Shown here piece after piece: positions 1 through 64,000 of a stretch of DNA of 64,000 nt (within the stretch, counting starts at the first letter, position 1; the number at the start of each line of letters is the position of its first letter). The DNA lies in contig OU744451.1 of the NCBI GenBank assembly GCA_916610825.1, positions 11,844,864-11,908,863 on the forward strand. Direction: 5' to 3'. This DNA comes from Haliclystus octoradiatus. Its lineage: Eukaryota; Cnidaria; Staurozoa; Stauromedusae; Haliclystidae. Both the position numbers and the translations under genes were made by a program. The notes below the pieces were generated by a model, which was not told the origin of the DNA, ran no database searches, and worked only from the letters and a program-made list of their open reading frames with translations.

Positions 1-1478
1 TAATGTGACCATATAGTTGATTTAATTTACCTCACGGTGGCTTGCCTGTCGGAGCTGTGACACATTTAATAACTTCTTTGTCCCTGCTTCGTCGTCTTTT
101 TGATTCTTCACATCAAAATTCAAGAAGAGAAGACCCGATGTGAAGATGGTACATGAAAATTCGGAACCATTTTGAGCAAAACCGTTTGTAGAAAACATTT
201 GGATTATAACATCACGTTTCTGTGATAACGTTTAAAATAGATTGTTCATAATATATAAAATATGAAGTCAAACATCAGACAATCATGTTTGCAACTCAAA
301 GTTTCACACCAAGGCGACCATCATGCTAGCTATTTTCGGACTAAGATTTGGGTCTGCACGCAGGCTAGATCAAACATAATTTATCATATGTTATATTGTT
401 TAAAATTTATTCTATCGTAGTTCCCGAGGGAATGCTCGCATAATTGCTGCTAGAGAGTTGAGGGTTTTTCCCGCGCTGTTTAATTTTAATCAGGCAAAAT
501 GACTGACGATCCCATGGAGACTATCAAAGAATAACAAAACCTAGAATTGAAAAAATAAGATTGTACAAAGCAGATGTGGTGAGGTAAGATTAATTAAATA
601 CAGTCATGTAATCTGTGCGCAAATGAAGTAAATGAAGTGACATTTAATGTTTATTGGAACATAGTGATAGCAGACGCTGGCTTTCTAATTTTTCACTCAA
701 ATTGAACAGACGGTCTGAAATCCAAAAACTGGATTGTTTGACATTAATACATTACATGGAATCCATTTATGAAAAATCTACCATTAGTACTGTAGCCAGC
801 CAAACCGCTATTTATCTTGAGATTATTCGAACGAAGACTGGAATATCCATGTTTCGAAGAGATAGGAATGAGTCGAGTCGTAGCAGATTGATATTAATTG
901 ACAGTTTAATAAATTCACTATAAAAGGCAATGAAATATACAAATATAAGTTAAATGAATAAATACCAAATAAGGCTATAAAATACAACTCAACTAAAACT
1001 AAGGTTATAAAATAGTGATTATAGTGACAGCGTTAACTTACATCGGTAGCTTTACCACGGCTTTAGGCTTTTTCCAATTTCTAGGTTCTTCTATATAATG
1101 TAATTGCTGCTGCCGTGATACTAATTTTACACGGTTTTTATACTATTTTTAATGGCGTCAATATTAACTAATTACCTACCAGTCTACTAAATACATGGAA
1201 ATAAATAACGGTAAACTAAATAACATCTATAACAATAAGCCGGTTACACCCGGTCTAGCCACGACCGCGACTGTTCCGTGTTCGTGACTATAGGCAGGAT
1301 GTTATATACTAATTATACTATTAAAGACATTGTATCATGGAGACAGGAAAAATTTATATTTGGCAGGGCTATAAGATTAAATATGCTATAATAAGAAGTT
1401 CATTGATTACGTTAATTACGATATATGAATTAAGAGTCTGTATTCACAACACGCCCCACACCATGGAAGGATTATCTC
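1..1478. other. AT-rich stretch without a recognised gene
   Basis: I find no exon with a recognisable protein motif on either strand. The longest open frame (654-923, plus, 89 codons) is serine/isoleucine-rich and resembles no family I know; its base composition matches the surrounding noncoding DNA. About 1220-1320 is more GC-rich and shares the phrase GATCTAGCCACGACC, or a close variant of it, with 27296-27310, so it may be a dispersed repeat. The segment next to the BEL element at 1.6 kb could contain an eroded BEL LTR, but no second LTR is present to prove it. Confidence 0.5.
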
Positions 1479-1487
1479 GTATTCTTC

Positions 1488-1560
1488 TAGTCTGCGTTTA
1501 CAGACCGCGGTTCATTCACAAAAGAATAGGTGAATGAATCGCGGTCTGTGACGCAGGCTA
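1488..1560. mobile_element. 73-bp palindromic MITE with perfect 9-bp target duplication
   Basis: The two arms (TAGTCTGCGTTTACAGACCG at the left and its near-complement ending CGCAGGCTA at the right) are about 32 bp each and separated by only about 9 bp, so the element is almost entirely a hairpin. It is flanked by identical 9-bp repeats GTATTCTTC at 1479-1487 and 1561-1569. Its termini match those of two larger elements in this window (39479-39814 and 53582-54031), so it is a minimal non-autonomous member of the same family. A 9-bp duplication is usual for MULE-type transposases; that assignment is inference. Confidence 0.8.
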
Positions 1561-1599
1561 GTATTCTTCCATCACATCTTCAACAATCATCAGTAGGCA

Positions 1600-2373
1600 A
1601 CAATAAACAAAGTCTATTTATTGGTCTTTCATAAAACCTGTCACAGTCTTGACCTTGACATTTCTTACTAGGTTGTTGATTCCCTGGAATGTTTCCATAA
1701 CTCTACCCAGTTTTGCCATTTACCACGAGCCATGTTTGGATCGATTACCTAAACGATATCATTAACTGTGATTTCCCTCTTCTTTTCGGTCCACTTCTTA
1801 CGTGCATACAATGTAGGAAGATAATTACGAATCCATTTGCGCCAGAACTGATTAACAATCGTTTGTAAAAATTGAAAGCGCTTTCTTGCAATATTTGTGT
1901 CCGCAAACGGTCCTGGAATTGCGGCTGATGATCTTCCTAACAACAAGTGATTAGGGGTAATGTATGCCCCATCATTAGGATCTGCTGACGATGGTCCCAG
2001 CGGTCTTGAATTAACTATATTTTCAACTTCGCATAAATATGTTTGCAATTCTTCTTGTGTTAGAACATGATCTTCATAGGCTGACTTTAACGCTTTCTTC
2101 ACCGACTTAACCATAGCTTCAAATACGCCCCCTTGATGTGGGGCATTTGGTGTATTGAACTTCCAAATCATTTGTACGTTGGCAGCGAATTCTTCTAGTT
2201 TTGAATTGTCCCATCCTTCTACCATCTCCTTTGATTCCCGCTCCGCTCCAACGAAATTCGAATCATTGTCTGATACAATCATTTTTGGATGTCCTCGTCT
2301 TGCCATGAATCTTCGTAAGGCGTGAAGAAAAGCTGTCGTTGTTTGATCACTGGCGACTTCAACATGTATGGTG
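1600..2373 (-). pseudogene. BEL integrase core and C-terminal tail, fragment
   Basis: The longest open piece is 1749-2306. It contains the integrase core signature with D in SDNDSNFVGA, the NAPHQGGVFEAMVKSVKKAL block with the catalytic glutamate, and the VNSRPLGP block typical of BEL/Pao integrases. After a stop near 1749 the usual tail (a VKVKTVTG-type motif) can still be read to about 1620. Just upstream of the open frame, residues resembling HVEVASDQTTTAFLHALRRF continue to the edge of the insertion at 2373, so the ATG at 2306 is an internal methionine, not a true start. Confidence 0.85.
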
Positions 2374-4194
2374 GCCCATCGTTGCCATAGCGTTTTTTTT
2401 TGAAAAAATTTTTATGCCATGGCCCATTGTTGCCATAGTAAAAAAAATTTTACCACGTGGCCCATCGTTGCCATAGTCTAATATTTTCAAATGATGGCCC
2501 ATCGTTGCCATAGCAAAAAAAATTTTACCACGTGACCCATTGTTGCCATAGTATAATATTTTAAATGATGGCCCATCGTTGCCATAGTAAATTGTTTTAC
2601 TTTTTCATAAAATTTTATTTTCCGAAATCTTATTTTATAGCCATTGGATATAGCAATATTTATATATATATAACAATGTAGCCAACAATAATATATTCTA
2701 CAATGTTGCAAACAACTCGAAAAATGAGACAGAAACAGCATAAAGGCCCAGAATTCTAGCCCAGAATGAATCTTTACTTTATTATTGATTCATTAGCGAT
2801 CGAGTTCGGACGTTTTTATTTTTCGTACAAGTTGCTACTTGACACACTGTTAAACAGTAGGGTATAGCTCCAACAACTGCTTGCCAATACATCAATATTT
2901 TCCACAAATAATAACTGTTTCAAGCAGTATGCATTATAGCATTAGCAAAAATTTACAAACTTTCATAACAAATTAAGTAATGAAATTAGCCTTATTGAAG
3001 ATTAATCAAAGATATCAAACTAAGTACCGTCTCGTTACTCCAGAGTTAACCCCTCAAATTTGACATTTATATGGTATATGTTATCACATGTCATTCTAGG
3101 GCAATTATATAGCTGAAACCGGGGCAGAAACTGTAGGGTTCTTTGTAATTCTCCTGTAGGCTACAGGCTTTTGAATATTGATAGAAAAACAACAACAAAA
3201 CTTGATGATGCAAATTACAATATCCAGAACAATCATTCAGAAATCACGCTTAAACACGATACAATCAGATCGTATTTCAAAGTTTTAATAGCATGTCTAC
3301 AAGTAAACCACGTTGCCGTAATTTTCTAGTTATGCTATAGTTGTATAGGCAATGTCACAATGCATGCTGGTATATGGCGGTTCTCGGTCAGCGTGCTTTT
3401 GAACAAATAAATGAATCAAATAAATGAATGGAAAGTTTTTGCTATGCCAGCGCTCAACGTAGCTAGCTGCAACAATTTTTCTTTAACAACTTAACTTATT
3501 ATCTTAAAATTGATATATTGACCACCTTTCGAGCCTGGAGTTCCACCCTACTGTTTTAACAGTCTGTCATAGCTAGACCTAGACCTGTTGAAAAGACATA
3601 AGTATATGTGAACTATTATTTCCCGTGAAACAATATAATTGATTAATTGTAACTAGACTATTGAAATATTTAGGTTGGACATATCCAAATCCAAACGTGA
3701 ATTTGCGAATGTAAGATAATGATGATTGATGACGATGATTTCAGAACTATCCCGAGAATTATAATTACATATTATTCTTTGACTCCCGATAATTAGTGAT
3801 CGTAAGTGTATTCATCATTTACATTGTATAGCCAAATAAACCATATCATAGTCATAGTCAAATGTAATTACTATACTTCTGTTTAACTTGTACTACACAT
3901 TCCCATGTTTTTTAGTTATATTGTAACCATATTACATTACATTAAAGATATGAAATAGTGCTCAATCTCAATGTCAGCATTTGACAGAGCTAAATACAAC
4001 AGAAGGAATCAAAGACAAAACATGCACAACATGGCACAGCGTTTTAAATACAAAAATAACTTAATAATAAACATTTAGTTTATGAAAAAGTAAAACAATT
4101 TACTATGGCAACGATGGGCCATCATTTAAAAATATTATACTATGGCAACAATGGGCCACGTGGTAAAATTTTTTTTGCTATGGCAACGATGGGC
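2374..4194. mobile_element. 1.8-kb TIR element with subterminal tandem repeats inside BEL integrase
   Basis: Both ends carry the same roughly 18-bp motif in inverted orientation: GCCCATCGTTGCCATAG at the left and CTATGGCAACGATGGGC at the right. The motif is repeated about five times near the left end (2374-2586) and three times near the right end (4100-4194), spaced about 35-65 bp apart. The interior (2.6-4.08 kb) has no credible coding sequence. The element separates two halves of the BEL integrase, so it inserted later. I could not fix the target duplication: GGTG lies to the left and GGCG to the right. The multiple subterminal repeats resemble transposase-binding arrays; the superfamily is unknown. 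Confidence 0.7.
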
Positions 4195-4690
4195 GGCGTC
4201 CAATCTTTATTGACAATGGTCCAAAGTAATCTAGGCCAACATAGAAAAATGGCGGAGTGAATGGTCTGAGACGGAATCCGGGCAAATTAGCAATCAATTG
4301 TTGTTGTGGCAATGATCTCAACTTTTGGCATTTGATGCATTTTCTTCCAATGGCTTTTGATAAATGCCTTCCACTCAGTATCCAAAATCCCCTTCTGCTT
4401 TCCGCCAATACCCTTTTAGAACCGGCATGGCCAACCATGAAATGACATCTTACCATGATAAGCTTGGACAGTGCATGTTTCTTTGGAAGAAGAATTGGGT
4501 GTTTTTGGTCCTATGGTAAGCATTTCGCAGCGTCTCTTCTACCACCAACTCTGATCACAACTTTGGAATCTTCGAATGGGTCAACTGTTTGAAATCTCCC
4601 TTTTCCAGCCTGGGGTGCAATTCCGTGTGGGCGTTGCGTATCCAGTGTAATTCCACTAATTCAAATTCACTTGGCAAACGTTGACCATGT
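4195..4690 (-). pseudogene. BEL integrase zinc-binding domain fragment
   Basis: The minus-strand frame 4456-4195 reads a histidine-cysteine zinc finger: H in HFMVGHAG, then GFWILSGR, then the CIKCQK cysteines. It continues into LRPFTPPFFYVGLDYFGPL, the region that precedes the core domain in BEL/Pao integrases, and stops at the inserted element. Coding similarity extends upstream to about 4680, with a histidine-tryptophan-isoleucine motif typical of the RNase H-integrase connector. Frames are shifted, so this is not expressed intact. Confidence 0.8.
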
Positions 4691-5040
4691 AGCGGGTGGA
4701 ATGAACGAAGTATTGATTAATACCACCACACATACATAAGCGTTGATAAGATATATATTTGTGTAATTGTAATAATAACTGTAGCTGGCCACCAACAGGG
4801 AGAGGATGAATGAGGGTTAATATGACCGTTGATAAACAGAGCCTCTATGAAGGTGGACCAGCTTTGCTAATATAGGTGTTGTCGCCACGAAGGGCAGACG
4901 AGAAGAGAGTTGATATATTACATACAGTGATTTACATTTACAAGGTATACGTGATTACAAACGGAAGCTTTACAATTGACAAAGGAAATACATTATGGAT
5001 AAGACAATAGACATAAAACAATCCACTACAACCACTTCTC
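4690..5040. other. About 350-bp foreign insert between BEL RNase H and integrase
   Basis: BEL coding similarity ends at about 5040 (after the IKRSSEKR motif) and resumes at about 4680, whereas in intact BEL elements these positions are adjacent. The intervening DNA is AT-rich and has no protein similarity that I recognise. Its size would suit a solo LTR or short MITE, but clear terminal repeats or a target duplication were not seen. The short phrase ACGAAG at the left edge and CTTCGT at the right edge are complementary and may be the remains of termini. Confidence 0.4.
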
Positions 5041-6720
5041 TTCTCACTGCTTCGTTTGATGTTGTTGATAAATCTGAGTACGTATGCTGTAACTCTGATT
5101 AGTTTGTTGTACTTTGAAAATCTTTCTACATCTACGACTACTTCTGGGTTGGACGACGCAACACACACCAATTTCACAGACTTTCTTTCTAGATTTGTTT
5201 TTCTGATTGGTAGAGTTTGTTGAGGCCAGTCTTTCTCGTCATCTAGAAATTTTGGTCTTTCCATCCATCTGTTGTGTAATTCTTCTATTGAAATTCCTCT
5301 TGACGCATCATCGGCTACGTTCAATACTCCTGGACAATGCCTCCATTGTTGTGGATTTGAATTACTCTGAATTTCGCCAATTCGTACAGCAACAAAGGTT
5401 TCGGATTGTTTTGCTTGACTTTTTAGCCAGGCCAATGTGACAGCACTATCGCTCCAAGCCTCCAATAGATAGTATCTTCTAGTTGAATTCGTAGTTCATT
5501 GGTGATGGTGTTTGCCAGTCTTGTAGCAAGAACTGCTGCTTGGAGTTCTAAGGGTGGTACCGTCAGTCTTTTCAATTTGTTAGCCTTGTCTTGGCCACTA
5601 CAAACATCGTCTTGGCTTTGCCATTGTCTATCTTCCATTGTAAGTATGCACACGCTGCAAAAGCGTCTTCGCTGGCATCACAGAATACGTGTAATGTTGG
5701 ATGACCTTTGGCATGTTCTGGCTTTAGGCATCTTGGGATGTTGAATTGTTGTAGCTGTTGTATTTCTTCAAAGAATTTGCACCACTCCTTTTGGCCTTCA
5801 TCTTCTAATGATTCGTCCCACGTTAAACCTTGTGACCATAGTTTTTGGAGACCAATCTTTGCCTTGATCATTACAGCTGCTACAAAACCAATTGGATCGA
5901 ATACTCCTGCTACTCGGCTGATGATGATTCTTTTGGTTAGTATTTCATTTGGCGTCTCTTTAATTTTAAATGATATCTCATCTGTTTGTGGCTTCCAAAT
6001 TGTTCCCAAAACCTTCTCTTCTTTGTGATCTATGTCCCTTGGCTCGTTCATGTTCTTATCATCGCCTTGTATCACCGTCAGTTCTTTACAGTTTGATGTC
6101 CACTTTTTCAACTTGAACCCTCCACTTGCCAAGGTTCTGTTAGTTGACTTGTTAAGTTCTCTGCTTCCTCTTTGCTTGATACACTGTCGCATATGTCGTC
6201 CATGTAGGCGTTGGTGATGATCGATGATGCTGCTTGAGGGTGACTTTCGATGTTGGCTTCTGCTGTCATTCGTAACACCGTCTGTGCCATTGCTGGTGCT
6301 GGTTTATCCCCAAAGGTGACTTTTTGCATCATGTATACTTGTGGCTTGCTAGTTGTATCCATATTTCGCCATAGGAACCTGTGCACATGTTGATCTGCGA
6401 CCGGCATCTTGATTTGTGGAAACATTTTACTTATGTCAGTGCATATCCCAACTTCATTCTCTCTGAACCTTGTGATGACGCCGTAGTCTTGTCACTTCTG
6501 ATGACGGCATGATGTGCTATGTAGTATATGGGACCTTCATATTTGTTGATTTCATCATATGTTATCTTGCAAATCCTAAACGAAGATACTCCATTATTTG
6601 CTTGTTGTACTCTGCTGCAAATTGTTCAGTTTTGGATAATTTCCTCTCTGTTGATCCCAACCTTTTTAGGGCCAATGTGTAGTTATTTGGTAATGTTGCT
6701 GGGTCTTCTTTCAACATGAT
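5040..6720 (-). pseudogene. BEL reverse transcriptase and RNase H, frameshifted
   Basis: The open pieces are 6425-6108 (reverse transcriptase with DKPAPAMAQ and the catalytic motif NAYMDDICDS), 6192-5572 (thumb and the BEL-specific Pao region, with GVFDPIGFVAAVMIKAKIGL and the RNase H opening LHVFCDASEDAFAACAY), 5653-5423 and 5465-4938 (RNase H/connector with WSDSAVTLAWLKS and HCPGVLNVADDASRG). Adjacent pieces overlap in different frames, so at least three frameshifts have accumulated. Upstream of 6425 the finger domain continues out of frame to about 6720. Confidence 0.88.
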
Positions 6721-7490
6721 TTTCTCAGTAGATTGGCAGCCTTTTTATCTTCATCTGATATCGTTGATGGTAGGCATTCACATGTCTTTGGCCTGACTCC
6801 AAAACTTTCTGTTTCCCAGAAGGCTGCTAAATCAATTGGTTGCTTTTCTTTGATACCTTCAATATTGTTAACTGCAAGCACCCTGTTCTTTCTTTTTGAC
6901 TCTGACTTTATAGGCCCAACCACGGACATGTTTAATGACGTCGTCTTTCCAGTCAATCCTAGCTCTTTGGCGAAGTCTTCTCTGATGAAGGAAATCTGTG
7001 CACCAGAATCTATGAGAACATTGGCCTTCTTTTCTTTACCATTTTTACCTTTTACTAATACTCTTGCTATTGGTAGCATTGTTTGATCACCCCTGGTTGA
7101 CGTTGCACTTGCCATTGGTACATCTTGATGAAGTGTTGGATGGAGTTTCTTTTTGCAGCCTTCTGATGTGCATTCTTGGAGACTTCTGCATTCCCTTATA
7201 CTATGTCCTTCTTTGAGACAACAGAAACAGCGTTTATTATCTTTGACTAATGTCCATCTATCGTCAATGTTTACGTCTAAGGACTTTGAGTAATCTTGTA
7301 TGAAATGATTATCTTCACACAATGGGCATTGTCTATATCTCTTTTTGTCTCTTGTTTGGGCTGTGTTGGCTGAAGTCGATGAGTGTTGCTTTTGACGTCC
7401 ACTGCCAGAGAATGGTTCTAACGAATATGCCTGGCTTTTGATGATGCTTTCCGATTCCAGCCGATTTGCTCTGTTGGATGTCTTCGAACA
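6711..7490 (-). pseudogene. BEL gag zinc knuckles and aspartic protease fragment
   Basis: The frame shows a CPLCEDNHFIQDYSK knuckle, a second CFCCLKEGHSIREC knuckle, and then the retropepsin-like protease of BEL elements with the active site VLIDSGAQISFI. The protease aspartate is present. The open frame begins at 7511, but residues before about 7490 come from the fused gypsy sequence, so gag is truncated at its N-terminus. The frame closes at 6711, at the gap before reverse transcriptase. Confidence 0.85.
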
Positions 7491-9431
7491 TCGGCAGTGA
7501 GTCCAGGCCAATACCAGTCCAATCTAACACGTGCTAGTGTCTTATTGATGCCAAAATGTGATTGACAATGCTTTTCAGAAATTATTTCGTTTCTCAGTTC
7601 AGCTGGACAAACCGTTAGTTGTCTTCTTCTGTTTTTAAATGGAATTTTAGTTATCATTGTACCATCTTCAAGCAGGCATAATTGTTCTATCAAAATCTTT
7701 TCATCTTGACTTTCCATTTTGTAAGTTTCTTCAGTGATGGTTTTCTTTTGCTGAAGTGCTTGATAAACTTTCTTTAAATTCACATCTGCCTGTTGTTTTT
7801 TAGCTACTTCGGATAATACTTTTACGACCCTGATGCTAAGATCTGGATTCAACTCTGTGTCAGTGGCTTCTTTATCTTTGCTTACTTCTTCAGTTGTTCC
7901 AAAGTGTTTGTTGCATTGGACACATTCGATACACTGTTGTCGACTTAAACCATCAGCATTGTTATGTTTCAGAACATGGCGATCCTCAATTGTGCATGTG
8001 TAGTCAGACATTAATTGCAACCATCTTCCGACTTGCCCTTGAGAAATAGTAGATTTTAGTAGCCATACTAATGATGCATGGTCTGTTCTAATAAGGAATT
8101 TTTTGCCATGCAAATAATTATGAAAATGTTTCAATGCAAATAATTATGGCCAGCAACTCCTTCCTAGTGGTGCAGTAATTGGTTTCTTCCTTCTTTAAGA
8201 CTCTGGAAAAGTATGCTATTACTTTTTCTTGACCGTTATCCCAAACTTGGGAAAGTACAGCACCCGTAACAATATCGCTAGCATCTGTATCTAGTATGAA
8301 AGGTTTTGTGAAGTCTGGATATGCCAACATTGGTGATGTTATTAATGCTTCACGTAGTTGGGAAAATGCTTGTTCATAGCTATGATCCCAATGAAACTTA
8401 GCATCTTTCAATGTGAATTTGTTGAGTGGTTTTGCTAGTTCTGAGTAGCCAGATATAAATCGACGATAATATCCCGTAGTTCCCAAGAATGCCCGTACGT
8501 CCTTGTTATGTTGAGGTATGGGCCATTCTTGAATGCTCTGCACTATTTTGGGGTCAGTCTTAACACCATCGGCACCAACAATGTGACCAAGGTATTCTAC
8601 TTCTTTACAGAATAGCGAACATATTGACGGCTTCAATTTTAAATTTGCTTTCTTCAATCTACGAAACACTTCTTCCAGTCTTTCTAGGTGACTATCAATG
8701 TCCTTTGAAAATATTTTAATGTCATCTAGATATACCAACAAGGTCTTCCATTGAAAACCACGCATTACATTTTCCATTAGTCTTTCGAAACACGATGGTG
8801 CTGATGTCAATCCAAAGCTGAGGACATTCCAGTTGTATAATCCAGATCTTGTGCAACATCCTGACACTTCCTTTACTTGATCATCTAATTCAATCTGCCA
8901 GTATCCACTAACCATATCCAATGTACTGAAATACATATTTCCACTCAAAGTGTCAAGGCTATCGTCAATTCTTGGTAACGGATAGGCATCTGGTTTGGTA
9001 ACGCTGTTGACTTTTCGATAGTCGATGCACATGCGCCATGTTCCATCTTTCTTCTTCACTAGAATGACAGGGGAACTCCACGCACCATAACCTTCTGTGA
9101 TCAGCCCTTTATCTAATAACTCAGATACTTGACGCTCAATTTCTTCTTCATTTGTTGGTGAATGGCGATACGGTCGCTGCTTGATCGGAATTGCACCCTC
9201 CTTCAGGTTGATTGAATGTTTCACCAGGCTGGTTCGACCTACATCTGTTGGTCCAGTAGTGAAAATGTCAGCATATTGCAGCAATAGTTGTTTCAGTGCA
9301 TGTTTTTCCTCCGATTGCAGATGTTTGCACCATTCTTTTGCAAGGACTTCCAGATGTGGTGGCAGCTGATAATGCAGGGATTCACTAATTTCCATTCTGC
9401 AGATTTTCTTCCTAGTCAATGGCTTGCACAT
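7490..9431 (-). pseudogene. Gypsy reverse transcriptase, RNase H and partial integrase
   Basis: Frame 9431-8118 (437 codons) holds a full reverse transcriptase: KKKDGTWRMCIDYRKVN, the FGLTSAPSCFERLM motif, and the catalytic YLDDIKIFS, followed by RNase H DTDASDIVTGAVLSQ and the TTRKELLAII motif. It overlaps frame 8134-7418 (238 codons), which carries the RNase H end (IRTDHASLVWLL, HNNADGLSR) and the integrase zinc-binding domain up to LDWYWPGLTADVRR. A single frameshift near 8120-8134 joins the two. The integrase CC pair and catalytic core are absent because of the junction with BEL. Confidence 0.92.
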
Positions 9432-9561
9432 CAGGTCAGCATTCTCTTCTTCTTCTATTGCTTCAACAGGTGTTTATCTGCCAATGACTTTTCCGGCAGT
9501 AACGTGAATCGTGTTAGGAGTAGTATTCATTAATCTGACAATAATTTCCATAGATGAAGCA

Positions 9562-10464
9562 TTATGTAATGTCGAAGCAACCAGCATACCCTTTTGGCTC
9601 ATTATTTGGTTCTAGCATTCCACATGCACTGGAAGGAATTTGGTTCAACCTGGCGATTATTACTCTTTCAGATAACCCTGGGATGGCTGTGGCACTTTTA
9701 ATTTGGACAATGACAGCAAATGGTCTGCCATTTTGGTCACACACTGCTACTTCTTTCTCGCCAATTGATAAGCGAAATGTTGCAAAATCTATTGTGCACT
9801 TATGATGTTGGAAAAAGTCCATACCTAGAAGAGCTTGATTTCCAATATCTGCAACTTCAAAAGTTTGTTCAAGTTTGAGAGGACCAGTCCATATTTCAAG
9901 ATTTATGCTTCCTATAATATTTACAATCCGTCCGTCAGCCAATTCTGCCAAATTTTGCTGCCGTTTCAATGTCTCTTTGACATGCTTAGGTAGAAAATTA
10001 AAGGTTGAGATAGGCAACACTGATTTTGTGCACCCTGAATCTAATAGGAATGGTTCGTGGACATTATATGTCTTTAATTTGATACAAAAACTGTTGGCTG
10101 CGGAATTAGAGCCCAAAGTATACAGTCTTTTCTTATTATCATGTTTAAAGATCTCTGTGATGTAATGAATGTAAGAGAACGACATTAATAACAACCAGAA
10201 ATAACAAACTGTTCTTTTAATTCCAGAAACAAAGTTACAACATTTAAAAATCATTCTCTCTTTACATATACCCTGATGCAGTTTAAGATGTTTGTTTCCT
10301 TTGTTTGGTGTATGGTCTTCAATGTCAACTTTATCTAACTCATTAATACTACTGCAGATGTCTTTGTGTTTTTCACCAGTTGTAGTAGGCTTACTAAAAT
10401 TATACTGTTCATTTTGATTGCCCTCGCTTTTACACAAAGGTCTGTAGGAACCTTCCTGAACCAT
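9562..10464 (-). pseudogene. Gypsy aspartic protease region
   Basis: A 300-codon frame. The protease domain has the active-site block FLLDSGCTKSVLP, a central LADGRIVNIIGSINLEIW strand region and the flap/closing block ALLGMDFFQHHKCTIDF. The catalytic aspartate is present. The N-terminal third is lysine/asparagine-rich linker. It is separated from the downstream reverse transcriptase frame by a stop near 9562 and a 130-bp gap; whether that is decay or normal frame switching cannot be told from one copy. Confidence 0.85.
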
Positions 10465-10799
10465 CTAGAACATTCTAGAACATAGAAGAACCTACATGAC
10501 TCCCCGCATGACTCACAATGACCGTGCATGATCTAGCAGCTTCTAGCATTTATCTAAACACTATAAATACAGTAAATGAAAACTATGAAAACTATGAGAA
10601 CTGAATGTACAGTCTACTATCAACATGTCAACTTGGAATTAATATTATTATTCATAAGAAGAAATATACCATACAAATCAATTCAACCTACGTTGTTATT
10701 ATTATTTCTTCAACATAATTCTACAGTTCTCATCAGGTCCTCGTTGCTCAGGGCTTGTGCAGCGGGATCTTATTCGTTTCCCGACTTTGATGCGGCTGC

Positions 10800-11735
10800 C
10801 TATTCATCACTTTTACGCTTTCGGCAATCTCTGATCATGTGACCGGGTACGTTGCAATAATAACAATTTCTAATGTTCCTTTCTTTTGATACTATACTAT
10901 CCCTTGCTTTTCTTATTTCTTCAATGATATCTTTCTGTCCTAGGTGAAGTCCTGCTACATCATTCTTCACAGATTTCAATTCAATTTTCATGTTGCTCAT
11001 ATCTTGCTTTAAATTTTCAACTTCTTTCCTTATCATATTTGATTCTTTCTCCTGCACATCCTCGTCATTAAACTGTATTTTATTATAAGTTGATCTTTCT
11101 CCACGATCAGGACTATATTCATTAATACGTTTTAGTGCGTCTGCAAAGCTTTGGGGAGGGTTGTTTCTAAATTCCCTTCTTAGTACCCAATCACCAATAG
11201 CATCCACAATTTCTTTCACTACAATTTGTTCCCGTAAATTGTGACTTAGAGTTGGATTTGACAAATCTACAAGGCGTCTAATATGGGAACCAAACTCATA
11301 GATATTGTCTCCTTTTCTCAATCTTGCATTTTTCAACTCCCGTCTTGCCTCGTCTTGATAAAGTTCAAATCGCATGAGCAGAAATTCCTTTTATTTCTTC
11401 ATAGGAATTACCTGGAATTGTTCTGCTACATTTCCACATAGTGTCATTTTTAACTTCAGACTTCTTTCTCTTGAATCCCATCTATTTATTTCTGCCACTT
11501 CCTCAAAGGTCTTCAAAAATGTTCTAACATCTTGACAGCCATCAAATGTTGGTGGCTTTTCCTTCCTCTGATCTGGTCGATGCAGCGTAGCTGCTAACTG
11601 CTGAAAGTCCATAATTGGTTGCTTTCTCTGCTGCTGTTGTTCTTCTAGCTGCGCCAGCCTTTGTCTAAGAGTATTGAGTTCTTTCTCTCTTCCCACAATG
11701 TCCATGTCATTCTCTTGTTGATGTTGCTGTGCCAT
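10800..11735 (-). pseudogene. Gypsy gag (nucleocapsid with one zinc knuckle)
   Basis: Two adjacent minus-strand frames, 11735-11391 (114 codons, glutamine-rich coiled coil, then capsid-like PTFDGCQDVRTFLKTFEEVA) and 11375-10800 (191 codons, capsid C-terminal helices, coiled coil, then a CCHC knuckle CYYCNVPGHMIRDC near the end). They are separated by one stop/frameshift at about 11380. This is typical of Ty3/gypsy gag: particle assembly and RNA packaging. Confidence 0.85.
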
Positions 11736-11925
11736 ATTCTCCAGTTCTAATTGATGCGAGACAGATCTTGTTAATCTTTTGAATTCTTCCAGGGTAAATA
11801 GCTCAGTAATATCCTAATATTTAGATCTTCAAAAATGATGAAAACACTATATAATTATTCAGATTAGGTAAGGTTTATTATGATAAATGATTACGATAGT
11901 TCGTCAAGTATTGCTCTTGAAAAAT

Positions 11926-11943
11926 ATCCCGCCGCTGCCACCA
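11926..11943 (-). promoter_or_regulatory. Likely tRNA primer-binding site of the gypsy element
   Basis: On the minus strand TGGTGGCAGCGGCGGGAT begins one base after the LTR end (...ATTACA then T). It starts with TGG, the complement of a tRNA 3' CCA end, and lies just upstream of gag, as a minus-strand primer site should. I did not match it to a specific tRNA. Confidence 0.6.
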
Positions 11944-11944
11944 A

Positions 11945-12345
11945 TGTAATAAACCATAAATTAATATAACGTCTACAAGGTATCTGTTTATTGAAAACCA
12001 GGATTAACCAAAAGCCAAGCTTATTTCTTTACTTAGTTGAATTATATTAAGATTAAGACTCAAAAACGACACAACCTTCAGCTCACATGTGAGGGGACTT
12101 CCCACCTTTTTGTTCTCGCCTCCTTTTAACTAATCTCTAACCTCTTTCAGTTTATCAACTAAAATAGAGGTTCACAACATCAAGTCTACATGTAGGCATA
12201 ATATTAACTACATTATCAATTATAAATACAAGTCTTAACACTATCTTTTAATGTTAAAATCCTTCTTAATGCTCTACCCTGCAGCACCCTCCAGTCTCTT
12301 AATGTCACATTTTCTCAAATTCCACACATCCAGGTTAATATAATA
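11945..12345 (-). repeat. 5' LTR of the gypsy element (single copy)
   Basis: The segment runs from the primer site to the start of LINE similarity. Its element-proximal edge is TGTAATAAACC on the plus strand, giving the expected terminal CA on the minus strand. The distal edge is approximate, since no second LTR is present for comparison. It contains no open frame of note. Insertion here removed or truncated the 3' end of the adjacent LINE. Confidence 0.55.
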
Positions 12346-13960
12346 GTCGGAATTACTGTTTATTCGTACATAATTAATTGCTCATTTGTGCTATACTTTC
12401 CAAGACTTCTTTCGTTTCCTATTCTTTTCAATTCTTTTATAATTCCATTTATACTGAATTCAATCTGTTCTATTTGCTTTTCTGTTGTTCCACTGCTAGT
12501 TAACCAATTACCAAGGTACTTGTACTCAAATTCTCGACTTACTGTTCCTCTTGTTAATTGCATATCTGTGTTTTCCTCTTTTTTCCCATTTTTACTATTA
12601 TATACTTTGTCTTGTCAATATTGAAGGTGAATTTCTTTTTTTCCTCCACTAATCGCAAATTTACTCCAACATTTTCTATACAGTTGTGGACCATACATAG
12701 TGCCTTGTTTAACGATGTCCTGCACTTCTATGTTTGACGTTGGTCCGTGTGGTGTGCGGATGATGATATTTGCTTCCCGATTGAGATTCTTAATAGTAGT
12801 AGCCTCTCTTGCCCCCATACCATCACCATAACCATCAGCCACAGCCTATCAAAACACTTTTCTGCATCTGCAAATAATATATATGTATTCTTGTTCATTA
12901 TTTTGTTGTTATTTAATATCATCATCAGAGCTAACCAATTATCTTTCATCGATCGATTTCTTCTTCCTCCGTTTTGATAACAGGTAAACTCAACGTCATC
13001 TAGTGTTTTTTCCATTATACTCTTTTCGTAAATCTTCCTTAGTATGCTTGTTAAAAACAAACCTCTTCTATTTTTCATTTCTGATTTGGACCCTTTGTTC
13101 TTATGTATTGATTTTATTTCCATAGCATCCCATTGGGACGGTATAGTGTTTTCCACTGATAATTTATTAAATAGTTTTGTAAGTGAGATTATCATTTCTG
13201 GTCCACCTTGCATAACCATTTCATTTCGCCAACCTTCACTATCTGAAGCTTTTTTACGTTTAAGTCTACTTACAGTACTTCTTACTTCTTCTATAGTATA
13301 TATCAGTGGTGTTTGTTCTTCGCCTTTCGTTACTATCTCGACAGTTTTTCATTGACGCTATTTTCAGTGTCCAGCTCACTTCTCAATGTTGGTTGGTCTC
13401 TGCTAAACAGATTCTGGTAAAAACTTTGATATACTTGTAATATGCATAACGTGTCTTGTTGTTTGTTCGTTTAGTAGCCATTAGCAATCGTTGCTGTTTT
13501 GTACATACTTGCTTTTGTTTTTTTGCGGTTTCATATTTTTCTTTAATTTCCAGAACTTGTTTTGTCCATTCAGCAAACAGTACTGAGGTTTTTTCAGGTC
13601 TGTCAAAACTTGCTGATATTTTTCTTTTTGTAATATCATTTTGAACTTTTGATTACCTCTTATTGAGAATGTTTTTGGTACCATCTTTTCAGTTTGGTTG
13701 GTATCAAATTTTCCTTGAAGCTCTATCAGTATCGCTCTGTGGCCACTATATCTTGTTAGCATTTCTCCGTCAATCTTAAGAACTCTTTATGGGGTATATA
13801 ATTTTTCTTTATCTATTAAAATTGATTTTAAATTTCCTATTTCTTGTTGGTCAATAAATACGTTATCTAACACAGAATGATATTCTCCTTCTACTCTTGT
13901 CCATACTCCCTAGTGATTATCTTCTTGGGGGTAAGGAATTTGTTTCATCGATCAATATCT
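12345..13960 (-). mobile_element. LINE (non-LTR) retrotransposon fragment
   Basis: Minus-strand pieces in order: the end of an apurinic-type endonuclease (about 13920-13720, with WTRVEGEYHSVLDNVF and later LTRYSGHRAILIEL), linker, reverse transcriptase fingers and palm (13219-12728, IPSQWDAMEIKSIHKNKGSK, then TYILFADAEKCFDRLW) and the post-polymerase region (12842-12360, EFEYKYLGNWLTSSG). Several frameshifts separate them. The 5' end and 3' tail are absent. Family placement (a Jockey/CR1-like or related clade) would need a tree. Confidence 0.8.
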
Positions 13961-16350
13961 ATAGGGGGAATCTTCCCTGCTGATATGAGATACCAAGTAG
14001 ATTTGAGATCAAAGAGACATTTTTAAATTAAAGAAGTGATGTATCAAACATGTACCTAATCCTAAATTTTAATACAAAAATATTTAACAGATTCATAATA
14101 AGTAATATATATATATATATAAATATAGCAGCAGACAAGTACATGTTTCTGGCCATTAGCCTTCATCAGTACTTCTCATAGCCTGGGCGCAGACCCAAAT
14201 GTTTTTTCGATGATAAGTAAATGTCATAAAAAAGGTTTGAGTCTTTGCGCAGGCTATACTACAAAAAAACAAAGAAATACAAATACAAAAAAGAGTTATT
14301 AAAAAATTATTAAAAATAGTTAAAATCATTTGAAGTCTGAATCTTATACCAACAAACTTGAATACAAATGAATTACTATAAGAGATATCCCCAAAAGATA
14401 CTAATTTTGGTAACCATTATGTCATAAAACAAATAACGAATAGGGAGCTAGGAATTACAGCCTGCTAATTGCATTAGGGCAGCGTAGGGAGGACACAAGA
14501 ATAGTACGGTCATTATATGAAATAACCCACCACCAATTGCAACAGAAACTTTTTGATAGGATCTAGTGCCAAATTTTATGCTTAACAACATATCAAAACT
14601 CTAGAAAACTTGGAGCAGGTAAAATAGGCTTTTTCGACAAAATGGAATCCCCAAGAATGAAACCGAGGCTAGGTTGTTTAAAGAGTCAAGGACATGAATG
14701 GTCTGCAAGCGTAGGCTCACTAAAACAGAACATATACTCAAGTCTTGTGCGACAAAATTTACGTTGGTTAAAATTATAAATATATCTATAAGTTAATGTC
14801 CATTAACGATAGGTCCCTTAATAACATAATGTATAGTTAATAAATACCCTGAAACTAATTTCCAGACTAGTATATAAATCATGTAATAGTACTTATGACT
14901 TGCTGTGGACTCAACTCAACTTTGGTACGTGACCGTCGCTTGCCAGCAATCAAATTTTGGCCCATCAAAAAAGTAGGACTTAGGCCAGTCAAGGGTAGCT
15001 AGACATCGGCCTACAGAAAGTGCTTGTGTGACAGTCAAATGATGTCTAAAAGAGTGGTATTTTTTCAAGGCAATGATGTAAATATCCAGTACAAGTTGGG
15101 TTTATGAATTATATTTTTGTGGCAGTCAGTCTTGTGCGCAAATAGACCGACAACCAGACAATTTTAATCACGTGAAGAGCTTAAAAGCAATTGAACATTG
15201 AAATCGAATGGGAAATGCCATTGTATGTCCGAAAATAATGCTTGCTGGCAAATCGAATCTGTGCCAAAGTGCCAATTCGTGGATTTTTATGGGAGTTCAA
15301 AATCCATATCGAATCACGTATTACGTATATCTAATTACTTAGAGATGTTCAAGCAAAAATTGAACGTGGAAATGATGGTACTAGTAGTCTCATTCTGAAT
15401 GCATATTTGCATCCTCCATCAGGAGAACGGAAAAGAATCATTGTCGATCCGTGATAGATCTGTATGTCTTGAGCAGACAGAATATCACATTGAAGAGGAA
15501 TACCATCATTTCGAAATTCAATGGACGAAAGAAGACGTTTGTCCTTAACTCTTACACAGAGTAGACACATAGTAGCATTAACAGAAGTGAAAGACTTGGA
15601 CGTTCAGGGTTAAGTAATAATAAAGAATCAATAAACCAGCTACGCCCAAAATTTAAATCAAATTACGAAGGACAATACAGGCTAGGAATCACTAGCCAAA
15701 ACATTTAATAACATGTATTCCATTCAGTGGCAATGCCCCTCTAGGCCTGGTTCATAAGCCGCTCTATACATTTGTCGATCTTATCATGATCCAATCAAAT
15801 ATCAAAGATCGACTTCTGAAACAGGAAAGAGCGCCTTCAATAATTGGAACGTGTTCAGGGCTTCGAACGACTCCATTATAGTGGTGAATCATGCATGAAA
15901 CTCGTAGAGCGATGTCTGAAACCAAATTAGTTATTTAGTCAATCAGAAGGCATTCTCAGCAGAAATAGGATCGGCACATGTACGGAACTGCGTATAAAGC
16001 TGACATCAAAACAGTCAAGCAAATTAATATTACGACTGACGTCATCAGTAGAATTCTTCGGCGTGTGTCTGAGTGACTCAAAGACAAGTAAAATAATTCG
16101 ATAGAAGTACTGTTATTATTTGTGCAATCTGATGGGGCCTTATTATAGACTGAAAAAGTAGTCTAACAAGGTATATCGAGGAAGTTATAAGCGAGATTCT
16201 ACTTTGGATGATACAAATCTTTCAAAAGGCCTCTTTCTCAACAGAGTATATTATTCTCGCGTTGTCAGGCATATCACTAGCTTTTGTTGTCAGTATTTTG
16301 ATATATTAGCTCTGTTTCCAACAATAATGTTTTCTTTTTACATCAAACCC
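13961..16350. other. Noncoding stretch with short repeats
   Basis: No coding sequence that I can support on either strand. It contains a short TA run near 14107-14121 and a degenerate TIR element at 14179-14256 (listed separately). Small open frames at 15198-15398 and 15349-15570 overlap on opposite strands and resemble no family I know. Confidence 0.5.
14179..14256. mobile_element. Degenerate small TIR element, TAGCCTG family
   Basis: The left end TAGCCTGGGCGCAGACCCAA and the right end, whose complement is TAGCCTGCGCAAAGACTCAA, form imperfect inverted repeats around a short AT-rich centre. Flanking 9-mers TACTTCTCA and TACTACAAA agree at 6 of 9 positions, so a target duplication is possible but eroded. 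It has the same terminal motif as the elements at 1488, 39479 and 53582. Confidence 0.5.
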
Positions 16351-19000
16351 CAGCTTCTCAATACCTTCTAGATGTCCATTGACTCGTGTAGCTCCCATTG
16401 TTCTTTGAATGTTGTTTAATTGCATATGTTTGATGTGACATGTGTTTTAGCTATTCTATTAATAGAAATACATCTGCGTCATTTGACATTAAATTTGAGC
16501 TATTTTGGGAGTAATTGTACCAGTCCTTTTAGAGCTTCCTGTTTTTTTAGTTTTCAACAAATTGTCTGCATAGAGCTGTTACCCTGAGCAGCTTTGGGCA
16601 GGTTGATAATGTCTTTAGGTGAGCGATTGATGCAATATATTCTTCCTTTGCTTGTTGACTGTTGATGTTGATTTGCTGTAACTTTCTTTCACTACAGTCG
16701 GACAACGATTTATTGCGAATGTCTAGTGGCCAATGTCTCTCTTCTTCTTCCAATAGTTTTGGGCCATGATACCAGTTTGTGAGGTCTTGGTTAATTGTAC
16801 GTCTACTTAGTACTTAGTACCGGTAGGGGGTGTAGAAAGATGGAGCACATATGAGCCAGTTCTTTTGCATAACAAATCCATGTAGCAGTGGCTCGATTGA
16901 TGTATCAAATGATAGATGTTTGCTTCGGGACAACTCTATGTTTGATAATAAACCGATTGCTTCAGACAATCCTTTTCATGGATAGATTCTGCCTTTTGAG
17001 GTAGTCTCTGATCGGAGGTATAGCCCCCTGATCACAAGTTTTGCATGCTAATTTTATACTTGATGGAAGCAGATGGTAATATACCCATAGGAGCTCAGAT
17101 TTTTGATATGCAACTAAGTATACCACACTTTGTAGTTAAGTTTATGTTAGTGACGATGGCATTTTAGATTGAATGTGTCATTTGCCTTATCTCACGAATG
17201 ACCAAGCATATCACAACTTATTCATTGATTGCCTGTTTGAGCATGTTTATCATTTCAGTGCCATTTTTTAATTTTGAACTATCCTTCAATGAGTATTGTA
17301 TTCAGTTCTATATGACTCTTTCACTTGCTGCTTCTGCAGTTTTTTCTGAATGGCTGATATATCGTCTACATAGGTTCGATTAAGCAACACCTCTGAACTT
17401 TTAAGAAAGAACACTTCATTTTCCATAGCAAGTAATTTGATGGCCCAGCCTGCCAAGTCTGCAGCTGGCTTTACGACCAAAGATTAATCTTTTCCATTGA
17501 TATACATCATTTTCTCTTTCTGTATCTCCTTCCCTCCATAGAAAACAGTGGTACTTCTGATCGTCAGCGTGGATAGCAACTTGATTGAAAATCCTTGTTA
17601 TATCCCCTGATATTGCTATTTTCTCTTCCCTCAATCCAACAAGCACTTGAAAGATTATTGAAATGAGTAACTTTCTCGAGCGCTTAGTTGAATGAGATAC
17701 CTTTGTACGTAGCCGAAGAAGCAGACACAATGGATGCTTGAGTGAGTTCTAACATGTCATATATATGGGTTTTCATTGTTTTCCTTTTCTGTACAGACAT
17801 ATTCCTTGGATGGTTTAACGCCAATTGCTTCAACGTCAAAGAACCTGCCTAAATTAAATTCTATTTCGGTGCAGTCTACACAGTTAACTTGAACTATCTT
17901 TCTAGTATTTGAGGAATCAGTTTCGACTTTACCAATTTAAGACCATCCCAGTAATGTTCTCTTGGCTTTAGGGCGTAGGTCTCTGACTTCTATCTCGGTG
18001 TCAATGTCTTCAATGTCTAAAGTGGGCTCTTGGCAAGTCAGTCCTGATCAACATGTCAATGCATCCTCCATCACATTAAACTTCATTAATTATATCCTTT
18101 AAATTGGCAAAGTTTTGTAACAGCGGTTTCTTAATAATTGGGACTGGTGAACCTAGTGAAACTGTTTCAATTCAAAGATTTTGACTAATAAGAAGTTAAT
18201 TGTGTCATTATAAGAAGTTATGTTGAGATTAATTGAGAGTGGTCTTTCTGTTACATTGAAACCACGTTAAATGAGATGCTATGCTTTTTTCCTCTTAACT
18301 TGAGGCGACTAGAAAATTTTTTCTGACGAGTGTTTGGGAACTACCCATGTCTAAAATTGCCGCAGCAGTAACATAACACTCCACAAATAGAGGACGATCT
18401 TGTAAATAGTGAACTTCCAAACAAGACACCGGTAATCTGTTGATCTTAATTACCAGAACGATTATGGAATATATCCCATTCTATTTTTTAATTCCTACAG
18501 ATTAATATTTTCTCGTGAATCTTGGTTGTAATTCTTCTTCATCTTCTTGATTGTACATTTTCTCATCGTTCTGAAAACCTCTTTCACCATAATGGAATTT
18601 ATCTCGCATTGCCGTTGAATTGTGCTTATTTTAAACATTCCGGGCGGGAGGGGAGGCTTGTGCTATCTCGGTTTGATTCTTGACTTGTGACTTTAAGACT
18701 TTCATGATACTTTTGAACATTTGTACCTTTTAATATGCTTTTGAACATGCTATCTTCTACCTACCAAAGGATTGATATAATTGTCATACTCTGCAGCCTC
18801 TATCCCTTCTGCTGTCTCCGCCAAATCACAAAGCACTTCCTTGCAGTCCCTTAGATTCATAAATGTTGTGGTATGATCTTTCACCAAACCTTCATGATTG
18901 TCTTTGTTGATCTGGAATTAAGAAACATCTGCATATCTTTGAAGCCTGTTTTGAACATTTTTACGAACGTTGGGTTCGTTCATTTGTGGCTGCTTCCATT
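16350..19000 (-). mobile_element. Second, highly decayed BEL/Pao element
   Basis: Scattered minus-strand similarity in the correct order: a gag segment near 18900-18780 (NLRDCKEVLCDLAETAEGIE), protease/linker near 18000, reverse transcriptase palm at 17730-17416 (GDITRIFNQVAIHADDQKYH, then FLWREGD) and the catalytic region at about 17380 (NRTYVDDISAIQ), and a connector near 16753-16547. Many stops and frameshifts break it. It is older than the BEL copy at 1.6 kb. No LTRs were identified. Confidence 0.7.
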
Positions 19001-19299
19001 TCTGTATAAATTCTTATACCTAAATTGACTTTGAGTTTGACTAGGTCTAGACGATCACCATAAGATCACCACACTTTTGCATAATTGAAAACGTTTTCTC
19101 CTTAAGGACAACAACAGTATCTACTCTCTACTTGTTTTACATTATCAAAATATAATTTTTGGGTTATCTCTTTCTTTGTACAGTCAAAATCATGGAAACA
19201 ATATTATAACGTGTGGCAAACTTGATAATTATGTTAAATATGTAAATTATAAGGTGAGGTGACGCAATAAATGGCTTTGGAGCATTGCATATTGATGGT

Positions 19300-20451
<1,152 letters not shown>

Positions 20452-20899
20452 ATTTAGATTAATAAGATGTGAGAGCCAACAACGACACTATGGATTACGT
20501 AACTGTTCGGGAATTATAAGAAGAACTTGGGTATCCCTGTTGTTAAGATGTACATTTCATTGTTAGGCCAAATCTATTTGTGCAAAGGTTTTAAAACGAC
20601 TGTGAACATATGTAGGGAGGAGTTCCTATATTGTGCCATTCGAGAGCGGCAGAACCAAACATCTAACCAACAAATTCATCAGAAGATCGTAAACATCAGG
20701 TTGGCATGGAGTTCAGGGTGATCACTAATGATGAAATGATCAAGAAGTCCAATAATATAATTTTTGAAAAATCATGTGCTATTAATCATAAATAAGTCAT
20801 GCATAAGTTTCAGACATTTATCCTAAGATGTAAGATGGCTAGCAAGCTTCGAATTCCCTGTTGTTGTGATAAATGACATAATATCATTACTTACATTAA

Positions 20900-21790
20900 T
20901 CTACATGTAGGCTTTGTTAATAGCTAGCATAATTAGCATATTTATACATTCTAGCTCATGAGGCAGGAATGGCAGTGACAACAGTTTCCTGCATAGCTTG
21001 CGTTGTCCATCATCCGTGCGGTATGCTGTAGAGAGACCAAGGTCTTGAATCTTTCGCCATATGCATTGTCCCCAATGAAATGAACAACCACGAACAGTGA
21101 CAGAGGGAAGTACACTAGGTATAGCTGTCCATACAGCCATCTCAAAATCTACCACGATCTGCTCAACATTTTGAGTCTCGGTGAGCTGTTTTACCTTCTT
21201 AAAAACCTTCTTGTAACCTTTCTTTATTCTCGATGACATAAGAACGAATAACAGTGGGACCTGTTTCATTGAATCGCCACTACGGACAAAGGCATGAATG
21301 CTGAACAACTGCTTGAAAGGGTCTTTAACAACTTTGAATGTTCCGTCGACGTATCATGTCTTTGCCTTTGATAATAAGTTTATCATGTTTGATGTAGCAA
21401 AGTGTAAATGACGCTTACCACATATAGTAGTTTCTTTCTTCAGAAAACCGCCTGGTAGATGGTTTTCGTCTAGGTCAAAATCCGAAGTTGTTGGTTCTTG
21501 TGGGTGTGTCCTTTGTCTGTGCCTGTTAGCTGCTCTTGCCAAGTTTATTGGATTCGGGATAGCTTCTATTGGTTCAGATGTGGTGTGGACTCCATGTTCA
21601 AGCATGACGGTGTTGACAATTTCAGCTGCTGATGCGAATACTTCTGAGGCGGCGTTCTTTTTGACTTCAGCAGCAATTTTGGTGGCCATAGTTGTTCCGA
21701 GTTTTCCAGGTTGTATATGTGGGTTGAGGCCTTGAGAATAGTGACTTGTAAGATAATAATATACGATTCACCAAATTCAAGAATCAAAGA
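20900..21790 (-). pseudogene. MULE-type transposase remnant
   Basis: Frames 21689-21354 and 21308-20901 on the minus strand. The first has a basic linker (NRHRQRTHPQEP) and ends in a GKRHLHFATSN block. The second reads like the MULE transposase catalytic region: [20 protein letters not shown], then [16 protein letters not shown] with the catalytic aspartate, then [20 protein letters not shown] with the conserved cysteine-histidine. These match the D-E-x-C-H layout of metazoan MULE proteins. A frame break near 21330 separates the parts, and no terminal inverted repeats were located. It might once have been a source of transposase for 9-bp-duplicating elements, but this copy is dead. Confidence 0.7.
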
Positions 21791-22200
21791 AACAATGCAA
21801 TAACTTTCAAAGTATGTATGCTAATAATATACGTAACAAAATTTATATAGTAACTTTTAATGATCAATCCAAAATACTCATAACTATCAATACAACTTAT
21901 TCTCATCAAAGCCAAAACAACACGAAAATATCTTTCCTAAACTTCACAACAGTATTCTTCACCCTAATCCTATTTAGCCAATCAGTGCATAACATAACGG
22001 AAATAACACTTTCAATTTCTAACTTTATAACTAAATAAGGTAATGTGATTACAACTACCGGCAATAAACGTCAGTCAATAAAATATCACACACCTTCCCC
22101 AGATGTGCAATCTCAAAAACTATATACATATCAAACGAATCTATTTATCAAAAAACCAATTCGCAATAAACAAAATGTTATTATTTAAGAAGGAACATAG
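21790..22200. other. AT-rich noncoding stretch
   Basis: Very AT-rich, with a 74-codon open frame (21814-22038) that resembles no family. It may include the 3' LTR of the Ty3/gypsy element that starts just to the right, but there is no second copy to test this. Confidence 0.4.
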
Positions 22201-25010
22201 TCATTCAACCATAATCGTGGACGTCTAACACGTTATACACTTATATTATCTTCTTCATCAGATTGAGAATCATTGGAATGTACTCAGTCAACTAATTTTA
22301 TATCATTAACTAGATTGCCATTTATACTTGTAGATTTCTCTTGGCGATGCCGCAAATGTGCCACATGCCTTGGATTAACGATATCATTAACTTCAACATT
22401 AACTTTCTGAGGAGACAATTGTTCTACAACTTTTCCACTTTCCAATTAATAGAACAACGTACATGAATATCCGGTTTTACCCATACTAAATCACCAGCAA
22501 TAAAACGTACTTCAAAATCATTGATTGTAGTTTCAGGCTTAACAGGTTGTAATCTACTTTTATAATTATAAATAGAGTTAGCAGGCGATAATTTTCCATT
22601 TGAACTAACATGATTGTACCAATATACGGAATCAATTACACCATTTCTAGTACGTGAAGCTCTTGTTTTGATCGTACGATGATTACGTTCTATTATTCCA
22701 TTACCATTTGGACGATATGCCGCTCTCGGTGTTACAATTATATTCCATTTCTTAGAAAATTAATTAAATGCATGAGATTTAAATGTGCTAAAATTATCTA
22801 AAAGAATTTCATCAGGAGCACCTCTTTCTGAAAAGATTGAAGTCAATTGTGCTAAACTTGTACGTCACCTTCGTCTTGAATTTGTCTCCATATACAAAAA
22901 CGAGATGGACCACAGTCAATCATAGTTAAATATTTTCTATTTTCATATTTAGCAACATCAATCGCAACACGCTTCCAGTTTTCAGGAACAGACAGTTCTC
23001 CTTTATCCCATTGGACGGAACCAGGATCAATTGAATTACATGCGTCACATGCTGACATTACTGTAGTTAATAATTTATTTGACACATGTACATCAAACAG
23101 CTCAGCTAGCCATTTGGTTTGTTGACAACCTCCATGAAATAGTTCATGAACCTCTCGTAATTTCTCTATTTGATCATCCAAAACAGTTACACACGATGTC
23201 ACAGTCTTAGTATTCATACTCCACTGATGTGGCACACGAGTCAAAATATTCGCTAAATTTTCTACAGATGGTATTAATTCTAACTTGATATCAAGACCAT
23301 ATTCCAATACAATATTTCTAATTAATTCCAAACGACGACGAATTAGCATTTCACTTGCTGCTTTAGTTTTTAATCTTTCTTTCCCTGATAAACAATTTTG
23401 AATCCAACCATGTGTAATAGCAGAGTCAGCTTTAATAACAATTGACTTTCTTTTCCATACAATACATAAATTTAGACCCTTTATTACTACATCAAGCTCT
23501 GCCATATTTATATGTGCATTGTCTTTCCTTAGCCAGGAGGCATCCTCCACGGTATCTCCATTAATTTGTAATACAACTCCAATGGCTAATGTGCTTGCGT
23601 CACACCAAAAAATAGTATCACCTAATAAATCAACATTCCATCAAGGGATCGTTCTTTTTAACACGATTTACTAAATCCATAAATAAACTATGAACTATAG
23701 ATGGTACTTTATCATCCCAATTAACATTATTCAATAGCCTCTTCAAATAGCTACATGAAACTCTTAACCAATTACAAACCGGATATATCCCCACAATTTT
23801 ACCACAAAGAGAATACAACTCTCTTTTGGTTAAATCAATAAAATCTTTATCAAATAAAAATTCTAAAGTAGTTGATCTTTCCCAATATAAATCATTCGAA
23901 TCAGAACGTTTCACATTTAATCCTAATACTCGTGTAGGTGCATCTTTAGAAAATGTTTCAATCGGTTTAGCATATAATCCGTAACTTTGCAAATGCTCAT
24001 ACACAAACTTAGATGAAACGATTGAATTATCAACAAAAATATCATCAATATACGAATCCGCTCCACGAGCTACGCTGTCATTCAAGGATAAAACATGATG
24101 TAAAATCTTGGACATAATTAAAGGAGCAACATTCAACCCAAATCCAAGTCGCGTTAAACAATACAATTTTCCATTATGTTCAATAGTTTGATATCGCCAT
24201 AATTCTTTATCAACACGTAATTGTAGATATGCGTCTTTTAAAATCAATAATAGAGCTATTAGTACTTTTCTGCCGCCAGCTTCGTAATTTATCGCAACAA
24301 ACATCCCTGGCGCCAGAAAAAATATTCACGAAGTTATTCAATTGACGAAAATCAAATACTAGACGAACTTTACCTTTATTTTCTTGTAACACAGCAAACA
24401 TTGGTATTAAGGCTTAAGGTTCACCCATTGTTTCAAAATCATACGAAATAAAATAATCTTTACTTATCATATCTTCCAACTTGTCATCAAACGCCTTTTT
24501 TCGATAATCATCCATTTGATACACATTACAGTGTTAGTAATACATTCGGGAGGCTTATTATCAACCCATTTCCATTTAATACTCCAAAATTCACCATTAA
24601 AAATAGCTTTGAAATTACCATCGTCAATTTCAATAGGAGTAAAACTCGCCACAGGCGTTGATAAACAAACAGTCGGCAAAATATTTAAATTATTCAAGTG
24701 TAGAGTGCCATTTTTTAATATCGTTAATCCTCCACATTGTTTTATAAAATCCATTCCACAGATAACATCAAAATCAGATAATAATTCGTTCACTATCAAA
24801 CATTACAACTGGATCATTTTAAAATATAAAAAAAATTCAACAACAGCTTCACCAACAACGGAGACTCTTGAGCCATTCATCATAGTTATATGACTCAGTG
24901 AATTAATAATGCAATTTTGCGAAATTAAACTTTGTCGAACCACAGTTTGTGAACAACCAGTATACATGAGTGATGTAACATTAAAACCATTAACAGTTAG
25001 TTTAATTACA
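22200..25010 (-). mobile_element. Second Ty3/gypsy-type retrotransposon, decayed
   Basis: Minus-strand order: aspartic protease (about 25000-24467), reverse transcriptase (24401-23630), RNase H (about 23630-23380), integrase zinc finger and core (about 23250-22250). Reverse transcriptase shows VRLVFDFRQLNNFVN, TRLGFGLNVAPLIMSK and the catalytic SYIDDIFVDN. RNase H shows INMAELDVVIKGLNL. Integrase shows the HELFHGGCQQT and CDACN zinc ligands, then in shifted frames DNFSTFKSHAFN and a PNGNGIIERNHRTIK block with the catalytic glutamate. Frames are broken at about 24310, 23620 and 22850. Gag and LTRs were not found. The lineage differs clearly from the gypsy copy at 7.5-12.3 kb. Confidence 0.82.
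24467..25010 (-). pseudogene. Aspartic protease of gypsy element 2, catalytic residue lost
   Basis: The active-site block reads SLMYTGCSQTVVRQSL, where retroviral-type proteases have D-S/T-G; the aspartate codon has become tyrosine. The downstream strand LLSDFDVICGMDFIKQCGG is well kept. A stop interrupts the domain near 24800. This site alone would inactivate the enzyme. Confidence 0.65.
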
Positions 25011-25509
25011 GGTAGACGAGCAACTTACCATCATAAATGCCGTTTTGTCAGGGGAACAACAAGTACCGGGTCAGTGGCGAAGACCTACTGTCATCACCGT
25101 CAACAATACCTCGTCTAGAGACCTAGACCAAAAGATGGGTATCACTTAAAGGAGCAAAAATGACCGGCAGGCGCTACGCACTTAGGATCACGTGCATGTT
25201 TACTGTTTATAGCACAATGTTTATTGTTGGCATGAATTTATTACAAATTAGGCTTGCGTATAACAATAGTTTCAAAGCGAGACGGTTGAATTACGCTAAG
25301 CATAAATTCAAATTGATCTCGCAGCGGTCGCCGGTCAATTTTGCCCCTTTAAGGTATCACTTTAAGTTGTACTGCAGGGAAAGCTAATTATAAGATTCTA
25401 CATAAAAGGCTGGCGTCAGTAATTGATCTATATTCAAGATACAATCAAAATGGTGACAGGAATAGCCGGTCAACCTTAGGCTAAATTCTATCAGCCCCGG
25501 CTATCAGCT

Positions 25510-26520
25510 AGGATATTGTTAGAAGGCTGTAGGACACATCAAAAAGACATTGTTGCAATTTTTATTGACTTCAAAAAATGTACCTATTGTTCTTATCGAT
25601 GCTATTATGTCCTTTTATTCTTCTACTTCGGCTTTTGTTAGAACTCACTATGGTGATACTGATGATTTCCTGACAGCTTGTGGCGTACTACAGGGTGACA
25701 CATTGTTCCCTTTTTATTTTATTTACTCTATTTATTGATTATGTATTTCTTATTTCATGCCCTGACTCTTCCGGTTTTACCCTTGATCGTCGTAGGTTTT
25801 CACGTCATCCAGAGCGCAGCGTATCGGACCTCTCATTCGTTGACGATATTGCTATCTTAACAAATAGCATATCTGATGCACAGTAACTTCTTGATGAAGT
25901 TGAACGGGTTGGTAAAACTGGAGGCTTGATAATAAACACGACTAAGACGAAATTTATTGCTTTAGGCATAAAACAGGCACACATTGCTACATCAAATGGT
26001 GACATAGAACTTGTAGATTCGTTCAAGTACCCAGGTTCTGTACTTTCATCTTCTTCAGACGATTTAATCCAACGTAGAGGCCAGGCTTGGGCAGCCATTA
26101 GAGGTCTAAATAAATTCTGGGCGTCCGATGTCAACACTGACGTTAAATTAAGACTGTTCAGACACACGATAGAACCTGTTCTACTATATGCATCTGAAAC
26201 ATGGGTTCTATCAACCCCCGGGTATCAACCTCACTATTGACACGACTTGACTCACTTATGACATTTATGACGCCATGCTTCGGCATGCTTTAGGAATACA
26301 TTGGCTCAACTTACTGTCTACTGCTAAACTTAAAAAACTTTCCCCTTCTGCCTCTGTTATTGCTCACCAACGTTAGATGTCTTTTTTAGGTCACATCGAA
26401 AGATCAAAGACACGTGCCCCTCAACCGCTGCATGACACCTTCACTGGCAACCGAAGGAGATGTTTCGAAGGGGCGATGGGAGAGTACTGTAGTATCTTTT
26501 CAAGTTTCTTTGTCAGCTAT
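25510..26520 (+). mobile_element. LINE retrotransposon fragment, reverse transcriptase end
   Basis: Plus-strand frames 25550-25738, 25680-25886 and 25926-26240 together give the palm and thumb of a non-LTR reverse transcriptase: CGVLQGDTLFPFYF, the catalytic SFVDDIAILTNSISD, INTTKTKFIALGIKQ, VDSFKYPGSVLSSSSDDLI and the post-polymerase LFRHTIEPVLLYASETWVL. At least two frameshifts. Similarity fades at about 26.5 kb (remains of a maturation-like tail LSFLGHIERS). The 5' end is missing. Confidence 0.82.
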
Positions 26521-26883
26521 GTCTGACCGTGATTTGTGGCGTTCTTCGTGTAGCAAATACGTAAGGCGTAAGAGGGACGCCACATTCCTATAATATGACT
26601 GTCTATAACTATAAGCATGCTATAAGCTACTACTAAGGTTAATTGTTGTAGTATATCAACGGTAAAACATGAGTCAAGTGAATAAAAACAATAACGCATA
26701 TAATTAAACACTTTGGTATGTCAACGACAGGGACCAAAACCAGACTGACTCCTTTCTCATGGTGTCGCAAAATTCTAACTCTCGACATGACGTCAATGAC
26801 ATCTGTCAATCAAATATCATTACACTGCCTCCTTCAATTTAAAGGCTTTATGCTAAGTTGTTCAAATTTAACAAGTCATTAGT

Positions 26884-27110
26884 CTATAAAGTTTTAACAA
26901 ACTCTGTAAAGTCTTTATTGCTACAACTATCATTAGCAAATTGTATTACAAGTTTTGGAACATCAATAAATAGATTTTCGAATGGTTCCCATGAATCCTC
27001 TAAATGTTCGAATCCCGACCAGCGAACCAATAACTCCCAATTTCCATCAGTAGAAAGACGGACTTCAAGTAAGTCGTCAACCACATAGCCAGAATCATTA
27101 TGAGCTATAT
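26884..27110 (-). pseudogene. Orphan chromodomain fragment, probably from a retrotransposon
   Basis: The minus-strand frame reads GYVVDDLLEVRLSTDGNWEL then LVRWSGFEHLEDSWEPFENL, the chromodomain core with its aromatic cage positions (V-x-x-L, W, W, followed by acidic/hydrophobic helix), then a helix FIDVPKLVIQFAND. Chromodomains with this wording are common at the C-terminus of gypsy-type integrases. No integrase precedes it on the right, so it is a detached remnant; a lone exon of a host chromodomain gene is less likely. Confidence 0.65.
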
Positions 27111-27573
27111 TTGTTCAATTAAGTCTTCAGTAACTTTTAAAGAATTTATTTTTCAATTATACATGGTAAATTTTTGGTAAATATACAAAGGTACCTAATG
27201 CAAAAAGAATTTTGAAAATCGGCTGAAAACCAAATTTAATACAAATAAAAGAATCCATAAAAAATCATAAAATGTCCTCGAGTTACCCCTGATCTAGCCA
27301 CGACCAGAAACGAGCTCTTGAGAAAAATGATCCCCGCAGTTGGTTGTTGTAGTTCGCGCGGATTTGTTGTACAGAATTCAGAGCGAGGCCACATCTAAAC
27401 AGTTTAAATAAAACAATTTGACTATTTGGCATTTGGACCATGATTTGGACTTACTTCGTTGGACGATAAAGTAACAAAATACAAATTTCTATCGAGTTTA
27501 TTGTTTGATTTTATAGGTAGTAACTATTCAGGAATATTTGTTATTTTGTTTTGAATACCTTCGAATAATTTCA
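27110..27573. other. Upstream region of PPP1R7
   Basis: The interval just before the PPP1R7 start codon. It has no open frame. A GC-richer patch at 27280-27390 stands out from the AT-rich surroundings and would suit a promoter, but I see no distinctive TATA or initiator arrangement that I would trust. Confidence 0.35.
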
Positions 27574-30500
27574 ATGGCTGATAGCAATGACGGAAGGAGC
27601 GATTCCGATAACGAAAAGGCATTTTCTGATGGAGGTTAGTTATGGTATAATATTCTACTTGTAGATTAAGTTAAGTCATAATTCTTTTCATAGACTATGG
27701 TCAAATTTTGCTTTATTATACAAGTTTAAACAATCGATATCATTATTTTCTTACGGATTCGCATAGATTTCACTCCTTTAATTCTACATCATAAGCACAG
27801 TAGATGTTAGGCCTAGGCGCAGTCTACATTCGGGAAATTTTCCGTAAATATTTTATAACCCTGATTTTCCCGCCAGAATTATACGAAAACAGTAGAAAAT
27901 GCACCAAAATATGATACAAAAATCCACCGCCAAAGCGCTGGGAGGAAATTCCACGCCAATTTGGCGTTGGCACTGAAGGACAAGCGGCTTGCGCCGCCGG
28001 AGATCTCCAGCGGGAAGCCTGTGGAATGCAGACTGGACCTAGGCCTTGTGTAAAGACGACGTCATTCGAGTACAAGAGACGAGAAATAGATGACACAATT
28101 GGTGTATAACGTATTCTATATATTTCTTACGGCGATAATGTAACGACTTGAGACTACGGCTCACGATAACGACGTACAACGACTCCCCTCACTATATACA
28201 AACTACGAGCGGACTACAAATGATCTAACAATAACGAGCACGAACCAGAGCCAACTAAGGGCCATTTACACTGCAGCAAAATAGGCATGGTACTCGTCAA
28301 CTAATACGTCAAAGGTGTGAAGTACTCAAGTGGTTTTGAGCACAGGTCAAGCAAAAACACTGTCTAAACGCTATTTTCAGACACTGAAAAGCGGCACCAT
28401 GCCTGTAGTAGTATTATAATTGTGTTGTAATCATTGTCGTAACTTCCTGTAACTTCATATATTACTAATTATCGTCCATTCATTGTAACTCATTTAAATA
28501 CCGTCTCTCGACACTTGTAAACTCATTCCTTGCTTGGTACTCTCACAAATAACATCTCAACTCAATCTGTTGTGTCATATATCTTAATCCTGCTCACACA
28601 GTATTCTCATACTATTACAGTGCCTACTATTTTGATCGGGCCGAGATTATTTCTCGAGGTAGTCTCGGCACGCTCAAAAAGTAAGCACCGTGCCGTTTTG
28701 CAGTAATTATGACGTCATCGTATAAGTTGCGTCTCTTTACAGTGGAAATCTGAGGTTTTCTGATAAAATCAGTAACAGATTGAAGCTTAGCAATTTAGAT
28801 AAGCATAATCAGCATATGTTGTTTCGTATTTCTGTAGAAAATTAATGAATTTTCTTTGGTATAAGGTTTAAATATGCAAATTGTAACTACGAATGCAGAG
28901 CGTATATTTAGATGTGTATTTTGTTACAGAAATACTATTCTAACGCGGTAGCATGTCCAGGAGGTGAAAGACTAACCCAAATGTATTTGAATTTTGCTTA
29001 ATTGAGATGAGAATGTTACAACAATATAAATATTATAATTGATAAAAACATAGTGATTTTCAGTTCAACGGAATCGCGGAATCCTAACAAGTTATTTAAC
29101 TTATTTGAATTTCAATTTATCGAATTTCACCGATAAAACCAATAAATAATGATAAACCTATGATTCAGTTTTCAATCTCGGCCCGCGTAAAATAGGCACG
29201 GGCGATCTTGAGAACAGTTTTAATAAGCTCTGTAAACCCTGAAAAAAAAGCCCGGGCCGCATTCTTCTTAACACCTCAGGTGTTAATTCACGAGTACCGT
29301 GCCTGTTTTGCTGCAGTGTAAATGGCCCTCTATTTACATCCTCTATTTACAAATAGATGTACATAGATAGCTCTGGCACGAACGGCTCTCAATGTAACAC
29401 AACAACAACATCAATTTACCTCAATCTCACACTAGGGTAGTTTACTTCTCAGCTATTTCAAACATTTATCAGTTGAGCAAAGTTTATACAAAACAGCTAG
29501 TAGTCTGATTCAGGGGTAGATGCAGCCAAAAATCTGAGGGGTGCAAGAATTGTGGGGTAGAGGGGCAAATCCCCGTCCATCTAGGGGGTCCGGGGCATTC
29601 CCCCAAGAAGATTTTGAAATTTTATTCTATCTCATAGTTATTCCAAATTTACAGCGACAAAAAATGTTGTAACCAAGAAAAACAAGTATATATTGACGTT
29701 AAATATATCAGCATTTGCAAGAAAATAGTAAATACAAATTTAAACAATGTACCCTGGAGAGAGAAGAACATTTGTCTTATTTAGTATTTCCGGAGTTTGG
29801 ACAAGGATGCCTCGTGAATCATGATACCAAGATAAGTTTCCACCAAATTTGAGATGACCTTATAAATAAGTTTATGAGTTTGCTCTCTGACGATGCAAAC
29901 TCAACTCTGAAAATTCACAAACTTCTACCGGCATCGTTCAGATGAAATGACACCTTGAGCTCATGCGAAATAATCTCGTTGGAGTATATGTTTTCAAACT
30001 GAATTAACTTTTTAACTTCCAACAATGATTATGAATTTAATCCTTCGCTAAGCGCCATTTGTGATTAAGTTAACAAAAGGAGGCTAGGTGACGATGACTG
30101 ATTCCAGGGTTTAAAAGTAACAAAAAGAGTAAAGAAAGTACAAGCAGGACAGTAAGCAAGACACGCTTTGTTATTCAAGTGTGCCGAGGGGGGCAAACTA
30201 TGCCAGGAATGTGAAATAGAGCATTATCATTGGTTCGTAGCTAAATTCTTTAAAGGCTACGTCATCTGAGGGGAGCGAAATCAAAGCAATCTGTTCGATG
30301 CTCTACTTCCGTAGTAGCAAAATCAGTGTCGTTGATTGGTAGAATTAAGCTGACTTCCTTCCAGTCTAGTGTTCAATCATACGATCATTATAACAATCGT
30401 ACTGCTACTTCCATTCTGCTACAAAAAATATGACGTACTCAGGATGAAATTTCATTTACAAGTCTTTTTATCAGTTATTGTTTTCGTAAAGAATGAAAGC

Positions 30501-33500
30501 AAAACAACAGCCGCGGCGCCATCAAACATTTTAAAAATCTGACGGGTGCGCTTGCCCCTGTTGCGCCCCCTGGATCGGCCCCTGGTCTGAATAGCTACAT
30601 TACAAGTCTATTTATTTACATTTATTTAATTGCATTTACAAATGTTCAATATGAATATGATCATGCTTGATGGCACCCCTTGGCCTTGAGCTAGACTGCA
30701 GAGTTTGTAATTTGTGCGGCTAAGTTGTAATTCAAATCATATATCAGTGCGGTTGGACGCACAGTTTTTGCTATTTTGCTCCTGTTTTGCAGCTGGATTT
30801 GATTGAAAATGTATTGAAAATTGTAAAACCAGACAAATTGTGCGGCCAGAAAAGGTCCAGATTAGTATTGAAATTGTGAACTATGGATAAGATTTTAGCC
30901 GCAAACAGCAAACTCTGTAGTCTGGGCATAATTTAAATGGTAAGCCTATGATGTTGCTGAGCGTAGCCTACAATGCTATATCATCAAGTTTTGAAAATTC
31001 ACCCTGTCATCCTGTTGTTTTATATTACATATTTAAGAGTGGGGAGTCGATATGAGTCGTAATGTCAGGGGCCAGTCTACAAAATATGGCAGAGCAGCCC
31101 CAAATATAACATCTCAAGTATATCTGAAAGCCACCTGCAAAAAATTGTAAGCTTGAGATGATCACTTTTTAAGGATCCTTTAATTTTATATGGTCATTTC
31201 TAGTATTAAATCAAGACAATGTCTGAAAATATGGTATTTCATATGTGTGCTTAACATCAATTGCAGAACGTCTGTGGATGTCAAATGTATTTTCAGTTGA
31301 AAAGCGTAGTTCTCAATAAGCACACAGATTAGATTTCATTGGTATTTTCTTTTAATCTATACAACTGCTACTATTCTATCAAATTTTTCTGATTTTAATT
31401 TGATTGGTTTTTTCCATTTCATGTGATTAGAGAAGGAAGTTGAAAGAATCATCTCGTTAGATCCTGATGCTACAGTAAGTGTCCGCCACATATATACCTA
31501 GAATATTTAAGTAATTGAGACAGTATCGCCCTACCGAAGGTGCCCGTACCACTCTTCTATTTCTAGAGGAGTGGTTCTTTTAGCAAAGAGCAGTGATTGT
31601 AAATACTCTTTTTTGATCTCAGCCGCGACACTGCAGATCAATTTCAACAGATTTCATGGCAGATTGCCTGAGATGGGCCTCGAATGTCAATGCGCAACGA
31701 TGCGCCGCAGCTACAAACATTGCAATTCCCTCTGGACCATTTCATACGCCATCAGAAGATGGTACTCATTTGATGTTTTAGATAAAGTCAAGGCTGAGTT
31801 GACCTTTGAGGGATTTGAACCACAGTCGATCAGATCCGATCCAATCTGAAGTTTAGTTGTTTTAACCCCCCTAGAATCTAGAATCCTTAGAATGATCATA
31901 AGAGAAGTTGGAGGCTACACTGCAGTGTACAAGCTGAAAGTTAGATAGGATAATAGAATATAATAGAATAGTAGAATCATGATGTAATTGTATGCATTCA
32001 GTATTGTAACCAGGGCCGCTGATAGGACTTTCAAGATTTTTCTTATACATTTTGTTTGGAAATTTGAGTTTGGTTATTGATATATTTTTTAATAACGTTT
32101 CACAGTGGAACATTTTTCAGGTTATACTTGGAAAGTCTGCAGGACCGTGAAATTTTGGCAGCTTGTTTATAATATTGGTCAGCCGTTTTATTGCTAGTGC
32201 AGTACTGTATTAAGGAAAATTGTAATACAGTTTGAGCTGAAGACTGCTTGAACATTAAATTGGACTCTTTTCATTTCTTAGCTAGATGTTATAAATCCTC
32301 TAAACATACGTAAGATCATACCAGCAGTCTAAGAAGAATTTCAATGTTGACCTTGTCCTTTTCTGGCAGTACCTTTAGTTTTTTTTATAAAAAATCTTAT
32401 ACATTTTAATTAAACCCAGGTAAAGAATATAAATAATGTAACAAAAACGGTTTGTCCAGCCGCACTAATATAGAATTTGAAATAAAGCTTTGCCACACAA
32501 GTTACAAATCCTGCATTCTGGGCTGCTGGAAAAAGCTTATATTAACTCATTGTTCTGAATAAATTATGACAATGATGATGACTGCATTTGGTCATTTATG
32601 TGAACTGATTCCCCATCTCTCACCTATCACCTTCAATGTGTTACTGGTTTTGATGTGTGATGTTAATGAAATATAGATGCTAGGCCTGAATATACGGCAG
32701 TGCCTTACTGCTATATTCACATATCACCAGGGTCCGACAAAAGGTGCAGCCTTCTGGCTCCTAAAGGCATTTCAACGTTTGCTTTTGAATATTTTTGTTC
32801 AGGTTTGACCAATAAATCAAAAAATTATCAACTTTTTTCTGAATTTGCTCTAACCTTCCGGAATCTAGGACTGCAGGATTCCTACTATGTCGGACCCTGC
32901 ATACCGCTAATACCGGTAATGTAATTGTGTTCTTACTTTTAAGGAAGCTGATCTCACCCATGCTCGTCTTGATAAAATAGAACATCTGGAAACATTGAGT
33001 AAGCTTGAGGTAATTATTGCTCATCTCTTTTGATTCAGCTAATAAACCCTTAGTGCAAGCCTACTAAGAACTACTGTTCTTGTTTCAAAGTAACTAAAAG
33101 GGAGGTCACATATAGTTCACATTCTTTATCTACTAATTAGATATTATTTATTATATAACCATCAGTGTTTTAGTGGGTTGATATTTCACTCGTAAAATAT
33201 GATATTTTCACATGTGAAATAACACTTTTCAACCAATCATAGAGCGTGTTGCATTTGCGTTGCCAAGGAAACTCCCGCTTTTGAAAGTTTGAAACTAAAA
33301 TTAGCCATGCTTACAAGGGTTTAATTATCATGATGATGATTCATCTGGGGTTTTGAAAAGAATTGACAATTCAGATGATGATGACCTTTGCAGTGACCCT
33401 ATTGTCAGGAGATTAGATATCGAGATTTTGATATAAATTATTTCAAAGTAATTAGCAAAGTTGAATTGACCAAAAAAGTGGGTCACAGCAAGAAGTTAAC

Positions 33501-36500
33501 TGTGAAGGTGTTGTTTGATGAAATTGAAATATATTGTGTTTGTTTTATCATAGATATTATGTTACCGAAGAAATCGCATTAAAGTTATAGAAAATTTATC
33601 AACCCTGAAAAACCTCAATGAACTTGATCTGTATGATAATCTACTAACAAAAGTTGAGAACCTTGATGAGCTAACGGAATTAAGGTATGTTATTATCACA
33701 ATTCTTTCTCTTTTTCTGTAGTACTTGTTTACAATTCATTGGGAGATAAAACTGCGACATGCATATCCTCAGAGCAGCTTCCAACACTCAAGGTCAATTG
33801 ATGAATCAAAGTGGGGTCACGTTTAATGTGGATAATGAGTATACAACAAGGCTATAGACGTAGGCATGTGTGATTGATTTTTTTTATTGCAATATTCTGT
33901 AATTATATCTGCTTCTTATATATTGTCTTTGCAGGATACTTGATTTATCTTTTAACAAAATTAAAATTATTGAGAAAATTGAGATGCTAACTAACATCAC
34001 ACGGTTATTCTTTGTTAATAATCGCATTACAGAAATCAAAAACATACGAACACTTACAAATCTGGTAATGTTAGAGCTTGGAGCAAACAAGATAAGGGTA
34101 AGTAATGCGACTTTATAGACTTGATCATCTTATTCCGCATGTAGATATGATCATTTGTACACAACTGTTAACAGAAGGAGCTATTATGAAGCAACATTGG
34201 ATAGTTACATTATCTGAGTTCAAAAGGGATATATCTTTAGATCATAGACACCCTTGGAATATCATATTGTTAAATGTTGTGAAAATAGTTTCAGACTTTA
34301 GTTTCAGAGTTATTAAATTGACGTTTTTGGTGTTACGAGAATCTTTGGAATTCTTAAATCAAAACATACAGCAAATGCTGTTGTTATTAAAAGGGGTTGT
34401 GAGGAATTAATAAGTAAGAAACAAATTGTATAAACATCATTGAAGAACGGTTGTTTGCCTTTTTAATACTTCTCTGTATGACATGGCCCATAGAACAATA
34501 GGATGTCTCTATATATCTTCATTCTGGAACCCTAATTAATCCATCAATGTGGTATTCTGTGTTTTTTTAATTTATTTTCTAAATCATATTCAATTTTTCA
34601 CAGAAAATCGAAGGACTTGACACGCTGACAAAGCTCGAACAACTTTATCTTGGACGAAATAAGATACGAAAACTTGAAAACCTCAATTGCTTGTGTAGTT
34701 TGAAAGTATTAAGCATTCAAGTAAGTGATGAACCGCTTTTTTATGATAAATAGCTCTCATTGGTTAAAAGTGATCTATTGACTGTTATTTGATGTGCTAT
34801 TGATTGCCCACTCGTAAAAATAAATTGAATTGCAAACCCAATCACCAATATTTATTTTATTCTACAGAGTAACCGCATTACAAAACTTGAAGGCCTTGAA
34901 CAATTGTCAAATCTTGAAGAACTTTACATCAGTCACAATGGTTTAGAGATTTTAGAAGGACTTGAACTAAACGTAAGATTGCTTTGTATAGGGAAATTGT
35001 ACATTGACACTGGACATACCTTGAGAACATACATTAGCAATGATGAACTCATTTATAATAGACGTTTTATACAAATCAGGCTGAAGAGCTAAGTTTTGTG
35101 TTGAATCAATTATTTCCGTTGCTACTAGAGTTATTCTACCCCTTGTGTGTGTTGCACACAGTGTATTTCTTTTGTATAGTTTTCAAATTGTTTGTAAATA
35201 AAACAAATAATGGCAGACTGTATCCCCCACCAGGACTAAATACATAAGGACCTTCAGTCGCAGACTCAATTGAGAACAACAGAACTACTGCGGGCTTTGC
35301 ACAAACTTTGTATTTGGAATTATTATTGCAGATTTTTCTGAATTGGTAACTGGTATAAATTCTAATCATGTTACAATCAATGTTACTCTCACTAAAATAA
35401 TGCCCTTTCATAAATCAGTAACCTAAACAAGCTACAGGCACTTTGAAAGAGGAAAATTTGGCTGCAGGCATAATTATCTGTAGGCAGCAGACTCATACCA
35501 CTGTTCCATTTCTAGTAGAGGTCATTCAGAGCAATGACGATGAACACCCATTATTGATCTCAGGTCTTACACTTTTTCAGGTCAATTTCAACAGATTCAA
35601 ATGTCATACAAAATCTCAGTTATCTAAGCTGACCCCATATTATTTATAGATAGTATGGCTGTAAACTGAACTGTGTTTCATAACAGTGTGTTGTCATTTC
35701 TGTATTAAATTTGATTACTTTATGTTTGATATTTAAAAATTATACCTGTTTAGACTAAACTTACAACTTTGGATGTTGCTGGAAACAGAATAAATAAAAT
35801 TGAACGATTGTCAACTTTAACATCGTTAGAAGAGTTTTGGGTAAGACAAATATTGCTACCTCCCATTCCCTGGATATACGGTATATTTGTAACAGTATAT
35901 CTTGAAGTTGATTGATATTTTAGATGATACACTTCAGCCTATAAATAATTATAAACTTAGTGTCAATGATACGTGGCTATCAGTCAGAGGCAGAATAACA
36001 CCCCACTAGCTAATCTTCACACACAAAATCAATTAAGACTTAGCCTGTGCCGTACTGTGCTTTAACAACAACAACAACAACAACAACAACAATTCCACCA
36101 GAACACACTGGTATTCGACAGCGAATGCCTACATTTTAGAGTTAAATCATCCACATTCCACATTCATTCAAACTATCTTGTGCTCGGAATTGGATAGGCC
36201 TACCCTAAACCTGGGATGAAATTATTACTAGTAATGGTGCCAGGTTTAAGTGTTTCCTCAAGAATCAAATGCATACCAGTAACACATTTGATAAAAAATA
36301 TTACTTTTGTATTATTCTCACGGTAAATAACTCCTTTTATTCTATTCTGTAACTTATTATTATATTGCTCTATCACAAACAGTCCAGTTGAAAACCTTGA
36401 TGCTTATAGGTTTCTGAATAAATGGTGATGATGATTGTTCTCATATATATGATAAGTGTTCATGAGATGATGAACTCTCTGGGTGCGCATTATACAATGA

Positions 36501-36730
36501 TGATGGTAACTCTCATTGCTTTTAATTGTTTACATGTGTTTATTTCATGTTAGTGTAATGACAACAAAATCGAATCCTTCACAGACATTGAAGAGCTTGG
36601 CGACCTCAAAATGTTAGAGACAGTGTATTTAGAACGCAATCCAATCTATAAAGATCCATCTTACCATCGAAAGATCACTCTCCTTCTGCCAACCTTAAAG
36701 CAATTAGATGCTACAATGACTAAACAATAA
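27574..36730 (+). CDS. PPP1R7: Protein phosphatase 1 regulatory subunit 7 (Sds22), nine exons
   Basis: Exons: 27574-27634, 31431-31474, 32944-33009, 33554-33684, 33935-34097, 34604-34720, 34868-34972, 35754-35840, 36554-36730. All have GT-AG borders with matching phases, giving 951 bp, 316 residues plus stop. After an acidic N-terminus (MADSNDGRSDSDNEK) come about eleven 22-residue leucine-rich repeats of the Sds22 type (for example LNELDLYDNLLTKVENLDEL, LEQLYLGRNKIRKLENL) and an LRR cap ending in ETVYLERNPIYKDPSYHRK then LPTLKQLDAT, a near-signature of PPP1R7. Human PPP1R7 is 360 residues; the shorter length is in the variable N-terminus. Known role: it binds the PP1 catalytic subunit and controls its maturation and mitotic function, in the nucleus and cytoplasm. 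The start is the first ATG of the acidic exon. It converges with PARP4. Confidence 0.95.
27808..28047. mobile_element. 240-bp MITE in PPP1R7 intron 1
   Basis: Inverted ends of about 24 bp: TAGGCCTAGGCGCAGTCTAC at the left, against AAGGCCTAGGTCCAGTCTGC as complement of the right (20 of 24 matching over the full arm). No clear target duplication was found. A 90-codon minus-strand frame across it (28096-27824) is a by-product and resembles no family. Confidence 0.65.
28258..29329. mobile_element. 1.07-kb TIR element in PPP1R7 intron 1 (Harbinger-like by target site)
   Basis: Ends AGGGCCATTTACACTGCAGC (left) and GCTGCAGTGTAAATGGCCCT (right) are perfect inverted repeats over 20 bp and continue imperfectly for about 20 more through a GGTACTCGT motif. 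The trinucleotide CTA flanks both ends (28255-28257 and 29330-29332), consistent with a 3-bp target duplication as made by PIF/Harbinger transposases; that placement is inference. The interior has no transposase. Confidence 0.8.
29511..30584. mobile_element. 1.07-kb TIR element with 8-bp duplication (hAT-like) in PPP1R7 intron 1
   Basis: Terminal inverted repeats of about 15 bp: CAGGGGTAGATGCAG at the left and CAGGGGCCGATCCAG as complement of the right. Flanking 8-mers GTCTGATT (29503-29510) and GTCTGAAT (30585-30592) differ at one base, as expected for an aged 8-bp hAT duplication. No transposase is encoded. The GC-rich ends contrast with an AT-rich middle. Confidence 0.8.
31505..31850 (+). 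repeat. Dispersed repeat copy in PPP1R7 intron 2
   Basis: Shares blocks with 35440-35600 in intron 7: a TACCACT-TTC-ATTTCTAG stretch followed about 60-80 bp later by TTGATCTCAG and CAATTTCAACAGATT. The two copies lie in the same orientation. It is probably an old SINE or MITE, but I could not identify a tRNA-like promoter or termini. Not a separate gene, despite a 92-codon frame. Confidence 0.4.
35440..35600 (+). repeat. Dispersed repeat copy in PPP1R7 intron 7
   Basis: The second copy of the repeat at 31505. The best-kept phrase is CAATTTCAACAGATT. The shared order of blocks and spacing argue for common descent rather than chance. Confidence 0.4.
36065..36092. repeat. (CAA)n microsatellite
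   Basis: About nine perfect CAA units in the last intron of PPP1R7. Confidence 0.9.
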
Positions 36731-37035
36731 TGGCCAAACTAGTAGAAAAACAACACTTAAAAAGACAACTTTTAACTGTTGTTAAATTTCTTTTTGTCAA
36801 TCAATGTTAACAATTATTCTAAGGATTGGCAATTATTTATACTGTTAAAAAGTGATTAGTGCTCAATTCAGCTGCACAATGTAATTAATTATATATATTT
36901 CATCTTTATTCTATCATAAGTGTATGTTTGTTCAAATGAGATTATAGGCCAGCCTTTCTAAATCTATGTTATTGTGACGATTTGTTATAAAATTATAAAA
37001 GTGTGCCATACAAATGTCTATTGCACAAAAAACAA

Positions 37036-40000
37036 TCAATGCTTTGGCTTCTTTGAAAGAATTTCACACAGTTGACATGCCATAACGTCCCAAGAGCTAC
37101 CAAATTGTAATCTATTCAGCAAAAGTGGGAATCTTTTCTCCGTTTTCACGACATATTTTAATGCGTTTCCATATCCGTTTTGAAGGTATGGTATGGCAAA
37201 TGTACAAACATCATTAGTTGAGTTAGACACCGATAGGCTTTGTTTTATTTGATAACCACTTGACCATACTTTTGGAGATTTCTCAATGATACATTTAAGA
37301 ATGATACATAAAAATACAGTAAAGAGGAAAGTTTCTAATTCTTCTTCAAATTTTGATCCTACAAATTAACAAACATATTTTCATTTAGTTTATCATTTAG
37401 TATTATCAATTATCAGTATTATTTAAATTAAAGCAATCCACCATCCGTTTTGTGAAATAAGTGACGCATATAGTGTAACTCCTAAACGTGACAAAGGGGC
37501 ATTTATTGGTCGATACTATCTATTGTACCTTTCCGTAGTCTACACAGGGTTGTTGAATTGGTTCTAAGGCAGATACGCAGGGAGAAACTTAGGGCAGAGG
37601 GGCAAGCTACACTTGAAGGGCATCTACCCAATAAAGACTGTACTCAGAAAATCAACAAGGGTTCCACAGCAAATACGGAGACAATAGTATCCTATATATT
37701 TTATTACAGAACAATAAGATCATAACAATTAAATTTAACATAATAAATTAATTAAGAACGGATTACTGTAATCCACCTCTTGCACGGCTAGGCTGTGAAA
37801 CACATCCACTGTACCCTGAAAATAGTGATGTTGCTTTATTGGCAGCACTTGAACTGAATAGCGTTGAACCAGTAGGAAGTGGATCACTTTCTCGATCGTC
37901 GATGTATTACCAATTATAGCGGTATATAACTATTTTGTTCAGGAAGGCACCTGTTGCCTGGCTCGCCCCTAACTCAAAGGAAGAAGAGGCAATCACCCCT
38001 GCTGCTCCCCTGTTCAGGCGTCTGTTCCTGTTCTCAGGTGTCAGGGCGAAAGGATTAATCTTTGTGTAACTTGTGTAAAAATCTGCTTAGAAGATACGCA
38101 ACTTTGTGATGAGTTACCAATGGAGACTTGTGATTGGAATCAACCTTCAAATTATGATTTTGAACTATCCTCGTACTTATTGCTTACTCTTAGGTTAGAG
38201 GTAATGCTGGTGGGAAATTGACTATTTTAGTTAAATTTAAATGTATTCCTTTACTGTTTATAAATTAAATTTCAACAGTATAGTATGTTGTACAATAATT
38301 GCGTTGTAGAAACCTATTTCATGTTACCTAATGAAGGAAGTCCAGCTTCCTGGAAAAAACAAGATGCCTTTGACATTCCAGGAAAGTCTTTCAAATTCCA
38401 ACTTCCATCCTGACAAAAGAAAAAGCTTTATTTTAGCAGGCAATCAAGGCGAAACTCAGAGTAGCGAGGATGATTGTCTGATTTTCTAACTACTTATATA
38501 TCATTTAAGGCTCTGCTTTATAGCATGAGCCCAATGTTTAATCAGTAAGCATTTTTAGAATGTAGTCTGAAGTACTAAGAAAGAAATATATTTGCTGAGA
38601 ATTCAGCGTTATCAATACCTTTTTCTGAAGTCTCACAGTACCCTCCAAAAGCTTGATAGTTTCAGGAAATGTCTCAAAGGAAGGGTTTTCAATGTCAGAA
38701 AAAACTTTGTTGGCAACGTCAGAGTCTTTGAGATATTCCACAACACCTTTAATATAAAATGAAACTGACATTGTATAATTTACCAGCAATAGGATTTCAC
38801 ATACGAAGAAAAACCTATATTTAATCACCTTTATTGTTATATGATGTGGAATTTCAAAAAGGCACACCACAATACATTTACACATAAACACAATACATGC
38901 GTAACGTTTAGTAGTTCAATCACAAAACGCTGCAAATCAGACTTCAATAAAAATTTATAAACAACTCATAGGGAAATTTGTCAAATTTACCTACATTGAG
39001 TTATTCAAAAGTCCACAGACTATTATGAACTGTGCATAAACTGAGAGATATTCAGGTGAGATATTCACAAGCTGATAAACTTTTTAGACAATGTAGCCTG
39101 GCTAGACAGACTTAATTACCCCCATAATCATAAAGTCATTCATCATAATTTAAGTCCTCATCCCAAAAAACCTATGTGATTACATAGATTTAGTCAATTC
39201 TATAAATTGTATTTAGCCAGCTGAAATGTTATCACTGTCATATAAAACATATTCTAGCCAATCAGCCAATACACTTTTCTTCATTTGGCTGATATATTTA
39301 ATGAGAAAATACATAGAAAATATCTTGAAAAACAATTTTCCCCAAGTAAAGAAGATAACACTTACAAGGAAATTGAATAAAATAATCAAAAGCTCGCATT
39401 TTGTGGTAACAAAGTCAATAAATGCTGCCGTTTTGAAGTTAACATCTTCATTAATTTCAAGCCAATCTGATGTGCTTGAAGCCTGCATACCAGCCCCAAC
39501 GTTTTTCTGAAACCATGGGGTATGTGAAACAACACATGATTTCTGCCTGGCAAAAATAAAACCCTAAATAAATTTGGCAAATTATTCATGCCCAGCTTTA
39601 CACACTGTCACAAAATACCAATTGTCATAAAGTGTTCCTAGTAGTCACTTCCGTCAAGCACGTCATAGCTACCAGCCTCCACAATGATCTTAATGATAAT
39701 TAGATGTAATCCATACATTATATGCATAACTCAGTGGAACCTGTTGAGCATGTTGGTTTAAAAAAAAACCATGGGGCTGGTACTCATGGAAACTAAGGGC
39801 TGGTACTCAGGCTAACATGCTTGGAGCTCTTACAATGGACATAGATTGCAGGATCCTACTTGAAAATTGTTATCTGTACAAAAATGATGTCTACTAGTAA
39901 CCAGATCGAGTTTTTAACTTGAATAGGAGGGCAACCCAATCTCAGGTGTCAAATTTTATTGGTTTTGAAAGACACATTTGCAAAATCATTTTTTGTCTTT

Positions 40001-43000
40001 TCTTTGAATCGTTCAATTTCAAATGTATACTTAGACTGACTTGAAATCACTCAATTTGGGTAGAGCTATAGGTTACTCGAGTAGGCATTGTGAAGACACC
40101 ACAAATCACAATAAGTTTTGCAAACAACTCACTTAATTGGTTCACTCTCCTTTCTCGTAAGCAGTGCCTCTGAAACATGAGCTGTACCAATTATAGAGTT
40201 AACTTGAAATGCAATGTCATAAGATGATATACATTCAATTGATTTATGTTCACAACCCATAAAACTCAGAAAAACCAAGGCATTTGTATTAATTACCTCG
40301 GAACAATTGCTGCCAAATCATATCATCGCATTTTTTCTCTTCATTTTGTATTATATTCTCTTTTGACTTTCCTTTTAGTTTTGACAATGATTTCAATGGT
40401 GACTTTTTGGCAATGCGTCTCGATTTCATCTTCTTGTGTCCCTTACCTTCCTCTTCAAGTGAATATTCATCTAGCTGTATATTCATTTCCTTCTCTAATG
40501 AAGACAACTGACTACGCTCTGTAGCAATTGATTCCAAAGTATCTGTCACTATGGTTTTTAAGTTGTTAATTGTTTTTGCCATTGGTTTAACATGTGCTTC
40601 CATCTTCTTGTCACTTGATATAAAAGATGTAACTTTTCCACTATCAATAATATTTTGAGATTCACCTGAGTGTGCCTGGATTTCCTTTTTCTTACTGTAA
40701 GATGGACCATCACTGACTACTACATTACTGAATGCACCAAAGCCGCTGGCTAGTCGCTGTTGAGATGCACCAAAGCCACTGACTGGCCGCTGTTGAGATG
40801 CACCAATGCTAAATTCCCTACCCAGCCGACCAGAGGAACCACCAAATGAAAATCCACCTCTTGCACGGCTAGGCTGTGAAACACATCCACTGTACCCTAA
40901 AAATAGTGATGTTGCTTTATTGGCAGCACTTGAACTGAATAGCGTTGAACCAGTAGGAAGTGGATCACTTTCTCGATCGTCGCATCTTCTCGTACTAGAT
41001 GAGGAGATAGGAGAATAATACGGTGAGCTAGATGGAGTTGATGCAGCAGATATTCTTGATTGGCTGCTAGCTATCCTGTTTTGCTTGGAACGCCTTCCAT
41101 CAGATACAACTGCTTTCAAATGCTGGTTCTTTGTAATTTGTCGCAAAGAGGGTGATGATTCAGAAGAGGTTGAAAAGACAACACCTCCACCTGGTGTAGC
41201 TAATGTCTTAGGTGATTGAGGAAGAGGACAAGCAGATTGCGGAGGACAAGGAGGAGGAGGAGGATGAGCACCTGGGAAAGATCTGGTTGAATCGTGTGCT
41301 GCATCAGCAACAACTGACAAGCCTGGGAAGGGGGGAATTACAGCAGAACGGTATCGTATGTCAGATTTCTGAGGAGGAATGGGAGCTGCAGGCAGAGGGG
41401 GAGGGACAGACGATAAATTACTAACATTCTGTTTTGCTTTAGTCATATTACTTTTTGTCTTGATATTGACAGGAATTTCAAGCACACCTACAATAAAACA
41501 AACATGAATTATTCAAAATCTTGATAATATATACATCAGACAATAACAATGATAAGATTAATTTGGGATAAAGGTTTTGCATTTTAGATTGAAAACGCAT
41601 CCCAGATCTACATCCAATGGTTGATATTATTAACTTCGATGATCTAATGGAAAATATTGTTATGTTATCAAAATTGATCTTGATCATCTATACCTGCTGA
41701 TCACTTTATACTTTTTATCTCGAAAAGAAAACCTTTTATTGGTGAGCAAAATAGATGCTATTAGAATTGGAGATACAAAGTAGAATTCAATAGGGAATTT
41801 TTCAAAGGGAGCAAACAATCAACAGTGCATAACTGTATTGCTTCTCCATTGCATGATCCCAATCAAATTGTTAGAAAATATAAATAAATGGTTATAATTG
41901 TAAAAACTGCTTTAAAAAAAATATAAACTGCTTTATCTAGATGAATTCTAGCTACTTGAACAACAAATAATGAACAAATCATTAATTTGGATGTCAGTTG
42001 ATTGACATAATCTGTGGAAGACGCTAGTTCGCTCACAAATATCATCACCAGAGCACTGACAAGCTTCAGAGACTGATGGAAGAAATTAGTGTACCATCAA
42101 GCCTGTAGATACACCGTAGTAGGGGTTGAGATGAATATGACTATGGTAAAAAGCCTATTAAAAATTTAGTTTGTTATTTACATGATTTACTGCTCTACCA
42201 AATGCTGACATTGACCTGCAATTAGATTGTCCCTTCAGACATGGATGTTGTCCAAAAAACACAAACTCAAGCATCTATGCATTCTGAGTGTGATTCCAAA
42301 GCAGTCACAGTAACATTCAACTACAGTAGTTAATCTCTTATTGATTATTAAATTATATATGAAACAATGTTTAACTCACTAGCATCTGAGGTTATCATAA
42401 AATTCTTAAGGGGAGCAAATTCTTCTTGTTCAGCCTCAATCATCTCAGTTGCAAAGAAAGATTTTCCTAGTATTAAACACATCATAATAAATTAATGGAA
42501 ACATAAAATGTCAATACATTCCTTGCAAGTTGCAATGATAGCATTTCGTGAATTTTAGATATGTAGTTAAAATGTTTGAGTGAAGTTAAAATCAGCCGCT
42601 AGACAGAAGGCCTAAACAGGGGGATATGCTGATGCCCCTGTGAATGGAAGTGATAGTTACAGTGGATCAGGTATTAAGTAGATTACCACATGATTATCAT
42701 GCATGGAAAGGGAATATCCTTGCCAAGCATTTTACACCTACTACATATATACCGCAGTATACCATGGCTCACCCAACAAGGCCAAATACAAGACCAACTC
42801 ACAGAGGCAATGATTTTCAAGTTAATTTGATTGGTTTCCGAGATTTTTATTCAGATGGTTTTGCTGATGAAGATGTTCAGGTGTAGTTAATACAACTGAA
42901 TAACGTACCTTCCTCTGTTTGTGCGTCATCATTGTCCATTTCAAATGCATATTCATACGATAATGACTCTGTAGCTTCTTCTTTGCTACCTTGAACTGAA

Positions 43001-46000
43001 TTGAAAAAGATCAAATCAGCAAAAGTATATAAATTCTGATCAATTAGCTGAAGTAGTTTGGAAATATCTTTCTTTCAAGAACATCTCTTACACAACAGTT
43101 CACAAGTTCATTATTGTGAATTGCATGACTTTTAATTTTAGCATCATATTTCTTATTTTAAATTATTTTCTCTTTCGCTTTTATAATTCTGATTGATTTC
43201 TTCTTTTTATACAGTAAGCACAGTCTTGTAATTCCGGCTGTCATCCCGAGTTTTGCAAAAGTAAGTCAAGTAAGAGAACATAGTGTAGTTCAACATCAAA
43301 TATTAACAAACCTTCTGTTAAAGGTAGACCACCGTCTGTCAAAGTGCTACGGAGACTATGAATCTGATCCACCTGGATGGATTGCTGTTCCTCTCTTCTG
43401 TTGCCTCTCTCATTATTGCGTCGTTTTTCAACTACATAGTATGAAAATGAAGAGCATCTGTTATTGAAACTTCATGAAAACAGCTGGACAGCAATGTCCT
43501 TACTATCATCTAGCTAGGGGCATTCTATACCATCGATACAGATCCAATTACAGCGATCAGAAGGGTACAGAGGTATCCACAAGCAATTCACATTGAAAAA
43601 GCAATAGCGTAAAATCAAACAAAGGTCTTTCAATAGCAGTACTTTAAATTAGTTCCATTTGCTATTTTATTCAACTGGTATGTAGTAGGTGAAACTGATA
43701 CAATATTCGCTCTTTTTATGTTGCACACCAGTTTATATGTTGCTTTTTACAAGCATTGCTCTTATGTCTTTAAACTTTACAGCAGAAAATAGGAGGTTGT
43801 TTGGAATATCGAAAATGTAGACAGTTTTTTGAAGAATTCCAAAGGAAACTCATAGTACAGTACGCACACAAAGCCAAATACCTTATGAAGTATTTTGTTA
43901 CTTTCGCTGATCAGGAATACACACAAATTTGATGTTGCAAGCAATAAATCCTTGTCAGTATGATCCGTTAAGTAGAACAACCTGAAAATTGCATTGCACT
44001 ATTTGTAATTCTTAATGCACCGAGCTGATGTTCTGGATACTTGCAAAATTTAGATGTTTGATCAAGTTTGCAAGAAACTATCTGTAAAATAATTTATAGA
44101 TGAGATGAACATATTCAAAACCCTGATGGATTTATCTTCCCATTCAAACAATTTTTTGGTCTTGGTGCTTGGGTGAAGGCAGTTTTGTTTGTTATATCAG
44201 GCTCTGAATAAAGGGTTACCACACACTTGCAATGTTTGTATTAATATTTACTAAGCAACGGAAAGTTGGGAGATAGGAGTGAAGAGCTAAAACATCATGA
44301 GCTCTGAGCTCCGACCTCGAGCAAGTGATTTTTTAGCACATGAGTGTTTCACTTTGAAACTTTTGAAATCTACCTGGAAAAGATGCAGTTAAATGAGTAA
44401 AGTATAGTTGCAAGATGTCAGTGGTAAGCTTTCAAAGTGCAACAGAGACTTTGAAACCTCGATAAGTTGTTGTTTTCTCTCTCACTATGTGCGTCTTTCA
44501 AATACATACTACGAAAATGGAGAGCATATCTTATCATAGACTATTTCTTGGATTTACTTTCCTAGATTACATGTCACACCTCCCTTGAAATTCAACACCT
44601 TTCATAAATTTTGAGTTTACCTTGAAACAGTGTAGCCTATAATTGTATTTTATTCTGTGTGTGTTTTTATTTTGCATGCTGCACAACCAAGAAGTCATCT
44701 ACCACACTTTTCAATAGATAGAAAGATCTTGAGCTAAATCTTGTTTTGTAAATCGTTGCCATAATTGAGGTATTCATTGGATTGTTATCGGAAAATTATA
44801 ATTTATGTATTTTATCACAGATCAAACTTTTGAAGCTAGCGGTTTTCCCAGTATTCGGAGCCATGTTTTACCCTAGGATTCCATGCAAGCTCTTTAGACC
44901 AATCAGATCGCAGAAAATCTTTGTGATATTTGAGAAACTAAATTGATACCGTTTGTATAGTTTTAATATGATTAACAAACCTTCTGCTAAAGGTGGACCA
45001 CCACCTGTCAAAGTGCTACGGAGACTTTGAAACCGATCCACCTGCATGGATTGATGTTCCTCTCTTCTTCTGTTGTCTCTCTCATTATTGCGTCTTTTTT
45101 CAACTACTGTACATAATATGAAAATGAAGAGCATATCTAAGCCTCACATCATGAAAACAGCTTTACTATCACGCTATGTATGATAATGTATCAATCATTT
45201 CTTGGAAATACTTTCTCTGTTTACACATCACACCTCCCCTGAAATTCAACACCTTTCATATTGACATCTATGAATCAATTTAAATGAATTCTCCTTCTCA
45301 AAGTTATCCTTGTTAAAATAATTTACAAGAGCCATATTCACCTTGTCAAAAATCAAAACTTTTCCTGTTCCCATTCAATCACAACGAAGCAAGAAGGGAT
45401 GTGTTGGTAAGATACGAATGTAAGCCACAGGGAGTGTGGACTGAGGTGTTGTCATATTTGCGTAGACTTTACATTTCTTGGAGAATTAAGTCTACACGCA
45501 GGCTACCTGCATATTATACTCTCTCATTTCCAGACATGCAATCTATTAGCAGAAGGGCCTAGCCTTTAAACTCAGTTAAATATCCATTAACACTAATCAA
45601 CATTTAAATGCATCACATCACACTGGCAAAGCTGTGTGGCAGAATGATTACCTGGGTTTTAAATTAAAAATTAACTAGAAAATTAATTTGCCACAGTAAT
45701 GCTGGAAATTGGCGAAACAGTCAATCGGCAGAATGAAAATGGTCCAGCTAGTTCAGTGATTGGGTTAAATGATTAACTTTACTGGCAACAGAGGGTTTGG
45801 TGCATCACTTTCTGAAATTGCACAAATTATGAGCCCTTGAACTATTCAGATATACAGTAAAGATCACATGATTTGATATCTACAACTACTGATCAAATAA
45901 ATGATTATAAACATATTATATTGATGAAATGTTACCTGGCTCTGCCACACTCCTTTCAAAAGGACTGCGCAAGGAAAGAATACCACGTTTACTCTGTGCC

Positions 46001-49000
46001 TCATGACCAATGTAAGCATCTTTCTGGCCCATACCAACCATGACACCCTGAAAGATGAAGTTTAGAGATTAATTCATAAATCATTTAACTAATAAACCTG
46101 TAGCATTATTTGGCTCAGATGGAAGAAGCTGGTGATTCAAATAATAATTCTACTTCGCCAATGATATCAAGTCTTGACTTATATTATACTATCATCATCT
46201 TCCGGATTAAAATCAAGTTGAATCATAATACAACACAACTGATTTCTTAGCCATGCTAACCTGGTGTCTTGGTCTCCCAACTAGCGAAGGAAAAACAGAC
46301 CTAGGTGCTTCATCACCAGCAAAACCAGCCTATGGAAGATAAGGAGATAGTATAATTCTGCATGTAGGCTTTTTGGCAGCTGGCAGTAAAACAATCCTTC
46401 GACAACTCCTATATTTACATAATATATTATACCCCGTCTTGCATTTGAAAAAACTAGATCCCACATCCCAAGTGCCGATGTAATTATTGTAGTTATGCTA
46501 GTAATCTGCTGAAAAAACTTACAGCTTTCACACCTTAAACATTGCGATACTTTGAATTACGTTTTTAAGAGGCGATATGGTTGACACATTCATTTTTTTA
46601 TATTAACGACATAAAGCAATTCAATATAATAAAAAAGCGACATTGTATTATATGGTATAAGTAATTCAAATGTAGATCAAAATACGTATTTATATTGTAC
46701 TGTGACAAACAATTGTAATTTAAATTGTAATTGATAGCAAAAGTAAAAGTAATTGAACTAAATCCTACCTTGACTGAAGCCATGCCAGTGTCAATAACAA
46801 TTGGCATATGCCTTCTTTCAAGCTAAAGGAAATGGAAGCACAAATGTCAATGTGTATATTCAAAGGCAACCAATAAAAAGGACATAGCCTTGTGAAGCTT
46901 TAATATTATACGAACAAGTCATTCTAAAGCAAGAAAGAATACTATAAAAAGTATGGGAAATAAAATTTGTAGAATATTACAAATTATTTACATTTCTTTT
47001 AATTTGAAACATACTTGAGACTAAAGTAGTAGATTTCAAGTGAATAAATGCACTTCATAACTTTTATCTGTTTTGTCAGTTATTATATTGACTGATTCGA
47101 TTGCCTAAATCTTTTACTTGACCTCGTGTTTTATACGATAAACCGTAAACGGCATTCAAAACATTTTTTCAAAACAACGCAAGGCAAGAATGAATAATTA
47201 TGGATATTTCAAAAATTAAAATGATTTCACATTGATTCACAATGTAGTTTCCTAGGCCTGCTATAGACTTCACTTGTAGTCTGCCAACAATTTCGAGTCA
47301 TTATAATGTGCTTCTTCTGCATGGCTGTTAAATTATCAAGTCAAGTTAGTCATTTTCTTTGATCAGTTTTGTCTAATGCAAGTTCAATCGTTATCTAATC
47401 GTATTAGGCAACAACAATAAACAACATCATTGGTGTTGTCCACAGATACCGTTGAATCACATGTTCAATTTTAGCCAATGGGTGACTCGAATTTTGTCCA
47501 TTGAACGGAGTTTGAGTATTAAATATATATATTAGTTTAAATAGCAGATCAAAGATCACAAGTCTACTCCATTACTCTGAGTTTTGCGTAAATACGCTCT
47601 TCAGAGTAACCCTGAGTAAACTCACAGTAACGGAGTAAACTCGTGATCTTTGACCTACTATTTATATTGCTCTGCTTTTAGCATTGTGCACTCAAATTGA
47701 TGTTTTGCCCATACGATTACTTTATATATATTAGTTTATAATAGGTATCGGTTTATCTAATAGCAGACAAAATAGTGCTCAATGTCAACATTTGGCAGAG
47801 CGGTAAATAATAATAATGGTGATAGATCAAAGAAAATACATTCTTTACTGTAACTCCAAGTTTCACGCTACTGCGATCATCAGACAGTTTTTTATTCTAT
47901 GAAAAATGTATACATACATGATGGTTTTAACTCCTATTTCAGACTATATGTGAATGCCGCGCTATTGTTAATTATAATGTTATTGTTTAAATACAATGGT
48001 GTAATTTTTTCTTTTGAAAATAGATGATAAAATAAATAAAATTGTTTCCTATTACATCAGTTGGTTGGTTATTATTATGTTTTTGTTTCTTTAAAATTAG
48101 CTAAATAGAATTTGTTTTCGTGACGACATTTAGAAATTAGTTCGGATTTTCGATTTAATAGTTTTTCTTTTGAGCATATAATGTGATATTTTTCCAACAA
48201 ACATAAATGACACTTTTTTGAAATGTTGCTATATGGCTTAGCATTGGCGATGGGTGACCATTTGACTGTATACTCGCTGTTGTTGTCCTTCAGCTCCCAA
48301 ATATATTTTGATAGCTGTGTGCTAGTGCTATATTTTCTGTGTTTAAACGTTGACTTGTGTTGTGTATAGCGCACTTTAAATGTATCCTCTGTTAAGCCGA
48401 TGTAGCACTTTCCCTCTTCGTCTTCTGGAGTGGTGACTTTTGCCTGGTAAATGATTCCCTTCATTTGGCATCGATTATCAAATGGACAGGATCTTTTGTT
48501 TCTGCAATTGCAAGGTGTGGCATCGGTTGTGTTGTTATTTTCGCTATTTATTATTTTGTTATTGTGACTTTTCAGAATTATGTCCATATTATTAGTGCAG
48601 CTATAGCTGACTTTGATTGTGTTACTATTAAATATTTTGCTAAGATTATTTGATTTAGGAAAATGCTTTTTAATTAGGTTAAAAAATGATCGGCCAATGT
48701 TTGTTTTTACGCTCTTATTGTAAGGCGGGTTGAACCATATCATCTTTCTGTTTCTGTTTCTTTTGCTGTTTTGTGGCGTAGGGCGTGGGAAATAGGAGTT
48801 AAAACCATCATGTATGTATACATTTTTCATAGAATAAAAAACTGTCTGATGATCGCAGTAGCGTGAAACTTGGAGTTACAGTAAAGAATGTGACTTCTTT
48901 GATCTATCACCATTATTATTATATATTAGTTTAAAATTATTCATAACGTTAGTTTCCCTCAGGTAGCTCTTTTGGTGAAATTTAAACACATTTGTTTTTT

Positions 49001-52000
49001 CTTCTTTATAATCTTTAATGGCGCTATAAATATTGTAGCCAAGATTAAACACGGACGATGCGAATGGTTGCCGTTTAGGGGACCTAATATTACCTTCTGG
49101 AAATCTGAGTGTATTGGGCTTTCCCTTTGGAAAAATTATACATGGTGTGGTAGCTTAAATCGATGTTCTTTACATGACAAATTGCCAGGAAGTGCCTTAA
49201 CACAAAGGAGAGGATGCAGGAGTCAGGTGATTAACACCATGTTATTCACATGATACTGTAAATGAAAGGTTTAGGGCGTACTTCAATTAGCACTGTTCAA
49301 GCTAGCTTGCAAGACAGTAGCATTGTCATTTGTCCGACAGTTTTTTTTAATCAATTTAGATTCAATTTGCTAGTGATTGTTCATTTGTCCGACGATTTTT
49401 GTTATCAATTTAAATTCGGTTTGCTAGTGATTGTTCAAAATTCGAAAGTTGCTAGTGATTGTTCACTATTCGGAATTTGCTAGTGATTTCTCACTATTCA
49501 GAAATTGCTAGTGATTGTTCACTATTCGAAGCTAGATTAGGACGTCCAGAATGACTAGTTAAGTCCCCACCTACCTCCTTCATTAATAAATAACAGGTTT
49601 GTATTTAATCGTACGATCATTCAAGCTTGTATGTGCATGTGCAGATTTCAGGTATCATATGGTCAGGGGGTGTTTCCTGATCATTCGCATTGTCACCTCT
49701 GCAAGCTAAGCAAGTGCAAACTATCATCCGCAATTTGCAAATATTCAGTCAATATGCCTCGCAACTCGAGAAACTCACAAGATGCAAGGATGGTGGGATC
49801 AGAAAATTTAAAATCCCACCCACCCTCGTCTTGATAACACTATATAAGGTATTATCTATTTCCACTGTTAATCAGTGTGACTGGTACTTGGTTGGGGCAG
49901 GATAGGGTTCTCAAAGTGAGTGCGCACACCACCAAGCAAATGACTCCCACCAACCAAGCACCTAACAAGTAAGTATAACTCATCTACTGGTGATGGTTTA
50001 AACATACTTTAAATGAAGTTGGGTGGAATTCTGTAAGCGAACATTTTCAACATGTAAACATTTGAAGGAATAAAATTGACCATCGCACCTTGCATGCTTT
50101 AAGTTGAAAAGTGAATGCCATTTTTCAAGCAACAACTAGTGCAGTGAATTAGTGCACCACACAACCTATTTGAAGGACAAGCTCAAAGGCCACAGGTCAA
50201 TTTTATGCCTTTAAGCAGGTTTGAGTTGTGATCATTATTAACGACTGACAATATTTACCTCTATAGTTTCATCTGTAACCATTGGTGATATTGCATATGC
50301 TGTTTCCATACCCCCCAAATAGTCATCATCATCCTCTTCATCACTGTCACCAGATGTATCATGTGAACTTGAATATGAAATTGCCGTGCGTCTCATTTTA
50401 ATCATTTTTTCATAGCTTTCATCAGAATCAACTTCATCAACATCCATAGAAACACTACGTGTGAAAATATTAGGCTGATTAATAACATCAAACCCACTTC
50501 AGAGTAAATATGACTATATCAATAGTGCATTTTACTAACAGTTCAGTTTGGATAATACAAAACATATTACAAAACATAAACAGGACATCAGTTGGTAAAA
50601 AATGCTTAGTAGCTTGATAATGCAAGTGGCCCTTAAAGTTATAAAGAATAACAAATTATAAGCTATTAGCATCATCTAAATTTTCATTGCCCCTGTGAAA
50701 ACAATTAATGAGTTTACATGTTTTTTTAAACATAAAACATTTGTTCTAAAGTTGAAGAACTATTTCCAAGAAAAAGTTTATGTAATGTAATTTATTAATT
50801 AATTTAAGTTCTATTTAATTTGCCCTCTTTTAGTGTTAAATGCTATATTTCCTACTTCTGTTGACCGTAATTCTTACATAAGTTAATATTTATTTAAACT
50901 ATGATTTTTGATATATTTTCAATGTTATTCCAGCAGCTTCATTTTTAGCGCATGCTAACCATTATAAAAGTTAGCAACAGAGCAGAAGCAGAACATTTGC
51001 AACATAAAAATAAAGAATAAACACATCATATGAAGGTGAAATGTCTTAGACTAAAAATGACTACCTCCCACTATTTTATATGACCTAGATATTCACAATG
51101 AAGATGAGTGAATCTGACCAGAATGCAAACTCACATCAGATCACATTCAATTTAAATGTTTCACTGAGAACTTCTTGTTTACATTATTATATTTCAAGGC
51201 TTTGCGAAGATATGTTGCACAAGCATCAACTGCATGACTGAGGTGGTACTTTAGAAATTGATGCACCTTACCCACATTCAACCATTTCTCTATCATCTGA
51301 CATATCATCCATACCACTGCCATCACCAGAAGATGTTGCAGATGAAGACAAATCTGATTGGATAGCAATCACAGTAATGCATTTAATTAAGAATGATATG
51401 TGCTGAGATTGTTTACTCAATTCCCATACTCAGCGACTTGTAGGCGAATTATAATCTCACTTTATCGTAAGTGAATTAAATACAGCATTAACTTGCTGAG
51501 TTGGTATAAAGACTATGACGTGACAAACCCTTTTAATTTGCTTACATTGCAAGTTATTTCCACATATAGGCTTAAAGACCAATAGTTCTTATTTACCACA
51601 ATAGTGGATGATTGTAGCATAAAACCCATATATAATTTTTACATACATCAAAAGTCCCAAATAACTATCTAGAAAATAATTTACTTTGATGTCTCACAAG
51701 CAGCATGCTAAGTAATGCCAATAGAATACCAGTACAGCATTCACAGAATCACAGAATGAATAATCATTGTGTAAATTGTATACCTCAGAACATGCACTCT
51801 TAAACCTTCTCTGCAGAGCTACATCCAAACATACATCAAACGTACCTGAATCTTCAGATGAGTCTGATAGATACATTAACTCTTCAGATCCACCATCATT
51901 ATCCTGAAAGTTTAAAATTGAGCAACATCAAGATACTCAATACTACCTTCATGTGAGAAGCTTTAAATTAGACAAATGTCATCTTCACATACAGTATTGA

Positions 52001-55000
52001 TATTTAGATGACCCATGACTCACAAGGATCATATCATATTAACATAGCCTTGGGAAAACTGGAAGTAGCCCCAGCAAAAGTTGATCCTCAACAGGAACGA
52101 CAATGACAAGATAGTACACAATATCAATTGAGTTATACTATATGTACAGTCAGTAGATAGCACAGTAGTTAGTTCTGAACAGATTATTACAATGCCACTG
52201 ATCATGTTCAATTTTTTCAACCTCAAATATCCTGCTATTTATAATTCTATTTTAACCATGTTTGTGAGATAAAACCTGCAATTGTGTGCCATCAATATAT
52301 GTAATGTATAAGTTCATGTGTAGTCTCTGGTCTGTGCAATGCATAATATGTAGATTTTACTAGTTGCCACCTCCATGAATGCATTCCCGGGCATCAGTCA
52401 TATGATATTGGAATACATCCACTCAAAGAACACATCCACAAATACTTTTTACTAGAACAAAAGTATAGCATTTTGGCTTTTTTGAATAGTATAATTGTTT
52501 GCTTGTAATCTTGAACTCTTGCGAGTCGTGGCTACGTTGCTATTGCCAATAACTAAAATGAGGTAGAATTCAATAGTGTCAACAAATCAATGAGCAAAAT
52601 ACATGCAAATTGCAGACTACATTATGTGTTGATATTTAATATGAGCAATCCCAAAAACTAGAACTAAATGCTTGTGACTACCTTGTATTCTGTTACTTCA
52701 CGCTCTAAAGATTCTAGAGCCATGTAAGGTAAGAAGTCGACTGTTTCCCTGGCAACCAAGTTGTCGAAAGAAGGATGTGACCCATCAAACGTCTCTCCCT
52801 GTGAAAAAAACAAAGTATGTCAGGACACATACACAATTAACACACAACAACTACATATATCTATTAGTTGTTGTAAAGATATGCCAGTGAATAGCATGAA
52901 TAGCAAACACTTGATTTGTGATGATTATAATAAATTGTGAAGGAAACAGGGATTGAGACTAATTTCAGGTATCTCTGTGATCAACTTTTTTCAAACTTGT
53001 TTAATTTTTCAAACTTCAAAATAGTTTTACAATATAAAGAGTAAACCCGCTTCAAGTGCAAATCCTAATGGAAATTGTTTAGCAAAGACTAAAGAATTAT
53101 TACTAAAGAACAATATGGTTTACTTGCTCGGAGGTCAACCTGCACCCAATTATTAGAAACCCTGCAGCAATGGGGTATAGCCATTAATAATTGTTTAAAA
53201 TTTGATTCTGCTTATATCGACTTCAGTAAAAAATTTGACACAGTTTGTCACCAGAAATTATTAATCAAGCTGAAGGCTTATGGTATAGATTTTGAACTAT
53301 TGGCATGGATTTCTTCTTTTTCAACTGGCAGAACTCAATCTATATCAGTTGGAAATTGTTTATCATCAGCATCGAATGTTGTCAGCGGCGTTCCTTAGGG
53401 TTCTGTTCTAGGGCCATTATTATTTATCTTATTTGTCAATGACATTGTACATTGTATCGAAGGCGATTGTAAAGTTAGCTTGTTTGCAGACAATGCCAAA
53501 TTTTATTGTTCCCGTGGCAATACAATTTCAACCGATTTGACAATGACATTAGTAAATCTCTACGAATGGTCTCAAACGTGGTAGCCTGCGTACCAGCCCC
53601 AAGGTTTTTTCTGAAACCACAGGGTCTGTGAACTAATGTGTGATTTTCAGCCCAGCAAGTTCTCAAGAAATTGAAATATAATTTATGCGTTTCTTATTAA
53701 TCATTCATTTCATCATGGCGGCTGCTCAACTGACTACGGCGTGTTTTGATGAAGATTTGTTTTCAAAGAGTTGTGATTATGTCTGTTCTCTATTTTTTAT
53801 CGAAGAAATGTGTTTGGAACAAAGGCAGGCGATCAAAGCCTTTATTAAAGGAAAGGATATATTCTTTAGTGCCAACACAGGTTATGGGAAGTCATTTGTT
53901 TTTCAATCCCTGCCGTATATCGTAGACGCGAATAATTAACCATAGGTGTGATCTTCATTGGACAGAAAACGGTGTTTTAGTTCACAGACCCTATGGTTTC
54001 AGAAAAAACCTTGGGGCTGGTACGCAGGCTACAAACATGGCAGCTACGGATAGATTTTGAAAAATGTTCAGTTTTAACTACTAATAAGCATAATGTAGAC
54101 GGTGTTGAATATGTTTTGGGTGGTTACACTCTGCCAATTGTCAGCAGAATTCGAGATCTTGGGATAATTATAACGTGGGACTCAAAACCCTCATCTCATT
54201 GCTCGATGATAGCAGCAAAGCATATTTAAGATCCTGTCTCATTATGGAAAGCTTTATTTCAAGGGATGCAGTTCTACTAATAAACGCATTCAAAACTTAT
54301 GTTAGACCAATGTTAGAAACATCATCATGTTCTTGGAGCCCTTGTCTATTAAAGGACATTCAAATTATCGAAAGGGTAGAGAAAATTCACCAGATTTGTA
54401 TGTAATACCACAAACTTGGCTTTCAAAGATTACAATGACAGATTAAAGCTTCTGAACCTCGAATCGCTAGAATTAAGACGGCTAAAGATAGATTTAGTTA
54501 TGATATATAGAATAATGCATAATTTACTTGATTTATCTCTTTCCTCTCTAAATTGTAAATTAATTGCAAATAAATATTCAATGCGCGGTCACTCACAATG
54601 ACTTTATTCGATGCAAACGTGCCGGTTAAGCAGCACAATTAATTAATTTAGTCAGAGAGTGATACCTTGGTGGAATACTTTACCTGAGTCTGTGGTGAAC
54701 TCAAAATCACTTCAAAGTTTTAAAAAATCCCTCGCGGAGATGGACCTGTCGGAGCATTGTAAAATGTTTCCCTAACTATTATATAACCATCAACTTTCCT
54801 TTGATATCATTTATTTTTATGTTAATCTTACTTTTGTTATTGTGTAAGGCTGTATGCAAGTGGAATTATTTGTGAATTTAATCCCCTGTATTTGCCTGTT
54901 ATATTTTTTATGACAAATAAATCAAATCCAATATCAAATCAAAGACTTGACAACAAAGTAGTTAACGAAGAATCGAGACCAGGTTGCAGATAATCAAGAA

Positions 55001-58000
55001 TTTCATTTATCCAAATTACACTTAAGTGGATTACAATGTAGGCTATTTATCTATACGCTATATTATATGTAGAGAATATTACACGCTGTTTCTGAATTAG
55101 AAGCATGAGTTAAACAGAATCATTTAATTTTTCTAGTTTTTCTTCATATTGTACTTGAAAATTTTTACATTGTTATACAAACTCTTCTCTTTAAATTGAT
55201 ACTGGTACGTGATGATAGAAACTGGATAAGGGATGTTATACATCATGATAAATAATGTCATAATGTTTAGCATTAAGTAAAAGTTTACCTTTTCTCTATG
55301 TTCAATTGCAACAAAGCTTGTGAATTGTGTGACAATCGAATGTTTGACACTGAGGGAGATGATTTTATCTTTCATTGTTCTTTTCTTTGCCTACAAATAC
55401 AAATACAATTAACAACTTCTCTAACAAATAACTATTCAATAACTTAACTTCATTTCTTTACATGATATTCACAGAAAAAGTAAGATTGACCCTCTTCTAA
55501 GGAAATGAGTAATTTGATTTATTATGTACTTGTCATACTATTGCAGTACGACCATGCTTATTGCTCGGTGCCAGATATCGACCGAGCTGTATATAATGAA
55601 GATGGAGTCAGAGATTACCGATACAAACTTTTAAACTGTAACTTCAAAGTTTCATTAAATATGAAATTTGTTCAACTGTTCGATGACTGCGTGCAGCTTC
55701 AAGTTATCAAAACATGTAGTATTCTCAAATTTTATTAAGCAAAAGAAACTATATTTGATTATTGGTTATTGTAACTAGGCCGTCAATTTTAACAATGATA
55801 TTTAAAGAAAATAAACAAACAAGAAATAAGAAAGCAAATGTTTGGAATTTTAGTAGAAACTTGATTCTGATTCATCACAATTTTGTACATTCAAAACTAC
55901 TATTAGAGAGGGTCTGGTACTTATTTTAAACGAAGTGGATAATGTTCCGGCAGCCGGAATCCTGAGTGCTAGAGATAATGTTCCGTGCGTCTTCTGCGCA
56001 TGCTTAATGTGCTGTTTGCGTTTCTCTCACATTCATTCAAGATGCAATGGCGATGGACGGTCCCTCGACCACGTTAATAACAATTTTGTTCATAACAAGT
56101 TTTATAATAGAATATAAAATAATTCAAAGTGCTAGAGGTTGAAAACACTTTATATGTGGGATTCACAACGCTGGATGCCACCGTTCTTCCAAACTTATAG
56201 AAAAAGCGAACGAACACGGCTTTGGTTTTGAGTTTCGGGGTTTTGACTTTTGGTGTACGACAAAATCAGAATTGGTTTGGTGTACGCATGTAGCATCAGT
56301 TACAGGAAAAGGAAATGACTAATAAGTAATTATCCCATATTATTACAAATTACCATAGTAAAAATGTTTTGAAATATTGTTAGGCAGCATAAATATTCGC
56401 TAAAACCCTTTAAGCGTGCCAAATAAATGTCACGACACTCAAACATTAAAAACGCTGCGCTGGGTTGCATGGCTGAAAAGCTTCGATAAATCAAACACAG
56501 AATAAAATGATTAATGCATAGATATGCTGAATATCATTTTTCTTAATATTTATTCCAAACAGTCGATCCAACTTACGGTGTGGGTGAATTTTTTTACAAA
56601 CTTTTTACGGTATAATTTTGGATCGATCGACACAGCCATGTTTACTATCTACACACGCATGCGCAAAGGACTCACGGAACATTATCTTTTGAAGACAGCT
56701 TTCCGGCTGCCGGAACAATATCCACTGCGTATTTTAAAACTGTTCATGAGCATGTCTGAACATTTTTATCCCCCTGAAGAGTCCTTCATGCATCTATTGT
56801 CCACTTTTAAAGTCAAACAATATCCTCACAAGATAACAGCAAGTATCCAACTGGGGATTTGAAATTAAAAATCCAAATCTGGAGATCTGTAATCTAAGCT
56901 AATTCTAAAAATCATGCAGATGACTACCATCAATGCAAGCAAAAATATCAGTTGTGTACCTCATGATTCATTTTGTCTGCATCAAGGCTGCCCTCCTCCC
57001 AGTCACGGATCACTGCTTTAGCAGCAAGACGGTGTAGAATCTAGAGAAAACACTATAATGTATCTATAAAATATTACATTATAAATATATTTAAAAAGTC
57101 TGGTTTGGGAAATGTCTGAAAAACGTTTTGGTGTTTAAAAATGGTGCTTAACATTGTTTGTACCATACATGGAATCTGTCTAGCACATGTTCAACTAGAT
57201 ACTTGAATGGTTACTAATAATAAAATCTTCAATTCACCATTAAAATGAGTGACAAAATTAGAAAACAACTTCTGACTTCCACAAAATAACATATCTTCCA
57301 TTGAAAATTAATAAATGGGGAGAGGATCCAAGCAATAAATCTGCTATTGCAATTTATGCAATCCACAATATCAACAGAGAATTGATCAAACACTTGCAAT
57401 ATATAACAATAATGAAATGCTAACTGACCAACCTTTCCCTGTGTCTTGTTCAAATCTGATGTTGCCACAATAGTCGAAAATTCAAGCCTTCCAATCTTTG
57501 CTTTCAATTCAGCCTGCAGTAAGAAGAAGATTGATGGTTGTACTGTATTCGAATTCCACGTTTTGCAATTGGCTTTGTTATAAATATATTCCATTATTTT
57601 TTAAGACGAGGATAAAGCTTCGGGTGCCGTGGCATTAGCAGTTTGGTAAAGCTACGGAAGTTTACCTAGCATGCGCGGCACTCAATTGAAATTGAACCTT
57701 TATCAAATTAATTCTATTACTATTATTGTCTTTTTAATAATAATTGATCCTGTTACTTATCCCAAATTTGTATTATTTAATCCAGACATTGAATAACATT
57801 CCTAATTTCCAATCAAATTTATCTGGTGAAAGAAAATATGATTTTTGATTGTAATTTCAAATTGCTTTGGTGTGCCCGTTCATTCGGCGGCCTTGGGAAG
57901 CAGATTGATTTACTGGAAATACATAAACTAAAACAGTCAAATTGTTCTGAAATATTCCATTAAAAAAATATACTACTGCGCTATGCGCTATATCTTCAAT

Positions 58001-61000
58001 TTAGTTTGGATATATTGTCATTGAGGTGCGGTTTGATTTTGAGAGCAAAGGCTAAAATCGTTTTTTGTAGTGAACTTTCAAAACAAAGGAACAAAGAACT
58101 TCCTGCTGTAAATTTATCCAATTCGTATTTTTCATCTATTTAGATAAAAATAGATAAATAGATAACCTGTTTATTTTGACACTGTAAAGCTCAAAATAAT
58201 ATCAGCTATTTTGTTAATTTTATTTGATATTTCCATTATATAGACATATGACATATGTGAGACATTTGAAAATGTGGTCAATTTCATGCTTTGGAAGTGT
58301 TCAAGAACTCCTTAATGTTTTTCCAATGAGATGAAATCCCTCGTAATGGTATCATCTACATAGTACATATACTTTCCTTTCAGATGCTTGGTTAGTGAGG
58401 GGGTGGCAAGATCTAGGTGCGAGCACCCATTGACAGAAAGCAGACTGACACCACATTCAGTATTCAACATTACTTGCATCATCAACCATGTACAGTCCCA
58501 CTGCTAAGCCATTGGAATTCCTAATTATACCCATCAGTAAGTATGAGACCATTTTATGCTGACATTGCAGCACATGATTGACAAACCAGAGACCCCAGGC
58601 ATTATCAACAACCCCTGCTAAACCTTTGCTTATCCCCATTCCAACATAGACCATGGAAGTCGTATATACTTCGCTCCGCTTTCCTTTTTCAGATATTACC
58701 CCAGAACGAATTTTCCTTTATTTCTATTGTGAATAAAACTAATATTTAAAATTTAACAAAATAAAAAAAGTGATATAATAATGATGAATGGATACGAGGT
58801 TATGTTGATACATTTACTTTATGTTCCACACAATCATGGCATTCAGATTGATGAAATTATTCACAATGATTTGGGATATTACTTACCATATTACAATGAG
58901 GAATAAACCCATAGACAACCTGACGATTACCATCAAACAAAGATGGGATGAAAGTTGGTGCCTTGTAAAAATTGAAAAATAATATTGGAATAATTGATGG
59001 AATCTAATTGATGCAGATTTGAATTGTGATAAGGAATTGATATAGAACGATTAAAATTATGATTAAAGAATGACTTTAACTCAAATTAAATAGCTTTCTA
59101 GTTTTCAAGTTTGATTCAGACACGCTGCCCTGATATAGAGAAACTGGCCAAATACCCAACAATTAATTTAATATAGATTAGGGCTGGGCTAAAAAATAGG
59201 TTTAAAATGCCTATCAGATTAGTTTACGATTACATAATGAATGTAGCTTAATCACCTGCAAATGCTTCTTCTCCTCATGATCATATGTTACCCATTTAAC
59301 ATCAATTGACTGCAATGCTGATTGTGATGCATTGCGTAGTTGTATTTTAACCTTTAAACAGAGTGTACAATCCATACAAAACTATTGAAATGCTGCATTG
59401 TACTAGCTACTGAATAAGTATGGAAAAATGGAAATTATCAATTGAACCTGTAACATAACTGAATAATAACGCAATTTAAAGGTCTCTACTTCTCAATATC
59501 AATATTTGCTCGCTCGCTCACACAACTCTATGTTAGAGTCCTCATGTTGAATATACTTTATGTCCCCATTTTGATCATATAAATTAAGTTTACAAAGACA
59601 AAATGAATTATTATACAGTATTTAAAGCGGTAAAATGAACTCTTTTCAAGCAGAAAAGGTGTCCCAAAGGTGTGGGCATAGCTGATTTGAATGTTAGAAA
59701 CTTTTGATATTGCGCAAAAGATACGCTTTTTAAAGTTTTGAATTGTCCTTTCTCTATAGTAAGCCCTCTTGTCATTCTGACTATTGGTTCTCAGAGTTTG
59801 GAAAAAATGACTGATCGAAAACAGGGTAATCATTTTCACCATTCGTCATTATTGAGCTTCTGATAACTACCCGGATTTGTGTTAAAATTTTCCGTGCCTT
59901 CATGCGCACTTCGAAGGATCTACAGTAAAATTAATAGATAAAAAACACCATACCCATTCACATATAAGTACGTATAATGTGAATTTATTACAACACAGCA
60001 ATGGAATAGATCACAATAACACTGTTTTACAACCCTTCATCATTACATTGTGAAACACAGTTCATGAATCTTTTAATGAAATCTCTTGTTGAACTGTGTC
60101 TTATGGGTGAATTTACAATCTTCAGAAATTGTGACTACCTTAGCTTCCCATTTTGATTTAGCTTTTGAATCAAAATATGAAAATGTTCCTTTTCCAATTT
60201 GAGCCATATTGCGTAAGAAATGTTTGTTCACACAAGAACTGCAAACCAAAGAAAACATGAGAATTGCAAAACTGTTTAATGTATAAATTGACATAAGGAA
60301 CTAATGATACAGTTCACTGGTATGATAAAAACTCATTGTGGTGTGACTTCCTGAAGTGGAACCTCACCCAATTCCTTGACTGAATATTCTGAGTGATGAT
60401 GGTAGCCTTTTTATCAAACCCAATGTCAGTGATTCATCACCAGCATAACCATCAGATATCAAAAAGAGGTTTTTGTGACTGATTCCATCATCCTTTGTTA
60501 GCAGATTGATATGATGAATAACACGCCACAGATCAGTGCTACCATACTGAGCATGTTTACCCTATAGCAAAATTATAAATTTTCTGTAAATATTGTACAA
60601 AATATGAACTGATTAAAAATCAAAAATACAGCTTTATATATTTTTAGCTTCAATTTTCTGCTTCTGTTTGTGTTCTGTGTGTTGCTGCGTCTCTATTGGA
60701 GAAGAAATCATACTAACAACAAGTGGAATTGGCTATACAATATCTAAATTAATTATATATGATAAAACCTGAAACCCGTTTGACATCAATAAACAAACCT
60801 CCGTACCTAAATAAAATCTAGACAAGGGTAAGAGGGACAGAGCAGACCAGACAACTCTGACTAACAAACATTGCATTTCAATAATTAACAATTATCGAAC
60901 AAGATTGAGCACGAGCTACGACCTACGGCTTCGGCGGATAGCACACACTTCGGCCTGAAAAGTGTCGTGCAAAATCGAGTTTGATAATTGTTTTATTATT

Positions 61001-63442
61001 AATCGCATTTTAATTAATCCTTTGAAATATTCAAGAACAACTGCGCTTTGAGAAATATTACGAATTCACCACAACAAGTTTGTTTAAATATGTCTTCATA
61101 AAATTTAGGGACTTTAACATTATCAATTTGATTAGATTAAGACTAATTGCATTTCGTTGTCCTCTTTGTGATTATTCGCATCTTTTTTTATCTAACAAAC
61201 TTGATAGCTTCACTTTTGTCTGTCCTGTTAATGTAGTAAATCTTTATTTTAAAAAGTGAAAAATTTGTAAAACAGAGTTTTTCTATCACGCCAGTCTTGA
61301 AACCTTGGAGATGCTATTGTGTCGACATATTGTTGCGAATTAGCTCTACCCTATTGTCTCAGATAGTTACGTCACATTCAAAGACATCAGGAATTGTCAG
61401 TGTTTGATTAACCAATAGGAAGCAAGAAAACATTCGAAAAAGCTTGCCATTAAATAAATAAACTTGCTCAATCTTGCATCTAAAATATTTGCCATCTGCT
61501 CAAGAATGACTAATTTTGGTGAAACATAAGAATGGCACAAAGTTTGTATGCATCTCAGAACCTTATTATAACAAGAAAGACCACCAACTTTTGGCTTGCA
61601 ATAAGTAGCCTACTGCAATACAATTCACACTACAACATCATTTCTCAATTTTTCACAATAAACTTTTGCTTACAATTATAAACTACTTTTCCCCTGAGGA
61701 AAAGGGAAAACTTGTTCCAAATGCAATGCAATTGCTGCGTTTAGCTAGCTCCAATATTCATATGAGCAGCATTTAATAATTATGTGATTAATTATAAATA
61801 CTGTCAAATTGACAATGGTATTGTGAGATAGCAAATAAATACATAATCTTTAGAAAAAAGAAAGCTTACAGCAATAAACTCATCTGCTTTTGAAACATTT
61901 GTGTCTGTTAATCTTTGACAAGAAGGAAATACTGCTTCAAACCCTGTATAGAAAAGAAACAAGTTAACATCTGATCTGAATGGTATAATAACATAGATAA
62001 ATGTTAAGGCAAATCATACACATTATTAGTTGTAACTCAAGCTTCGGAGATAAATTGAACAAAGCATATCATTTAACATAAAATCATAGAATGTGATCTT
62101 GATCTGCTGATTGGTTGTTGTTGATGTTTGTGTCAGGCAACGCAAAATTATGAAGTTACGGTCATTATTTTGAGCTTTTCAGTGTCAAAATAAACAGGTT
62201 ATCTATTTTATGAAACAAATAGAAGACCGTTGTCTGTGTTAAGTACTCTGATAAGAACACTTAGGGTGCTATGAGACCATTGTTGTAAATACTCGTTACT
62301 AAAGTAACGCGTTACTCGTTACTCGTTACTTTTGGAGTAATTTTAGGAGTAATTAGTTACTTTTTTGAGAAAAGTAATAAGTAATCTAATTGATTACTTT
62401 TTGAAGTAACGAGTATTATTTGAGAAAAAGTAATTGACGTTACTTTTCAAATTACTTTTATGATTACAAAATATTTGCTTTGTTGTCTTGTGATAATTTT
62501 CAAAGGCGTTGCTGTCACTAAGTTCCGCTTTTTATTGTTCATTCTGCGATGCAATCTCACATTATTTGCAACTTTCACGAGAGCTATTCAAACCAGGTGA
62601 ATTGTGTGATATATGACCAATAAACCCTATCCCATAACCTATTCTTCTCTGATCTGACATTGTTCTGTTGATCAATAGATTCAAAATAGTTTTTCACTTT
62701 TTATTTGAGTGAGTTTCGAATATTGAAAAGATGATGTAAAATTTATGGCTATATTAATAGATTGATCCGACAAGAATAAACCATTTTAATAAATCAAATG
62801 AAACCATTTATTTGGCAACCTTATTAAAAAGTTTTCAACGTCAATTTATCTTCTGCTGCAGTCACCAGTATTAAATTAATATTATTGAATCGATCGTTCC
62901 TCTTCGTAAAAAACAAGATGGCCGCCATAATTGTCAAAACGAGACATGTCATTATCGAGAGGGAGGCAATATCTTTTGTTTCACAAGTTAAAGTAATCAT
63001 GAAGTAATTAGTAATTAATTACTTTTTTTGGGAAAGTAATTAGTAATTGTAATCAATTACTTTTTAGGCTGAAGTAATTAGTCATGTAATTAGTTACTTT
63101 TGAGGAAAAGTAATTTGTAATGTAATTTATTACTTTTCAAAAGTAATTCTCACATCACTGTATGAGACATTGAATAGGCCAACATTACTCGCCTGGCAGC
63201 TTGTAACTTTCAAGCCTCTTTATCTATATGTTAAGCACAGATATGATGATGATCTCTGATTCTAAGAATTACAGAGTTAATAATATGATTTATACAAACC
63301 ATTTACGTAAAATTTACTCTGTCATTATCAGCACATTATTACATATTTTACCTGTTCCAAATACAAAAACATTGAATTTGTAATTCTTTGGCAGGCGAGT
63401 TATAGATAACATTAAAAGCTTCTTTGCATCTGGTACAACATC
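37036..63442 (-). CDS. PARP4: PARP4 (vault poly-ADP-ribose polymerase), 3' half, with an inserted actin segment
   Basis: Exons in transcript order: 63442-63352, 61943-61870, 60561-60368, 60238-60139, 59351-59256, 58961-58887, 57513-57433, 57040-56960, 55390-55289, 52798-52682, 51903-51846, 51353-51272, 50454-50259, 46822-46769, 46329-46261, 46047-45936, 45106-44981, 43431-43312, 42995-42909, 42466-42380, 41487-40297, 40169-40133, 39482-39366, 38746-38619, 38409-38328, 37358-37036. Phases agree at all junctions except those of the 39482 exon. Domains: vWA end ([28 protein letters not shown]); the conserved post-vWA region ([46 protein letters not shown]); an acidic stretch; the actin-like insert; a proline-rich linker; the C-terminal vault-binding region ([30 protein letters not shown]). 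These follow human PARP4 block by block. In the family, PARP4 mono-ADP-ribosylates targets inside vault particles and its C-terminus binds major vault protein. The N-terminal half lies beyond the window. Confidence 0.9.
37770..37901. repeat. 132-bp copy of part of PARP4 exon 41487-40297, in last intron
   Basis: This intronic segment matches 40851-40982 in the same orientation at 131 of 132 positions (one G/A difference). It begins AATCCACCTCTTGCACGG and ends TCTCGATCGTCG. Both limits fall inside the source exon, not at splice sites, and I see no poly-A tail or clear target duplication. It lies between exons 38409-38328 and 37358-37036. It is probably a templated insertion during break repair, or a gene-conversion-sized duplication. 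Near identity means it is recent, or else an assembly artefact. Confidence 0.9.
39479..39814. mobile_element. 336-bp TIR element abutting a PARP4 exon
   Basis: The left end AGCCTGCATACCAGCCCC and right end GGGGCTGGTACTCA then CAGGCTA match the termini of the element at 53582-54031, extended by a GGTTTCAGAAAAA-type block. Flanking 9-mers ATGTGCTTG (39470-39478) and ACATGCTTG (39815-39823) agree at 7 of 9. The right end has an internal duplication of the GGGCTGGTACTCA phrase. On the minus strand, the last bases of the element form the CAG that would serve as splice acceptor for the exon starting at 39482. Confidence 0.7.
40297..41487 (-). other. PARP4: Large proline/serine-rich linker exon of PARP4
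   Basis: A 1.19-kb exon encoding 397 residues: a proline-rich N-terminal half ([28 protein letters not shown]), a serine-rich middle, two tandem [12 protein letters not shown] repeats with the neighbouring [12 protein letters not shown], and a lysine-rich C-terminal part with a coiled-coil-like stretch ([20 protein letters not shown]). Human PARP4 has a proline-rich region of similar place and character, including a GSAAPPRQFDASQF-type phrase. Proline runs are potential SH3/EVH1/profilin ligands; with actin-derived sequence nearby this is a tempting but unproven link. Confidence 0.85.
43312..45106 (-). repeat. PARP4: Tandemly duplicated PARP4 exon (two live copies, one decayed)
   Basis: Exons 45106-44981 and 43431-43312 encode almost the same peptide ([18 protein letters not shown] versus [17 protein letters not shown], then [15 protein letters not shown] versus [15 protein letters not shown]). 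Both are phase 1 to 1, so either or both can be spliced in without frame change. A third, eroded copy lies at about 44420-44520 and has lost its frame. Flanking intron DNA is also shared (the CATGTCACACCTCCC-type block near 44570 and 45226), showing that a unit of roughly 0.7-1 kb was duplicated. The peptide is a charged, probably helical, linker. Confidence 0.85.
44600..44800. other. Intronic stretch, nothing further seen
   Basis: Apart from the duplicated-exon flanks, the introns between 43431 and 45936 show no coding sequence, RNA gene or element termini that I can support. A short imperfect inverted pair GCGTAGACTT (45459) / AAGTCTACACGCAGGCTA (45487) may be another worn TAGCCTGCG-type hairpin. 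Confidence 0.35.
45936..46822 (-). other. Actin-derived segment inside PARP4 (three exons)
   Basis: Exons 46822-46769, 46329-46261 and 46047-45936 join at phase 0, 0 and then 1, in frame with PARP4 exons on both sides. They read [12 protein letters not shown], then [18 protein letters not shown] with RPRHQ, then [18 protein letters not shown] with SKRGIL. This aligns without gaps to actin residues about 8-72: part of subdomain 1 and nearly all of subdomain 2 including the DNase-I-binding loop. Of the first nucleotide-binding loop, D11, G13 and K18 positions remain but S14 and G15 are changed. The rest of actin is absent, so no ATP-binding fold can form from this piece alone. The RHQ/GVM junction coincides with the well-known actin codon 41/42 intron. 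Human PARP4, as I know it, has no such segment. Confidence 0.88.
47540..47663. repeat. Small fold-back element, about 124 bp
   Basis: Arms of about 38 bp: GATCAAAGATCACAAGTCTA on the left against GGTCAAAGATCACGAGTTTA as complement of the right, continuing through a TACTCCRTTACTSTGAGTTT stretch. The centre contains further CTCAGAGTAA-type palindromes. No target duplication was settled. It lies in the large PARP4 intron (50259-46822). Confidence 0.6.
47806..48930 (-). mobile_element. Penelope-like element fragment (GIY-YIG endonuclease) with inverted ends
   Basis: The minus-strand frame 48830-48075 (251 codons) matches the C-terminal endonuclease module of Penelope-like retroelements: a [18 protein letters not shown] linker, the [11 protein letters not shown]...C cysteine motif, GIIYQAKVT, the GIY-YIG-type [17 protein letters not shown] with conserved arginine, [22 protein letters not shown] and [16 protein letters not shown]. 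Reverse transcriptase is absent. The first roughly 135 bp of the fragment (48930-48793) recurs inverted at the other end (47806-47943), an arrangement common among Penelope-like insertions. The frame itself is unbroken, so the insertion is fairly young. Confidence 0.88.
49327..49531. repeat. Minisatellite with TTGCTAGTGATTGTTCA core
   Basis: The core TTGCTAGTGATTGTTCA occurs five times. The first two are in a longer unit of about 56 bp that starts with ATTTGTCCGAC; the rest are in a unit of about 30 bp ending CTATTCG. It is intronic to PARP4. Confidence 0.8.
53582..54031. mobile_element. 450-bp TIR element carrying a captured gene fragment
   Basis: Nearly perfect inverted ends of about 55 bp: TAGCCTGCGTACCAGCCCCA at the left, and the complement of it at the right, continuing through an AAGGTTTTTTCTGAAACC block to a GGTCTGTGAACTA block. 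The 9-mers CAAACGTGG (53573-53581) and CAAACATGG (54032-54040) flank it, 8 of 9 identical, and removing the element restores LINE coding continuity (YEWSQTW followed by QLRIDF). The interior holds a helicase-like open frame (listed separately) and no transposase, so it is non-autonomous. Confidence 0.88.
53685..53939 (+). pseudogene. RecQ-type helicase N-terminal fragment captured in a TIR element
   Basis: An 84-codon frame. It has an ATG in good context at 53715 (ATGGCGGCTGC), an acidic leader, and then the helicase opening [20 protein letters not shown] with a Q-motif-like EQRQAI, followed by the Walker A motif [16 protein letters not shown]. The order and spacing fit superfamily 2 RecQ-like helicases (motif 0/Q, then motif I). 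It ends at NN-stop right after the motif, as an exon running into intron sequence would. Motifs Ia to VI are absent, so it is no enzyme. Most likely a host first exon picked up by the transposon. Confidence 0.7.
55931..56729. mobile_element. 799-bp TIR element with 9-bp target duplication
   Basis: Ends CGAAGTGGATAATGTTCCGG (left) against CGCAGTGGATATTGTTCCGG (complement of right). Similarity runs about 75 bp inward with a second GATAATGTTCCGTG block. The 9-mer TATTTTAAA flanks both sides exactly (55922-55930, 56730-56738). No transposase; the 112-codon frame at 56524 crosses the right end and is a by-product. It lies in the PARP4 intron between exons 57040-56960 and 55390-55289. Confidence 0.82.
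58137..58200. repeat. Inverted dispersed repeat, copy 1
   Basis: ATAGATAACCTGTTTATTTT followed by GACACTGTAAAGCTCAAAATAA matches, in opposite orientation, 62160-62212. Both copies lie in PARP4 introns. Probably the end of a MITE or SINE family; no termini were settled. Confidence 0.6.
60876..61010. repeat. Fold-back repeat of about 130 bp
   Basis: Arms ACAATTATCGAACAAGATTG (left) against ACAATTATCAAACTCGATTT (complement of right), then a GCACGA motif on both sides, around a GC-richer centre. It may form a hairpin; the type is unknown. It lies in the intron between PARP4 exons 61943-61870 and 60561-60368. Confidence 0.55.
62160..62225. repeat. Inverted dispersed repeat, copy 2
   Basis: TTATTTTGAGCTTTTCAGTG then TCAAAATAAACAGGTTATCTAT is the inverse of 58137-58200. 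It ends about 50 bp before the hAT-like element at 62278. Confidence 0.6.
62278..63160. mobile_element. 883-bp hAT-like MITE with perfect 8-bp target duplication
   Basis: Ends CATTGTTGTAAATACTCG (left) and CAGTGATGTGAGAATTAC (complement of right), close to the CAGTGRTGTGA consensus of many hAT ends. The 8-mer TATGAGAC flanks both ends exactly (62270-62277 and 63161-63168). Inside, a GTAAC/AGTAATTAGTTACTT motif is repeated many times in both orientations near each end, so the element can fold extensively. No transposase. It is in the PARP4 intron between exons 63442-63352 and 61943-61870. Confidence 0.9.
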
Positions 63443-64000
63443 CTACAAAAAAATAATCATTGCAAATGAAGTTCATTCAAAATCAAGAGTGATTTAATTA
63501 ATTTGATCATAGTTTGAGTAATGTTTGGTAATTTTTACATCAACCTGTCTTATTGTTTTAAGCATTTTTAACAAATACCTATGACAAAGCTTATATAGTT
63601 GATTTGTTGATGTCACCGATTAACAAGTAGGAATTTTTCCAAAGGGGAAACAAGTACGCTAGCTTTTGTCATATACAAGTCTATACAATTTACAAAAAGC
63701 AGCATAAAATAACTTGGTTTTGTAATGTTTTGCATGATATCATTGCAGCATGGCTAACAACAACTGCATTATCAGACTAATTCATGTTTTCCAAAAGATT
63801 TATAAGTAGAAATTCAGGTTTAAACAAAGGAATTATGTCTGCTGGACCTTGCCCTTATAAGTGATTGTATAACTATAATGAGCAGCACTGTATATTAAAT
63901 GTTAGTTGTAAGATTTTTATCGTAACTTGTTGCATTAAGCACTTTGCAAAGTTTATTTCGTAAACGGATCAGTACTTTTTGAGAAATAAGCATTTGAGAA

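Follow-up and report, generated by a model that had tools for sequence, protein, structure and literature searches.

The PARP4 gene of the staurozoan Haliclystus octoradiatus contains three minus-strand exons that encode 78 residues, 69 of which align to residues 7-75 of actin, within a 64,000-nucleotide stretch of contig OU744451.1 (assembly GCA_916610825.1, positions 11,844,864 to 11,908,863; hereafter the window). In the predicted protein this actin cassette lies in the long PARP4 linker that follows the ITIH-like region and precedes the C-terminal vault-binding domain. On balance, the sequence argues for a genuine PARP4 whose linker bears what is probably an old actin accessory module, one predicted to be spliced into the messenger, apparently kept by selection and possibly used as a binding module.

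A chain of 24 predicted exons (Table 1), spanning the vWA domain through the C-terminal vault-binding domain of PARP4, reads in one frame of 1238 codons with a single terminal stop; GT is present at 23 of 23 donors, AG at 24 of 24 acceptors, and the phases are consistent. The assignment to PARP4 in the original prediction is borne out by matches to the human protein in the helical domain, VIT, the vWA region and the C-terminal domain. The PARP1-like helical domain gave two distinct PDB matches, both to PARP4, with human PARP4 the better (E 1.2e-17). VIT matched human PARP4 with an E value of 6.4e-42, as well as the Pfam VIT profile at C7:11930129, and the region from vWA onward aligned as far as human residue 1218 (E 5.9e-72; Pfam VWA_3, 3.5e-13), where the human PARP4 alignment upstream of the cassette ends. 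The C-terminal MVP-interacting domain matched human PARP4 1577-1704 with an E value of 0.0027, the sole PDB match up to E 1. The putative ART-domain exons (RGLLLPK...GAGIYF and DDEFVVY) were matched solely with a human probe; none of the 16 Pfam PARP matches fell on these exons, probably because the domain is split across exons. Approximately 46 kb separates the exons for the helical domain from the putative ART exons farther downstream. A probe for the N-terminal BRCT/WGR region yielded a single weak 11-residue match (E 2.5). The order of helical domain, ART (tentatively placed), VIT, vWA, long linker and C-terminal MVP-interacting domain is that of human PARP4, whose linker is described as intrinsically disordered in the accessible text of PMC10450202. 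The genome also encodes major vault protein, as judged from four shoulder-domain matches at two loci.

Table 1. Predicted PARP4 exons and a transposable element within the window.
Feature	Position	Strand	Details
End of vWA, rest of ITIH-like region and first linker exon	51846..63442	(-)	11 exons: 63442-63352, 61943-61870, 60561-60368, 60238-60139, 59351-59256, 58961-58887, 57513-57433, 57040-56960, 55390-55289, 52798-52682, 51903-51846
Acidic linker exon	51272..51353	(-)	phase 1 to 2
Acidic linker exon just upstream of cassette	50259..50454	(-)	phase 2 to 0
Transposable element	47804..48925		open frame 48875-48075; inverted arms 47804-47940 and 48789-48925
Cassette exon 1	46769..46822	(-)	54 nt, 18 residues, phase 0 to 0; actin first strand and decayed ATP-binding P1 loop
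Cassette exon 2	46261..46329	(-)	69 nt, 23 residues, phase 0 to 0; actin 19-41, 20/23 residues as in host actin
Cassette exon 3	45936..46047	(-)	112 nt, 37 residues, phase 0 to 1; D-loop and remaining subdomain 2
Charged linker exon downstream of cassette	44981..45103	(-)	phase 1 to 1; alternative acceptor 45106
Tandem duplicate of charged linker exon	43312..43431	(-)	phase 1 to 1; DNA identity 91% and 95% in two stretches
Two more linker exons	42380..42989	(-)	42989-42909, 42466-42380; phase 1 to 1 each
Long proline/serine-rich exon	40297..41487	(-)	
C-terminal MVP-interacting domain	37036..38746	(-)	38746-38619, 38409-38328, 37358-37036 including stop

The positions, frames and GT-AG splice sites proposed for the three cassette exons were reproduced in our check of the sequence, as was their exact phase fit to the neighboring exons, the upstream acidic exon ending in phase 0 and the downstream charged exon beginning in phase 1. 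Cassette exons 1, 2 and 3 follow the acceptors ctttag, ccatag and tttcag and precede the donors gtagga, gttagc and gtaaca, respectively. Both possible starts of the downstream exon give an identical frame, and the acceptor of its tandem duplicate corresponds to the 45103 option. Computed splicing that left out the cassette or exon 3 broke the frame and brought a stop about 30 codons later; the frame remained open when exon 1 alone or exon 2 alone was left out, so isoforms without one or the other are possible. We infer that the three cassette exons are spliced in as modelled.

The cassette aligned to actin with zero gaps (E 6.7e-30 to PDB chain 1yag_A, which we take to be yeast actin) and matched the Pfam Actin profile with an E value of 4.1e-16 (score 59 bits, cut-off 27), a similarity that, at these values, is far outside chance expectation. 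The alignment had been described as gapless and about 65 residues long, covering actin 8-72; the first part of this description stands, and the extent is corrected to 69 residues, actin 7-75. Relative to the genome's own actin (host actin), 49 of 69 residues (71%) are identical. In keeping with the earlier description of a subdomain-2 piece carrying the DNase-I-binding loop, in the tip region through which actin molecules hold on to one another, the D-loop sequence is intact and the exons are in frame and bounded by GT and AG. A search with host actin of 144 kb (the window and 80 kb of upstream DNA) detected no other actin piece, and none was found among the scored candidates elsewhere on contig C7; thus, the remaining 80% or so of actin is missing, as had been claimed. 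Conventional actin has four subdomains and an ATP-binding P1 loop, whereas the cassette, with 69 actin-aligned residues only, is without subdomains 3 and 4 and most of subdomain 1, and its P1 loop has decayed from DNGSGMCK to DTGMASVK. Judged by this loss of the P1 loop and of subdomains 3 and 4, the cassette cannot work as actin. An isolated subdomain 2 may fold differently from its fold in actin.

The differences between the cassette and host actin are unevenly distributed. Changed residues account for 8 of 51 Met-numbered sites 19-69 and for 12 of 18 sites outside them (Fisher P 1e-4), with 4 of 11 residues kept at the P1-loop end and 2 of 7 beyond residue 69. Over all 69 codons pS is 0.71 and pN 0.20, and over Met-numbered codons 20-69 they are 0.73 and 0.11, pairwise values that would also fit later capture from an actin paralogue that had diverged under selection and has since been lost; synonymous divergence is close to saturation. 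Around the D-loop, 17 of 17 residues are unchanged in the presence of eight synonymous changes, an interval that was picked post hoc; a longest-run test that does not depend on this choice gave only P 0.023. This substitution pattern is consistent with prolonged purifying selection acting on subdomain 2 and centred on the D-loop. The PDB alignment to human PARP4 ends before the upstream linker, which is without a detectable human match, and the 535 residues of downstream linker gave zero PDB matches up to E 1. Because the flanking linker has no detectable human PARP4 match on either side, constraint appears to be confined to the cassette and not shared by its neighborhood.

Capture of the cassette from a genomic actin copy, as originally proposed, is not supported as a recent event, since the sole conventional actin gene detected is without the cassette introns and synonymous sites are near saturation. 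The introns of this gene lie after Met-numbered codons 85 and 122 (mature 84/85 and 121/122), with none at 18/19 or 41/42, the internal boundaries of the cassette; codon 41/42 is presumably a classic intron site known from other actins. When the cassette was compared with three other full-length actins, one scored above host actin and two were slightly lower in identity; host actin does not stand out among actins as the nearest to the cassette. The absence of both introns from host actin and this lack of clear closeness leave recent exon capture unsupported, and a recent duplicate of host actin is ruled out by the near-saturated synonymous sites. The transposable element lies in the 3.4 kb intron preceding the cassette and ends about 1 kb before it; capture by this element is ruled out by its position outside the cassette exons. 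A transposon-captured exon or pseudogene was likewise rejected, as frame and splice sites are intact and the cassette lies outside the mapped mobile element.

The pairing of actin with PARP4 is not new in kind. According to the text of a 2014 survey (PMC4245714), actin or actin-binding domains occur in PARP4-like proteins of the choanoflagellate Salpingoeca rosetta, the filasterean Capsaspora owczarzaki and the amoeba Acanthamoeba castellanii, and actin is named there as an extra C-terminal domain in some PARP4-like members. The cassette shares with these proteins an actin domain C-terminal to VIT and vWA, as that text has it, but it differs in belonging to an animal gene, in comprising actin residues 7-75 only, encoded by three exons, and in being followed by a recognisable C-terminal vault-binding domain. 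Within the portions of the literature available, actin in PARP4 is described in this survey only; PMC10450202, which concerns human PARP4, makes no use of the word actin. Since a similar pairing was noted in single-celled relatives of animals (PMC4245714), the arrangement is probably of long standing and not an accident of recent date, with the cassette assumed to be homologous to the protist actin domains.

An independent origin is the leading alternative, in which exon shuffling within this lineage brought the cassette into PARP4 from a lost or undetected actin gene with introns at 18/19 and 41/42, after which it was kept. We regard such a gain as possible but not probable. Both internal boundaries are in phase 0, one of them at the presumed 41/42 intron site, and tandem duplication of the charged exon that follows the cassette shows the linker to be plastic; however, neither intron is found in host actin, and synonymous divergence approaches saturation. 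The accessible text of PMC4245714 offers no homology evidence for the cassette segment, although the domains that it reports in close unicellular relatives of animals make an independent gain less economical. It is unlikely that the fragment is a functionless passenger that inserted into a tolerant disordered linker and stayed in frame. Decay at both ends of the cassette and a surrounding linker without a detectable human PARP4 match would suit a passenger, but a neutral one is expected to change evenly, whereas the differences cluster outside sites 19-69 and every residue around the D-loop is kept despite the synonymous changes there.

Least probable of all is that the three exons lie outside the PARP4 messenger, as what is left of an independent actin gene, now broken, in a PARP4 intron. 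Their position after a long intron with a transposable element is what such a remnant might show, but without the cassette the PARP4 exons on either side no longer agree in phase and run into a stop, all three exons have in-phase GT-AG ends, and no more actin pieces were found in the window or in the 80 kb past its end. A further proposal concerns function only and is compatible with either origin: the cassette could be a built-in substrate or decoy that is ADP-ribosylated or attracts actin-modifying factors. PARP4 is an ADP-ribosyltransferase and the D-loop has modifiable residues in Met44, Met47 and Lys50; yet Arg177, the well-known toxin target in actin, falls outside the cassette and the sequence gives no sign favouring modification over binding, which makes the proposal very improbable.

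Primate POTE-actin fusions carry a complete actin copy at the C-terminal end of another protein, in contrast to the subdomain 2 alone, encoded as exons within a linker, that is found here. Relatives of the cassette were sought in collections of prokaryote, virus and phage sequences, and no other PARP4 with a cassette was present in them. A genome-contig search with the cassette returned five loci, three with full-length actins (L026, L027 and L028) and two with actin pieces (L029 and L030), the latter being isolated D-loop peptides retained inside other proteins. The C-terminal half of PARP4 matched these five loci only through the cassette and at most 17 neighboring residues, and none of them gave a match to the VIT probe. 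No relative was found among viral contigs, for which both the cassette and the VIT region served as queries, or among phage records. L028-L030, on contigs of metagenome-assembled genomes, and BARP, the bacterial actin-related protein of Haliangium described in the accessible text of PMC3035250, resemble the cassette in having actin or D-loop sequence in an unexpected place, but they are bacterial and their context is unrelated to that of the PARP4 cassette.

The old accessory module that we favour would be related to the actin domains reported for choanoflagellate and filasterean PARP4-like proteins, trimmed here to the first hairpin and subdomain 2 with its D-loop, and lost by vertebrates. 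We infer that the cassette works as a binding module. In the mechanism that we prefer, its exposed D-loop would dock in the barbed-face cleft of actin, or in a D-loop-binding protein, and docking would tether PARP4 to actin and, through the C-terminal domain, the vault as well. It is a more doubtful proposition that selection has maintained a free-standing actin D-loop on display in this vault enzyme through roughly the whole history of animals, that PARP4 thereby lets vaults attach to actin in the guise of a false subunit, and that the display was lost in vertebrates. The cassette makes a connection between vaults and actin open to testing, which bears on what PARP4 does in vaults and on what vaults do. 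The 2014 remark on actin in PARP4-like proteins gains an animal counterpart in the form of a conserved actin-contact element, and the cassette would, if this reading is true, be a natural example of a single actin subdomain retained alone.

The Wnt genes of the genome mark it as that of an animal; Wnt matches numbered 41, of which 14 span the C-terminal half of the model.

The cassette lies within a modelled PARP4 chain of 24 exons (63442 to 37036) in which all 23 donors are GT, all 24 acceptors are AG, and the phases are consistent throughout; its reading frame runs for 1238 codons to the only stop, at the end. The identity of the gene was judged by matches to human PARP4 in the PDB, which were obtained for the helical domain approximately 75 kb past the window's end (E 1.2e-17), the VIT region (E 6.4e-42), the vWA domain onward, up to human residue 1218 (E 5.9e-72), and the C-terminal vault-binding domain against human residues 1577-1704 (E 0.0027). 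ART pieces, located approximately 46 kb away from the exons of the helical domain, could be detected only with a human query sequence, and none of 16 Pfam PARP matches was placed at them, an absence that we take to be an effect of exon splitting. The BRCT and WGR domains were not identified with confidence. In the genome, the major vault protein shoulder gives four matches at two loci, and VIT gives one match beyond the PARP4 gene.

Three short exons of this chain, at residues 450-527 of the modelled C-terminal part of PARP4, encode a piece of actin. Their joined translation (41 plus 37 residues) aligns without gaps to actin 7-75 over 69 of its 78 residues (E 6.7e-30 against PDB chain 1yag_A), scores well above the Pfam Actin cut-off, and is identical at 49 of 69 residues to the conventional actin of the same genome (host actin).

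Exons of the actin cassette, with positions in the window
Feature	Position	Strand	Source
Cassette exon 1	46822-46769	minus	translation of window
Cassette exon 2	46329-46261	minus	translation of window
Cassette exon 3	46047-45936	minus	translation of window

With a phase 0 end on the exon before the cassette and a phase 1 start on the exon after it, the two cannot join in frame without intervening sequence. Deleting all three cassette exons in silico, or exon 3 alone, leads to a stop approximately 30 codons on; the frame stays open when exon 1 alone or exon 2 alone is removed. The gene model predicts that the cassette is spliced into the PARP4 message.

Judged from sequence, constraint on the cassette is uneven. 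Comparison with host actin gives pS 0.71 and pN 0.20 over 69 codons, and 0.73 and 0.11 over Met-numbered codons 20-69, pairwise values that do not distinguish whether selection acted within PARP4 or before that, on an actin gene. Sites 19-69, 51 in number, account for 8 of the 20 amino-acid differences, and the remaining 18 sites for the other 12 (Fisher P 1e-4). Conservative replacements make up seven of these 8 (D→E, A→S, I→L, S→A, V→I, T→S, K→R), the exception being D→H. Within a segment chosen after data inspection, Met-numbered residues 36-52 (the D-loop and its neighbours), 17 of 17 residues are identical despite eight synonymous codon differences; the longest identity run has P 0.023 under even placement. 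The pattern of the P1 loop, which holds ATP in actin, is lost. This uneven distribution of changes argues for selection within PARP4 rather than earlier in an actin gene. The cassette also stands out as constrained within its linker, since the upstream portion has no match to human PARP4 and 535 downstream residues match nothing in the PDB at E values up to 1.

The simplest reading is that the cassette is an old PARP4 module, retained in reduced form here and lost in vertebrates. For PARP4-like proteins of Salpingoeca rosetta, Capsaspora owczarzaki and Acanthamoeba castellanii, a 2014 survey (PMC4245714) describes domains that are actin or actin-binding. Independent capture of an actin piece is less likely and carries about half the weight. 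The cassette does not resemble a recent copy of the host actin gene: it is 72% identical to host actin over 68 residues and 75, 71 and 68% identical to the full-length actins of three other contigs (L026, L027 and L028; MAG or genome contigs of unverified source). The host actin gene is the only one of the conventional kind found by a search whose counts are lower bounds; its introns follow Met-numbered codons 85 and 122, with none at 18/19 or 41/42.

Actin residues 33-69 form subdomain 2, whose D-loop reaches into the adjacent subunit at its barbed-face cleft. We infer that a D-loop lacking the remaining actin could fill this cleft on actin; alternatively, it could engage D-loop-recognising proteins. 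With the ITIH-like region on one side and the vault-binding domain on the other, the cassette would anchor both PARP4 and vaults to actin.

Isolated actin D-loop peptides also occur in open frames on two bacterial MAG contigs, L029 (473 kb; frame 9224-10279) and L030 (222 kb; frame 9407-10483); the frames have a signal-like stretch near the N-terminus and no full actin fold. L029 contains two similar peptide copies, and L030 an additional decayed stretch resembling actin 239-280. These frames suggest that a D-loop peptide can persist on its own elsewhere. L028, also a bacterial MAG contig, encodes a full-length eukaryote-like actin (1613-2857) that matches Pfam Actin at 2.8e-94 and shares 53% identity with host actin; its N-terminus resembles a Tat signal, and adjoining open frames were read as ATP-synthase-like. 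Across the 262 Mb of this animal genome, which has 14 Wnt loci, host actin (G000:C5:25082149-25083784) was the sole conventional actin gene to be detected; this search gives lower bounds, and a single such gene, if real, would be unusual.

The PARP4 linker has been reshuffled, as indicated by two copies of its charged exon downstream of the cassette (45103-44981 and 43431-43312; DNA identity 91% and 95% in two stretches) and a degenerate partial third copy near 44503-44606. The tandem duplication spans 43312-45260, comprising this linker exon and its intron flank. The 3.4 kb intron preceding the cassette contains an element (47804-48925) with 137-nt inverted arms, 97% complementary; the cassette lies outside it. 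The element encloses a 266-residue open frame of GIY-YIG/Penelope-like appearance, with no Pfam match over cut-off. By eye, a short additional copy of part of the proline-rich exon (compare approximately 40851-40981) was seen at 37770-37900, between the last two PARP4 exons.
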